In this document: in pieces, positions 1 to 53,441 of the stretch
Layout: each line of letters starts with the position of its first letter
Position numbering within the stretch: the stretch's first letter is position 1
Assembly: GCA_022750335.1 (NCBI GenBank)
Contig: JAKIVX010000002.1
Location: forward strand, 1-53,441
Source: Thermoplasmata archaeon
GTDB lineage: Archaea > Thermoplasmatota > Thermoplasmata > Lutacidiplasmatales > UBA184
DNA length: 53,441 nt
Reading direction: 5' to 3'
Notes under the pieces: generated by a model
Told to the model about the DNA's origin: nothing
Seen by the model: the letters and a program-made list of their open reading frames with translations, nothing else
Database searches by the model: none
Program-made: the position numbers and the translations under genes

Positions 1-63
1 TGACGCACGGTCTTGATCTCGTCGACCCACGGGCCGTCAACCCTTTTTTGAGTAGCTACACTT

Positions 64-72
64 TCTTTATTA
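64..72 (+). promoter_or_regulatory. TATA-like box for ribB
   Basis: An AT-rich TTTATTA stretch lies in otherwise GC-rich sequence. Its centre is about 27 bases before the ATG at 96, the spacing expected for a leaderless archaeal transcript. It argues against the TTG at 48 and the ATG at 84 as starts. On the other strand the same stretch reads TAATAAA and could serve a divergent gene lying off the left edge. Confidence 0.5.
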
Positions 73-95
73 CCCGTCCGACGATGGTTCGGACG

Positions 96-1725
<1,630 letters not shown>

Positions 1726-1747
1726 AACGCACGAAGGAAACAGAACG

Positions 1748-2188
1748 ATGGCGAAATCCAAAGGAGACGGGGAAGGAGTCCGAGTCGGGATCGTGGCGAG
1801 CGAGTACAACTACGACATCACGCTGCTCATGCTCGAGCGGGCCAAGGACGAGATCGAGTTCCTCGGAGCGACGCTCGGCCCGGTCGTGAAGACACCCGGG
1901 GTGTTCGACATGCCGCTCGCGGTCCAGGCGCTCTACCGACGCAAGGACGTCGACGCGGTGGTTGCGCTCGGCGCTGTCATCGAGGGGGAGACCGGTCACG
2001 ACGAGGTCGTGATGAACCAGGCCTCCCGGAAACTGACCGACCTTTCGGTCGAGCACGGCAAGCCCCTCGGGCTCGGTATCTCGGGACCGGGCGAGACGCG
2101 GCTCCAGGCCCAGGATCGGATCGAGAACGCCGGCAATGCGGTCCGCGCCGTGGTCAAGATGGTTCGACGCCTCCGGGAGATCGGGTAG
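1748..2188 (+). CDS. ribH: 6,7-dimethyl-8-ribityllumazine synthase
   Basis: RibH condenses the ribB product with 5-amino-6-ribitylaminouracil to give lumazine, the RibC substrate. The 146-residue protein has the expected order: GIVASEYNYDIT (aryl-binding strand), a P-G-x-F-D-M-P-L block, ALGAVIEGETGHDEVV (phosphate loop with the catalytic histidine) and LGLGISGPGE. The ATG at 1748 is preceded by a purine-rich stretch (GAAGGAAA) that could be a weak ribosome-binding site. It ends the riboflavin cluster. The downstream gene is convergent with a 16-base gap. No pyrimidine-branch enzyme (GTP cyclohydrolase, reductase) is nearby. Confidence 0.95.
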   Translation: MAKSKGDGEGVRVGIVASEYNYDITLLMLERAKDEIEFLGATLGPVVKTPGVFDMPLAVQALYRRKDVDAVVALGAVIEGETGHDEVVMNQASRKLTDLSVEHGKPLGLGISGPGETRLQAQDRIENAGNAVRAVVKMVRRLREIG

Positions 2189-2204
2189 GCCGGCGGCGGC
2201 GGGC

Positions 2205-2561
2205 CTAGAGCCCAAAGCGACCGCGCACCTGGTCGAACGCCACCTTCCCCTTAGCCGTGTGCGGTACGACCCGCACGTCCGGCGGCATCGTGGCGGGCCT
2301 AGCCCGGTCAGTCAGGAGCTGTTCGAGGCGATGCTTCGATGCGTGGACGGTCACGTCCGGAGACGGTACGGACCCCGGGGCGACCGTCACCGCGCCAGTC
2401 GGCGCGATCTGGACAGTCGCGGAGTCCTCGTCCGTCTCGAAAACCCAGTGCTGGGGGAGGTACGCTCGCACGAACGAACCCAGGAAGCCCTGCAACCGGG
2501 GCTTCAGCTCCTTCTCGATACCGGGCGCGATCTGTTCCAGGAGTTGGACGGTGCTGGTCAC
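2205..2561 (-). CDS. SCP2-like (sterol carrier fold) small protein
   Basis: A 118-residue soluble protein. The stretch around TVQIAPTGAVTVAPG followed by PDVTVHASKHRLEQLL resembles the beta-sheet and helix of SCP2-type lipid-binding domains. No catalytic motif is visible. There is no signal peptide and no membrane segment. The gene is convergent with ribH and divergent from the biotin ligase. A weak CTCTTAG box about 25 bases upstream fits leaderless expression. The SCP2 assignment is from pattern only; the ligand is unknown. Confidence 0.6.
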   Translation of the reverse strand: MTSTVQLLEQIAPGIEKELKPRLQGFLGSFVRAYLPQHWVFETDEDSATVQIAPTGAVTVAPGSVPSPDVTVHASKHRLEQLLTDRARPATMPPDVRVVPHTAKGKVAFDQVRGRFGL

Positions 2562-2670
2562 GCCCGTTGGACGTCCCGGCCCCTAAGAGGATGGCGCTGG
2601 CGGAGGCGTGGGCGGCTGTGGGGTTCGGAGGGGTCACAAACCGTTAAGGCCCGGAGATTCTCCGCACCCC

Positions 2671-2678
2671 GGAGGAGT
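2671..2678 (+). promoter_or_regulatory. Shine-Dalgarno site fixing the birA start
   Basis: GGAGGAGT lies five bases before the GTG at 2683. It is one of the few clear ribosome-binding sites in the window and decides the biotin-ligase start, excluding a longer in-frame reading from 2608. A possible TATA element (CGTTAAG) lies about 25 bases further upstream. Confidence 0.6.
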
Positions 2679-2682
2679 CCGA

Positions 2683-3417
2683 GTGGAACTCCGAGAGTTC
2701 CGGGCGGAGCTCCCCTCGACCCAGACCGAGGCGACGCGTCGCGCCCGGGAGGGTGCCCCGGTAGGCACACGCGTCGTGGCGGCGCGCCAGACCGCCGGCC
2801 AGGGTCGCGGGTCGCATATCTGGGCGTCGCCGGTGGGCAACGTGTACCTCAGCCTCGTCCTCCCGTGTCCCCCCACGCATCGCTCGATCCTTTCCTTGGC
2901 CGTCGGCGTCCGGTTGCGCACGGCGTTGTTCGAGAGGTACGGTGTCCCGACCTCTCTCAAGTGGCCGAACGACCTGCTCGTGGCGGGTCCGAACGGCACG
3001 CGTAAGCTGGCCGGCATCCTGGTCGATGTAGTCCCGTCGCCCACGTTGGGTACCGCGGCGGTCGTCGGGGTCGGAGTGAACGTGCGCGCACCACTCGAAT
3101 CGTATCCGCCCGAACTTCGTGGCCGGGTGGCCGGGCTGGACGAATGGGCCGATACCGCTCCCGACCTCGGCGAAGTCGAAGAACTCGTGGTCTCGGCCAT
3201 CCATTCGGCGGTCGACGCCCTCGCGACCGCTGGCGGCGCTGCCGATGTGTTGGAGGAGTGCCGTTCGTCCTTGCACGGAGTAGGACGTAGGGCGACCATC
3301 GACGCGGCGATCACTGGGGTGATCCGGGGGGTCGGGGAAGAGGGGGAGCTATTGCTCGACACTCCCTCGGGCGCGATCGTGATCCGGGCCGGTAACCTGG
3401 TTTTGGAGGAATCGTGA
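2683..3417 (+). CDS. birA: Biotin--[protein] ligase (no HTH domain)
   Basis: The enzyme activates biotin as biotinyl-AMP and attaches it to the lysine of a biotin carrier protein. The 244-residue protein is the monofunctional type: catalytic and C-terminal domains only, with no N-terminal DNA-binding domain. Visible motifs are ELPSTQTEATR, the GQGRGSHIW biotinyl-AMP loop, KWPNDLLV with the catalytic lysine, and KLAGILVD. Its last four bases overlap the GTG of the next carboxyltransferase gene. The carrier protein it presumably biotinylates lies three genes downstream (6479-7042). That makes this a self-contained biotin-enzyme operon. Confidence 0.93.
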   Translation: MELREFRAELPSTQTEATRRAREGAPVGTRVVAARQTAGQGRGSHIWASPVGNVYLSLVLPCPPTHRSILSLAVGVRLRTALFERYGVPTSLKWPNDLLVAGPNGTRKLAGILVDVVPSPTLGTAAVVGVGVNVRAPLESYPPELRGRVAGLDEWADTAPDLGEVEELVVSAIHSAVDALATAGGAADVLEECRSSLHGVGRRATIDAAITGVIRGVGEEGELLLDTPSGAIVIRAGNLVLEES

Positions 3418-4964
3418 CGGAAGCTTTCGACCGATGGGCCGCCCTGAAGAAGAGCGCCGGGGAGGGAGGCGGCGCCGAACGGGTCCAGAAACATCGGTCG
3501 GGCGGAAAGCTGACGGCTCGCGAGCGTCTCGAGACGTTCTTCGACCGGGACACGTTCACGGAGATCGACGCGTTCGTCACTCACCGAGTCTCCAAGTTCG
3601 GTCTCGAGGATCGGAAAGTGCCGGGCGATGGTGTCGTTACCGGTTGGGGGGAAGTCGACGGACGTCCGGTCTGTGCGTTCGCCCAGGACGCGACCGTCTT
3701 CGGCGGTGCCCTCGGCGAGGCGCACGCGATGAAGATCGTCAAGATCATGGAGACCGCCCGGAAGGCGGGGGTCCCCGTGGTCGGGCTCAACGACTCGGGC
3801 GGGGCCCGGATCCAGGAGGGGGTGATGAGTCTGGGAGGGTATGGAGAGGTTTTCTTCCGGAACGTCGCGCTCTCCGGGGTCGTCCCGCAACTGTCCCTGG
3901 TCTTGGGACCGTGTGCCGGCGGGGCGGTCTACTCACCGGCGATCACCGACTTCATCATCATGGTCCGCGGCACCGCGCAGATGTTCATCACCGGGCCCGA
4001 CGTCATCCGGGCCGTCACGGGCGAAGAGGTCACGTTCGACCAGTTGGGCGGCGCGGACACCCACGCCTCCGTCAGTGGAGTTTCCCACCTCACGGCCACG
4101 TCCGACGCGGATGCCCTCGCGCTGGCGCGCCGTCTGCTCTCCTACCTACCGCTCAACAATCTCGAGGAACCTCCTCTGGCGCCCGCCTCGCCTCCGACCG
4201 AGAGCGTTGCCGCCGAGCTCGTCCGGGTCGTTCCGGAGGACTCGAACCTTCCCTACGACGTGCACACGGTCATCGACCGCGTGGTCGATGTCGGCTCGTT
4301 CTTCGAGATCCACGCGGCGTGGGCGCCGAACATCGTGGTCGGGTTCGCGCGGCTCGAGGGACATCCGATCGGGGTCGTCGCGAACAACCCGGCGTTCCTT
4401 GCCGGTACGCTCGACATTCCAGCGTCGACCAAAGCGGCGCGCTTCGTCCGATTCTGTGATGCGTTCAACCTGCCGCTCGTTACTCTCGTGGATGTGCCGG
4501 GGTTCCTACCCGGGACCGCCCAAGAGTACGGGGGGATCATCCGGCACGGCGCGAAGCTGCTCTACGCCTATGCCGAAGCGACGGTCCCCATGCTCACCGT
4601 GATCCTACGGAAGGCCTACGGGGGAGCGTACGACGTCATGTGCTCCAAGCATCTCGGCGGCGACCTGAACCTCGCGTGGCCGACGGCCGAGATCGCGGTC
4701 ATGGGCGCAGATGGGGCGGTCAACATCCTGTTCCGGAAGGAGATCGAACGGGTTCCCGAAGCCGAGCGCGCCGCGGAACGCGCGCGCCTCATCGGGGAGT
4801 ACCGGGCCGAGTTCCTGAACCCCTACCTCGCCGCCGAGCGCGGGTACATCGACGACGTCATCGACCCGTCCGAGACCCGCGCGCGCCTGGTCGACGGCCT
4901 CAAGATCCTCAGTACCAAACGCGACGACCGCCCCGCGCGCAAGCACGGGAACATTCCCCTCTAG
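3414..4964 (+). CDS. Methylmalonyl/propionyl-CoA carboxyltransferase subunit (12S / PccB type)
   Basis: A 516-residue carboxyltransferase of the crotonase-fold family that moves a carboxyl group between biotin and an acyl-CoA (propionyl-CoA/methylmalonyl-CoA). Family signs are GGKLTARERLETFFD near residue 30, FAQDATVFGGALGEAH, LNDSGGARIQEG (N-terminal oxyanion loop), VDVPGFLPGTAQEYGGIIRHGAK and LRKAYGGAYDVM in the C-terminal half. PccB, MmdA and the 12S subunit of transcarboxylase cannot be told apart from motifs alone. The neighbours decide: a 5S-type subunit and a carrier follow, and neither biotin carboxylase nor a membrane decarboxylase subunit is present. A four-base overlap with birA and a 16-base gap to the next gene indicate one transcript. 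Confidence 0.92.
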   Translation: MTEAFDRWAALKKSAGEGGGAERVQKHRSGGKLTARERLETFFDRDTFTEIDAFVTHRVSKFGLEDRKVPGDGVVTGWGEVDGRPVCAFAQDATVFGGALGEAHAMKIVKIMETARKAGVPVVGLNDSGGARIQEGVMSLGGYGEVFFRNVALSGVVPQLSLVLGPCAGGAVYSPAITDFIIMVRGTAQMFITGPDVIRAVTGEEVTFDQLGGADTHASVSGVSHLTATSDADALALARRLLSYLPLNNLEEPPLAPASPPTESVAAELVRVVPEDSNLPYDVHTVIDRVVDVGSFFEIHAAWAPNIVVGFARLEGHPIGVVANNPAFLAGTLDIPASTKAARFVRFCDAFNLPLVTLVDVPGFLPGTAQEYGGIIRHGAKLLYAYAEATVPMLTVILRKAYGGAYDVMCSKHLGGDLNLAWPTAEIAVMGADGAVNILFRKEIERVPEAERAAERARLIGEYRAEFLNPYLAAERGYIDDVIDPSETRARLVDGLKILSTKRDDRPARKHGNIPL

Positions 4965-4980
4965 GACCGGTCGATCCGCG

Positions 4981-6507
4981 ATGGTCGGCATCACCGAGAC
5001 GGTCCTACGGGACGGGCATCAGTCGCTCATCGCGACCCGGATGCGCACGCGGGACATGCTGCCGGCCGCCGAGCGGCTCGACGCGATCGGGTACCGTTCC
5101 CTCGAAGTGTGGGGCGGCGCGACGTTCGATGTGTGCCTCCGTTTCCTGCGGGAGGACCCCTGGGAGCGGCTGCGCCTGCTGAAGCGCGCCATGCCGCGTA
5201 CTCCCCTGCAGATGCTGCTGCGCGGACAGAACCTGGTCGGGTACCGCCACTACGCGGACGACCTGGTCGAGAAGTTCGTCTCGGAGTCGGCCCGTCAAGG
5301 GATCGATATCTTCCGCGTGTTCGATGCCCTCAACGACCCCGGGAACATGGCGGTGGCGATCGCCGCCGTCAAGAAGACGGGGGCCCGCGCGCAGGGCACG
5401 ATCTGCTACACCCAATCGCCGGTCCACACGCTCGCCGCGTTCGTCGATCTCGGGCGGCGCCTCGCCGAAATGGGCGCGGACGAACTGTGCGTGAAGGACA
5501 TGGCCGGTTTCCTCCCCCCCCGGGAGGGGGGAGCGCTGGTCCGTGCGCTCGTGAAGGAGGTCGGTCTACCGGTCGTCGTTCACACGCACTCGGCGAGCGG
5601 GATGTCGACGCTCACGTGTCTGGCCGTCGCGGAGGCCGGCGCGACCGCGGTCGACAGCGCGCTCAGTCCGTTCGCGGGCGGCGCATCCCAGCCGCCGACC
5701 GAGACGCTCGTGGGCGCACTGCGGGGGACCGCGCTCGACCCCAAGCTCGACTTGAACGCCCTCGGGGACCTCGCGGGGTACTTCTCGAAAGTGCTCGATC
5801 GATATCGACCGCTGCTCAACCTTCGATCGCTCCAGACCGATCCGGGGATCCTCACGCACCAGATCCCCGGTGGCATGCTCTCGAACCTGCTCGGACAGCT
5901 CGCCGAGCAGGACGCCTTCGACCGACTCGCGGAGGTCCTCGCAGAGGTGCCGCGCGTGAGGGCCGACCTCGGGTACCCTCCACTGGTCACGCCCACCAGT
6001 CAGATCGTCGGGGTCCAGGCGGTGGTGAACGTCCTCACTGGGGTCCGATACCAGCAGGTCACGCAGGAGGTTCGCGACTACGTCCGGGGCCTCTACGGAA
6101 AACCTCCCGGCCCAATGGACCCCGAGCTCTACCGCACAGTGACGACGGCCAGTCCGGCCATCACGGGCCGTCCGGCCGACCAGCTGGGGCCAGAGCTCGC
6201 GAAGGCGGTGGCGGAAGTGCGGGCCCTCGTGCCGGCCGCCGATGACGCGGAAGCCCTCAGCTACGCGCTGTTTCCGGCCGTCTACCGCGCCTACCGATCC
6301 GCGTCGGACCGCGGACTGACCTCGGAGGTGCTCACATCGGCGGCCCTCGGTGTGATCGGGGCGCTCCGGACCCCACCCCCTCCGCGAGCCGCGCTCCTCC
6401 CCTCGGCTCCCTCCAGCGGGATCAGCCCGTGGGCCCACGAGGGTCGGTCCCGGATGCACGCACAGCGGAGGTGGGTCGATGCGAGTTCGCGTCACGCGGG
6501 ACGGTAG
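4981..6507 (+). CDS. Pyruvate/oxaloacetate carboxyltransferase subunit (5S / OadA / PycB type)
   Basis: A 508-residue TIM-barrel carboxyltransferase that moves carboxylate between biotin and pyruvate/oxaloacetate. It opens with ITETVLRDGHQSL, the metal-binding start of the family. It then shows DIFRVFDALND, the catalytic-lysine block ELCVKDMAG and metal ligands in VVHTHSASGMS, and it continues through the usual C-terminal conserved region ending near residue 460. The last 45 residues are low-complexity and unlike the core. There is no fused biotinyl domain: the carrier is a separate gene that begins 29 bases before this stop. The length matches the Propionibacterium 5S subunit. Confidence 0.9.
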   Translation: MVGITETVLRDGHQSLIATRMRTRDMLPAAERLDAIGYRSLEVWGGATFDVCLRFLREDPWERLRLLKRAMPRTPLQMLLRGQNLVGYRHYADDLVEKFVSESARQGIDIFRVFDALNDPGNMAVAIAAVKKTGARAQGTICYTQSPVHTLAAFVDLGRRLAEMGADELCVKDMAGFLPPREGGALVRALVKEVGLPVVVHTHSASGMSTLTCLAVAEAGATAVDSALSPFAGGASQPPTETLVGALRGTALDPKLDLNALGDLAGYFSKVLDRYRPLLNLRSLQTDPGILTHQIPGGMLSNLLGQLAEQDAFDRLAEVLAEVPRVRADLGYPPLVTPTSQIVGVQAVVNVLTGVRYQQVTQEVRDYVRGLYGKPPGPMDPELYRTVTTASPAITGRPADQLGPELAKAVAEVRALVPAADDAEALSYALFPAVYRAYRSASDRGLTSEVLTSAALGVIGALRTPPPPRAALLPSAPSSGISPWAHEGRSRMHAQRRWVDASSRHAGR

Positions 6508-7042
6508 GACCGAGGAGGTCGACGTCGCCGCCGACCTTTCCACCGTCACCGTCGCCGGGAAGTCCCTCCCCGTCGTCGTGATACGGTCCGAAGCGCTCCG
6601 GGTCGAGCTGGAGATCGGCGGGGAAAAGGTCCTGGTCGAGAACTGGCCGGACCACTTTCCGGAACCGCCGGCGCCCGTAGACGTCAACGGCGAACGGGCT
6701 CCCGTGGTGATCCAGCGCCTCTCTGAGGGGCCCTCCGCGGGAGCGTCCGCTGTACGGGCGGCGACCCCGGAACGATCACCGGTCGCCGGCTCCCCCCGAC
6801 CCCTGGAACCGGCGCCCAGCGGCGGAACGCCGATCCTCCCACCGATGCCGGGCAAGATCCTGGAGGTCCGGGTCGCCGAGGGAGAACGGGTTGCCGCGGG
6901 GAGCGTTGTGCTGGTCCTCGAAGCGATGAAGATGCGCAACGAGGTCACCACTCCCGTGGCGGGCGTAGTTCGTGGCCTCCGCGTCCAAGTCGGCGCGAAC
7001 GTACGCGCGCGAGAAGCGATGCTCTACGTCACTCCTGCCTAG
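6479..7042 (+). CDS. Biotin carboxyl carrier protein (1.3S-like)
   Basis: A 187-residue carrier. Residues 1-80 form a beta-rich region often seen ahead of the biotinyl domain in acyl-CoA carboxylases. Residues 81-117 are a Pro/Ala/Ser-rich flexible linker, and residues 118-187 are the biotinyl domain. The domain starts PPMPGKILEV and carries the EAMKM motif with biotinylated Lys151. It would shuttle carboxylate between the two upstream carboxyltransferases. The start overlaps the preceding gene by 29 bases, and its stop overlaps the stop of the convergent downstream gene. Very probably the substrate of the BirA at the head of the operon. Confidence 0.93.
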   Translation: MRVRVTRDGRTEEVDVAADLSTVTVAGKSLPVVVIRSEALRVELEIGGEKVLVENWPDHFPEPPAPVDVNGERAPVVIQRLSEGPSAGASAVRAATPERSPVAGSPRPLEPAPSGGTPILPPMPGKILEVRVAEGERVAAGSVVLVLEAMKMRNEVTTPVAGVVRGLRVQVGANVRAREAMLYVTPA

Positions 7043-7365
7043 AAGTGCGGGGTCGTGTGGCCGCAGGCCGCACAGGTGGGGGCCCCGGGGGCGAGCGGGG
7101 CGGCGCAGTAGATGCAGAACCCCAGGTCCGACGGCAGCCGGTGGGGGCCGGGGAGCGGGCGGGACACCGAGGCGGGCCCGGCCGTGTTCCGGCGTCCGAT
7201 CGGTCGGTTGGCCCACGGACCGTAGATGAGAACGAGACTGCCGATCATCCAGGCGAGCAGGACGTAGAAGGCGACCCCCGCGTACTTCGGCAGCTCGTAC
7301 AGGACGATGATGGCGACCGCGATGGTCGCGAGGTTGATCATCGTCAGCAACGTTCGTAGGATCAT
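7039..7365 (-). CDS. Two-helix membrane protein with C-terminal zinc ribbon
   Basis: A 108-residue protein of unknown function. Two hydrophobic segments occur at about residues 5-25 and 30-48. A basic/proline linker follows, then a C-terminal CxxC...CxxCGH pair (CIYC and CAACGH) typical of a small zinc ribbon. The ribbon probably faces the cytoplasm. A TATA-like AGATACG lies near 7396-7404. The gene is convergent with the biotin carrier gene (shared stop bases) and divergent from rtcB. Confidence 0.7.
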   Translation of the reverse strand: MILRTLLTMINLATIAVAIIVLYELPKYAGVAFYVLLAWMIGSLVLIYGPWANRPIGRRNTAGPASVSRPLPGPHRLPSDLGFCIYCAAPLAPGAPTCAACGHTTPHF

Positions 7366-7498
7366 CGACGCTGACTCCGGCAGGCCTCAGGGGGACGTAT
7401 CTCTTGGGGTCGGGCGGGCCGGGACCGCCCGTGCAGCCCCGATCGGGTTCCGGTGAGATTCCACCACCCCACCCCGAGCGGGGGCCTCCGGGGACATC

Positions 7499-7507
7499 TT
7501 CTATAGC
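7499..7507 (+). promoter_or_regulatory. TATA box for rtcB
   Basis: TTCTATAGC is centred about 26 bases before the ATG at 7529, so the transcript should be leaderless. Confidence 0.55.
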
Positions 7508-7528
7508 CTTCCGGGTTGGCCGCCCGCC

Positions 7529-8980
7529 ATGGAAAAGGTGCCGAACCTCGTCCGCCTCGACGAGTTCACCTACCGCATCGACCCGTCCGAGCAGGTCGGC
7601 ATGCGCGTGCCGGGCATCCTGTTCTCCGACGAGGCCCTGCTCGCGAACGTCGCGGGTGATCCGTCCCTGGCCCAGTTGGCGAACGTCGCGACCTTGCCCG
7701 GGATCGAACGCAACGCGCTCGCGATGCCCGACATCCACTTCGGGTACGGGTTCCCGGTCGGCGGCGTGGCCGCGTTCGACCTCGACGAGGGCGTGGTCTC
7801 GCCCGGAGGGATCGGGTACGACATCAACTGCGGCGTGCGGCTCCTTACGACCAACCTCACGGTCGACCAGGTCCGGCCGCGGCTCTCCGAGCTCATCGAA
7901 CGGCTGTATGCCGAGGTCCCTTCGGGGGTCGGTTCGAAAGGCGGCATCCACCTCAGCACGAGCGAGGTCGACGAGGTGATGGTCGGCGGCGCCCGCTGGG
8001 CCGTGGGGCGGGGCCTTGGCCGCGCGAAGGACCTCACCGTCCAGGAGGAAGAGGGTTGCCTCGCGGGCGCCCGTCCGTCCGAGGTTTCCGAGAGCGCCCA
8101 CAAGCGCGGTCTCAAGCAGCTGGGCACGCTCGGGTCGGGCAACCACTTCCTCGAGGTTCAGACGGTCGACCGCGTCTTCGAGCCCGAGTTCGCGGAGGTC
8201 CTCGGCCTCGCTCCGGGCCGGGTCGTCGTCATGCTGCACACCGGTTCGCGAGGCCTGGGCCACCAGGTCGCGACCGATTTCATCGCCCGGATGGACCACC
8301 GCCTCGCCACCGAAGGCGTGACCCTGGTCGACCGCCAACTCTCCTGCGCGCCAGTCGGGTCGGACGACGGAGAACGATACCTCGGAGCGATGGCCGCGGC
8401 CGCGAATTTCGCGTGGGCCAACCGCCAGGCGATCACGCACGGGGTCCGCCGCGCCTTCTCGACGGTGTTCGGCCGCCCCGACGAGGAGCTCGACCTGTCG
8501 GTCGTCTACGACATCGCCCACAACATGGCGAAGGTCGAGACGCACTCCACCGAGAGCGGCCCGAAGCGACTCCTCGTCCATCGCAAGGGCGCCACACGCG
8601 CCTTCCCCGCCGGACGCGAGGAAGTGCCGGCGCCCTACCGACGGTTCGGACAACCGGTACTGATCCCCGGTGACATGGGAACGGCGAGCTACGTTCTCGT
8701 CGGGCTTCCGACGTCGATGGAGAGGTCCTGGGGCTCCTCGTGCCACGGGGCCGGCCGACGGCTGAGCCGCCACGCAGCCGTTCGGGCGTTCCGGTACGAG
8801 GAGGTCACGCGGGACCTCCGGGCGAAGGGGATCCTCGTTCGGTCGGCGTCGCGGGAAGGGGTCACCGAAGAAGCACCCGGGGCCTACAAGGATGTCGAAG
8901 AGGTCGTACGCGTTGCCGAGGGCGCGGGGCTCACCCGGCGCGTCGCTCGATTGACCCCGCTCGGCGTGGTCAAGGGGTAG
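7529..8980 (+). CDS. rtcB: tRNA-splicing ligase RtcB
   Basis: RtcB joins 2',3'-cyclic-phosphate and 5'-OH RNA ends using GTP and Mn2+. It seals tRNA exons after intron removal. The 483-residue protein has all the metal and catalytic residues: Asp98 and Cys101 in YDINCGVR, His206 in GSGNHFLEV, His237 in HTGSRGLGH, His331 in DIAHNM, and the guanylated His406 in SSCHGAGR. No intein interrupts it, unlike the Pyrococcus gene. It is transcribed alone from a leaderless promoter and ends against the convergent sedolisin gene (11-base overlap). A natural substrate, an intron-bearing tRNA-Leu, lies at 19140-19245. Confidence 0.97.
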   Translation: MEKVPNLVRLDEFTYRIDPSEQVGMRVPGILFSDEALLANVAGDPSLAQLANVATLPGIERNALAMPDIHFGYGFPVGGVAAFDLDEGVVSPGGIGYDINCGVRLLTTNLTVDQVRPRLSELIERLYAEVPSGVGSKGGIHLSTSEVDEVMVGGARWAVGRGLGRAKDLTVQEEEGCLAGARPSEVSESAHKRGLKQLGTLGSGNHFLEVQTVDRVFEPEFAEVLGLAPGRVVVMLHTGSRGLGHQVATDFIARMDHRLATEGVTLVDRQLSCAPVGSDDGERYLGAMAAAANFAWANRQAITHGVRRAFSTVFGRPDEELDLSVVYDIAHNMAKVETHSTESGPKRLLVHRKGATRAFPAGREEVPAPYRRFGQPVLIPGDMGTASYVLVGLPTSMERSWGSSCHGAGRRLSRHAAVRAFRYEEVTRDLRAKGILVRSASREGVTEEAPGAYKDVEEVVRVAEGAGLTRRVARLTPLGVVKG

Positions 8981-11900
8981 GCGGCCGGTCCCGCCGACGA
9001 TCCCAGAGGGCGATCGACAGTCCGGCCAGGACCACGACCACGCCGCCGATGAGGAGGTAGACGGGGAGCTCGGACGCGGGAGCGGAGGTGGGCGTCGACG
9101 GGGGGCTCTCGATGACGATCGACCAGCTCAGTTCGACCATCGCTCCGTCCCCGTCGCGTACCGTGAGCGCGGCGGAATAGCGGCCCGGTGTGAGGTACCG
9201 GTGCTCGAAGGTCTGGTTCGCGTTCAGGGTCCCGTCACCGGTCTGCCACTCGTAGGTGTACGGGACGGTGCCGCCGCTCGCGTTCGCGACGAAGCTCACC
9301 TCCAGGGGGGCGACTCCCCCCTGGACCGACGGGCCGCCGCTGACCGCGAGGACCGGAGAGAGTCCGGCGCCGATGTCGACCCCGAAGGAGGCGAAGGCCA
9401 CATCGCCCCAGGAGTCGCTGCCGTTGACGAGGGCCGTGTAGGCCCCCGCCGTCCCGTACGTATGGTCCACGCTGAAACCGCTCTCGGACATCCCGTCCCC
9501 GAAGCTCCAGTTCGCCACGCCGCCCCCCGGGGCGGTCACGGCGGCGGTTCCTGACCAAACCACCCCCGGTGCCCCCTCGGTGGGGCCCCCGGACGCGGAG
9601 AGGGCGAGCGCGTCGACCGCCGGCACGAAGCTGCCGCTCTCGGACGCGAACAGCTGGGGAGTGACGAGCGTCGCCACAGTGGTGGGGAAACCGTCCCCCC
9701 AATCGGCCGTGATCGAAGCGTAGAGATTGGAGGAGAGGTCCGCGCTTCCGGCCGTGTACGTCTGTTCCGCCGCCGACCCCCACGCCGTGGCGTTGCCACC
9801 CAGCTTCCAGAAGAGGGGCGACACGGGGGTCGACCCGTTCGGGAGCGCGGCGTGCGCGATGAAGTGTACCGTAGTCCCCGACGACAGATTGACCGCGGGG
9901 GAGAAAGTGGCCCACAGCGTCGGGACGGAGCCCCCTCCGCTCGGAAGGACTTCGATCACGAACCCTTCACTGGCGTTCCCATGGCCCTGGTCCCACGCGT
10001 CCCCGGTCGCGGAGTAAAATCCGGCCGATGTGTAGGTGTGGGCGACCCGAGCCCCGACCGCGCCGGAGCCGTCCCCAAAGTTCCAGAAGGTGTCGTTGGC
10101 GTCGGCGAGGTATCCACCGCCCGTGCTCACGGAAAACTGGACCGTCAATGGTGCCGGCCCGTACGTCGGAGTCGCCCCAAAGGACGCCGTCAACGCGGGG
10201 GCGACCGTTACATTCGTCTCGTTGGAGGCTCGGTCCCCGATGAGGTCGGTCGCATTCAGCGATAGAGGGAAGGTCCCGGGGGAGCGGAAGATCGTGCAGC
10301 CGCACGCTCCCACGTAGGGGTCCGTGGACGCGAACACGTCGGTCACCCCCGATCCCCCCTCATTGGTCACGCCCCCCTGGGTCTGGAAGAGGGATGGGAA
10401 GTCTGCCGGGGCGTCGCGCACCGGTGGTGACGTCACCGCGCTCACGGTGAACGGTCCGGTGGCGTTCGAGCAGGTCCGGCTCGGTGCGCCCTCGACGTCG
10501 ATCGGGAGGGGTCCTCCCCGACCACCGGCGATCGGGTGACCCGAATCCTGGACGATCACCGTCGCACAGAAGGCACCCGCGACGGCGTAGGCGTGCGTCG
10601 TCACGTGAGCCGAGGAGAGGTTGAGAAACGTCCCGTCTCCGAACGAGTAGAGGTAACTGTACGGGGCCGTCCCACCATGGACAGCCGTGGTGAAGGTGAC
10701 CGGAGCTCCGACCAGCGGCGCTGGGTTCGACGGGGTCAGGGTGACATTCAACGAACCACCCCCACCGACCACGATCGCGACCGGGTCCGAGACCGTCAGA
10801 TTCCCCGACGAGTCCGCGACGAACGCTTCGGCAGCGTACACTCCGGCCTCCCCGAATGTGTGCCGGACGACCCCATTGGAAGCCAGCGCCGACGTACCGT
10901 CGCCGAAGTAGACGCCCTGGAGAGGATAGGGCGATTGACCGCCGGAGGTCGCGATGGCGAACCGAACCTCGAGCGGGGCCTCGCCCGAGGTCGCGTTCGC
11001 GTACAACAGGGCGTGCAGCGAAGAGACGGGCACCGAGGGCCGGCTGAGATCCTGGACCAACGCGCCGACGATCGGCGTGCCGACCCCCGTCACGGGGTCC
11101 CAGCCGATCGCGGCGTCGTACCCGTTGTTCCCCGAGGTGATATCGTGGAAATCGGTCGCGTAGTCCGGACCGTTCAGGATGGAGTAGAACGACGGGTCGA
11201 GGAGGCCGAGGTCGTGGCCCGCGAACTGGTCTGAGATCGCCCCGAAGCCGGCCCAGATCGGGGTCGCAAGGCTCGTTCCGCCCACAAGACCCACCCCGCC
11301 GCCGGCGACGAACTCGACGGGGTCGGACGCGTCGGCCGATACATCGGGGACCCCTCGGGTCGCGGGAGAAACGGGGAGGCCCTCGCCGGACTGCCAGTAC
11401 GGCCGGGGGAAGGGGGAGTAGCCTCCGCCCGAACCTCCCTGGTTCTCGCATCCGGGGGAACGCGCTCCGGAAGAGTTGCCGCTCCAGCCTATTTCGGACT
11501 CATAAGCTCCGGTCGAGTTGACGGTGAGGTAGGTCCCGCCCACCCCGGTCACCGACGGGTCGGACGACGGATAGTCCGTGGAGACGCCGCTCGTCCCGTC
11601 CGAGGAACCGCAGTCGCCGGTTGCGACGAACACGCTGATCCCTTCGAGCGCGGCCGCCTCGAGCACCGGGCCCAGGATCTCGTAAGACCCGTCGCTGGAG
11701 GCGTTGCACTCAGAACTGCACGCGCCGCTGAACGCGTTGAACACGCCGACATCCGGTTCCCCCCAGCTCAAAGAGATCTCGTCCACCCGCTGATGGGAAA
11801 CGAGCCAGTCGACCGCGAGGTACAGTCCCACCCCCGAATTCGGCGCGAAGGTCATGGCGATCGAAGCGCCTGGCGCGGAGGCATGGGTCCACTCGATGTC

Positions 11901-12845
11901 GAGGGCCTCTTCCGTCCCCCACCCGCTCGAGCCGGTCTCGTTGAGATTGAGAGACGAGGGGACCGGATAGTTGAAGGTCACCGGCGGCGAAGGGAGGTCG
12001 AAGAGCGAGTCGAAGGTGGCGAGGTCGCTCGCCAGCTGCGTCTGGGGTTCTCCCGAATCGTAGGCGTCGACGACTCCGATCCGCTCTCCCGTCCCGTTTG
12101 TGCCGTTCTGCAGCAGTCCGGCCGAGTCGTAGGCGTTCCAGATGTCACACGGATTGAGACCCGAGGTGGAAGCGCACGTGGTCCCCGGCGTGACCGGTGC
12201 CGGGGCGAACCCCCGAGTGAGGTCGAGGGGCCGAGGGGTCGTCGTGTTCCCCAAGCCGTAGACCCCCGAGACCGGCACTCCGGCCGGGAGCCGAGCCGCG
12301 GAAGTATGACTGAAGAAGAGGTGGCCATCCGCGCCACGATAGTCTTCGAAGGAGGTTTCGAAGGCACCGGCGACCAGGTGGGCCGGCCCAGTGACCGTCA
12401 GCAGCAGTCCGTCCGGACTGAGGGCGGCACGGAGACCCTGGTCCTGAAAGTATCCCCTCACGGAGGCGATCGTATCGGGCGAAGCCCCGTATCGATCGGC
12501 GACCTCGGACGGCGATAGAAAGTGATGATACGCGCCTGTCCCCGGAATGGAGAGCGCGTCCTCGTACGAGAGGAACCCGTTCGGGTTCTGCGAAGGCAGG
12601 CCGACCAGCACCGTCAGCGGAGTGGTGGGCGGAAGGGCGCCGAGGGCTTGCACCCCAGCGCCGGGAAGGAATCCTCCGGCGACGAGCACTGGGCCGGACG
12701 GACCCACGGCCATGACCGTCGACGTCGGATCCAATGGCCCGTGGCTGCCCGCCCCCGCACCGACGGGATCGGCCAGGGTAACGGCGGCCAAAATCGCGAG
12801 AACGGCCACCGCGATGCTCGCGGCGCCGGCGGCGCGGAATACCAC
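8970..12845 (-). CDS. Cell-surface sedolisin (S53 protease) with PKD repeats and C-terminal anchor
   Basis: A secreted acid-type serine-carboxyl protease of 1291 residues. Order: signal segment (about 1-25), pro-kumamolisin-like activation domain (about 60-215), S53 catalytic domain (about 220-600), five PKD-like beta domains (about 620-690, 700-785, 885-965, 1100-1157, 1165-1245, several with FGDG cores) and a membrane helix at about 1261-1282 before RRRDR. Catalytic residues are Glu312 and Asp316 (GTEEALDIEW), Asp411 (ATGDCG) and Ser525 (GGTSLATP). A calcium-site block GWDPVTGVGTP ends the domain. I chose the GTG at 12845 because a TATA box sits 26 bases upstream. An ATG at 12905 would add 20 residues. 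It probably degrades protein at low pH on the cell surface and feeds the peptide transporter. Confidence 0.93.
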   Translation of the reverse strand: MVFRAAGAASIAVAVLAILAAVTLADPVGAGAGSHGPLDPTSTVMAVGPSGPVLVAGGFLPGAGVQALGALPPTTPLTVLVGLPSQNPNGFLSYEDALSIPGTGAYHHFLSPSEVADRYGASPDTIASVRGYFQDQGLRAALSPDGLLLTVTGPAHLVAGAFETSFEDYRGADGHLFFSHTSAARLPAGVPVSGVYGLGNTTTPRPLDLTRGFAPAPVTPGTTCASTSGLNPCDIWNAYDSAGLLQNGTNGTGERIGVVDAYDSGEPQTQLASDLATFDSLFDLPSPPVTFNYPVPSSLNLNETGSSGWGTEEALDIEWTHASAPGASIAMTFAPNSGVGLYLAVDWLVSHQRVDEISLSWGEPDVGVFNAFSGACSSECNASSDGSYEILGPVLEAAALEGISVFVATGDCGSSDGTSGVSTDYPSSDPSVTGVGGTYLTVNSTGAYESEIGWSGNSSGARSPGCENQGGSGGGYSPFPRPYWQSGEGLPVSPATRGVPDVSADASDPVEFVAGGGVGLVGGTSLATPIWAGFGAISDQFAGHDLGLLDPSFYSILNGPDYATDFHDITSGNNGYDAAIGWDPVTGVGTPIVGALVQDLSRPSVPVSSLHALLYANATSGEAPLEVRFAIATSGGQSPYPLQGVYFGDGTSALASNGVVRHTFGEAGVYAAEAFVADSSGNLTVSDPVAIVVGGGGSLNVTLTPSNPAPLVGAPVTFTTAVHGGTAPYSYLYSFGDGTFLNLSSAHVTTHAYAVAGAFCATVIVQDSGHPIAGGRGGPLPIDVEGAPSRTCSNATGPFTVSAVTSPPVRDAPADFPSLFQTQGGVTNEGGSGVTDVFASTDPYVGACGCTIFRSPGTFPLSLNATDLIGDRASNETNVTVAPALTASFGATPTYGPAPLTVQFSVSTGGGYLADANDTFWNFGDGSGAVGARVAHTYTSAGFYSATGDAWDQGHGNASEGFVIEVLPSGGGSVPTLWATFSPAVNLSSGTTVHFIAHAALPNGSTPVSPLFWKLGGNATAWGSAAEQTYTAGSADLSSNLYASITADWGDGFPTTVATLVTPQLFASESGSFVPAVDALALSASGGPTEGAPGVVWSGTAAVTAPGGGVANWSFGDGMSESGFSVDHTYGTAGAYTALVNGSDSWGDVAFASFGVDIGAGLSPVLAVSGGPSVQGGVAPLEVSFVANASGGTVPYTYEWQTGDGTLNANQTFEHRYLTPGRYSAALTVRDGDGAMVELSWSIVIESPPSTPTSAPASELPVYLLIGGVVVVLAGLSIALWDRRRDRPPTP

Positions 12846-12865
12846 GTCGCTAACGACGCGGCCAC

Positions 12866-12876
12866 CGTGTTTAACC
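12866..12876 (-). promoter_or_regulatory. TATA box for the large sedolisin gene
   Basis: Read on the minus strand, GGGTTAAACAC is centred about 26 bases before the GTG at 12845. This supports that start over the ATG at 12905, which lies upstream of the box. Confidence 0.5.
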
Positions 12877-12910
12877 CTGATGCCCGTTCGACGCCCTCGG
12901 CGCACAAGAC

Positions 12911-12920
12911 CTCATAAACG
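12911..12920 (+). promoter_or_regulatory. TATA box for the site-2 protease gene
   Basis: CTCATAAACG lies about 33 bases before the GTG at 12949. With a start site near 12942 the leader is very short. It lies back to back with the sedolisin promoter. Confidence 0.45.
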
Positions 12921-12948
12921 GCGCCTAGCGTGAGGCGGCGGGGAGTTT

Positions 12949-14286
12949 GTGGACCCGTACTTGGGCTACGAGATCGCGGGCGCGGTCATCGTCGCCTATC
13001 TCCTCCTGATACTGCTCCTCGGACGCGCCGGGTACATCGCTCCCAATCGGGCGGTCTCGTTCTTCGGCCCCGCGCTCATGATCAAGACCCAGCGGGGGCG
13101 GGCGATGATCGACCGGTGGGGTCGTTTCCGCCGCTTCTGGACGTGGGCGAGCGATCTCGGGATCGCGCTCGCCGCGCTCGCGATGGTCACCATCATCGTG
13201 CTCCTCCTTCTGGACGCGGTCGTCTCGCTGCGCATCCCCGCCTCCGAAGCTCCCTCGGTCCAGGAGGCCGTCGGCCTACCGGGAATCAACCCGATCATCC
13301 CGATCGGGTACGGCATCCTCGCCCTCGTGGTCGGGATCGTGCTCCACGAGCTCGCCCACGGGATCGTCGCCCGCTCCCAGGGGATCGGCGTGAAGAGCCT
13401 CGGCATCCTCCTCTTTGTCGTCCCGGTCGGGGCCTTCGTCGAGCAGGACGACGCGGACATGAACGCGGCCTCCCGCCGGCGTCGGGACCGCGTCGCCGCG
13501 GCGGGCGTCCTCGCGAACTTTGCGATCGCGTTGGTCTTCTTCGTTGCGTTGTCGGCCGTCATCTCGACGTCGGTCGCTCCGAACGCGAACGGCGTCGGTG
13601 TCGCCTACGTCCAGGCGGGCTCGCCGGCGGCGAACGCGAGCCTCGTCCCGGGCGATATCATCACGTCCATCAATGGCACCGCTACCACGAGTGCCAATCT
13701 CTTCGAGTCGTCGTTGGCCGACACGACACCGAGCGAGACCGTCTTGGTCACGTACTACTCCGAATCGAGTCACGCGAGCACTACCGTCTCGGTGGTCCTC
13801 GCCCCAAGCACGACGGTGAAAGGACGGGGGTTCCTTGGGGTCGCCGTCACGTTTCTGACGCCGAAGGAGCTCACCCAGACGCTCACCTCACCCCTTTCGA
13901 GCTCGAACGGCCCGTTCGTGGGAGCGATCGATTGGCTGGTGCTCCCGCTCGCTGGCCTCGAACCGATGAGCGGCACCCCGACCACTTACTTCCATCTCAC
14001 CGGCGTGTTCGCCGGAACCGACCCGAACACCTTCTGGATCGGGGCCAACATCCTGTACTGGATCGCGTGGATGAGCCTGCTCCTCGGGCTCTCGAATGCC
14101 CTCCCCATGATCCCGCTGGACGGCGGGCTTCTCTTCCGCGACTTCGCTGCGTCGATCGCGGCCCGGTTCAAGAAAGGGTGGAGCGCGGTGCGTCTCGATG
14201 AGTTCGGAGCGCGCGCCGCCATCGTATCTACCCTGCTGGTCTTGGTGCTCCTCGCATGGCAGTTCATCGTGCCTCGGCTCCTCTAG
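12949..14286 (+). CDS. Site-2 protease family M50 intramembrane metalloprotease with PDZ domain
   Basis: A 445-residue polytopic protein that probably cleaves membrane-embedded substrates. The zinc site is HELAH (His133, Glu134, His137) in a hydrophobic helix. The third-ligand motif NALPMIPLDGG is near residue 388. A PDZ-like region (about 205-300, including GSPAANASLVPGD) lies between them, and there are about six hydrophobic segments. The start is GTG at 12949 with a GGCGGGGAG stretch just upstream. Its last 31 bases overlap the start of priL. Substrate unknown. Confidence 0.92.
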   Translation: MDPYLGYEIAGAVIVAYLLLILLLGRAGYIAPNRAVSFFGPALMIKTQRGRAMIDRWGRFRRFWTWASDLGIALAALAMVTIIVLLLLDAVVSLRIPASEAPSVQEAVGLPGINPIIPIGYGILALVVGIVLHELAHGIVARSQGIGVKSLGILLFVVPVGAFVEQDDADMNAASRRRRDRVAAAGVLANFAIALVFFVALSAVISTSVAPNANGVGVAYVQAGSPAANASLVPGDIITSINGTATTSANLFESSLADTTPSETVLVTYYSESSHASTTVSVVLAPSTTVKGRGFLGVAVTFLTPKELTQTLTSPLSSSNGPFVGAIDWLVLPLAGLEPMSGTPTTYFHLTGVFAGTDPNTFWIGANILYWIAWMSLLLGLSNALPMIPLDGGLLFRDFAASIAARFKKGWSAVRLDEFGARAAIVSTLLVLVLLAWQFIVPRLL

Positions 14287-15458
14287 ACCCGGCCTCCCTC
14301 TACGGGGAGTACCCATTCCTGCCGGGGGCCGAGAGCCTCGTACGAGGTCAGACATGGACCGTCCGGACCCTGCTCGAGGACCCGGCGTACACCTCGGCCC
14401 GCTCGCTCGGCCGGGCCCGCATCCTGGCTGCCGCGGACGACCCGCGCGCGGCGAAGGACGTCGCCGAGTTCGCCGGGACCTCGGCCGACGTGCGCTACCT
14501 CTCCTTCCTCTTCGCCCGCCTCGTGCTGTCGGCCGCGCCGTCCCCGGCCCCACTCCGGCGGTGGGCGGTCGCCGAGTCGAAGCGCTCCTCGGGCCGGCTC
14601 GAGTCGCTGCGGGGACCCGACCAGGAGGCCGAGATCGAAGCGGTGTCGGAGGCTCTGCGGACCCCGTGGGCCGCCGGCCCCGACGGGATGGAGATCCCCC
14701 TGGTCGAATACGTTCGGCTCGCGACTCCGATCCGCGAAGCCGACTATCGGCTTGTCCGTCAGGAGGTCCATGCGGGACTCGTCCGGGTCCGGCCGAAGCG
14801 GGCGGCCCGGCTGCTCGAGGAGGCGATCCGACGCACGCTCGCGGAACCGATCCCGCTCACTCCGGAGGTGGTCGCCCAGGTCCGCGAGCGGGAGGCCGAG
14901 CTCTTGGGAGAAGTCGCCGCACGGATGCCGCTGCCCGTCGCGCGCCCCTCGGCCGGCGGAGGAGTCCTGCGCCCGGAGCGATTTCCTCCCTGCATCCGCA
15001 AGATGCGCCGCACGCTCCAGAAGGGAGAGAACCTCTCCCACGCGGGGCGCTTTGCTCTGGCAGCGTTCCTCCACCGAGCCGGGGCCGACCCGGAGACGAT
15101 CGTGGACGCCTACCGGGGAGCTCCGGACTTCGATGAATCGATCACCCGCTACCAGGTCGAGCACATCACCCAGCACGCCGGCGGGGTGGGGTACGAACCT
15201 CCCGAATGCGAGACCCTTCGCAGCCACGGCCTGTGCGTCCGCGAGGGGGACCCGGCCGCGGAGACCGCGGTCGACCGCGCCCGGGATCCCCTCTGCTTCG
15301 AGGAGCGGCTCCGCCACCCACTCCAGTACTACCGGATCCGCGGCGGCACCGTCCTGGAGCGGGGGGACCCCAGCGGTGGGCCCGACGCTAGGCCGACGGC
15401 GGCAGGGCGCGATAGACCCGGACCGCCCGGGAGATCGCCGTCCACTGCCCGGCGATGA
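14256..15458 (+). CDS. priL: DNA primase large subunit
   Basis: PriL partners with the catalytic PriS to make RNA/DNA primers. It carries a [4Fe-4S] cluster in its C-terminal domain. The 400-residue protein has the four cluster cysteines at 246 (PPCIRKM), 318 (PPEC), 327 (HGLC) and 347 (DPLC). They flank LSHAGRFALAAFLH and YQVEHITQHAGG, signatures of the family. The N-terminal 230 residues are helical and variable as usual. It is translationally coupled to the upstream protease gene. The last 71 bases run convergently into the next gene. PriS is not in the window. Confidence 0.93.
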   Translation: MAVHRASAPLDPASLYGEYPFLPGAESLVRGQTWTVRTLLEDPAYTSARSLGRARILAAADDPRAAKDVAEFAGTSADVRYLSFLFARLVLSAAPSPAPLRRWAVAESKRSSGRLESLRGPDQEAEIEAVSEALRTPWAAGPDGMEIPLVEYVRLATPIREADYRLVRQEVHAGLVRVRPKRAARLLEEAIRRTLAEPIPLTPEVVAQVREREAELLGEVAARMPLPVARPSAGGGVLRPERFPPCIRKMRRTLQKGENLSHAGRFALAAFLHRAGADPETIVDAYRGAPDFDESITRYQVEHITQHAGGVGYEPPECETLRSHGLCVREGDPAAETAVDRARDPLCFEERLRHPLQYYRIRGGTVLERGDPSGGPDARPTAAGRDRPGPPGRSPSTARR

Positions 15459-16050
15459 CGATGTACAGCAGGGCGATGTCGAGCACGGTGAACCCGAGGC
15501 CGAGCCCGTGGAATCGGGACCAGGGTTCCGAAGGCGCCCAGGGCCAGGGGAGCGACCAGTCGAATTCGAGGAAGGTCGCGAGGACGAGCACGACGAGCCG
15601 GTCGGCCCGCGTCAGGATCCCCCCGTAGAGCCGGCCCTGCCCGACCGCCTGGGCCTGCGTGCCCATGTAGCTCGCGAGCAGGAGGCTGACGAGCGCGAGC
15701 AGCGCGAGGATCGGGTTCGCGTAGCCCGACACGGCGATCCCGAGCAGGATGAGGACGTCGGCGTACCGGTCGAAGACGTGGTCGAGAAAGTCCCCCCGGA
15801 GGGACGTCCGCCCGGTCGCGCGGGCCACCGCCCCGTCGAGCACGTCGAACACCCCGGAGCCGAAGATGAGGACCGCCACGGGAAGGAACAGCAGCGGTGT
15901 GGTCCAGCGGACGAGCGCCGCGAGCACGGCGGCTCCGGCCGCGAGGCCGAGCGCGAGCCCGCTCAGCCGGTCGGGCCGCCACCCGAGGAATGGACGCGCC
16001 ATGCGGGCGACGTACGGGGCCACCCGGGCCCGGTACTCCTCGAGCACCAT
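15388..16050 (-). CDS. CDP-alcohol phosphatidyltransferase (archaetidylinositol phosphate synthase-like)
   Basis: A 220-residue membrane enzyme that transfers a polar alcohol phosphate onto a CDP-activated archaeal lipid. The CDP-alcohol transferase motif is complete: DVLDGAVAR, then GDFLDHVFDRYAD, giving the four metal-binding aspartates. About five to six hydrophobic helices surround it. The family resemblance is to archaeal inositol-phosphate transferases; the exact alcohol cannot be read from sequence. It is the last gene of a minus-strand run and starts nine bases after the stop of the AK6 gene. Confidence 0.85.
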   Translation of the reverse strand: MVLEEYRARVAPYVARMARPFLGWRPDRLSGLALGLAAGAAVLAALVRWTTPLLFLPVAVLIFGSGVFDVLDGAVARATGRTSLRGDFLDHVFDRYADVLILLGIAVSGYANPILALLALVSLLLASYMGTQAQAVGQGRLYGGILTRADRLVVLVLATFLEFDWSLPWPWAPSEPWSRFHGLGLGFTVLDIALLYIVIAGQWTAISRAVRVYRALPPSA

Positions 16051-16059
16051 CGGTCGACC

Positions 16060-16602
16060 CTACGGAGCCCGGTCCAAAAGATAGTCGGTGACCCTCGGGT
16101 CCGAGAGCCAGTCGACGCGGATCGCCCGCCCGGGTCGGCGCGAGCGGGCGAACGCGCGCACCGCATGCGCGACGGTGCTGCTCGACCGACCGGTCGTGTC
16201 GACCTGATAGACGCGCCGGCCCGGACCGGTAGCCTCCCACCGGATGACGTCGGTGGCTTCGGCCGCCACGTTCTGCGCCTGCGTCGCGGCGCTGCCCCGG
16301 TGGGCCCTGCGTAGCCGTCGATCCAACTCGATCGGGTCGCAACGGAGGACGACCACGTCGCGCAACGGGAGCAGGTGGGCGAGGTGGCCCACCACGACGT
16401 CGAAGTGGTCGAGGGCGCGCGGGTTCCGGGCGTGCCGAACCAGTCGGGGCAGGTCCACTTCGACCCCCCCCGGGATCGTTCGCGCGAGTCCCCAAGCGCG
16501 GGCGAGGTCGGCGACCTCCACCGTCCGAAGCGGACGCAGCTCGCGGGCGACGCTCGACTTTCCGGTCCCGGGAGTTCCCGTCAGCGCGATCGGGCGCACC
16601 AT
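16060..16602 (-). CDS. AK6/Fap7-type adenylate kinase-ATPase
   Basis: A 180-residue P-loop protein of the AK6/Fap7 group. These proteins have adenylate kinase activity and help cleave the 3' end of small-subunit rRNA during ribosome maturation. It opens with IALTGTPGTGKSSVAREL (Walker A at 9-16). FDVVVGHLAH, VVVLRCDP and a histidine/arginine-rich lid with RRL then RVYQVDTTG follow in the expected order. The ATG at 16602 is chosen as the first codon before the P-loop strand. It sits in one run with csl4 and glyA. Confidence 0.87.
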   Translation of the reverse strand: MVRPIALTGTPGTGKSSVARELRPLRTVEVADLARAWGLARTIPGGVEVDLPRLVRHARNPRALDHFDVVVGHLAHLLPLRDVVVLRCDPIELDRRLRRAHRGSAATQAQNVAAEATDVIRWEATGPGRRVYQVDTTGRSSSTVAHAVRAFARSRRPGRAIRVDWLSDPRVTDYLLDRAP

Positions 16603-16664
16603 GACCGAAGGTCCACCTCGGCGGGCGGGATGAGACCTTCGCTCCCGTCCGGGATGTTCTCCCC

Positions 16665-17897
16665 TCAGGCGAACCGAAGCGCGGAGTACGTTCGACGCCA
16701 GGCGAGTACTTCCACGCCGACCCGCTCCGAGCGAAGTCCGGCTCGCACGAGGAGGTCCGCGAGGCGGGGCATGTCGGACGGGGTGAGGCCCAGGCGGGTA
16801 ACCTCCGCCGTCCCGATCCGACCCACGAGGTCGATGAGGAGCCGTTGCCGCTCGAGCCGACGGGCGAGCGCCCCGGCCCGAAGGTGCGCGGAACTCTCGA
16901 GGCGAGGTCGGTCGAGGTGGATCTGGTGGGAGCGGGTGAACCCGAGCGACTCGGCGATGAGCGGCATCCCGAGGTCGGAGAGCGAGCGCGCGAGCCCTTG
17001 GGCGTTCGCGACGACGGTGCGCGCGTAATCCGCACCGCACCGCTCGAGCTCGAGGAGCGTTTGCGCGAGGCCGGCGATCCGGTTCCAGTGCGCGTTGTCG
17101 AAGATCCGCCAGACGAGCGCGGGGTCGAGTTGGGCGAACAGGTCCTCGCGGTCGGTGTAGAGGAGCCCCCCCTGCGGGCCCGGGAACGACTTGTGCGTGC
17201 TCCCGAAGACGACGTCCGCGCCCTCCCGCAGCGGGTCCTGGAACTCCCCGCCCGCGATCAGACCGAGGACGTGCGAGGCGTCGTAGAAGACGAGGGCGTC
17301 GATCGCGTGCGCGGCCTCCGCGATCTCGCGGAGCGGGTACGGGAAGAGGAAGAAGCTCTGGCCGAGGACGACCGCGTTCGGACGCTCCTCCCGAATGGTG
17401 GCGACGGCCCGGTCGGCGTCGACAGAGAATCCGGGCCCATCGGCCGGCAACGGCCGTACCGTGTAGCCGAATAGGCTCGGGATGAATCCCGGAGCATAAC
17501 CATCGTACCCCCCTTCCTCGGGGGCGATCGCGAGGAGGCGCGATTTGGGTGGGAGGAGCGGGACGATCGCCGACAGCGCGGCGATATGGCCGGAGAGCGG
17601 CCGGGTGGTCGCGCACTTCGCCCGGAAGACCCGGGCCGCGGCGGCGTTGGCCAGCGCTTCGATCTGGTCCGTGTATCGGGTGCCGGTGTAGCTGTTGTCG
17701 ATCGTCTCGCCGTGGAAGACGACCTCGAGTGGGAGCGTGTAGCGACCCGCGAGGTCGCTCGAGAGGTACTTGCGGGCGGTAGGGGAGACCGCGTTCTCGC
17801 TCGCCAATAGGTTGAAGACGCTGCGTCCGCGCCACCGGTCGTGGGCCTGCACGAGGCCCGCGAGACGGGCCTCCTCGCTAGGGGGAGGACCGGTCAT
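16665..17897 (-). CDS. glyA: Serine hydroxymethyltransferase (archaeal type)
   Basis: A PLP enzyme interconverting serine and glycine with a one-carbon carrier. The 410-residue protein shows LLASENAVSPTAR (substrate loop), NSYTGTRYTDQIE, YDASHVLGL with Asp206 and His209 of the PLP site, and the Schiff-base Lys236 in GSTHKSFPGPQGG. It is divergent from bacterial GlyA but keeps all active-site blocks. A related PLP enzyme of unknown substrate is the alternative. Its start overlaps the end of csl4 by 20 bases. Confidence 0.87.
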   Translation of the reverse strand: MTGPPPSEEARLAGLVQAHDRWRGRSVFNLLASENAVSPTARKYLSSDLAGRYTLPLEVVFHGETIDNSYTGTRYTDQIEALANAAAARVFRAKCATTRPLSGHIAALSAIVPLLPPKSRLLAIAPEEGGYDGYAPGFIPSLFGYTVRPLPADGPGFSVDADRAVATIREERPNAVVLGQSFFLFPYPLREIAEAAHAIDALVFYDASHVLGLIAGGEFQDPLREGADVVFGSTHKSFPGPQGGLLYTDREDLFAQLDPALVWRIFDNAHWNRIAGLAQTLLELERCGADYARTVVANAQGLARSLSDLGMPLIAESLGFTRSHQIHLDRPRLESSAHLRAGALARRLERQRLLIDLVGRIGTAEVTRLGLTPSDMPRLADLLVRAGLRSERVGVEVLAWRRTYSALRFA

Positions 17898-18471
17898 TCG
17901 GACCCGACGGCCCGGGACGCGGACCTTGCGCGAGCTTGCGGTGCTCGGTGTGCCCGCAGCGCGGACAGACGAGCTCCTTCGGCCCGATCCGCAGGAGCGC
18001 GTGGCAGACCTGACAGCGGGCGGCGACGACCCCGAGCGGGGCGGCGGCGGTCGTCAGCTTGACCGAAGGATGGGATTGGAGGACGCGGGCTAGCAAGGTG
18101 TCGCCGACCGCGAACACTTCCGACAAGCTCTCGGTGTACCCCTCCTTGGCCTTGGAGATGTGGACGGTCCCCTCGGGGCCACCGGGCACGGGGCGGGGAT
18201 TGTCGCCGGCGGTGAGGATCGTGCAGATCGCCATGGCGGTCTTCAGCTCATCCACGCGCGCGTAGACGAGGTCGTCCTCCTGGACCTCCGGTATCCCGTT
18301 CCTTGCGTCCACCCGGATGCTCTTGTCGCGAGGGTCGACGCGGGGCGTTCCCAAGAGGGAGGCGTAGATCCGTCCGCGGTTCTCGTACGTCCCGCGTCCG
18401 GGCAGGAATTCCTCTGCGGCGCCGAGATAATCTCCGGGCACGACGAGCTTTGGTAGTTCGGGGTCACTCAT
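17878..18471 (-). CDS. csl4: Exosome RNA-binding subunit Csl4
   Basis: Csl4 caps the archaeal RNA exosome and recruits substrates. The 197-residue protein has an N-terminal domain beginning VVPGDYLGAAEEFLPG, an S1-type RNA-binding region (about 65-145) and a C-terminal zinc ribbon with CQVC and CPRCGH. The start is the ATG at 18471, which overlaps the upstream methyltransferase stop by four bases. Other exosome subunits are not in the window. Confidence 0.92.
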   Translation of the reverse strand: MSDPELPKLVVPGDYLGAAEEFLPGRGTYENRGRIYASLLGTPRVDPRDKSIRVDARNGIPEVQEDDLVYARVDELKTAMAICTILTAGDNPRPVPGGPEGTVHISKAKEGYTESLSEVFAVGDTLLARVLQSHPSVKLTTAAAPLGVVAARCQVCHALLRIGPKELVCPRCGHTEHRKLAQGPRPGPSGPNDRSSP

Positions 18472-19079
18472 GGTTCTGTACCGGTCGCGATCGCCCAGAG
18501 GTCGACCGAGATCGGCACCCGAGCGTGCGTGTGGTGCGGGAACGTCCGCGCCAGGCTCCACGCGACGGGATGCGTCTCGATGATACGGGCGCCGCGTGCG
18601 ACCGCCCGACGCGCTATAAAGGTTCGGGAGTCGGAAAGCGCGAACGCGTAAACCGCGCGGTGGGCGCGGTCCAGCGCCACGTCCCAGAACGGCCGGTCGG
18701 CGTGACGCCGCTGGGCCCCGAAGGGCGGGTTCATGACGACCACGTCGCTCGAGCCCGTCCACCGCGCGACGTCCGACTCGTGCCACGCGACCGAAACGCC
18801 GGCGGCCCGGGCTGCTTCCCGCGCGAGCTCGAGCGCGGCCGGGTCCGCGTCGACCCCCACCACGGGGCCGGCGCCCACGAGAGCGGCGCCGATCGCCAGC
18901 CGTCCCGTGCCGCAGCCGAGGTCGGTCACCGAGGCTCCCTCGAGGCCGGTGAGACGCACCGCGGTGTCGAGCAGGTCGGCCGCGGCCTCTGCCGGCGTGA
19001 CGACCTGTTCGAGCTCCGAACGCGGCCGAACGAACGGCGGGACCGCCTCGATCTCGCGCACGAGTTCGGAGCGGCGCAT
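18468..19079 (-). CDS. METTL5-like RNA methyltransferase
   Basis: A 203-residue SAM-dependent methyltransferase. Motif I is TDLGCGTGRL at about residue 52. Acidic motif II follows (VGVDADPAAL), and the catalytic tetrapeptide block MNPPFGAQRR is at about 117. NPPF with a nearby HADRPFWD is typical of the archaeal METTL5-type N6-adenine rRNA methylase group. The family link is known; the exact RNA site is inference. First protein gene after the tRNA, and coupled to csl4. Confidence 0.85.
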   Translation of the reverse strand: MRRSELVREIEAVPPFVRPRSELEQVVTPAEAAADLLDTAVRLTGLEGASVTDLGCGTGRLAIGAALVGAGPVVGVDADPAALELAREAARAAGVSVAWHESDVARWTGSSDVVVMNPPFGAQRRHADRPFWDVALDRAHRAVYAFALSDSRTFIARRAVARGARIIETHPVAWSLARTFPHHTHARVPISVDLWAIATGTEP

Positions 19080-19139
19080 GACGACCTCACTCCCCCGGGG
19101 CGGAAGACGGTCGCGTCCGGGCGCGCTGGGGGGCGGCGA

Positions 19140-19245
19140 TGCGGGGAGCCGGATTCGAACCGGCGAACGCCTTACGCGACAGGATCTCTTCGCCGGAGCT
19201 CCGGCATTTAAGTCCTGCGCCGTTTCCGGGCTTGGCTATCCCCGC
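19140..19245 (-). tRNA. tRNA-Leu (anticodon UAA), intron-containing
   Basis: On the minus strand a class II tRNA folds completely. The acceptor stem is GCGGGGA/TCCCCGC with discriminator A. The D-arm has the GG pair, the anticodon stem is CAGGA/TCCTG, the long variable arm is CGC-GTAAG-GCG, and the T-arm is GCCGG-TTCGAAT-CCGGC. The anticodon is TAA at 19210-19208. A 21-base intron occupies 19186-19206. No CCA is encoded. The mature length is about 85 bases. It begins five bases after the stop of the PRC-barrel gene and precedes the methyltransferase operon. Confidence 0.93.
19186..19206 (-). other. tRNA intron at canonical position 37/38 with bulge-helix-bulge motif
   Basis: The intron sits after base 37. 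A helix CTTA/GAAG (last pair A-G mismatched) is flanked by two three-base bulges, AAT on the 5' side and AGA on the 3' side. An intron hairpin GCCGG-AGCT-CCGGC closes it. This is the substrate form of archaeal splicing endonuclease. The exons would then be sealed by RtcB. Confidence 0.88.
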
Positions 19246-19249
19246 GGGG

Positions 19250-19552
19250 CTAGCGGACGGCCGTGACGGCCGTCGCTTCCTCGGCCTTCGCCGGACGCGC
19301 GGCGGCCTTCTTGACCGATACGCGGCGGGGGAAGTACTTCAGGAGCACGACGTCGTTCACGGCCGCGACCCAGCGATACGGGACGCTCGTGGGACGGGAG
19401 TCCTCCACTAACATCGGACTGGTCTCGTCGACGTAGATGCCGTCGATCTTGGCCGCCTCGACGTCGACGATCACGTTGTCGACCTCGCCGAGAAGGCGTC
19501 CGTCGGGCGTGTAGATTTGGCGACCCATCAGTTCGGTCATCTCGACGAGCAT
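19250..19552 (-). CDS. PRC-barrel domain protein
   Basis: A 100-residue protein. Residues 1-75 form one PRC barrel: LMGRQIYTPDGRLLGEVDN, then IDGIYVD, then VPYRWVAAVNDVVLL. A basic, alanine-rich tail of about 25 residues follows. Short archaeal PRC-barrel proteins are known partners of SepF in cell division (CdpB) and are also found near RNA-processing genes. Which role applies here cannot be read from sequence. A TATA-like CATAAG lies about 40 bases upstream. The tRNA-Leu follows at once and may share its transcript. Confidence 0.8.
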   Translation of the reverse strand: MLVEMTELMGRQIYTPDGRLLGEVDNVIVDVEAAKIDGIYVDETSPMLVEDSRPTSVPYRWVAAVNDVVLLKYFPRRVSVKKAAARPAKAEEATAVTAVR

Positions 19553-19647
19553 GGACTATTCCCGAAGGCGGCCGACGCGGTTCTCCCTTCTTATGCCTTT
19601 GGGCGGAGCCGCACCCCGCCGGCCCTCGAGGGAACCGTCCGCGCCCC

Positions 19648-20889
19648 CTAGAACGACAGCGTCTCCCCCAACCGCACCCGCGGGTCCAGGTAGGCGATGA
19701 GGAAGTCGGCGATCACGTTCGCGATCACGACCATGAAGGTGAGCGTGAGCGTGGCCCCGGTGATCATCGCAAAGTCGATCCCCCCGCTGCCGCCGGCCCC
19801 GCCGGCGGCGAGGGCCACCATGAGCCCGACCCCGTTCGAATTGAACAGGAACTCGGCGATCGGCAACCAACCGAAGAACGTGGCGAACGAGACCGCGAGG
19901 ACGGTCACGGTCATCGTGTTCGAGTTCCGGGCCACCTGCCGATGGAGGATGGTCTTCTCCGAGACCCCCTGGGCGCGCGCGGTCCGGACGTAGTCGAGGT
20001 TCATCACCTCAAGGGAACTGTTCCGGACGTAGCGGAGGATGAGGCCCAAGTGGGCGAATGCGATCACGATCGCCGGCAGGACGAGCCGGAGGACCGAGTC
20101 GGCCCCCAGCCAGGGTTCTCCGTTGAGGAAGGCATCGACCGTGGGGAACCCGGTGGGATGACTGATGACGCCGAACGAGAGCCAGGAGGGGTATTGATTG
20201 CCGACGAAGCAGAGCTGGTTTGGCCACGACCCCTGGAACTCGGCCCAGGTCGGCTCACCGAGGGGGCACCACGGGTACCGGGCGAAATATCCGGTGTGAC
20301 TGCCCACCGTAATGACGCAGAGGACGAGCAGCAGCGAGCCGAGCAGGTACGTGGGGACCGCGAACCCGGAGAACGAGATCGCGCGGACGGCCTGGTCTGC
20401 CGGTTGGTTGCGTCGGGAGGCCGCGAGTCGTCCGAGCGGGAACGCCACCGCGACGACGATCCCCATCGCGAGCGCGATGAGCTCGAGCGTGTACGGGAGG
20501 AACCATCCGAGGACCTCCGTCACCGGTTGGCCCGCGGCTTCCGGGAAAAGCGCGGCGATCGTGCTGGCGTTGTCGACATACCCCCAGTGCCCGGTGAAGA
20601 TGTTTCCGATGTAGTGGAGCCATTGGACCGGGATGGGCATGTTCAGACCCGACCGATTGAGGAACCGGTAGTAGACCGGATTGTAGCACTGTTGGTACTG
20701 GTGGGGCGGAAGACAGGGCGCGGTCGGCTGGTAGATGTCCGGGTTCCGCGGGCTGGGAGAGCCGTACATCGCGGTCAACTGGGTGGGGATCGGCAGCGAA
20801 CTGTTGAGCAGGAACGTGACGGTCATCACTCCGAGGATGACGGGGATGAGGAGAAGCACCCGTCGGAGCAGATAGACCGACAACCGCAC
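19648..20889 (-). CDS. Solitary peptide ABC transporter permease, DppB type (paralogue 1)
   Basis: A 413-residue permease with six hydrophobic segments. The first is LLRRVLLLIPVILGVMTVTF. The cytoplasmic EAA-like loop is NLDYVRTARAQGVSE with HRQVARNS after it, and AYLDPRVRLG lies at the C-terminus. It is longer than usual DppB (about 310-340) because of two enlarged outside loops with cysteines, also seen in the paralogue at 28333-29568. No permease partner, ATPase or binding protein adjoins it. The GTG at 20889 follows a TATA box by 27 bases. It may pair with DppC of the main system or with partners elsewhere. Confidence 0.88.
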   Translation of the reverse strand: MRLSVYLLRRVLLLIPVILGVMTVTFLLNSSLPIPTQLTAMYGSPSPRNPDIYQPTAPCLPPHQYQQCYNPVYYRFLNRSGLNMPIPVQWLHYIGNIFTGHWGYVDNASTIAALFPEAAGQPVTEVLGWFLPYTLELIALAMGIVVAVAFPLGRLAASRRNQPADQAVRAISFSGFAVPTYLLGSLLLVLCVITVGSHTGYFARYPWCPLGEPTWAEFQGSWPNQLCFVGNQYPSWLSFGVISHPTGFPTVDAFLNGEPWLGADSVLRLVLPAIVIAFAHLGLILRYVRNSSLEVMNLDYVRTARAQGVSEKTILHRQVARNSNTMTVTVLAVSFATFFGWLPIAEFLFNSNGVGLMVALAAGGAGGSGGIDFAMITGATLTLTFMVVIANVIADFLIAYLDPRVRLGETLSF

Positions 20890-20910
20890 GGCCGAGTCAG
20901 GACCGGGCCT

Positions 20911-20920
20911 CCCTTTTTAC
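20911..20920 (-). promoter_or_regulatory. TATA box for the solitary dppB
   Basis: The minus strand reads GTAAAAAGGG, centred about 27 bases before the GTG start at 20889. It shows that this gene is transcribed independently of the upstream ligase. Confidence 0.5.
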
Positions 20921-20983
20921 CTGATGGGAAACCCGCCGGCGGCCCCTCCCCGGGAGCCTTCTCGTCCGGCAGCCGGTCCGGAT

Positions 20984-22762
20984 CTAGCTGTCCGAAGTCC
21001 CCGCCGCCTGACGGACCTGCGATCGGTACATGTGGAGGAGCTCCGCGGTCGTGGTCGCGTCCGTCGGGCCCTTCTCTTCCCGGATCCGGCCCGTGAATCG
21101 GGGGAACCGCAGCGCGAAGCCGACGCCCGCGCGGACCGCCCCGAGCCCGGCCGGATGGACCGGGCTCAACGTCAGTTCGGCCCCCCGGACCTCGAGGACC
21201 AGCCCCGGCCGGAACCAGTGGTCGGGGACCAGGCTGGAGGCGACCTCGGCGGGCTTCTCGTCGGTTCGGAACGGCGCGAGGCGCCGTGGCATCTCTGCGA
21301 GGGCGGCATCATCGAACCCGCTCCCGACCTTGCAGAACGACTCGAACCGGTCGCGGGTGGCGTCGTAGGCCGCGAGGAGGAACGCCCCGTAGTGACCGGC
21401 CCGGCGGCCCCGCCCCGGAAACGCTCCGACGACGACGCCGTCGATCGAGTCGGTGAGGCCGACCGTGTAGTCGCGCTTGTACTTGATCCACCAGTACCCG
21501 CGGGCCCCGGCCCGGTACCCGCTGCCGGCGGCGACCGATTTGGCCATGAGACCCTCGCCGCCGGCGGCGACCGCCTCGTCCAGGAAGGCGGTCGCTTCGT
21601 CCGCGGTCGTCACGATCCGTTGCGTTGCGAGACGGACCCGCTCGTTGGGTCGAACGATCGATTCGAGCGTGGCGCGGCGTTCGGGGAGGTCGAGTTCCCA
21701 GACCGCGGTGCCGCCGGCGAGGAGCACATCAAAGAGGAAGAGGCATACCGGGATCTCTTCCTGGGCCTGGGCCAGGTCGTGCTTGCGTCCCCGCCGCCGG
21801 GAGACCTCCTGGAACGGCTGGATCTCGTCGGTCTCGAGGTCGATGGGGACGCACTCTCCCTCGACGATGGCGGGCAGGGAGTGGAGCGCCTTAGGAAGCT
21901 CGCGCACGAGCTCGGGGAACTGGGCGGATGTCTCCTCGAGCCGACGGGAGAAGAGGCGGACCGTCCCGTCCGCCGCCACGTGGGCCTGCATCCGCAGTCC
22001 GTCGTACTTGTATTCCACGGCGGCCCGCCCTTCCATGCGCTCGAGGACGGCCGCGAGGGTGGGCTCCCGTTCGGCGAGCATCGGGCGGACCGGACGCCCC
22101 ACTTGGAGCTGGATCGTCGCGAGGCCGTCGAGGCTTCCCGCGACGAGGGCCCCCGCGACGAGGCCGAGGTCGCTTGACAGGTTGAACGCCGCTTCGATCC
22201 GGGTGCGGGCGGCCTTCGAGCCATCGGCGAACACCACGGCCAGCGCGTCGAGGATCGTCATCTCCCGCACACCCACGCGGAGCGTGCCGAGGACGAACCG
22301 CACGAGGAACTTCCCCTCGACCGGAGTGGCCCGGCCCAGTAGTTCCGTGAGGACGCGCACCTTCGTCTCCTGGGACCCCGGACCGTTCGCCGCGGCGATC
22401 CGTTCGAGTTCGGAGTACACCTGGGCGACCGTCAGCGGGTCGTCCGCGACGAGACGGGGGCGCTCGGTGAGGAGCTGGACGACCACGAGGCCCAGATCCC
22501 CCGCCTCCTTCGCGCGACGGGCGACGTCCGGCTCCGGCGTGTGGGTCGCGACGCCGACCGCCTTGCGCGCAAGGGAGTCGGCGACGCCGAGCTCCACTCC
22601 CTCGTACTCGGGGCGGAGCATCCCCTGCGAGAGGTAGAGCACTCGGTCGAGCTCGGGCGGCTTGAGCGGTCGGAACAGGTCCGCGAGGATCGCCCGCATC
22701 TCGAGGCGTTTTGGCGTCCCCTCGAGCCGCTCGTACGCGGCCGCGAGTTCAGCGAACTGCAT
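20984..22762 (-). CDS. lig: ATP-dependent DNA ligase
   Basis: The replicative-type archaeal ligase, 592 residues. It has an N-terminal DNA-binding domain (about 1-215), then the adenylation domain with the nucleotide-accepting Lys252 in EYKYDGLRMQ. Next come the ligase motifs FSRRLEETS, GECVPID, FDVLL, GEGLMAKS and YWWIKYKRDY, and a C-terminal OB domain ending near ALRFPRFTGRIREEKGP. The ATG at 22762 overlaps the end of the upstream rpe gene by 14 bases, so the two are coupled. Confidence 0.96.
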   Translation of the reverse strand: MQFAELAAAYERLEGTPKRLEMRAILADLFRPLKPPELDRVLYLSQGMLRPEYEGVELGVADSLARKAVGVATHTPEPDVARRAKEAGDLGLVVVQLLTERPRLVADDPLTVAQVYSELERIAAANGPGSQETKVRVLTELLGRATPVEGKFLVRFVLGTLRVGVREMTILDALAVVFADGSKAARTRIEAAFNLSSDLGLVAGALVAGSLDGLATIQLQVGRPVRPMLAEREPTLAAVLERMEGRAAVEYKYDGLRMQAHVAADGTVRLFSRRLEETSAQFPELVRELPKALHSLPAIVEGECVPIDLETDEIQPFQEVSRRRGRKHDLAQAQEEIPVCLFLFDVLLAGGTAVWELDLPERRATLESIVRPNERVRLATQRIVTTADEATAFLDEAVAAGGEGLMAKSVAAGSGYRAGARGYWWIKYKRDYTVGLTDSIDGVVVGAFPGRGRRAGHYGAFLLAAYDATRDRFESFCKVGSGFDDAALAEMPRRLAPFRTDEKPAEVASSLVPDHWFRPGLVLEVRGAELTLSPVHPAGLGAVRAGVGFALRFPRFTGRIREEKGPTDATTTAELLHMYRSQVRQAAGTSDS

Positions 22763-23444
22763 CGCGGGCCCCCCGGACCGCGGCTTCCCGGAGGCGGCGA
22801 AGGTTTTCCGCCACCGGGACGTCGTTGAAGACGGAGTTCCCGCAGACGAAGAACGAGGCGCCCGCCGCCGCCGAGGGAACGATCGTCTCGGAAGTGATGC
22901 CCCCGTCGATCGAGACCTCAGCGCGGCTGCCCAGCGCGCGCAACCGCCGACGGGCCGCCTCCACCTTCGGGAGGACCTCGGGCCGGAACTTTTGCCCGGA
23001 GAATCCGGGTTCAACGCTCATCACAAGGATCTGCTCGACCCGGTCCGCCAGGGTTTCGATCGCGGAGAACGGCGTAGCGGGGCGGATCGCCACCCCCGCC
23101 GCCGCCCCGACACGGTGGATCTCGCGGATCGTGGCCTCGGGGTCGGAGCGTGCCTCGACGTGAAAGACCAGCGTGTCGCCTCCCGCGGTGCGGAACGCCT
23201 CCACATACCGGAGCGGCTCTTCGATCATGAGATGGACGTCCAGGGGCAACCGGGTCCGGGCCCGGACCGCGCTCACGAGCGCCGGCCCGAAGGAAAGGTT
23301 CGGTACGAAGTGGCCGTCCATCACATCGAGGTGGAGCGCGTCCGCCCCGCCCGCTTCGGCCGCTCGGACCGCGTCGCCCAGCGCGCCGAAATCGGCACTG
23401 AGGAGGGACGGTGCGAGCCGGACGCGGAGGTCGGCCTCGGGCAC
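22749..23444 (-). CDS. rpe: Ribulose-phosphate 3-epimerase
   Basis: A TIM-barrel enzyme interconverting ribulose 5-phosphate and xylulose 5-phosphate. The 231-residue protein has LAPSLLSADF, the metal block HLDVMDGHFVPNLSFGP, DVHLMIEEP, VMSVEPGFSGQKF and EVSIDGGI, all family signatures with the catalytic aspartates present. Leaderless from a TATA box 24 bases upstream. It implies a non-oxidative pentose phosphate route. Ribulose 5-phosphate is also the RibB substrate. Confidence 0.95.
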   Translation of the reverse strand: MPEADLRVRLAPSLLSADFGALGDAVRAAEAGGADALHLDVMDGHFVPNLSFGPALVSAVRARTRLPLDVHLMIEEPLRYVEAFRTAGGDTLVFHVEARSDPEATIREIHRVGAAAGVAIRPATPFSAIETLADRVEQILVMSVEPGFSGQKFRPEVLPKVEAARRRLRALGSRAEVSIDGGITSETIVPSAAAGASFFVCGNSVFNDVPVAENLRRLREAAVRGARDAVR

Positions 23445-23463
23445 GGGGTTCGCAGGACGGCTC

Positions 23464-23473
23464 CCTATTTAGG
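23464..23473 (-). promoter_or_regulatory. TATA box for the rpe-lig transcript
   Basis: The minus strand reads CTAAATAG, centred about 24 bases before the ATG at 23444. Confidence 0.5.
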
Positions 23474-23494
23474 GCACCGTTCGGAGGAGCTTCC

Positions 23495-23947
23495 CTAGGC
23501 GAATTCCTTCGGGTTGGTTCCTTCGGGACCGAGGGCGGCCCGGCCCAGGGTGCGGACGGTCGTTCCCTCGGGGGTCCATCGGCCGAACTCGGTGAGGCGG
23601 AGCCAGGTGGGTTGGAAGCCGCCTCGGACCGGACGGCCCAGGTCCGAACGGAACCAGAGGTACCGCCAGGACAACAGCTCGAGATAGGTCGCCGGAATCA
23701 GGCCCAGCAACCCCACCCAAAGGAGGCCGGCTTCGATACCGGCTCCGACGATCCAAGTGTCGAAGATGAGGAACAGGAGTCCCATCCACCATTTCGCGCC
23801 ATCGAACAGGAACCACTCCTTCCAGGGAGGCCCGGGGTCGAGCAGCGCCCGCCGCTTCTCGTCGACGACCTGCTCGAGCCGTTCGCGGTAGTCGAACTCC
23901 TCGTCCGGAGTACCTTCTTCGGAGGGCGAGAGATTCGGGGACCGCAT
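23495..23947 (-). CDS. Small membrane protein of unknown function, end of the dpp operon
   Basis: 150 residues. A charged N-terminal region (about 1-45, acidic and probably helical) is followed by two hydrophobic segments at about 52-70 and 73-92 and a cytoplasmic-looking C-terminal part with tryptophans. No family recognised. It starts 18 bases after the dppF stop on the same strand, so it is probably co-transcribed with the peptide transporter. An accessory role there is inference only. Confidence 0.6.
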   Translation of the reverse strand: MRSPNLSPSEEGTPDEEFDYRERLEQVVDEKRRALLDPGPPWKEWFLFDGAKWWMGLLFLIFDTWIVGAGIEAGLLWVGLLGLIPATYLELLSWRYLWFRSDLGRPVRGGFQPTWLRLTEFGRWTPEGTTVRTLGRAALGPEGTNPKEFA

Positions 23948-23965
23948 CGTCCAGCCCCGGGCGGT

Positions 23966-25195
23966 CTACGACGCCCCGCCCGGCGACGAGAGCGCCGCGG
24001 CCCGCGGCGTTTCCATCCCGCCGTGGCCGATTGGGGTCATGGTCGCCGGGGCGGCGCCCGAGTACGCCTCCGGGTATAGATGACACGCGACGAAGTGATT
24101 GCGTCGGACCTCGAGCATCGGAGGGTCCACCTGGGAGCAGATCGGCATCACGGCCGGGCAGCGAGTGTGGAACCGGCACCCCGATGGCGGGGCCGCGGGA
24201 CTCGGCACGTCGCCCTGGAGGACGACCCGTTCGCGCTTCAACTCGGGATCGGGGATGGGGATCGCCGAGAGGAGCGCCTGGGTGTACGGGTGGAGGGGCT
24301 GCGTGAAGAGCGCGTTCGTTTCTGCCGTCTCGACCACCACGCCGAGATACATCACGACGACGCGGTGCGCCATGGCACGGACGACGGAGAGGTGGTGGGA
24401 GATGAACAGGTAGGCCAGCCGCTGCTCGGTCTGGAGCTTCTTCAAGATGTTGAGGATCTGGGCCTGGACCGAGACGTCGAGCGCGCTGGTCGGTTCGTCC
24501 AGGACGATGAACTCGGGCCGCAGAGCGAGGGCCCGGGCGATCCCGATCCGTTGCCGCTGTCCCCCCGAGAACTCGTGCGGGAACCGCCACTCGTGCTCGG
24601 GGTTGAGGCCGACGTCCTGGAGGAGCTCGGTCACCCGGGCCGCCCGTTGGGCGCGCGTTCCGGCGTGGTGGATCTCGAGCGGTTCCGCCAAGATGTCCTT
24701 CACGAGCATCCGGGGGCTCAGGGAACTGAACGGGTCCTGGAAGACGATCTGGAGCTTCCCCCGGAGCTTTCGCATCTTTCGGGCGGGTAGTCGGTAGAGG
24801 GAGTACTTGTCGGCCAGTGTATCGAGCTCGTTGAGAGCCCTTTGGGCCGCCGGCGAGGTCGGACGCGCCTTCCCATTGTTGTCGTCGCGGTTGATCGGGG
24901 GAAGCTGGGGGTAGAGCGTGTTCAGCCGGTCCTGGACCTCGGGGGGAGGCCGGTAGTAGGCGTGGCCCGAGGTCGGTTCGATGAGCCGCAGCAGCATCCG
25001 GCCGACCGTCGTCTTCCCGCAGCCCGACTCGCCGACGAGGCCGATCGTCTCGCCCTCGAAGATGTCGAGGCTGACACCATCGACCGCGCGGACGTCTCCG
25101 ACCCGCGTGCCGAAGAAACCGCCGCGGATGGGGAAGTACTTCCGGAGGTTCCGTACCGACAGGACGACGGGCGGCTCGCCTTCCGGTGTGCTCAC
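23966..25195 (-). CDS. dppF: Oligopeptide ABC transporter ATPase, DppF/OppF type, with insertion
   Basis: One of two ATPases driving peptide uptake. In its 409 residues: Walker A GESGCGKT (55-62), Q-loop in [13 protein letters not shown] (Gln153), signature [15 protein letters not shown] (about 209), Walker [13 protein letters not shown] and the H-loop in FISHHLSVV. The C-terminal oligopeptide-transporter region carries four cysteines ([16 protein letters not shown]) of the type that can bind an iron-sulfur cluster. About 60 extra residues, polar and partly helical, sit between Walker A and the Q-loop (about 84-140). It starts 16 bases after the dppD stop. Confidence 0.94.
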
Positions 25196-25211
25196 GACGA
25201 TCCTCCGGAGC

Positions 25212-26891
25212 TCAAGGAGTTGCGACCGGACCCTGATATAAATAGCACGCGACCGAATGATCCGGTCCCTCGAGCGTCATCGGAGGGGCCACCGTCTTGC
25301 ACACCGGCATCGCGTAGGGGCAGCGCGGATGGAACCGGCATCCCGACGGCGGGGTGATCAGGTTGGGCACCGAGCCGGGGATCGAGGCGAGCTCCTTCTC
25401 GGGTTGGTCGAGCCGGGGGATGGACGCGAGGAGGCCCTGGGCATAGGGGTGGAGCGGACGTCGGAAGACCTCGCGCACCGGGCCTTTCTCGATGATGCGT
25501 CCGGCGTACATCACCGCGACGCTGTCGGCCACTTCCGCGATGACGGCGAGGTCGTGCGTGATGAGGAGGATGGCGGTGCCGACCCGTTCTTTCAGGTCCC
25601 GCATCAACTCGAGAATCTGGGCCTGGATGGTCACGTCCAGCGCCGTGGTCGGTTCGTCGGCGATGAGCAGGTCGGGCTCCGAGGAGAGCGACATCGCGAT
25701 CATCACCCGCTGCAGCATCCCACCGGAGAGTTCGTGCGGGTAGCCCCGGGCCACTTGCACCGGGTTCGCGATCGAGACGCCCTCCAGCAGCCGGACGACC
25801 CGCCAGAATAGTTCGCGCTGGAGCGATCGGCCGCTGCGCCGCTTGATCCCCCAGAGCCGGTAATAGAAGTGAGTGAGGCGGAGCTGACCGGCCTGGCGCT
25901 TTAGGTTGAGCCGCGCGGTCGCGTGCGACTCGCGGTCCAGCATCTCCGACATGAAGACGTCGCTCAACTTCGCCTGGATCTCGAGGAGGTGGCGCTGGTA
26001 GGCGAGGTACCGACGGGCCGAGGCACCGAGCCGGATCCGGTCGAGCGAACGGCCGAGTTCCCGTCGCATCTCTTCCGGCCGGCTCGACGCGGCGCGTACG
26101 ATGTAGAACGCCTGGGTGCCGATCGAGCTGACGTTCGCGGCTTCCCCGAAGCGCTTCGCTGCCGCCCGGATCTCCTCCCGGCTTCCGCTGCGCGCCGCGT
26201 CCAGAAGTTGGGCCCCCGCCCGGCCGACGGCCGGAGAATCGGGGGTGGCCCTGAGCAACTCATTGATGATCTCGATGCCCCGGTGGAGTAGGAGAACCTC
26301 GCTCAGCTGGTCCCCGATCGAGAAGACCGGGTTCATCGCCTGGGTGGGTTCCTGGAAGATGGTGGATATTGACCGCCCTCGGACGGCGGAGAGGCGTTCG
26401 TTGGCGGCCTTGATGCGGCGGAAACTCCGCTTGACCTTCACCCGACCCGTGGTGCCGACCGGGGTGTAACTGGCCTCCTTGTCGAGACCCCACAGCAGGT
26501 CCGCGCCCTGAAAGACGACCTCCCCGCTCATGATCCGCCCGGGGGGATCCGAGATGAGGCGCGTGATGGAGAACGCGGTGACGCTCTTGCCGCAACCGGT
26601 CTCCCCTACCAGGCCGACCGTCTCGCCGCGATGTACGCGGAACGTCACTCCGTCGAGGGCCTTCACGACCCCGTCGTACGTGTAGAAGTAGGTGACGAGG
26701 TCCTTGACCCGGAGGATCGTCCGCTCGTCCTCGGATTGGGAGGACGCGTCGGAAGGGGCTTCCGGCGCCCCGCTCTGGATCGGCGCCGCGTCCGCCCGGG
26801 TCTGCGGCAGGGGGTCGGTCGCCTTCGGATTTGATGCGATCGCTCCTGCCACTGAAATCACCTCACCGCCGAAGGCGGGGGTCGAGGGCAT
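25212..26891 (-). CDS. dppD: Oligopeptide ABC transporter ATPase, DppD/OppD type, with large helical insertion
   Basis: The partner ATPase, 559 residues against about 330 in the usual family. Walker A is GETGCGKS (96-103), the Q-loop Gln180 is in [15 protein letters not shown], the signature LSGGMLQRV is at 388, Walker B is DLLIADEP (407-414) and the H-loop is His446. Cysteines at 518, 524, 531 and 549 match the C-terminal cluster-type motif. Extra parts: a 55-residue N-terminal tail, about 35 residues near 135-170, and about 155 mostly helical residues (about 205-362) between Q-loop and signature. That is the helical domain that contacts the permease. Its start overlaps the dppC end by 29 bases. 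Confidence 0.93.
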
Positions 26892-28326
26892 CTCTCAGGC
26901 CGTCCGAGAAGAAGTTCACGCTGATCGCGAACATGAACACGACGAGTCCCGGGAAGAAGATCTGCCACCACGGAACGATGCATCCCGTAGTCTCGGTGCA
27001 GGTGTTGAGGAAGGCCTGGAGGGAGACCACCGAGTTCGCGGACAAGGCGCCCCACTCCGGGAAGTAGGGAGTCGGGAAGATCGGGAATCCGAGGTAAATC
27101 AACACTCCGATCAGGAGCGGGATCGTTCCCACATCGAGCGACATCTGGATGAAGACCGGATACACCGAGTTCGGGATGATGTGCCGCCGGATGATCCGGC
27201 CCCGACTCGCCCCCGCGGCCCGCGCGGACTCCACGTACTTCTGTTCTCGCACAACCAGCACTTGGCCCCGAACGACCCGTGCGTAGAACGGCCACCAGGT
27301 CACCAAGAACGCCATGATGAGCAAGAATACCCGCGAGCCCCCTGGGCCGAGGCCGAGGACCGAGGTCGTGGTCTGGGTGACCACGGCAATCACGACGATC
27401 ACGAACAGGATCTGGGGAATCGAGAGGAAGATGTCGACGAGACGCATGAGAGCCTCGTCGACGGCCCCACCGTAGAAGCCGGAAACGGCCCCGACGACCA
27501 GCCCGACGAGGGCGCCGCCCCCGACGATGGAAGTAGAGATTACCAAGGACCAATCAGCGCCTCGTAACAACCCCTGATAGACGTTGTAGAAACCCGACGA
27601 GGTAGACGGGGTCAAAGTGAGCGACCCGAGGGGCAGCGGCCCCATCGAGAAGTGGGCGAGGTTGAGAGTGGGGGCGATGTCGGACGGGTTCGCGGGAGGT
27701 GTCTGGTAGCAGCCCGGGCCTGGGACCGGCGAGCCTGTCGGGTAGGTACAGACCGTCTGCTCGATCGCCAGACAATCGTTCGGCGTAGTGACATTCAACG
27801 AAACTTGCCAGTTGGCGCTGCCGGAGAGGCCGAACTCATCGAAGGTTACGGAGTAGGTGTGCGCGAGGGCGAACGTCAGGCCCGAGGACGACGCTGCCCC
27901 CGCAGCGTCGGTAGTGGCGGCGGGGGTGGGATGGAACGTGATCTGAACAGTCACCGCTTTACCGGCAACTTGAAAACTCCCCGAAGCCGGAGTGGGAGTG
28001 TAGCCCTTCACCGCCACGGTGTAACCATACGTCCCATTCGGCAAACCGCCTTGCACTGGCACGGAGCTCGCCTCTGTGCTCAGAATCGTGGGGTTGGTGT
28101 AATTGGTCGCGCAGTAGCTGTTGAGGCCGTAGTACGGGAGGGGTTGCGTGCTGGCGTAGACTGCTACGATGACGAAGAAGATGATGACGCCCAACCCGAA
28201 GAGTGCCAGAGTGTTGCGCCGGAGAAAGTACCAGGTTCGCTTGTAGGCGTCGAGGCGAGGGTGGGGGCGCCCCGCCCGCCGGGGTGAGACGGTCGAGGAG
28301 GTTGCAGGGGGAGATGGGCTGCTCAT
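26863..28326 (-). CDS. dppC: Peptide ABC transporter permease, DppC type, with extracellular beta-domain insertion
   Basis: A 487-residue permease (usual length about 300). A cytoplasmic N-terminus and TM1 (about 38-58) are followed by some 155-190 extra residues outside the cell (about 62-250). The five remaining helices carry the EAA loop (VESARAAGASRGRIIRRHI) and end with DALDPRLRR. The insertion contains the secreted beta domain of the binding proteins, with its halves in swapped order: LPNGTYGYTV to VTVQITF (about 94-131) first, then YSVTFDEFGLSGSANW (about 158-173). Cysteine pairs suggest disulfides. It probably docks or positions the substrate-binding proteins. Confidence 0.9.
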   Translation of the reverse strand: MSSPSPPATSSTVSPRRAGRPHPRLDAYKRTWYFLRRNTLALFGLGVIIFFVIVAVYASTQPLPYYGLNSYCATNYTNPTILSTEASSVPVQGGLPNGTYGYTVAVKGYTPTPASGSFQVAGKAVTVQITFHPTPAATTDAAGAASSSGLTFALAHTYSVTFDEFGLSGSANWQVSLNVTTPNDCLAIEQTVCTYPTGSPVPGPGCYQTPPANPSDIAPTLNLAHFSMGPLPLGSLTLTPSTSSGFYNVYQGLLRGADWSLVISTSIVGGGALVGLVVGAVSGFYGGAVDEALMRLVDIFLSIPQILFVIVVIAVVTQTTTSVLGLGPGGSRVFLLIMAFLVTWWPFYARVVRGQVLVVREQKYVESARAAGASRGRIIRRHIIPNSVYPVFIQMSLDVGTIPLLIGVLIYLGFPIFPTPYFPEWGALSANSVVSLQAFLNTCTETTGCIVPWWQIFFPGLVVFMFAISVNFFSDGLRDALDPRLRR

Positions 28327-28332
28327 TCGACC

Positions 28333-29568
28333 CTACCCCAGCCGAACCCGCGGGTCGAGGTAGGCGTACAGAACATCCACGATGATGTTCGCGAGGACCA
28401 CGATGATGGTAAACAGGAGCGTGGCCCCAAAGACGAGCCCGAAGTCGATCCCTCCCTTGGAGATTTGGACCGAATAGGCGAGGATGAGCCCGACCCCGTT
28501 CAGCTTGAACACGTCCTCGATGATGGGGAACCCACCGATGAACGCCGCGAACGTCAGCCCGAGGACAGTGATCGTGACGTTGAGCGAGTTACGCCCGGCG
28601 TGGCGTTTCACCACGGTCTGCTCGGGTATCCCTTCCGCGCGGGCCGTTCGAACGAAGTCGAGGTTCATGACTTCGAGCATGCTGTTCCGAACAAACCGCA
28701 GCAGTCCCGCGATGGAGGCGAACGCGATCACCATGGCGGGAATCGCGATCCGAAGAATCGTGTCCAGCGCCAGCCACCCTTGACCGTGGATCAGGGCGTC
28801 CACGGTAGGGAAACCGGTGGGGTGGCTGATGAATCCGTCGGTCAACCATGACGGATACCCCTGGTTTCCGGCAGCCGCACTGATATTGTAACAAGTATAC
28901 GTCGGCCAGGATCCGGTGAACTCCTGCCAGGTCGTCTCGCCCGGACCGCACCACGGCGGGTGCGCAAAGAATCCGGTCCCTGCCCCAAAGGCGATCACTG
29001 CAGCCATGAGCGCCAAGGAACTCAGGAGGAAACCGGGCAATGCATAACCCGAGAAGGACAGAATTCGTGCGGACTGGTCCACGGGACGGTTGCGGTTCAC
29101 GGCGGCCAAGTTTCCGAGCGGGATGGCGATGATCAGAATGATGGCCAGGGAAAGCGCGGCGAGCTCAAGCGTGTAGGGGAGGAACCAGCCCAGGACCGTC
29201 GAAACCTGCTGTCCCTGTGTGGCCTGGAAGGTCTGGCCGGCAGTGCTACCGTTGCCGACGGTTCCCCAATTCAACGTGAAACTGTTGTAGATGTAGACCG
29301 CCCACTGGACCGGTATCGGTTTGTTGAGGCCCAATTTCGCCAAATCCTCATAGTAAACGGGGTTTCGGCACTCCTGGGCTGGGTTCGTTGGGCAGGGTCG
29401 GAGGGGTTGATACAGCCAGGCGTCTCGGGGGGGAGCCGCCCCGAACTGCGAAGAAAGTCGCTCATGAACGGGGAGTGAACTGACCAGCACGAAGGTAATG
29501 GTCATCACACCGATGATGACCGGGACGAGCAAGATTAGGCGGCGGAGAATGTACACCCACATCCGCAT
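28333..29568 (-). CDS. dppB: Peptide ABC transporter permease, DppB type (paralogue 2)
   Basis: A 411-residue permease, first gene of the dppB-C-D-F operon. Six hydrophobic segments, EAA-like loop NLDFVRTARAEGIPE and C-terminal AYLDPRVRLG match paralogue 1 at 19648-20889 nearly throughout, including the enlarged outside loops with matching cysteines. The ATG at 29568 has a GAGGGGTGAT stretch upstream. The stop is six bases from the dppC start. It is divergent from the binding-protein gene at 30279 across a 710-base gap. Confidence 0.92.
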   Translation of the reverse strand: MRMWVYILRRLILLVPVIIGVMTITFVLVSSLPVHERLSSQFGAAPPRDAWLYQPLRPCPTNPAQECRNPVYYEDLAKLGLNKPIPVQWAVYIYNSFTLNWGTVGNGSTAGQTFQATQGQQVSTVLGWFLPYTLELAALSLAIILIIAIPLGNLAAVNRNRPVDQSARILSFSGYALPGFLLSSLALMAAVIAFGAGTGFFAHPPWCGPGETTWQEFTGSWPTYTCYNISAAAGNQGYPSWLTDGFISHPTGFPTVDALIHGQGWLALDTILRIAIPAMVIAFASIAGLLRFVRNSMLEVMNLDFVRTARAEGIPEQTVVKRHAGRNSLNVTITVLGLTFAAFIGGFPIIEDVFKLNGVGLILAYSVQISKGGIDFGLVFGATLLFTIIVVLANIIVDVLYAYLDPRVRLG

Positions 29569-29610
29569 ATCGAGAAATCACCCCTCTTCTGAGCACCCCA
29601 TCACCTCCTG

Positions 29611-29620
29611 TATTTTATCC
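29611..29620 (-). promoter_or_regulatory. TATA box of the dppB-C-D-F operon
   Basis: The minus strand reads GGATAAAATA. A start site about 25 bases downstream leaves a leader of about 20 bases before the ATG at 29568, with GAGGGGTGAT as a possible ribosome-binding site. Confidence 0.5.
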
Positions 29621-29700
29621 CTATCATGTGCCATAGCATGGTTCGGCAGATTCACGTTCAGGTTCTTGGCCCTCGCAGAATGTAACGGGCTTGCACCGAT

Positions 29701-29890
29701 TCAGCAGGTCTGGCCGAACCTTTCAAGAACTGCTGTTCGGGGTTCCTGTCTTTCAGCTTGAGACCAAACTTCCCTGTAGTTGTAGACTAGGGCACGCGTT
29801 GCTCGAATTCCATCGACTGGCGTGACTGACCGGATTCCAAGCCTGTAGGTTTCGCCGACGTCACGCCACTTATCTGTGCGAGACCAGCGG
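29701..29890 (-). pseudogene. Possible decayed transposase C-terminus
   Basis: On the minus strand the reading WRDVGETYRLGIRS followed about 10 residues later by RATRALVYNYREVW resembles the C-terminal end of archaeal IS4-like transposases (aromatic-rich ETxYR, then an R...VYN..W block). No catalytic residues, no longer frame and no terminal repeats are visible. A weak call: the region could equally be non-coding. Confidence 0.25.
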
Positions 29891-30210
29891 CGCTCGCGAG
29901 CGCGCCTTGACCGTTCCGGATTTCGAGTTGGACCACCGAAGGGGGACGGTAGCGGTCGAGCGCCCGGCCTTCCCACGCATGGGATGCGGTGCGGGCCTAG
30001 GCTCCAATTCGAGTCGATCAGCGGGATAACGTCGGATCGGTTCCGTGGGACGGAACTCGTGCCATGCGATTCTCGGCTCCTAAGAATGGGAAAATTCGCC
30101 CGCCGGGAGCCCGGCCCCTCCGCTCTCGCAGAGAATGGTGCAAGGACGGGGGAACGTTGGTCGGAGCTGGCTCGTGCTGAGATATAACCCGAAATTTCAA
30201 ACTTGTTAAG

Positions 30211-30220
30211 GTTTATATCG
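30211..30220 (+). promoter_or_regulatory. TATA box of the first peptide-binding protein gene
   Basis: GTTTATATCG precedes the ATG at 30279 by about 63 bases, so the leader is about 35-40 bases. This is unlike the leaderless genes nearby. A second AT-rich element (GATATAACC) lies at 30181. Confidence 0.55.
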
Positions 30221-30278
30221 AGGGTCCCGTTGGGTCGCATCGAATGGGCCTCCGGGTCCTCAACGCGGAGCTAGAAGA

Positions 30279-33200
30279 ATGCAGAGCAAAGTAAGATGGG
30301 CGACAGCCATTTTGGGTATTGCCATCGTGGGAGTGATGCTGTTCGGCAACGTGCCATCCACGCATTTTGTGGGTGGGGCCGGAGCAGTATTGCCGACTCA
30401 TGAAGGCTCGTCCAGTATGGCCGGTGCGCCGAAAGCGATCGTTAGGTCGGCGGCGAATCCCCACGTGTCCGAAGGCCCTCACCCGGGCACTCTCGAGATT
30501 TGGGAGGCTACGAGTGGCGGTCCTGAGACCGTGGATCCGAGCGTTTGTTATTACACAGTTTGTGACGAGCCGATTTCTAACGTCTATCAGACGCTGATCG
30601 CGTACAACGGGACGGACGATGGTCCGACCCCCGACAACTACGTGCCGCAGCTCGCGACGTGCGTCCCGGGCTCGCTCGAATGTGCCGCTCAGTTTGGCGG
30701 GAACGACCTGGTCTACCCCAACGCAACCACAGGCGCCCCCCAGTACTACACCTTTGAGATCGATTCTGGCGCGCGCTTCTATGACTCGGCGCACGCGGCA
30801 AGCTGGGGCGTTTACCCTTCGGATGTCGTGTTCACGTTCGCCCGGACGATGGGCTTCGCGGACCTTCAGTACGAGGAGCAGACCAATGGCTGGATCAACA
30901 CGCAGGACCTAGTCCCCCTCGGCAACCCGGGATGGGACAGTGGAATCCACGCGCCCCTCAACAACACGCCGAGCAACATCCTGAACGCGTTCATCGTGAA
31001 CGACTCCACCTACTGCCCCCAGTCGGTGGTCGTGGCCACCAACGGGTGCGTCACCTTCAACGTTGGCGCATCGGGCCAGGCTTGGCCATACTTCCTGGAA
31101 CTCCTCGCGGACAACCTTGGTGGTAGCATCCAGCCGTGCGGCTGGTACACCGCTCAAAGCGCCGGCGTCCCGGGCTTCACGGGAACGAGCGCGGCGAACG
31201 GCGATGGACCGTGCCTCCTCCCCGGCGGCACGACCAGCACGACGCAGCCCGGTTACGAGAACTACGTCAACACGACGGGACCCACCGGTTGGGACTCCTT
31301 CGAGTTGGAAGCGGACAACTGGCCCGCGAACCAGCCAGGGGTTCAGTGGAGCGACGTCGGATCTGGCCCGTACTACGTGGACAACCCCATCAGCCCCGCG
31401 AGCGGGTACACGATGGTGGCCAACCCCGCCTACGCGGCTCCAGTCGGATGCGCGGGCCAGCCGGGCTGCCAGCCCGTGGCCGGCACGTATGTTCCGAACG
31501 TCGACATCGTCTGGGAGAGCGGCACGGTAGGAGACCAGACGGGACTCACCGAGATGGAAGCGGGACAAGCGGACAGCGCCGGGTTCTTTTCGTCGGACCT
31601 CCAACAGGTCCAGACCTACGTGAAGAACTACACGCTGCTGACCAACATCCCCACGCTGACGATCGGTTTCTTCCCGTTGGATCTGACCTTCAACGTGACG
31701 AACGAGCAGACGCAGGACCTGACGGGCCAGCTCAACGTTCCGGGGAACTTCCTCCAGAACGATGCGCTGCGCCAGTTCCTCGTGAACTCGTTCCCCTACA
31801 AGACGATTGATGACACGTTCAACGAGGTCAACAACACGTTGTTCGGAGAAGCGTACGGTGGAGCGATCCCCCACAACATGGGTGACTACTACCCCACGAA
31901 CATCTCCTGGCCGACCGGGGACCCGGTTTCGAGTCCTGGCACGGTAGGCAATGTCACGTGGTGGTGGGCGCAGGCGAACGACCCGTCCAGCTCCCTCTAT
32001 GACCCGGAGCTGGCCGCCTGCACGTCGTCCGCGCCGTGCCGCTGGGCCACCTTCTCGTTCCTCGGGGACACCCCCTTGGACGACCAGATGAACCTGTGGA
32101 ACAGCGAAGTCGCGACCCTGTCGGGCGGAAACCTGACACCGTACTTGGTCGACCAGAGCGGAAACGTGCTGATCACGGATCTCGGCAGCCCGCCGGGCCA
32201 GAACCCACTGCCCGTCTACGACTTTGGGTGGGCCCCGGACTACCCCGACCCGTCGGATTACATGGCGCCGATGTACTACCCCAGCAACTCGTACACGTCG
32301 CCCGACTCGGTCGCTCAGACGATGGCCCTCTCCGTCAACAACGCGTCGACGTGCCCCAACGACTACGGCGCGTGGTCGAACCTCACCTACTGGGCCGGCC
32401 TAACGGCCATCCCAGCGGACTGCCAGGGCGCGGCCTATGACACGATGGTCTCGTTCATGAACCAGGCGCAGTTCAACGCGAACGTCCCCCAGCGCGGGGT
32501 GGAGTACAACCTCGTCGAGCAGATCGCGAACAAGCTCGCGTTGTATGTGTACGACCCGCAATCCGTGGCCGTTATCGACTACGGGAACTGGATCCAACCG
32601 ACGACCATCAACACCAACCCGGTGTTCGGTGGCGGTGGCGTTCAGCTGTGGTACGACTGGAACTACGCGGCGCTCTACCACCAGGCGACGTTCACTGAGG
32701 CGGGCCTGCTCGGCGGGACCAACTGGACCGTCACGGTTGACGGGACCCAGTACAGCTCGCTGAGTACGACGACGGTGACGGTGCCAGCGCTGACCGACGG
32801 GGTGTATGCGTACACCATCGGCGGCATCGCGGGCTACACGTCCAACCCCGTCAGCGGAACGTTTACCATCAGCGCGGCGAACGCCTCGGTGTTCGTGACC
32901 TACACGGCGATCACCGGTCCGACGTACGTCCTGACCTTCGCGGAGACCGGCCTTGCGGCCGGGACCACGTGGACGGTCACGGCGACCAGTTCGACGGGCG
33001 GTGCAGTAGCTACGGGCAACACCACCTCAATCGCCACGGTGGCTCTGCCAGCGGCCAGCTACACCTACGCGGTGCGCCCCGTGACGGGCTACAACACTCC
33101 CGCGGGTGGTACGGTGGACTTGACCGGCGCGATGACCGTCAACGTGACCTTCCTGAGCAAGACCTACTCCGGGTATGCGGTAACGTTTACCGAAACGGGT

Positions 33201-33614
33201 CTGCCGTCAGGGTCTTCGTGGGCGATCTCCGTCAACGGGACGGTCCATACGGAAAGCACGGCGACCATTGTGGTGACGTTGGGCAACGGGTCGTACTCTT
33301 GGGGAGTCACGTCATTCCCCACGGGCTACACGGACACCCCGTCCGCCGGAACGTTCTCGGTCGTGGGCGCGGTCCAGGTCGTCGACATCAAGGCGGCGGC
33401 GGTCCAGTCGGTCACACCAGCCAGCAACCCAGCCTGGACGTATCTCAGCACGCTCGCGTGGGTCCTCATCGGGGTCCTCGCACTGCTGGTGATCATCTTC
33501 CTGGCGCTGGCGCTGATGGCGGGACGGCGACCCCCGAGCAGCCCACCGGAAAGCTGGTCCTCGAGTTCGTCCACCCCGACGGACATGAAGGGCAACTCGG
33601 GAGGCAGTTCGTAG
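30279..33614 (+). CDS. dppA: Membrane-anchored peptide-binding protein (SBP family 5) with three beta repeats
   Basis: The solute receptor of the Dpp system, 1111 residues against about 500-550 in bacteria. Order: signal segment (1-36), family 5 binding domain (about 65-800) starting GTLEIWEATSGGPETVDP and including VYPSDVVFTFARTMG and VYDFGWAPDYPDPSDYMAP, three beta repeats (about 803-1040), a membrane helix (about 1055-1080) and a serine-rich cytoplasmic tail. It has many cysteines in close pairs, suggesting disulfides. There is no lipobox: the protein is held by the C-terminal helix. Divergent from dppB-C-D-F. The protein starting at 50334 is a close paralogue. Confidence 0.93.
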   Translation: MQSKVRWATAILGIAIVGVMLFGNVPSTHFVGGAGAVLPTHEGSSSMAGAPKAIVRSAANPHVSEGPHPGTLEIWEATSGGPETVDPSVCYYTVCDEPISNVYQTLIAYNGTDDGPTPDNYVPQLATCVPGSLECAAQFGGNDLVYPNATTGAPQYYTFEIDSGARFYDSAHAASWGVYPSDVVFTFARTMGFADLQYEEQTNGWINTQDLVPLGNPGWDSGIHAPLNNTPSNILNAFIVNDSTYCPQSVVVATNGCVTFNVGASGQAWPYFLELLADNLGGSIQPCGWYTAQSAGVPGFTGTSAANGDGPCLLPGGTTSTTQPGYENYVNTTGPTGWDSFELEADNWPANQPGVQWSDVGSGPYYVDNPISPASGYTMVANPAYAAPVGCAGQPGCQPVAGTYVPNVDIVWESGTVGDQTGLTEMEAGQADSAGFFSSDLQQVQTYVKNYTLLTNIPTLTIGFFPLDLTFNVTNEQTQDLTGQLNVPGNFLQNDALRQFLVNSFPYKTIDDTFNEVNNTLFGEAYGGAIPHNMGDYYPTNISWPTGDPVSSPGTVGNVTWWWAQANDPSSSLYDPELAACTSSAPCRWATFSFLGDTPLDDQMNLWNSEVATLSGGNLTPYLVDQSGNVLITDLGSPPGQNPLPVYDFGWAPDYPDPSDYMAPMYYPSNSYTSPDSVAQTMALSVNNASTCPNDYGAWSNLTYWAGLTAIPADCQGAAYDTMVSFMNQAQFNANVPQRGVEYNLVEQIANKLALYVYDPQSVAVIDYGNWIQPTTINTNPVFGGGGVQLWYDWNYAALYHQATFTEAGLLGGTNWTVTVDGTQYSSLSTTTVTVPALTDGVYAYTIGGIAGYTSNPVSGTFTISAANASVFVTYTAITGPTYVLTFAETGLAAGTTWTVTATSSTGGAVATGNTTSIATVALPAASYTYAVRPVTGYNTPAGGTVDLTGAMTVNVTFLSKTYSGYAVTFTETGLPSGSSWAISVNGTVHTESTATIVVTLGNGSYSWGVTSFPTGYTDTPSAGTFSVVGAVQVVDIKAAAVQSVTPASNPAWTYLSTLAWVLIGVLALLVIIFLALALMAGRRPPSSPPESWSSSSSTPTDMKGNSGGSS
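32684..33395 (+). repeat. Three tandem secreted beta-domain repeats in the first binding protein
   Basis: Copies begin near 32684, 32929 and 33178, each about 72-75 codons. The consensus opens TFTETGLxxGTxW, then a strand NxSVTVNG, a threonine/serine stretch, LxNGxYxYTV, GYTxxPxxGTFTV and a closing xVTVxVTF strand. The copies differ enough at DNA level to be old duplications. Confidence 0.85.
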
Positions 33615-33659
33615 GCCGCGTGCGGGGTCCGACCCTCGCGCACTAACCCTTTCCTCGCC

Positions 33660-33700
33660 CCCGAGTTCCCCGAAAGGGGAACTCGGGCGGTTGTTCTTTT
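33660..33700. terminator. Strong hairpin terminator after the binding-protein gene
   Basis: A perfect 12-base-pair stem CCCGAGTTCCCC/GGGGAACTCGGG (33660-33671 with 33676-33687) is closed by a GAAA tetraloop and followed by a T-rich stretch TTGTTCTTTT. It lies 46 bases after the dppA stop. The hairpin also lies downstream of the convergent pth2 gene and could serve both. Confidence 0.7.
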
Positions 33701-33802
33701 CCTACGTCAGAGCTGCCGCCAGTCCCGCCGAACGGTAGGCTGGGGTCGATCTGCTAGTCAAACGCTGCGCGACCGACTACGGGGCGCCAGTGGGTCCCGA
33801 GT

Positions 33803-34189
33803 CTACAGAAGCCCGAGCGAGCCCGTTACGGGGTCCAACTGGGCCGCAGGCGAGGGGCCGAGGCCGATACAGGTTCGAGTTCCCGGGGCGACCTCGGTCA
33901 GACCTGCATCCTCGACCCAGGCCACTGGGATCCCGCGGGCCCGGGCGTTCGAGGCGATCGACTCAAGGTCCGCCAGCGATGGGGCGCTCAGCACGATCTT
34001 CTTCTGACCGGCCTGGAGCCACACCGCGAGAGACTCGGCGTGACGCTTCTCGGCCGATAGAACGAGCATCACCGCCGCGTGGGCGACCTGCGCGGCCGCC
34101 TTGCCCGCCGTGAGGCGCAACTCCCCTCGGACCACGAGGACCATCTTGTAGTCAGTCCCCGCCGCCAGTCCCGCGCGTCTACTCGGCAT
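33803..34189 (-). CDS. pth2: Peptidyl-tRNA hydrolase 2
   Basis: Frees tRNA from prematurely released peptidyl-tRNA. The 128-residue protein has the archaeal/eukaryotic Pth2 core: KMVLVVRGELRLTAGKAAAQVAHAAV, then GQKKIVLSAPS, GIPVAWVEDAGLTEVAPGT and CIGLGP. The ATG at 34189 leaves a ten-residue lead before the first strand. A longer GTG start at 34366 would run back into the upstream gene. Last gene of the srp54 run, with an 11-base overlap with the preceding gene. Confidence 0.95.
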   Translation of the reverse strand: MPSRRAGLAAGTDYKMVLVVRGELRLTAGKAAAQVAHAAVMLVLSAEKRHAESLAVWLQAGQKKIVLSAPSLADLESIASNARARGIPVAWVEDAGLTEVAPGTRTCIGLGPSPAAQLDPVTGSLGLL

Positions 34190-34721
34190 AGGAAATCTCC
34201 CGGTCGCGGCGAAGTCTTGAGCTTTCCTCGCGAAGGGCCTCGAGCCGGAGGCGCAGCGGGCCGACCTCAGTGCCGGAAGGGTCGGCGACCCGGAGTGCGT
34301 GTTCGACCCGTCGCTCCTCGCGGGCGAGGCGGTCGAGGCGTCGGGTAAGTTCCCAGGCGCCCTCACCTCCAGGATCCGGCGCAGGAACCTCTGTAGGCGG
34401 TGGATGAGTGTCGTAGGCCCCGACTCTCCATCCTGAGATGAAGGACACGAGGGTGACGAACAACAGGGCCACTTCGAGCTCGGGGTTGGTCCAGAACGGC
34501 CCGAATCCGCTCGGGGCCACGGCCAGCAGCAGGTAGCCGATCACGATTGTCCACCCCACGCTGAGGACGAACGAGAGGGTGACCACCTCGACCCCCCGGC
34601 GCCACGCCTCAGCTCCCCGGATTCTCCATTCCGGGAACACCGCTCGGGTCGTGGTGTATCCCGGGAAGAAGAACAGCAATAGGAGTCCGGCGACCGACTC
34701 GACCACGCTCGTCGCCGTCAT
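34179..34721 (-). CDS. DUF1616-like membrane protein with C-terminal coiled coil
   Basis: 180 residues. Hydrophobic segments occur at about 8-25, 45-68 and 80-98. The opening LLLLFFFPGYTTTRAVFP resembles archaeal DUF1616 membrane proteins (LxxFxPGYxxxxxLFP). After a proline-rich linker, residues about 123-175 are a charged heptad-like helix (RLDRLAREERRVEHALR). Function unknown. It lies between srp54 and pth2 with a 16-base gap and an 11-base overlap. Confidence 0.7.
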   Translation of the reverse strand: MTATSVVESVAGLLLLFFFPGYTTTRAVFPEWRIRGAEAWRRGVEVVTLSFVLSVGWTIVIGYLLLAVAPSGFGPFWTNPELEVALLFVTLVSFISGWRVGAYDTHPPPTEVPAPDPGGEGAWELTRRLDRLAREERRVEHALRVADPSGTEVGPLRLRLEALREESSRLRRDREISYAE

Positions 34722-34737
34722 CCGACCGCCGTTCGAA

Positions 34738-36078
34738 TCAGTCCGCCGGCGCTTCGGCGTTGCCGAACTGCTTCTCGAGCTGGCGGCGGAGACGTCGGTT
34801 CGAGACCAGGCCGTGGGCCGCCTTCTTGGTCGACTCGTAGTGCTTCAGCAGGCCCCGGACCTCCTGGGGCTTCTGTCCGCTGCCTCGGGCGATCCGGTGC
34901 ACGCGGTCGGCCTTGATGACGTGGGGATTGTCGAGTTCCTCACCGGTCATCGAATCCATGATCGACCGGAACCGGCGCAACCGCTGCTGCGTCGCATCGA
35001 GCGTCTTCTGATCGACCTTGGCCGCCCCGATGCCGGGGAAGAGGGACATGAGCTTCGACATCGGGCCCATCTCCCCGAGGGAAGCGAGTTGCGAGCGCAT
35101 ATCGCGCAGCGTGAAACGACCCGACATGAGGTTCTGGGCCGCCTTCTCGGCCGACTCCTTGTCGGAGAGCTCGTCGAATCGTTCGAGGAGGGTCTGGATG
35201 TCGCCCATACCGAGCAGCCGGGAGACGAACCGGGTCGGCTCGAACCGCTCGAACTCGTCGATGTGTTCGCCGGTCCCGAGGAACAGGATCGGCGCCCCGC
35301 TCGCCGAGACGGCCGAGAGAGCGCCGCCTCCTTTGGCCGAGCCGTCCATCTTGGTCAGGATGACCCCCGTGAGTCCGACCGCCTCGTGGAACGCCTGCGC
35401 GCTCCGTCCCGCGGTCTGCCCCATGGCCGCGTCCAGGACGAGCAGCGTCTCGTCCGGCTGCAGGACGGCCCGGACTCGTTTCAGCTCCGCGATGAGGTCG
35501 GGGTCGATGCCACTCCGTCCGGCGGTGTCGACGATCACGGCCAAGTGGGCCGGGAAATGGGCCAGGGCCTCCTGGACAATGACCTCGGCCCGCCGCTCGG
35601 CGCGGTTCGAGTAGAACTCACACCCGACCTTGAGAGCGAGCTGCTCGAGCTGGTCCACCGCTGCGGGCCGATGCACATCCGCGGCCACCAGGCCGACCCG
35701 GACCCCTTTCTTCTGGAAGTATCGGGCGAGTTTGCCCGCGGTGGTCGTCTTTCCCTGGCCGAACAGGCCGGCGAGGAGGATGCGCTTGGGTTTGAGGTCG
35801 AACGGGCGTTCCTTGCCGAGGATCCCTCGGATCTCCTCGTAGATGATCCGGATGAGAAAGTCCCGCAGGCTCGCCCCCGCGGGCGGTTTCTCCGTGGTGG
35901 CCCGGGTGCGAACCCGTTTCGTCAGGTCGAGGCTCAGTTGGACGTTGACGTCGGCCTGCAGGAGCGCCCGCTGGATGTCGCGGACCACCTCCGCCAGGAG
36001 CGCCTCATCGACAGTGGAGCCCCGAGCGATCTTTTGGAGAACCCCCCGAAGGGATTTTCCGAGCGAATCGAGGACCAT
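34738..36078 (-). CDS. srp54: Signal recognition particle GTPase SRP54
   Basis: Binds signal sequences with 7S RNA and targets ribosomes to the membrane. In its 446 residues: N domain (about 1-90), G domain with GLFGQGKTTTAGKLA, DVHRPAAVDQL, DTAGR and TKMDGSAKGGGALS, and M domain (about 300-430) with methionine-rich FTLRDMRSQLASLGEMG and the RNA-binding RVHRIARGSGQKPQEV. The ATG at 36078 is chosen because a TATA box lies between it and an in-frame start at 36147. The 446-residue length is normal for the family. Confidence 0.97.
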   Translation of the reverse strand: MVLDSLGKSLRGVLQKIARGSTVDEALLAEVVRDIQRALLQADVNVQLSLDLTKRVRTRATTEKPPAGASLRDFLIRIIYEEIRGILGKERPFDLKPKRILLAGLFGQGKTTTAGKLARYFQKKGVRVGLVAADVHRPAAVDQLEQLALKVGCEFYSNRAERRAEVIVQEALAHFPAHLAVIVDTAGRSGIDPDLIAELKRVRAVLQPDETLLVLDAAMGQTAGRSAQAFHEAVGLTGVILTKMDGSAKGGGALSAVSASGAPILFLGTGEHIDEFERFEPTRFVSRLLGMGDIQTLLERFDELSDKESAEKAAQNLMSGRFTLRDMRSQLASLGEMGPMSKLMSLFPGIGAAKVDQKTLDATQQRLRRFRSIMDSMTGEELDNPHVIKADRVHRIARGSGQKPQEVRGLLKHYESTKKAAHGLVSNRRLRRQLEKQFGNAEAPAD

Positions 36079-36121
36079 GGACCCACCACCGCCGCGAGCA
36101 GTCGGTACCCAAAGATGGGCG

Positions 36122-36132
36122 CCTGTATATGT
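36122..36132 (-). promoter_or_regulatory. TATA box of the srp54 operon
   Basis: The minus strand reads CATATACAGG, about 50 bases before the ATG at 36078, giving a leader of roughly 20-25 bases. Confidence 0.5.
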
Positions 36133-36205
36133 CAGGGCGCGTCCCACCGAGGCACGGCGCTCGCAAGCCTCTTAACGGTAGACGAGGCTGTTGAGGTCGA
36201 AATAC

Positions 36206-37666
36206 ATGACCGCCGACGCGGCCGCCGCTCCGAAGGTCGTCCCGCCCAAGCTCAACCCGGTTCGGGTGCCGATCGCTGAAGAACCGGTCGGGGAACGTAC
36301 CCAGGACTTCCGCGAGGTTCTCCACGCGTATTCGAAGGAGGACGCGATCCTCGAGGCGAAGCGGTGCATCCAATGCCGCCGTCCCTGGTGCGTCGAAGCC
36401 TGTCCGATCACGCAGGACGCCCGGGAGTACATCCGACTCATCGCGATCGACGATTTCAACGGTGCGGCCCGCGTGACGCTCGACGAGAACCCGCTCGCGA
36501 CGAGCTTGTGCAAGGTGTGCTACCACTACTGCGAGGACGCGTGCGTCGTCAAGAAGAAGGGGGTCCCGATCGCCATCCGCCACTTGAAGCGGGCGGCGCT
36601 CGACTTCGGTGAGAGCGACCTCGTCTACGTCCCGTCGAAACCCAAGAACCAGCGGGTCGCGGTCGTGGGAGCGGGCCCCGCGGGCCTGATGGCCGCATGG
36701 GAGCTCGGCGTCCGTGGGTACAGCGTGACGGTGTTCGAAGCCGAGGAACGCTACGGCGGCCTCATGCAAACCATCCCGGCGTACCGGATGACGGACGCGG
36801 ACGTTGAGGCGGACCGGGCCCGCTACCGCGACCTGGACGTCACGTTCATCAAAGGGACGAAGGTCGGGCGCGACCTGCCGGTGGAGCAGTTGATGACCCA
36901 GGATGGCTACCAAGCCGTCTTCGTATCCATCGGTACCTCGACCCACCGGACCCTCGGAGTACCGGGCGAGGAACTTCCCGAGGTCGTTCCGGCGCTCCAG
37001 TTCCTGAAGCTGTTGAACCGCGGAATTGAAGTCCCGATCGGCCACGAGGTAGTCGTCGTGGGCGGCGGGGACGTGGCGATGGATTCGGTCCGATCGGCTC
37101 TGCGCCTGTCGCACGGAGGCCACGTGACCTTGATCTACCGGAGGGGCCGCGAAGAGATGCCGGCCGACCCGGAAGAAGTGCACGGGGCCGAGCACGAGGG
37201 GATCCGATTCCTGTTCCAGCGCGCTCCGGTCCGGATCTTGGGCGCCGAGCATGTGGAGGGGATCTCGGTCCAATCGATCGAGCTCGGACCTCCGGATGCC
37301 GGCGGACGACGAAGCCCCGTCCCGGTACCCGGGTCGGAGGAGACCATTCCCTGCGACACCGTCATCGTCGCGGTCGGACAGAAGGCGGACCTCGCGGGGT
37401 TCGGTCCCGACCTCGACTTGAAGCTCAGCTCCCAGGGCTGGCCCGAAGGCAAGCAGCCCGGGTTCGGGACCGCCGTTCCGGGGGTGTTTGCCGCGGGAGG
37501 GCGATCGGTCGTATACGCCATGGGCACAGCGACCGAAGCGGCGGATGCGATCGACGCGTACCTCTCCGCCAAACGGGGTGAGCCGACGGGCCCGCGCCCC
37601 GACCCGTTCGGGGGCACCGGAACGTTCTCAAAACCGGCCGGCTACACGACGCCGATCCGGGTGTGA
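36206..37666 (+). CDS. GltD-like FAD/NAD(P) oxidoreductase with two iron-sulfur motifs
   Basis: 486 residues related to the small (beta) subunit of glutamate synthase and to NfnB/SudA-type enzymes. The N-terminal ferredoxin-like part has CIQCRRPWCVEACPI and CKVCYHYCEDACV, enough for two [4Fe-4S] clusters. FAD binding follows (VAVVGAGPAGLMAAWELG) and NAD(P) binding (VVVVGGGDVAMDSVRSALR). GVFAAGG lies near the C-terminus. No glutamate synthase large subunit is nearby, so the partner and electron acceptor are open. The ATG at 36206 is about 30 bases after a CTTAACG box. A TTG at 36191 is the alternative. Confidence 0.88.
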   Translation: MTADAAAAPKVVPPKLNPVRVPIAEEPVGERTQDFREVLHAYSKEDAILEAKRCIQCRRPWCVEACPITQDAREYIRLIAIDDFNGAARVTLDENPLATSLCKVCYHYCEDACVVKKKGVPIAIRHLKRAALDFGESDLVYVPSKPKNQRVAVVGAGPAGLMAAWELGVRGYSVTVFEAEERYGGLMQTIPAYRMTDADVEADRARYRDLDVTFIKGTKVGRDLPVEQLMTQDGYQAVFVSIGTSTHRTLGVPGEELPEVVPALQFLKLLNRGIEVPIGHEVVVVGGGDVAMDSVRSALRLSHGGHVTLIYRRGREEMPADPEEVHGAEHEGIRFLFQRAPVRILGAEHVEGISVQSIELGPPDAGGRRSPVPVPGSEETIPCDTVIVAVGQKADLAGFGPDLDLKLSSQGWPEGKQPGFGTAVPGVFAAGGRSVVYAMGTATEAADAIDAYLSAKRGEPTGPRPDPFGGTGTFSKPAGYTTPIRV

Positions 37667-37688
37667 TCTCGCCCCCGAAGCTGGGGGA

Positions 37689-37699
37689 ATGTATTTCCC
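37689..37699 (+). promoter_or_regulatory. TATA box inside an inverted repeat, second sedolisin gene
   Basis: ATGTATTTCC is centred about 30 bases before the ATG at 37724. It is embedded in the inverted repeat GGGGAA-TGTA(T)-TTCCCC (37684-37700), a possible operator overlapping the promoter. The overlap with a preceding CCCC...GGGG hairpin may also end the upstream transcript. Confidence 0.4.
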
Positions 37700-37723
37700 C
37701 ACCCCCAAGGCTCCGGTAGTCAC

Positions 37724-40144
37724 ATGACCCGTCTGTCGCCGCGACGTCGGGGCCCCACCCTGCTTTGGACAGGGGCGCTGGTACTCGCGCTGTTACTCGC
37801 TACGTTCCTCTCGGCCGTGGGACCGACGGTCGCCGCATCGGCGTCTGCTTCCGGAGCGGAGGTCCGGTCCGCCTTCGTGGCGAGCACGGGGTACAGTCCC
37901 TCGCTCCTCGAACGTGTCGCCGACCCGAGTCCGGCGGTCGGCACGCTCAGCGTCGTGGTGACGTTCCACCCAACCGATCCGCTGCTATTTGATGTGCCCA
38001 CGTCGGGTGCCCGTCCCCTGACCGTGGCGGAGATCGGGAACGAGTTCGGCCTCTCCCCCAGTGCCTACCATGCGGCCGAGTCCTACTTTCTGACGCAAGG
38101 GCTGACCATCGAACACTCGGGAGCGGACCGACTTTCGCTCACGGTCGGGGGGCCCGTCAGCGCCGTCGACCGGGCGTTTTCGACCTCGCTCGACCAGGCA
38201 ACCTACGACCACCGGTCGGTAGAGCTCCCCGCGACCGCGCCCGCGCTCCCTCCCAGCCTGGAGTCGGAGGTCGCCGGCATCACCGGCCTCACCTCTGGAT
38301 TCGACCAATTCCTCCTCCCCTTGTCGGACCCGCAGCTCCACGCCACCGCGGCCCCGTCCCAAGGGTCGAGCGACCTCGTGACCCCGTCGATCGCCCGTCA
38401 GATCTACGCCGCGTCGAACCTGTACAACGTATCCGGGACCTCCCACTTCGCCACCGGCGAGAACATCGTACTCCTCCTCTGGGGAGACGGCTATAGCCCG
38501 ACCGACCTCGCGACGTTCTTCTCCTCCTACTATCCCGCCGGCGATTTTCCTGCCGTCACCCTGCATTCGGACCCGATCGATGGTGCACCGGCCCCCTCCC
38601 CCCAGGCGGTGGACGACCCCAGCGGCGCCCCCGAAGAACTCACGCTGGACTTGGAGTGGTCCGGGTCCCTCGCGCCGGGGGCCACGCTGAACGCCGTCTA
38701 CGCTCCCGACGGCCCCAGCTCGGACAGCTACTCGCCGACGGATGCCTCCATGGCCGATGCGCTGCACGCGGCGGTCACCGGAATCTCGGGCGTCGACGCG
38801 ATATCAATGTCGTTTGGGACGGCGGAGAATACGGCTTCGGGTCTCGAATCGGCTTGGACCACCGACCTCGCGGAAGCGGCACAGGAACAGATCACGCTTC
38901 TCGCGGCCACCGGCGATACGGGTGGCGACTCCAGCGTGACCGGAGGTTGCTCGGGCGTCGTGCAACCGGATTATCCGGCGTCGGACCCTGGCGTGATCGC
39001 GGTTGGCGGAACGGACCCTGTGCTGGCCCGGAATGTCGTGGGCCAGGTCACTGGGATCGCCTCTGAATCCGCATGGGCGGATTCCGGAGGGGGCTATTCG
39101 ACCACGTACTCGGCGCCGAGCTGGCAACTGGTCGGGAGCGCAGCGGGACCGATCCGGTCGGCGGGAGGGTTCCGAGGAATGCCGGACGTCTCCGCGTCGG
39201 CCGCGGACAACTTCGTGTACTACGATGGGCTCGAGCAGACGGGCGCGGGAACCAGCTTCGCCACCCCCTTGTGGGCGGGTCTCATCACTGAGATGGACGC
39301 CCTCCACGGGAGCCCGCTCGGTTTCCTCACGCCCCGTCTGTACTACATCGGGTCGTCCGAACCGAATGGAACGGTCGCCAACGGCCTCGTGGACGTAACG
39401 TCCGGGGCGAACTGCCTCGGTCCGGCGACCCGAGGATGGGACTCCGCGACCGGTTGGGGAACCCCTCGGGCCCTCCTGCTCTACGCCGACCTGACCTCGA
39501 CCTTTGTCAACCTCTCCGTGGACGCTACGCCCTCGCCGGTCGGTCCGGGCGGGGAACTCACTGTGGGAGCCCATCTGGCCAACGCGACGACCCGAGCCCC
39601 GATCGCGGGCGTTGCGGTCGTCGTCACGGTGACGGCCGACACGACCTTCGGACCGTGCGGCGGCACCTTCGGGAGCGCCGACCCAGCGACCAATGCGAGC
39701 GGGGACGTCTCGGTCGTGGTCTCAATCCCCAGCTGTTACTTGGGGACCCGGGCGGTGGTATCGGTCGCCGTGATGTCGAGCGGACTCTTTGGCTCCAACG
39801 AGACCACCATCGGGGTCAACCTGCTCGGGTACCTTGGATTCCTCGGTCCCATCACCGTGTACCCCAACGACGTCGCCGTCTACCTACTCATCATGTCGGC
39901 CGCGATCGCCATCGGGTACGTGCTCGGTCGAGGACCTCCGGGACAGCACCGTTCCTCTCCGTCCCCTCCTCCTTCCGCTTCGAATCCAAGCCCATCCCCC
40001 ACCGTCCCCCCAGAATCGGTGGGGGCTCCGCCGTCGCCGGAAACATCCGCCGCGACTTGGGTGGTGGGACCGACGGTGTCGAGCCCGCCCTCCGGCCGAA
40101 CTCCCCCGCCTCCCGAGGAGTACTCACGCCCTCCTTCGCCCTGA
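37724..40144 (+). CDS. Second cell-surface sedolisin (S53 protease) with C-terminal anchor
   Basis: 806 residues: signal segment (about 12-38), pro-kumamolisin domain (about 65-200), S53 catalytic domain (about 215-590), an Ig-like beta region (about 595-690), a membrane helix (about 700-722) and a long proline/serine-rich tail. Catalytic residues are Glu305 and Asp309 (PEELTLDLEW), Asp398 (ATGDTGG) and Ser511 (GAGTSFATP). The calcium-site end GWDSATGWGTP is present. It has no PKD repeats, unlike the sedolisin at 8970-12845, and the two catalytic domains are clearly diverged. Expected to act on protein outside the cell, probably at acid pH. Confidence 0.93.
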   Translation: MTRLSPRRRGPTLLWTGALVLALLLATFLSAVGPTVAASASASGAEVRSAFVASTGYSPSLLERVADPSPAVGTLSVVVTFHPTDPLLFDVPTSGARPLTVAEIGNEFGLSPSAYHAAESYFLTQGLTIEHSGADRLSLTVGGPVSAVDRAFSTSLDQATYDHRSVELPATAPALPPSLESEVAGITGLTSGFDQFLLPLSDPQLHATAAPSQGSSDLVTPSIARQIYAASNLYNVSGTSHFATGENIVLLLWGDGYSPTDLATFFSSYYPAGDFPAVTLHSDPIDGAPAPSPQAVDDPSGAPEELTLDLEWSGSLAPGATLNAVYAPDGPSSDSYSPTDASMADALHAAVTGISGVDAISMSFGTAENTASGLESAWTTDLAEAAQEQITLLAATGDTGGDSSVTGGCSGVVQPDYPASDPGVIAVGGTDPVLARNVVGQVTGIASESAWADSGGGYSTTYSAPSWQLVGSAAGPIRSAGGFRGMPDVSASAADNFVYYDGLEQTGAGTSFATPLWAGLITEMDALHGSPLGFLTPRLYYIGSSEPNGTVANGLVDVTSGANCLGPATRGWDSATGWGTPRALLLYADLTSTFVNLSVDATPSPVGPGGELTVGAHLANATTRAPIAGVAVVVTVTADTTFGPCGGTFGSADPATNASGDVSVVVSIPSCYLGTRAVVSVAVMSSGLFGSNETTIGVNLLGYLGFLGPITVYPNDVAVYLLIMSAAIAIGYVLGRGPPGQHRSSPSPPPSASNPSPSPTVPPESVGAPPSPETSAATWVVGPTVSSPPSGRTPPPPEEYSRPPSP

Positions 40145-40175
40145 AACGGGCCCCGCGGCGGCGGTTCACCGAAAT

Positions 40176-40184
40176 GGCTTAACC
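40176..40184 (+). promoter_or_regulatory. TATA-like box for pheS
   Basis: GGCTTAACC is centred about 25 bases before the GTG at 40206 and supports that start and leaderless transcription. Confidence 0.45.
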
Positions 40185-40205
40185 CACACCCTCCGTGGGC
40201 CACCC

Positions 40206-41735
40206 GTGTCGGACCCTTCCGAGGAACCTCCGGTCGGGTCTACCCCCGTCACGCTCTCGGATCCGGAGCGCGCGGTCCTGGTGAGCCTGCGGGCGTCGGA
40301 CGAGCTCCCTCTCGAAGAGGATCAGGTTGCGAGCGCGGCGGCCCTGCCGCTTGACCAGGTCCGCGGCAGCCTTCAACGTCTCCGTTCGAAACATCTCGCC
40401 ACCGTCGAGGAGGAACATCTCGCGGTCCGGTCGCTGACCCCCCGAGGACAGAGCGCGCTCGCGGAAGGACTCCCCGAGCGGAGGTTTCTCGCCGCGCTCG
40501 CTCGCCGGGGGGGCCGTCTCACGGTCGAGGAAGCCCGAACGGAGGGGCTTTCCGATGAGGAACGGTCGGCGGCGATCGGGATCCTTCGGCGACGCCAACT
40601 CCTGGCGGACGGATTCCCGTTCCGGTTGAAGGAGGAGACGACCCTCGACGATCGACTGTTCCCCGAGGAGGTCGTCCTCAAGCAGGTCGCGAACGACGAG
40701 GAGGAGCTCGACGAGGCTGTCCTCTCCGCGCTCGAACGCCGTGGCCTGGTCCGGATCGAGCATCGATCGATCAAGCGCTGGTCGCCCTCTGAGGAGGGGC
40801 GACGGCTCCCGCTGGCCACGGCCGACGAACCGCTCTGGGGCGCACTGACACCGGCCGACCTGGTCTCGGGCGCTTGGAAGGGCCGGCAGTACCGCCCCTA
40901 CGACGTCCGCGCCGCCGTGCCGTACTCGCGCGGAGCTCGCGAGAATCCGTACGTCGCCTGGCTGGACGAGTTCGCCGATATTCTGGTGGGGCTGGGGTTC
41001 GAGGAGACGGCCGGCCCGCTGCTCGAGACAGAGTTCTGGAACAACGACGTGCTGTTCATGCCGCAGGATCACCCGGCCCGCTCGATCCACGACGCCTTCT
41101 GGCCCGAAGGGGTCGCGGGTCATCCCCCTCCCGCCGATCTCCTCGGCCGCGTGGCCGCGGCGCATGAGGGACGAGCGCTCCCGGGCGAGGCCGTGCCGAT
41201 TGGCCCGGGGTGGGGAGGCTCGTACGACACGACCATCGCCCAACGACCCGTACTCCGTTCCCAGACCACGGCGGTGAGTGCGCGCTACCTCGCCGGCCGC
41301 CCGGTCCCCCCGTTCCGCACGTTCTCGATCGACCGGAACTTCCGGGTGGAGTCGGTGGATGCGCGCCACCATCTGGAGTTCCAGCAGTGCGAGGGGATCG
41401 TCGGCGAGGAGGGCGTGACGCTCCGTCATTTGGTCGGAGTGTTCCGCGAGCTCACGGAAGCGATCGGGATCCCCGAGCTCAAGATCCGGCCGAGCTACTT
41501 CCCGTTCACCGAGCCCTCCATCGAGGGATACGTTCGACACCCCCGGCTCGGGTGGATCGAGGTTCTGCCGGGCGGACTGTTCCGACCCGAGGTTCTCCGA
41601 CCGCTCGGAGTCGAGGTGCCCGTGGCCGCGTGGGGCATCGGCGTGACCCGTCTCGCGATGGTGGCTCTCGGCGCGAGCGACATTCGGGAGCTGTTCTGCG
41701 ATGACCTCGACCTGTTGACCCGCGGAGGACCTTAG
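40206..41735 (+). CDS. pheS: Phenylalanine--tRNA ligase alpha subunit
   Basis: Catalytic subunit of the archaeal PheRS heterotetramer, 509 residues. The N-terminal third (about 1-180) is made of winged-helix-like tRNA-binding repeats. The class II core follows with PLLETEFWNNDVLFMPQDHPAR (motif 1 side), FRTFSIDRNFRVESVDARHH and EFQQCEGIV (motif 2 region), IKIRPSYFPFTEPS-type substrate loop and motif 3 WGIGVTRLAM. The GTG start fits the upstream TATA-like box. The stop abuts the ATG of pheT. Confidence 0.96.
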   Translation: MSDPSEEPPVGSTPVTLSDPERAVLVSLRASDELPLEEDQVASAAALPLDQVRGSLQRLRSKHLATVEEEHLAVRSLTPRGQSALAEGLPERRFLAALARRGGRLTVEEARTEGLSDEERSAAIGILRRRQLLADGFPFRLKEETTLDDRLFPEEVVLKQVANDEEELDEAVLSALERRGLVRIEHRSIKRWSPSEEGRRLPLATADEPLWGALTPADLVSGAWKGRQYRPYDVRAAVPYSRGARENPYVAWLDEFADILVGLGFEETAGPLLETEFWNNDVLFMPQDHPARSIHDAFWPEGVAGHPPPADLLGRVAAAHEGRALPGEAVPIGPGWGGSYDTTIAQRPVLRSQTTAVSARYLAGRPVPPFRTFSIDRNFRVESVDARHHLEFQQCEGIVGEEGVTLRHLVGVFRELTEAIGIPELKIRPSYFPFTEPSIEGYVRHPRLGWIEVLPGGLFRPEVLRPLGVEVPVAAWGIGVTRLAMVALGASDIRELFCDDLDLLTRGGP

Positions 41736-43430
41736 ATGCCGGTGGCGATCCTCTCCGCGGAACGCTTGCGTTCCCTGCTGGCCAATCCCCCCTCCGACCT
41801 CGCGCTGGACGACATCCTCTTCGCGTCCAAGGCGGAGGTCGAAACCCGGGACGGCGACGATCTCACGCTCTCCGTCACCCCCGACCGGCTCGACCTCCTG
41901 AGCGAGGCCGGACTTGCCCTGCACATCGCGGGAGTGACCGACGCGGCGAGCGGACGACCCCACGTTCGCGAAACGCTGCATCCACCCGCGCGATACGTGA
42001 CCGTCGACCGCTCGGTGATGGGGGTTCGTCCGTACATTTCGGTGGTCGTCCTCGATGCTCCGGAGTCGGGCTCGGGCTTGGACGAGGGGACGCTCGCGGA
42101 AGCGATCCGGTTCCAGGAGCTCCTCCATGCCACCCTCGGTCGGGACCGCCGGGCCGCCAGCCTGGGAATCTACCCGCTCGAGCGGCTCAACTTCCCGCTC
42201 CGATATTCGCTCGAACCCATCTCGTCGGTACGCTTCGTCCCCCTGGACGGCGCCGAGGAGGTGGAAGGGGGGACGTTCTTCGCGACCCACCCAATGGCCG
42301 CCCACTATGGGGCCCTGGGTCGACTCGCCGACTCGTGCCTGACACTACGAGACGCGCGCGACACGATCCTCAGCCTCCCCCCGGTCTTGAACGGTAGGAC
42401 GGCGGGGGAGGCGCGCGTGGGGGACCGTTCGCTCGTCCTGGAAGCGACGGGAACCCGGGAGCGGTCGGTGCGCGAAGCGCTGGGGCTACTCCTCGTCGTT
42501 TTTGCGGCTCGAGGCTGGACCGCCGCTCCGGTCGCGGTGCAGGGCCCCGGCTCCGAGTCCGTGGACGGGGCTTCGGTCTACGGACCCCGAGCAGTGGCGC
42601 TCCCGTCGGTGGTCCTCCGTGCGATCACGGGGGACGCACTCCCGAGTGCGGAGGTGGAGCACCGACTCTCCCGGGCCCGCCTCGGAGTCCGCCCGCACTC
42701 CGGCGGTTGGCTGGTCGAGGTTCCCCCTTGGAGGCCCGACCTGTTGACCGCGGTCGACCTCGCCGAAGACATCGTCCTCATCGCCGGAGTGCGACCTCAG
42801 GATGGGATCCTGTTGCCGAGCCGGACCCGGGGCCGCCGCCTGGCGGAGACCCGATTTCGCAAAAGGGTCCGTTCGCTGCTCACGGGTCTCGGCTACGCGG
42901 AGCCGCACACGCCGCTCCTCGTTTCCGCCGAAACCGTGGAGCGCGCCGGGAGCCTGGAAGCGATCCGTCTTCGCAACCCCGTTTCCGCCGAGTTCTCCGT
43001 GCTGCGGGACCGCCTGCTGCTCTCCCACTTGGATGTCCTCGGCCGGAACACGCGGCTCTCCTACCCTCAGCGGTTCGCCGAGGTGGGGCCGGTGATCGTG
43101 CGGTCCGAAAAGGCGGAGGGAGGCGGTGCGACCCGCTACCACGCGAGTGGTCTCCTCGCCGCCGAATCGGCCGGGTTCGCGGACGCCGTTTCCTGGGTCG
43201 ACTATCTGCTGCGCGCGGTGGACGTGACCGCGGTGCGGGAACCGGCGGAGTTGCCCTTCCTCATCTCCGGACGATCCGCACGCGCCCGAGTGGCGGGCGA
43301 ACCGATCGCCGAGATGGGGGAGCTCCACCCGCGGGTGCTCGAGAGCCTCGGTGTCCCGGTTCCGGTCGCGTGGGCGGAGATCGACCTCTCGGCCCTCTGG
43401 AACCTCGTTCGGCGCCGCGAAGGCGATTAA
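41736..43430 (+). CDS. pheT: Phenylalanine--tRNA ligase beta subunit
   Basis: 564 residues, archaeal/eukaryotic-type PheT. It shows SVTPDRLDLLSEAGLA near residue 50, the B3/B4 domain (about 90-270), the B5 domain (about 275-350, with VEVPPWRPDLLTAVDLAEDI) and a degenerate class II core ending in GELHPRVLESLGVPVPVAWAE. It begins on the base after the pheS stop, so the two subunits are translated together. The promoter of the next gene overlaps its stop codon. Confidence 0.96.
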   Translation: MPVAILSAERLRSLLANPPSDLALDDILFASKAEVETRDGDDLTLSVTPDRLDLLSEAGLALHIAGVTDAASGRPHVRETLHPPARYVTVDRSVMGVRPYISVVVLDAPESGSGLDEGTLAEAIRFQELLHATLGRDRRAASLGIYPLERLNFPLRYSLEPISSVRFVPLDGAEEVEGGTFFATHPMAAHYGALGRLADSCLTLRDARDTILSLPPVLNGRTAGEARVGDRSLVLEATGTRERSVREALGLLLVVFAARGWTAAPVAVQGPGSESVDGASVYGPRAVALPSVVLRAITGDALPSAEVEHRLSRARLGVRPHSGGWLVEVPPWRPDLLTAVDLAEDIVLIAGVRPQDGILLPSRTRGRRLAETRFRKRVRSLLTGLGYAEPHTPLLVSAETVERAGSLEAIRLRNPVSAEFSVLRDRLLLSHLDVLGRNTRLSYPQRFAEVGPVIVRSEKAEGGGATRYHASGLLAAESAGFADAVSWVDYLLRAVDVTAVREPAELPFLISGRSARARVAGEPIAEMGELHPRVLESLGVPVPVAWAEIDLSALWNLVRRREGD

Positions 43431-43434
43431 TAGC
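43425..43434 (+). promoter_or_regulatory. TATA box for methylmalonyl-CoA mutase, overlapping the pheT stop
   Basis: GATTAATAGC is centred about 25 bases before the ATG at 43454 and includes the pheT TAA. The mutase gene therefore has its own leaderless promoter despite the short gap. Confidence 0.5.
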
Positions 43435-43453
43435 CAATCCCGGTCCTCGCGCG

Positions 43454-45133
43454 ATGGCGCGGTCCCGGTCGTCCACTGCCAAGGATGGCCGGAAAGTTCG
43501 GTGGTCGGCCGACGCCCGGGCCGCCATCGGCGACAAATCGGAAGGCGGGGTGCTGCCGATCCTCTCGGTCCCCCCCGACGACGCGGATTCCGAGTTCCTC
43601 GAGCACGTGGGGTTCCCCGGCGAACGGCCGTTCACCCGCGGCATCCAGCCGACGATGTACCGCGGACGGCTGTGGACGTTCCGCCAGTACTCGGGGTTCG
43701 GCAGCGCCGCCGCGACCAACCGTCGCTTCCGATTCCTCCTCGAGGGGGGCCAGACCGGCCTCTCCGTCGCTTTCGACCTTCCGACCCAGAACGGCTACGA
43801 CTCGGACCACGAACGCTCCCGCGGGGAGGTGGGGCGGTGCGGGGTACCGATCTCTACGCTCGGCGACATGCGAACCCTCTTCGCCGGCCTCCCGCTGGAC
43901 CGGGCGACCGTCTCGATGACCATCAACGCCACCGCCCCCATCCTGACGGCCCTACTGGTCGCGGTCGCCGAGGAGAACGGTATTCCGCGCGGGCAGCTCG
44001 GCGGCACCGTCCAGAACGATATCCTGAAGGAGTACGTCGCCCGCGGCACCTACGTCTACCCACCCGCCGCGTCGCTCCGCCTCGCCGTCGACCTCATCGA
44101 GTTCGCGACCCGGGAGATGCCGCAATGGAACTACATCTCCGTCTCGGGATACCACATGCGCGAAGCGGGCGCGACCGCGGCCCAGGAGGTCGCCTTCACC
44201 CTCGCCAACGCCGTCGCCTACGTCCGCGCGGTCCAGGAGCGGGGCCTCGACCTCGACGAGTTCCTCCCCCGCCTCTCCTTCTTCTTCTCCTCCGACCGGA
44301 ACTTCCTCGAAGAGATCGCCAAGTTTCGCGCGGCCCGGCGGCTCTGGGCCTCCGTCGTCGAGGAGACCTTCGGGGCCAAGAAGGCGCGTTCGAAGCAGCT
44401 TCGATTCCATACTCAGACCGCCGGCTCGAGCCTCACGGCGCAGCAACCCGAACTGAACGTCGTGCGGACCACGCTCGAGGCACTGGCCGCAGTCCTGGGC
44501 GGCACTCAGTCGTTGCACACCAACGGGCTCGATGAGGCCCTGGGGCTACCCACGGAGTCCTCCGCCCGTCTTGCACTGCGCACGCAGCAGATCCTCGCCG
44601 AGGAGTCCGGCGTCGCCAATACGGTGGATCCCCTGGGGGGGTCCTACGCGATCGAGGAACTGACGGACCGGATCGAACGTGAGGCCCGCGAGTATCTCGG
44701 CCGGGTCGAAGAAATGGGCGGGGCGGTCGTGGCGGTCGAACGCGGATTCTTCGCCTCCGAGATAGCGCGGGAGGCGTACCGGGTGGCCCGAGCCCGGGAG
44801 CGGAAGGAGGAGATCGTGGTCGGCGTCAATCAGTTCACCGAAGGAAATCCGGACTTCTCGCTCTTCCCCGAAGGAGGGGGACGGGGGGTCGGGATCCAAC
44901 GGATCACTCCGGCGGAGGAACGCCGGCAGGTTGATTCGGTGCGGGCATGGCGCGCTCAGCGCGACGGCGCCCAGGCGGCGGCGGCGCTGGACGCGCTCCG
45001 GCGGGGGACCAAGTCGGGACAGAACACGCTTCCCCTCGTCCTGTCGGCCGTTCGAGCGGGCTCCACCCTCGGCGAGATCTCGGATGTATGGCGAGTCCTG
45101 TTCGGCGAGCACATCCCCTCCCGGGCGTTCTAG
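43454..45133 (+). CDS. Methylmalonyl-CoA mutase, large (catalytic) subunit
   Basis: Interconverts methylmalonyl-CoA (R form) and succinyl-CoA. The 559-residue protein is the substrate-binding TIM-barrel part only: RGIQPTMYRGRLWTFRQYSG at the start, FDLPTQNGYDSDH, the QNDILKEYVARGTYVYPP block, and SLHTNGLDEALGLPTE, all diagnostic. The C-terminal cobalamin domain (DxHxxG) is missing and must be a separate protein elsewhere, as usual in archaea. It adjoins the epimerase gene. Confidence 0.95.
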   Translation: MARSRSSTAKDGRKVRWSADARAAIGDKSEGGVLPILSVPPDDADSEFLEHVGFPGERPFTRGIQPTMYRGRLWTFRQYSGFGSAAATNRRFRFLLEGGQTGLSVAFDLPTQNGYDSDHERSRGEVGRCGVPISTLGDMRTLFAGLPLDRATVSMTINATAPILTALLVAVAEENGIPRGQLGGTVQNDILKEYVARGTYVYPPAASLRLAVDLIEFATREMPQWNYISVSGYHMREAGATAAQEVAFTLANAVAYVRAVQERGLDLDEFLPRLSFFFSSDRNFLEEIAKFRAARRLWASVVEETFGAKKARSKQLRFHTQTAGSSLTAQQPELNVVRTTLEALAAVLGGTQSLHTNGLDEALGLPTESSARLALRTQQILAEESGVANTVDPLGGSYAIEELTDRIEREAREYLGRVEEMGGAVVAVERGFFASEIAREAYRVARARERKEEIVVGVNQFTEGNPDFSLFPEGGGRGVGIQRITPAEERRQVDSVRAWRAQRDGAQAAAALDALRRGTKSGQNTLPLVLSAVRAGSTLGEISDVWRVLFGEHIPSRAF

Positions 45134-45141
45134 GGGACACG

Positions 45142-45540
45142 ATGAGCGAACTTGATCACGTCGGGATCGCCGTGCCCAACCTGACGGAGGCGCTCGCCCT
45201 CTGGCGACCGATCACGGGAGGGACGGAGTCCGCTCCCGAGGATGTGCCGTCCAACCGGGTGCGAGTCGTATTCTTCACGGTGGGAGGCACTCATATCGAG
45301 TTGCTAGAACCGACCGAACCGGGATCACCGATCGCCCGTTTCCTCGAGAGCCGAGGAGCGGGAGTGCACCATCTCGCGTTTCATGTACCGAGCGTGGATC
45401 GGGCGCTCCAGGAAGTGGCGGAGCGCGGCGGTAAGCTGGTCGACCGGGTCGCGCGGCCCGGAGCCCGGGGGCGGCGGGTCGGGTTCGCCCACCCCACCGC
45501 ATTCGGAGGCATCCTCGTCGAGTTCGTCGAGGGGCCGTGA
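45142..45540 (+). CDS. mce: Methylmalonyl-CoA epimerase
   Basis: A vicinal-oxygen-chelate fold enzyme that inverts (S)- to (R)-methylmalonyl-CoA, bridging carboxyltransferase and mutase. In 132 residues: LDHVGIAVPNLTEAL (first metal histidine), THIELLEPTEPGSPI (catalytic/metal glutamate), GVHHLAFHVPSVDRAL and GILVEFVEG. Eight bases after the mutase stop. The last four bases overlap the GTG of the enolase gene, giving tight coupling. Confidence 0.95.
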   Translation: MSELDHVGIAVPNLTEALALWRPITGGTESAPEDVPSNRVRVVFFTVGGTHIELLEPTEPGSPIARFLESRGAGVHHLAFHVPSVDRALQEVAERGGKLVDRVARPGARGRRVGFAHPTAFGGILVEFVEGP

Positions 45541-46766
45541 GCGGGATCCGGTCCGTCACGGTCGACTCGGTCTACGATAGTCGCGGGCGCGCGACCGTCG
45601 AGGCGGAGGTCACGCTGGAATCGGGCGCGCACGGGCGGGCGGCCGCGCCGAGCGGGGCGAGCACGGGGGTCCATGAGGTTGCGGCCTTCCCTGCCGGCGG
45701 AGTCCCCGAGGCTCTGCGGACGGTCCGAGCCGTGTTGGCCCCTGCCCTCCTCGGTCTCGATGCGTTCGATCTTTCGGCGGTCGACCAGGTCATCCACACG
45801 ACGGACGGCACGCCCAACCTCTCCCGGGTCGGAGGGAACAGTGCCACCGCTATCTCCGTCGCCACGGCCCTCTCGGTGGCGGGGGAGCGGGGCGTGCCTC
45901 TCTGGAAGGTGCTCGCCCGTCCCGGGTTGGATGGAACGAAATTCCCGGCAATCGTCGGGAACTGCCTCAACGGCGGTCGGCATGCGATAGGCGGGCCGGA
46001 CATCCAGGAGTTCATCGCCTACGCGGAGGACCCAGACCCGGCGCGTTCCATCCGGGCCGCGCTGCGCGTGCACACCCTGGTGGGGGACGAGCTCCATCGA
46101 CGGTATCCGACCGTGGCGCTGGGTCGGGGCGACGAAGGGGGATGGGTCGCCGCAATCGGGAACGTGGAGGCCCTCGAGTTGCTCTCGAATGCGTGCGCGA
46201 AGGCGAGGGACGAACTGCACATCGCCGTCCACCCGGGCCTCGACCTCGCGGCCAGCGAATTCTTTCACGACGGCCGCTACCGCTACAAGGATCGCAACTT
46301 GGACCTGGAAGGCCAAGTCGCGTTCGTGGCCCAGCTCGTCGACCAGTACGACCTGCGCTACCTAGAAGATCCCCTGGACCAGGAAGCCTTCGAGGGTTTC
46401 GCAGAGGTCACCCGTGCGGTCGGGAACCGGGCGCTGGTGGTGGGAGACGACCTGTACGTCACCGATTCCCACCGGCTCGAGCGCGGCATCGAGCGAGGAT
46501 CCTCGAACGCGGTCCTCATCAAGGTCAATCAGGTCGGCACACTCACCGACACTCTCCGCACGGTCGACCTTGCCGCTACTCGGGGGATCGCGACCGTGAC
46601 CTCCCATCGCTCGGGCGAGGTCCCGGACTCCTGGCTCACCCACGTCGCCGTCGGGACGGGGGCACGGGCTCTGAAATGCGGTCTTCTCGGCGGAGAGCGC
46701 ATGGCAAAGCTAAATGAACTCCTACGTCTCGGCCGCGCCACCGGAAGCTCGAATCATGCCCGATGA
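45537..46766 (+). CDS. eno: Enolase
   Basis: Converts 2-phosphoglycerate to phosphoenolpyruvate. The 409-residue protein shows [43 protein letters not shown], the metal block YLEDPLDQE, the second metal Asp in [10 protein letters not shown], the catalytic lysine in [14 protein letters not shown] and [12 protein letters not shown]. Its GTG start lies in the epimerase stop. It is followed by rps2 with an 11-base overlap, an arrangement conserved in archaea. Confidence 0.96.
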
Positions 46767-47415
46767 CGACGTGATGGTGGCGGAGGAACAGGCGATCCCC
46801 TCCGACGGCCAGGACATCCGCCCGGGGGAACTGCTCGTCCCCGAGGAGACCTACCTCACGTCCGGGGTCCACATCGGGACGCAGCAGAAGTCGGCCTCGA
46901 TGCGCCGGTTCGTTCACAAGGTCCGCTTTGACGGCCTGCATGTTCTGGACGTGCGCCAGACCGACAAGCGCATCCGCCTCGCCGCGAACTTCCTCGCCCG
47001 TATTCCGGCCGAGAAGATCCTCGTCGTCAGTCAACGACAGTACGGCCAGAAACCGGTCCGTGTGTTCGCGAAGACGATCGGGGCCGTCTCCTTCGCCGAG
47101 CGGTTCGTCCCGGGATGTCTCACGAATCCGAACCTCGCGGAGTACTTCGAGCCCAAGGTGCTCTTCGTCACCGACCCCGCGACCGACCAACAGGCACTGA
47201 GCGAGGCCGTCTCCATCGGGATCCCAGTCGTCGGGCTCTGCGATGTCAACAACGAGACACGGAATGTCGATCTGGTGATCCCGGCCAACAACAAGGGGCG
47301 GGTCGCCCTGGCCACGGTCTACTGGCTGCTCGCGCGCGAGGTCCTCCGGACCCGGGCCGGCGGGACCGAGCTCGAGTACCCCCTCACCATCGAGGATTTC
47401 CAGGCTGCTCTCTAG
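46756..47415 (+). CDS. rps2: Small ribosomal subunit protein uS2
   Basis: 219 residues of archaeal uS2: [84 protein letters not shown] and [23 protein letters not shown]. The ATG at 46756 begins a short acidic lead typical of archaeal S2. An in-frame ATG at 46714 would lie deeper inside enolase and is less likely. Confidence 0.96.
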
Positions 47416-47446
47416 GGCCGAGCCCGTACGGCACGGTCGACCCCCT

Positions 47447-47457
47447 CCTTTTAACGC
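47447..47457 (+). promoter_or_regulatory. TATA box for the TrmB-like regulator
   Basis: CCTTTTAACG is centred about 25 bases before the GTG at 47477, which fits a leaderless transcript. Confidence 0.5.
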
Positions 47458-47476
47458 ATTCCGGCCTCGAGGCTCC

Positions 47477-48751
47477 GTGGCACGACCCGGGTCGGGCCTT
47501 CTCGAACTCTTGGGAGACCTCGGGATCCCGGAAAAGGGAGCCCGAGTGTATCTCGCCGCGTGTCGCGCCGGCCCTCAGACCGCGAGCGAGCTCGGTCGGT
47601 TGAGCGCCGTCAATCGGGTCGAAGCCTACCGGTTCATCAAGCAACTCTCGGAAACGGGCCTCCTGATCCCTAACGGCGGGCGACCGCAGCGGTTCGCCGC
47701 GCTCGCCCCAGAAGAACTCGTCGACCGTTCCATTCGCAAGGCCTCCGACCGGCTCCATCGGCTCGAGGCCGACCGGGAGAAGGTCCTCTTGGGTTGGGAA
47801 GAGAGTCGGACGGAGCTCGACGACCGGGACCCACGCAAGTTCGCGGTGTTGGAGGGTCGGGGAACGATCTATCGGTTCCTCCAGAAGCGGATCGGCACGG
47901 CCGAGCGCCAGGTCCTGCTCAGCACGGGCGGGCGAACGCTGGCGACGTTCCTGGAAGGCGGGATCGACCGAGCCCTCCGGGAAGCCGGGGAACGGGGGGT
48001 AAAAGTGCGGGTCCTCACCGAGGTCTACCCGCCGAGCCTCGGGCCCGCGAAGCATTTTGCGGGCTTTTCCGAACTGCGGCATTCCGTGAATCCGGTCGTC
48101 AACCGGGCGGTCGTCATCGACCGCGTGGGGGCCCTGGTCTACGTCTCGGGCGAGGACGAGTTCGGGCCCACCCACGAGGAGCAGGTCGCGCTGTGGTCCT
48201 CGGCGCCGATGTTCGTCCATCTGGCCCGCGACAACTATCGGCGCATGTGGGCGCCCGCGACGCGGGCCGAGGTCCGGTTCGTGGAGCTCGAGAATCCGAT
48301 CTCGGCCGGATTGCCGGTGGTCTCCGGAAAGGAGAGCGTGCCGTTCCAACGGTTGAAGGAGATCGCCAAACTCGGGATGCGGGCTTCGGGCGTCAAGGAA
48401 TTCCAGTTGCAACTCCCCGAACTTATCGAGACGATAGCTCGCCAGCTAGGTCGGGAGATCGCGAAGCAGGTCGAGGGGAGCACTCCCGCGGCGGTGGGCG
48501 CGTCCTTATCGGAGTACTATGAGACCCACACGTTGGGCCACCTGGCCATGGTGAAGGCCCAGCCCCTCACGTTCCAGGTCACGGCCTGCTTTGCGTGCAC
48601 GGCCCATTCCCCCGAGATCGGGCGAATGATGTGTCCGCAGCTCTTGCGTTCCGTCCTCGAGTCGCGGCTCGGACACCGCTGGGAAGTCTCGAAGCCCGAC
48701 CCGACCAAGCACGCCACCCGAGGGTGCGTCTTCACCGCCACGGCAGCCTGA
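47477..48751 (+). CDS. TrmB-like transcriptional regulator with V4R-like sensor domain
   Basis: A 424-residue regulator. Residues about 8-75 form a TrmB-type winged helix (LGIPEKGARVYLAACRAG, then TASELGRLS and RVEAYRFIKQLSETGLL). A coiled helix follows (about 80-115), then a phospholipase-D-like effector region (about 120-260). The C-terminal 120 residues start ETIARQLGREIAKQVEG and include ACFACTAH, MMCPQLLRSVLESRLGHRW and RGCVFTAT. The layout is that of V4R small-molecule-binding domains with cysteines at equivalent places. The ligand and target genes are unknown. It is monocistronic between rps2 and tfb. Confidence 0.75.
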   Translation: MARPGSGLLELLGDLGIPEKGARVYLAACRAGPQTASELGRLSAVNRVEAYRFIKQLSETGLLIPNGGRPQRFAALAPEELVDRSIRKASDRLHRLEADREKVLLGWEESRTELDDRDPRKFAVLEGRGTIYRFLQKRIGTAERQVLLSTGGRTLATFLEGGIDRALREAGERGVKVRVLTEVYPPSLGPAKHFAGFSELRHSVNPVVNRAVVIDRVGALVYVSGEDEFGPTHEEQVALWSSAPMFVHLARDNYRRMWAPATRAEVRFVELENPISAGLPVVSGKESVPFQRLKEIAKLGMRASGVKEFQLQLPELIETIARQLGREIAKQVEGSTPAAVGASLSEYYETHTLGHLAMVKAQPLTFQVTACFACTAHSPEIGRMMCPQLLRSVLESRLGHRWEVSKPDPTKHATRGCVFTATAA

Positions 48752-48985
48752 ACCCGGTTCCTCCGACCCAACCTTCGTCCGGGAACGGGAAGCGGCTCGC
48801 CCGGCGGGCCCCTAGTGATTCCTTGTCGCGGCGGTTTCCAACCCGTTGGTCTTCCAGTTGTCCCCGTCAAGGCCATCACGGGCGCTGCGGGCGGCGAGCT
48901 GGCTCGTGGCGACGGGTCGAGACCATGCTAGGCCGGCGCATGGTGTATCAAATGTAACTTACAAGTCAGACAGAGGCGGGCCCAG
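48752..48985. other. Intergenic stretch before tfb
   Basis: About 230 bases without a convincing reading frame or RNA fold. The last 30 bases before the TATA box are AT-richer (TCAAATGTAACTTACAAGTC) and could hold regulator binding sites. No clear inverted repeat was found. Confidence 0.4.
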
Positions 48986-48996
48986 CTTATATATAC
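48986..48996 (+). promoter_or_regulatory. Strong TATA box for tfb
   Basis: CTTATATATAC is the best TATA match in the window, preceded by a purine-poor GGCCCAG. The predicted start site is near 49016, leaving a leader of about eight bases before the ATG at 49025. A strong promoter suits a general transcription factor. Confidence 0.65.
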
Positions 48997-49024
48997 AGGT
49001 CTCCCCTACCCGAGCGTAGAAGCT

Positions 49025-50116
49025 ATGAAGACCACCTCTGCGTCCTCGGTGAGTTCTCGCACCCGCTCGACCAGTACCCGGGCTCCCTCTCGCTCCTCGG
49101 CGGCGGCTCCCCCGGCCACCCCTGCAAAACCGACGGCGGACGTGTGTCCGAACTGCGGTTCCTCCCACCTCATCCGGGACGAGATCCGAGGGGAGATCGT
49201 CTGTGCCGATTGCGGGCTCGTGGTCGACCAGAGCGCGCTGGTCAGCGACCGCGGTCAACGCGGGTCCAAGGAGGACACGGGACGTGAGGCGCGGGGCTGG
49301 GGCCCGGTCATCTCGCCGCTCATGCCCGACAAGGGGCTGTTCAGCGAGATCGGTGTCCCGACACGGGACTTCCAGGGCAACTCGCTCTCGCGCAATACCT
49401 CCCTCAAGTTCTACCACCTGCGTAAACTGAACCACCGACTTCGCGCGGCTCGCACCCATCAGCGCAACCTGGTCGTCGCGCTCGGTGAATTGAACCGGCT
49501 CGCCGGCGTGCTCGGCCTTTCGCGCGAGGTCAAGGAATCGGCGACGTACATCTATCGGCGCGCCCTCGAGCACAAGGCCACCCGCGGCAAGAAGATCGTG
49601 GCTCTCGTAGCCGCGAGCGTCTACGCGGCATGCCGACAGTGCCACGTCCCCCGGACGATGAAGGAGATCATCGCCCACTCGAAGGCGACCAAGATCGAGG
49701 TCGGACGCGCCTACACGTTGCTGGCCCGTGAGCTCAAGCTCGGCCTGAAGCCCGTGGAACCGCGCGACTACCTCGTACGGTTCACGCAGGACCTGAACCT
49801 TTCGAAGGAGGTCCGGCAGAAGGTCCTCTCGCTGCTGGAGCAGGTCGAACAGGTCTACTCGACCAGCGGAGTGCTCCCCAACGGGATCCTGGCGACGATC
49901 ATCTACATCGCGTCGAACCTGATGGGCGAGCCCCGCAGCCAGGACCGGATCGCGGCGGTGGCCAACGTCACGCCCGTGACGATCCGCAACCACTACAAGG
50001 AGCTCCTCGACCTCCTCGGTCTCCCGAAGAACCTGGCCAACCCGCAGGCGCGGGGCAACCTGCCTTCGGACATGCCGGAAGACCTGGCCGCAGACGCCGC
50101 GGCGGCGGGTCACTAA
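49025..50116 (+). CDS. tfb: Transcription initiation factor B
   Basis: TFB bridges TBP-bound promoters and RNA polymerase. The 363-residue protein has a zinc ribbon with Cys41, Cys44, Cys60 and Cys63 (CPNC and CADC). The B-reader/linker region (about 75-130, WGPVISPLMPDKGL) and two cyclin repeats (about 160-255 and 258-350, with YIYRRALEHK and QDRIAAVANVTPVTIRNHYKEL) follow. Ahead of the ribbon is an unusual 38-residue tail rich in Ser, Thr, Arg, Ala and Pro. The ATG at 49025 fits the promoter spacing. Confidence 0.96.
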   Translation: MKTTSASSVSSRTRSTSTRAPSRSSAAAPPATPAKPTADVCPNCGSSHLIRDEIRGEIVCADCGLVVDQSALVSDRGQRGSKEDTGREARGWGPVISPLMPDKGLFSEIGVPTRDFQGNSLSRNTSLKFYHLRKLNHRLRAARTHQRNLVVALGELNRLAGVLGLSREVKESATYIYRRALEHKATRGKKIVALVAASVYAACRQCHVPRTMKEIIAHSKATKIEVGRAYTLLARELKLGLKPVEPRDYLVRFTQDLNLSKEVRQKVLSLLEQVEQVYSTSGVLPNGILATIIYIASNLMGEPRSQDRIAAVANVTPVTIRNHYKELLDLLGLPKNLANPQARGNLPSDMPEDLAADAAAAGH

Positions 50117-50128
50117 GCAGGAGACCCA

Positions 50129-50148
50129 TCCCCCGCCGCCTGGCGGGG
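50129..50148 (+). terminator. GC hairpin after tfb
   Basis: A perfect 8-base-pair stem CCCCCGCC/GGCGGGGG with a GCCT loop begins 12 bases after the tfb stop. No T-run follows, so it may stabilise the RNA end or assist termination, not act as a classic terminator. Confidence 0.4.
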
Positions 50149-50178
50149 GCTCGCGCAACGGTGGCCTGGAGAGTACTA

Positions 50179-50265
50179 CCGGCCCCACAGGGTGCTCGAC
50201 CCTGTCCCGGTTTTCACAGGGCCGGAGTTCGATACGAGGTGCGCCTTCTCCCCCGCAGGGAGGCG
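50179..50265. ncRNA. Candidate structured RNA or regulatory leader between tfb and the second binding-protein gene
   Basis: A 7-base-pair outer stem CCGGCCC/GGGCCGG (50179-50185 with 50219-50225) encloses a perfect 7-base-pair hairpin ACAGGGT/ACCCTGT (50187-50193 with 50199-50205). A third hairpin CGCCT/AGGCG lies at 50242-50265. The whole unit lies upstream of the TATA box at 50290, so it would belong to the tfb transcript tail, to a separate small RNA, or to a DNA-level operator. No known RNA family was recognised. Confidence 0.35.
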
Positions 50266-50289
50266 ACTCAGCTCTTACGCCGGTTTCCA

Positions 50290-50299
50290 AGGTATAAGC
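50290..50299 (+). promoter_or_regulatory. TATA box of the second peptide-binding protein gene
   Basis: AGGTATAAGC implies a start site near 50320 and a leader of about 14 bases before the ATG at 50334. Confidence 0.5.
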
Positions 50300-50333
50300 T
50301 GACCAAACCCCTCAGCCATGCGGGATTCCACCG

Positions 50334-53300
50334 ATGAAGGGCCGTTCCGGGCCGAAAGGTGCATCCCTTCTCGTACCCGGTGTGAGCGTCGGCGTGGCCT
50401 GCTTGATGTGCCTTGGTCCGGGGTTTCTCGGAACGGCAGGAGCGGGCGCAGCGGCCCTCGCCCCCTCGGGGGTGACAGTGCCTCTCCATTGGCCATCCGG
50501 AAATCCAGCGGCTTCACCCCGCGCCCAGGTCGGGGGTCGAGACGGGCCTCATCCGGGCACACTCGAGATTTGGGAGTCTTCTAGCGGAGGCCCGGAAACG
50601 GTCGACCCAAGTATCTGCTACTACGCTGTCTGCGACGAACCGATTTCGAACGTCTACGAGACGCTGGTCGCGTACAACGGGAGCGATGATGGGCCGACTC
50701 CCACCAACTTTGTCCCGGAGCTCGCGACGTGCGTCCCCGGGTCCATTGAGTGCGCGGCCCAGTTCGGGGGGAACGACCTCGTATGGACCAACAATTCCAC
50801 CGGGGCCCCCGAGTATTACACCTTCGAGATCGACTCGGGGGCCCGCTTCTACGACGCGGCTCACGGCGCCAGCTGGCCGGTCTACCCGTCGGATGTCGTG
50901 TTCACTTTTGCCCGCACGATGGGTTTCTCGGACCTGCAGTTCGAGGAGCAAACGAACGGCTGGATCAACACACAGGACCTGGTCCCCACCGGGAACTTCA
51001 GCTGGGACGCCGGGATCCACGCTCCTCTCAACAACACCCCTGGGCACATCCTCGACGCGTTTCTGGTGAATGACTCGACCTACTGTCCCACCTCGGTGGT
51101 CGTCTCCACCCACGGTTGTGTCACCTTCAAGGTCAGTGCATCAGGGCTCGGCTGGCCGTTCTTCCTCGAGCTGGTAGCGGACAATCTGGGGGCGAGCATC
51201 GAGCCATGCGGTTGGTACACCTACCAAGGTGGGTCCGTCCCCGGGTTCCTGGGAACGAACGCAAGTTACGGCGACGGGCCGTGCCTGCTCCCAGGAGGGA
51301 CGACCAACACGTCGCTGGCCGGTTATCAGGAGTACATCGACAGCGTCGGACCTGAGGGTTGGGACACCTTTGAGCAAGAGGCTGACAATTGGCCGGGGGA
51401 CCAGCCCTCGGTCCAATGGAGCGATGTCGGATCGGGGCCGTACTACGTCGACAATCCGATCGACCCGGCGACGGGGTACACTCTGGAGGCGAATCCGGCC
51501 TACACGGCGCCGGTTGGTTGCGCAAGCCAGCCGGGCTGCATGCCCGTCGCGGGTACTTACATCCCGGCGGTCGATGTCGTGTGGGAGAGCGGTACGGTGG
51601 GCGACCAGAACGGTCTCACCGAACTGGCGGTAGGGCAGGCCGACAGTGCAGGATTCTTCTCGAATGACCTGCCCGTGGTCGAGAGCGACGCCCGAAACTA
51701 CTCGGTGCTCGCGAACGTCCCCACTCTCACCATCGGATTCTTCCCATTTACCCTCGACTTCAACGTGACGAACGAACAGACGATCGACCCCACCGGACTG
51801 CTCAACGTCCCGGGTACATTCTTTCAAAACGACGCGCTGCGGCAGTTCCTCGTGAATGCCTACCCCTACCGGACGATCGACAGCACCTACGACACCGTCA
51901 ACGGAACCATGTTGGGAGAAGGGTACGGTGGGGCGATTCCTCACGATCTAGGTCCGTACTACGACGCTGGTATTGATTGGCCGCAAGGGAACCCGACGGC
52001 CAATTCGTCCGTCGTCGGCAACGTTACATGGTGGTGGGACGAAGCCAACAACGCCAGCAGTCCCTTGTATGACCCACAGCTCGCCGGCTGTAACTCGACC
52101 GACCCGTGCCGTTGGGCCACCTTCTCGTTCTTCGGGGACACGCCCCTCGACGACGAATTCAATGACTGGAACGGAGAGGTCGCTAACCTATCCGGCGGGA
52201 GCTTGCAGCCGTACCTCGTGGACGTCGGGAACTGCCTCGCCTTTGAGTGTTGTGGTTACCTCGGCGGGTACTGTCCCGGCGGGAGTGCACTCACCGTCTA
52301 CGACTTTGGATGGGCACCGGATTATCCGGACCCGTCTGACTACATGGCCCCGATGTACTATCCGAACAATTCCTACACCTATCCGGATGCCCTTTCAGAG
52401 ACTCTAGGTTCCTCGCCCAACAATGCGTCGAGCTGTCCCGACGACTACGGAGCGTTTTCAAACCTGACTTACTGGGCGGGTGTAGGAGAAATTCCCACAG
52501 CGTGCCAAGGTGCGGCCTACGACACCATGGTCGCATGGATGAACGTCGCCGCCTACGAATCAAGCGCCTCACTTCGAATTGTCGAATACAATCTGATCGA
52601 ACAGATCGCGAACGAGCTGGCGCTGTACGTCTATGATCCACAGTCCGTGGCGGTGCTCGATTACGGACACTGGATCGAACCGTCCACGATCAACACAAAC
52701 CCGGTAGTCGGGGGCGGAGGGGACCAACTTTGGTACGACTGGAATTACGTATCGAATTTTTTTAATGCGACCTTCACAGAAGTTGGGCTTTCGGCCGGCA
52801 GCGAGTGGAATGTCACCGTCGCGGGGATATCATACAGCTCCGGGTCCCCGAGCCTGGAGGTTTCCGGCCTGGCGAATGGAAGTTTCAATTTCACGGTAGG
52901 AAGTCTGCCCGGGTACACCGCCGCTCCAGCACACGGAAACTTCACTATCGCTGGGGCCGACGAGACCGTTTCCATCACGTTCACCAGTCGGCCTCCGCCT
53001 CCGTTGTTCCTAACCATCCAAGAGTACGGTCTCCCGCCGGCCACGGAGTGGAACGTGCTGGTGAGTCCGATCTCGGCCGGCGGTTCGGAAACGAATATTT
53101 CCGGTGCCTCCGAGACGCTGGTCACACCGGTGGTTGCCGGGGTCGAATATTCGTACGCGCCCGGCACGGTCGGGGGATTCGCGACGCCGGCTCCGGGAAC
53201 AATCGTTATCGAGGCAGATGCAACCGTAACCGTCCTCTACGGCCCCGAGTACCCGATCACCTTCGAGGAGGTGGGTCTCGCGGCGGGCACATCTTGGTCA

Positions 53301-53441
53301 GTGACCGTGGGAAATCTGACGGATGAGTCCTCTTCGATGCAGTCCGTCTTTTCTGAGCCCAACGGATCCTATCCGGACTCAGTGGCTCCGGTCCGGGGGT
53401 ACATGCTGGAATCGGCTCCGGACAATGTGACGGTGAACGGT
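50334..53441 (+). CDS. Second membrane-type peptide-binding protein (SBP family 5), cut by the window end
   Basis: 1036 codons are open to the right edge with no stop. The ATG at 50334 gives a signal segment (basic MKGRSGPKG, then a hydrophobic stretch ending near GTAGAGAAA). The binding domain follows from GTLEIWESSSGGPETVDP. It is collinear with the protein at 30279-33614, with shared blocks such as ECAAQFGGNDLV, WSDVGSGPYYVDNPI, FGWAPDYPDPSDYMAPMYY and ALYVYDPQSVAV, and the same cysteine layout. An extra cysteine cluster near 52237-52278 (NCLAFECCGYLGGYC) is absent from the first. Three beta repeats follow, the third incomplete. No transporter genes accompany it within the window. Confidence 0.92.
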   Translation, partial: MKGRSGPKGASLLVPGVSVGVACLMCLGPGFLGTAGAGAAALAPSGVTVPLHWPSGNPAASPRAQVGGRDGPHPGTLEIWESSSGGPETVDPSICYYAVCDEPISNVYETLVAYNGSDDGPTPTNFVPELATCVPGSIECAAQFGGNDLVWTNNSTGAPEYYTFEIDSGARFYDAAHGASWPVYPSDVVFTFARTMGFSDLQFEEQTNGWINTQDLVPTGNFSWDAGIHAPLNNTPGHILDAFLVNDSTYCPTSVVVSTHGCVTFKVSASGLGWPFFLELVADNLGASIEPCGWYTYQGGSVPGFLGTNASYGDGPCLLPGGTTNTSLAGYQEYIDSVGPEGWDTFEQEADNWPGDQPSVQWSDVGSGPYYVDNPIDPATGYTLEANPAYTAPVGCASQPGCMPVAGTYIPAVDVVWESGTVGDQNGLTELAVGQADSAGFFSNDLPVVESDARNYSVLANVPTLTIGFFPFTLDFNVTNEQTIDPTGLLNVPGTFFQNDALRQFLVNAYPYRTIDSTYDTVNGTMLGEGYGGAIPHDLGPYYDAGIDWPQGNPTANSSVVGNVTWWWDEANNASSPLYDPQLAGCNSTDPCRWATFSFFGDTPLDDEFNDWNGEVANLSGGSLQPYLVDVGNCLAFECCGYLGGYCPGGSALTVYDFGWAPDYPDPSDYMAPMYYPNNSYTYPDALSETLGSSPNNASSCPDDYGAFSNLTYWAGVGEIPTACQGAAYDTMVAWMNVAAYESSASLRIVEYNLIEQIANELALYVYDPQSVAVLDYGHWIEPSTINTNPVVGGGGDQLWYDWNYVSNFFNATFTEVGLSAGSEWNVTVAGISYSSGSPSLEVSGLANGSFNFTVGSLPGYTAAPAHGNFTIAGADETVSITFTSRPPPPLFLTIQEYGLPPATEWNVLVSPISAGGSETNISGASETLVTPVVAGVEYSYAPGTVGGFATPAPGTIVIEADATVTVLYGPEYPITFEEVGLAAGTSWSVTVGNLTDESSSMQSVFSEPNGSYPDSVAPVRGYMLESAPDNVTVNG
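52764..53441 (+). repeat. Beta-domain repeats in the second binding protein (third cut by the window end)
   Basis: Copies start near 52764 (TFTEVGLSAGSEWNVTV), 53009 (TIQEYGLPPATEWNVLV) and 53257 (TFEEVGLAAGTSWSVTV). They correspond to the three repeats of the first binding protein but have drifted more, especially the middle one. Confidence 0.8.

Follow-up and report, generated by a model that had tools for sequence, protein, structure and literature searches.

Results

The receptor gene and its neighbours

In the window, the whole stretch of 53,441 nucleotides that was analysed, the open reading frame at 30279-33614 on the + strand is real and encodes a receptor of 1111 amino acids. An AlphaFold2 model of the receptor, built on 33 homologues, had a mean confidence of 80 and a pTM of 0.66, and ran from a folded domain (residues ~66-795) through three beta-sandwich repeats (~801-1041), an unstructured stretch (1042-1057) and a helix (1058-1080) to a disordered tail (Table 1). 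Genes of the dppBCDF type adjoin the receptor gene of the window, and of 12 homologous loci in other genomes 10 have them too, while at the remaining two (L046 and L051) no permease genes were found in the DNA examined. Below, receptors that carry the C-terminal helix and the repeats found in the window are referred to as type A, and relatives with an N-terminal helix and a PKD stalk as type B. Receptor and dpp genes stand head to head in the closest type A relatives of the window, lie on the same strand at L047 and, where type B loci have permease genes, are arranged tail to tail.

Table 1. Coordinates of the receptor features and of related genes in the window
Feature	Coordinates	Strand	Details
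Export signal, residues 1-36	30279..30386	+	Hydrophobic core 7-25 (hydropathy); candidate signal peptidase I site AGA/V after residue 36
Ser/Ala-rich disordered linker, residues 37-65	30387..30473	+	Model confidence <50 over residues 17-64
Substrate-binding domain, residues 66-795	30474..32663	+	Cluster-C DppA/OppA fold with insertions; seven predicted disulfides
Asp654 in GWAPDYPDP	32238..32240	+	Aligned with OppA GWCADYNEP
Stalk repeat 1, residues 802-876	32682..32906	+	60.9 bits
Stalk repeat 2, residues 883-958	32925..33152	+	51.6 bits
Stalk repeat 3, residues 966-1041	33174..33401	+	65.5 bits over 966-1037; model strands reach 1041
Juxtamembrane linker, residues 1042-1057 (16 residues)	33402..33449	+	Model confidence ~46, without secondary structure
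C-terminal transmembrane helix, residues 1058-1080	33450..33518	+	Hydropathy 3.28 (1062-1080); model helix
Predicted cytoplasmic tail, residues 1081-1111	33519..33611	+	RR, then PPxxPPxSW motif and Ser run; Ser/Pro-rich
Paralogous receptor, 64% identical	50334..53441, runs off window end	+	Complete in L040 335-3952: 1205 aa
DppB-type permease	28333..29568	-	BPD_transp_1 E 4.7e-27; conserved neighbour
DppC-type permease, enlarged TM1-TM2 loop	26863..28326	-	BPD_transp_1 E 4.3e-22 and OppC_N
Two stalk-family half-repeats in DppC loop	27784..28083	-	Residues 82-131 (second half), 158-181 (first half)
DppD-type ATPase, expanded helical region	25212..26891	-	ABC_tran and oligo_HPY
DppF-type ATPase	23966..25195	-	ABC_tran and oligo_HPY

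Between its Q-loop and signature motif, DppD has about 200 residues, which on visual inspection is well above double the usual number and is a feature common to six relatives. Away from the dpp operon, a second, lone DppB-type permease gene (19648-20889, - strand) has an ATP-dependent DNA ligase gene as its neighbour. The complete copy of the paralogous receptor shows a C-terminal helix and four repeats; around the copy at 50334, the DNA examined contained no dpp genes. Receptors that have no adjacent permease genes (this copy and those at L046 and L051) may use a distant permease or have another role. A further relative of the receptor (L016 991-5724) has one repeat before the binding domain and a YNCE/NHL-type beta-propeller followed by four more repeats after it, with no C-terminal helix.

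The window also contains genes for two pro-kumamolisin (S53-type) exported acid proteases, one (8970-12905, - strand) with several PKD domains and the other (37724-40144, + strand) with a C-terminal hydrophobic segment and a Pro-rich tail. The presence of these two genes fits a peptide-scavenging life, and for Lutacidiplasmatales, the probable order of the host, a peptide/nickel ABC transporter has been described along with S53 peptidases (PMC9287336).

The binding domain and its putative ligand

When the binding domain was compared with the PDB by Foldseek, the best match was DppA (6ofq; E 1.9e-21, target TM-score 0.76) and the top matches were DppA/OppA-type proteins only, with alignments of about 740 columns against targets of about 510 residues. 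As modelled, the domain of about 730 residues consists of one cluster-C fold that carries insertions and is about 1.4 times as large as usual. A tandem duplication as the reason for this size was ruled out, since Foldseek sees one fold only. The preliminary description, in which the domain was twice the simple size, thus overstated the difference from the solved DppA and OppA proteins. The Pfam family SBP_bac_5 (PF00496) matched the receptor itself weakly (E 3.9e-4; 20.1 bits, under the 32.4 cut-off), and was matched at E<=0.01 by 22 of the 33 homologues, with the sister L021 above the cut-off at 45.3 bits.

A family profile alignment to OppA placed GWAPDYPDP of the receptor on GWCADYNEP, whose Asp holds the amino end of the peptide in OppA, and Asp654 was kept in all 29 homologues covering that position. 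This OppA-like amine-binding motif points to peptides as the probable ligands of the receptor. The ligands of the SBP_bac_5 family also include nickel, opines and others, and the importer would not be one for peptides if the receptor bound another cluster-C ligand such as a nickel complex, an opine or a sugar. NCBIfam indeed ranks nickel and oligopeptide permeases together for both DppB and DppC, and NikA and CntA are also among the Foldseek matches of the binding domain. However, with the OppA motif kept and the best fold matches being DppA and OppA, we consider a ligand other than peptides improbable.

The receptor has 14 cysteines, all within the binding domain and none in the stalk, at positions that pair as 90-95, 128-135, 246-257, 287-312, 391-397, 581-587 and 692-715. 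Across the 33 homologues, both cysteines of a pair were present 178 times, both were absent 36 times, and a pair was split once. This concerted retention and loss supports seven disulfides in the ectodomain, which are likely on the pattern of conservation and agree with the disulfide stabilisation proposed from the sequence at the outset. Invariant cysteines also occur in predicted outer loops of DppB and DppC. Residues 70-800 of the receptor (30481-32678, + strand) are strongly biased in charge, with 70 Asp/Glu versus 8 Lys/Arg. The host is an acid-soil-type archaeon, and the acidic bias of the binding domain is possibly an adaptation to low pH.

The stalk and its repeats

For scoring the stalk, a repeat profile was built only from homologues outside the window's genome. 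The three repeats scored 60.9, 51.6 and 65.5 bits, while the best of 1000 shuffled stalks reached 11.3 bits, and the three-repeat stalk of the preliminary description is thereby borne out. A Pfam scan of the receptor and its homologues returned no family above threshold for the stalk repeat. The repeat weakly resembles SpaA-like prealbumin and carboxypeptidase-regulatory domains, a viral fold library gave beta-sandwich resemblances only, and the fold is probably transthyretin/carboxypeptidase-regulatory-like. The PDB also gave matches between designed 'Pizza' propellers and the stalk, but these covered about 35 residues with no single stretch significant and were dismissed as chance.

Complete type A homologues have 3-6 stalk repeats each, as expected of a spacer. 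Because the repeat number varies and the juxtamembrane linker is disordered, a fixed-length rigid arm is unlikely, and the word 'rigid' that had been applied to the stalk finds no support. In a census, the stalk repeat was present in 65 of 151 sampled genomes of the class, often in at least 38 copies per genome, and in all 30 listed genomes of the window's family. The repeat is a common surface module, abundant and apparently unnamed, of acid-loving Thermoplasmata.

The half-repeats in the DppC loop, which stand in swapped order, scored 38.3 and 14.4 bits against at most 10.5 bits for shuffles, and the model confidence was about 30 over the insert (DppC residues 76-183). The related domain attributed earlier to the permease is thus a case of real homology, but it was found in only 2 of 11 DppC proteins (those of the window and L043) and is therefore not part of a general mechanism. 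On this count, the idea that the domain in the permease serves generally for docking was ruled out. The DppC half-repeats are a local acquisition.

Export signal and membrane anchor

The N-terminus of the receptor is ordinary signal-like, not pilin-like, and because the cysteines of the receptor start only at residue 90, it lacks a lipobox, as had been noted. Cleavage of the signal would fall after residue 36, at the candidate AXA site. At the other end, hydropathy and the model agree on a C-terminal membrane helix, and the tail that follows, previously described as serine-rich and cytoplasmic, is Ser/Pro-rich and predicted to lie on the cytoplasmic side. Among type A homologues, mean identity was 51% in the binding domain, 50% in the helix, 44% in the tail and 34% in the stalk, and in the N-terminal parts it was 19% in the signal and 18% in the Ser/Ala linker. 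Since conservation of the helix and tail comes close to that of the binding domain while the stalk and signal drift, the anchor is under constraint, and this pattern suggests contacts there, perhaps with the permease.

The same conservation bears on whether the receptor, although first membrane-bound, is then cut in the juxtamembrane linker to release a soluble scavenger. Residues 1042-1057 are unstructured in the model and several exported proteases are encoded in the genome. On the other hand, a conserved helix and tail would be needless for a discarded piece, and a cell without an outer membrane would lose a receptor that diffused freely; we therefore regard such release as very unlikely. 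Slightly less likely still is a main role as a sensor or adhesin at the cell surface, built from a binding domain and signalling to the inside through the tail: the tail motif PPxxPPxSW is conserved, and the paralogue and two relatives have no adjacent permease genes, but dppBCDF is kept beside the gene at most loci and the Pfam scan found no known signalling domain in the tail.

When a profile of the C-terminal module was searched, the top matches (E <1e-17) were type A receptor-type open reading frames or fragments, and the weaker ones were other long open reading frames. With its strongest matches in receptor-type sequences, the module is not clearly a general sorting signal.

How usual the layout is

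The layout was compared with 62 complete family-5 binding proteins of the class Thermoplasmata, a non-random sample made up of the 30 best matches and two sets picked partly for length. A C-terminal helix was found in 35 of the 62, and in 24 of those 35 more than 250 residues follow the Pfam domain. In about 7 of the 62, helix and stalk are both N-terminal, a count that leaves out two short proteins of about 535 residues (L067 and L075), and in about 20 an N-terminal hydrophobic segment only, or none, was detected. Pfam scans of examples from the class identified Big_1, macroglobulin, CarboxypepD_reg and PKD domains in C-terminal stalks and PKD domains in N-terminal stalks. Within the class Thermoplasmata it is routine for a receptor to be C-tethered with an extra stalk, built there from other domains. 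The preliminary description had called the arrangement 'not the standard Dpp design', and this holds against bacteria but not within the class, for which the layout has turned out to be largely routine among archaeal receptors.

Bacterial DppA and OppA (SBP_bac_5, cluster C) have the same fold, operon partners and amine-binding motif as the receptor. Unlike the receptor, they are soluble in the periplasm or lipid-anchored, have about 510 residues, and have neither a stalk nor a C-terminal helix. Another known kind, C-anchored archaeal binding proteins, combines a class I signal with a C-terminal helix; its examples L058, L092 and L106 like the receptor have an exported N-terminus, SBP_bac_5, a beta-domain stalk, a C-terminal helix and a charged or Pro-rich tail, although the stalks of the C-anchored class Thermoplasmata examples consist of Big_1, macroglobulin, CarboxypepD_reg or PKD domains and not of the receptor's repeat. 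Elferink and Albers reportedly described C-terminally anchored peptide receptors in Sulfolobus. That class I exported archaeal proteins are embedded or anchored at the C-terminus is textbook knowledge (PMC2910488). ABC receptors that archaea retain at the envelope also include GlcS and AraS of the Sulfolobus bindosome (PMC4187195), but these have N-terminal class III pilin-like signals and are assembled by the Bas system, whereas the receptor has no such N-terminus.

Type B sisters with the opposite anchor

The type B receptors (L017-L023, L025, L027 and L029) come from the same genus. They have an N-terminal pilin-like helix (a RRGISTTMAAVVMIVVIVVVG-like start) and a PKD stalk, and stop at the binding domain, lacking a C-terminal anchor. 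Their binding domain is that of the receptor, with which it shares about 40-45% identity, and at most loci examined they have the same dppBCDF neighbours. In a tree of binding domains, types A and B were separated by a single, weakly supported branch (66/58). A search for a prepilin peptidase that might process type B receptors turned up weak matches only, from 3 of the 12 genomes, one of these exceeding the cut-off together with its neighbours. The type B receptors might also be built into a bindosome-like assembly of the kind so far known for Sulfolobus sugar receptors.

Discussion

The domains, fold, neighbourhood, cysteine pairing pattern and predicted anchor computed here indicate that the receptor serves a Dpp/Opp-type ABC importer as its peptide-binding subunit, in a form kept on the cell, a reading to which we give a probability of about 0.8. 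Fold, motif, neighbourhood and topology prediction agree with the C-tethered peptide receptor, partnered with the adjacent Dpp-type permease, that was proposed at the start. We infer the cleavage, topology, ligand and hinge motion of the receptor as follows. The N-terminal signal would take the receptor through the membrane and then probably be removed, while the C-terminal helix would remain embedded, leaving the basic, Ser/Pro-rich tail on the inner side, as the predicted topology has it. The DppA/OppA-fold domain, which about seven disulfides would stiffen in a way suited to an exposed, acidic setting, would catch peptides, with Asp654 of the conserved motif probably clamping the free amino end. 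The three repeats would space the binding domain from the membrane, and the linker at residues 1042-1057 is probably a hinge on which the loaded domain could swing down onto DppBC encoded next door. Such a tether would stand in for the lipid anchor of Gram-positive bacteria or the periplasm of Gram-negative bacteria, and would both prevent loss of the receptor and raise its local concentration at the permease.

The design of the receptor was spotted correctly in the preliminary description, though it is largely ordinary for the lineage; the switch of the anchor end is worth following. Within one genus, the same binding domain appears to be shown from either end beside the same permease genes, on a C-terminal helix with transthyretin-like repeats in type A and on an N-terminal helix with PKD domains in type B. 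That both types dock productively on DppBC, so that the end of the tether is immaterial to the importer, we propose tentatively, at somewhat less than even odds. If both types do dock on DppBC, they would provide natural pairs for testing tether length and polarity against uptake.

Taken together, the results document how peptide receptors are retained in cells without a periplasm, by protein tethers with beta-domain stalks. As the anchor end, the stalk family and the stalk length vary while the binding domain and permease genes are kept, these receptors form a natural series for what a tether needs.
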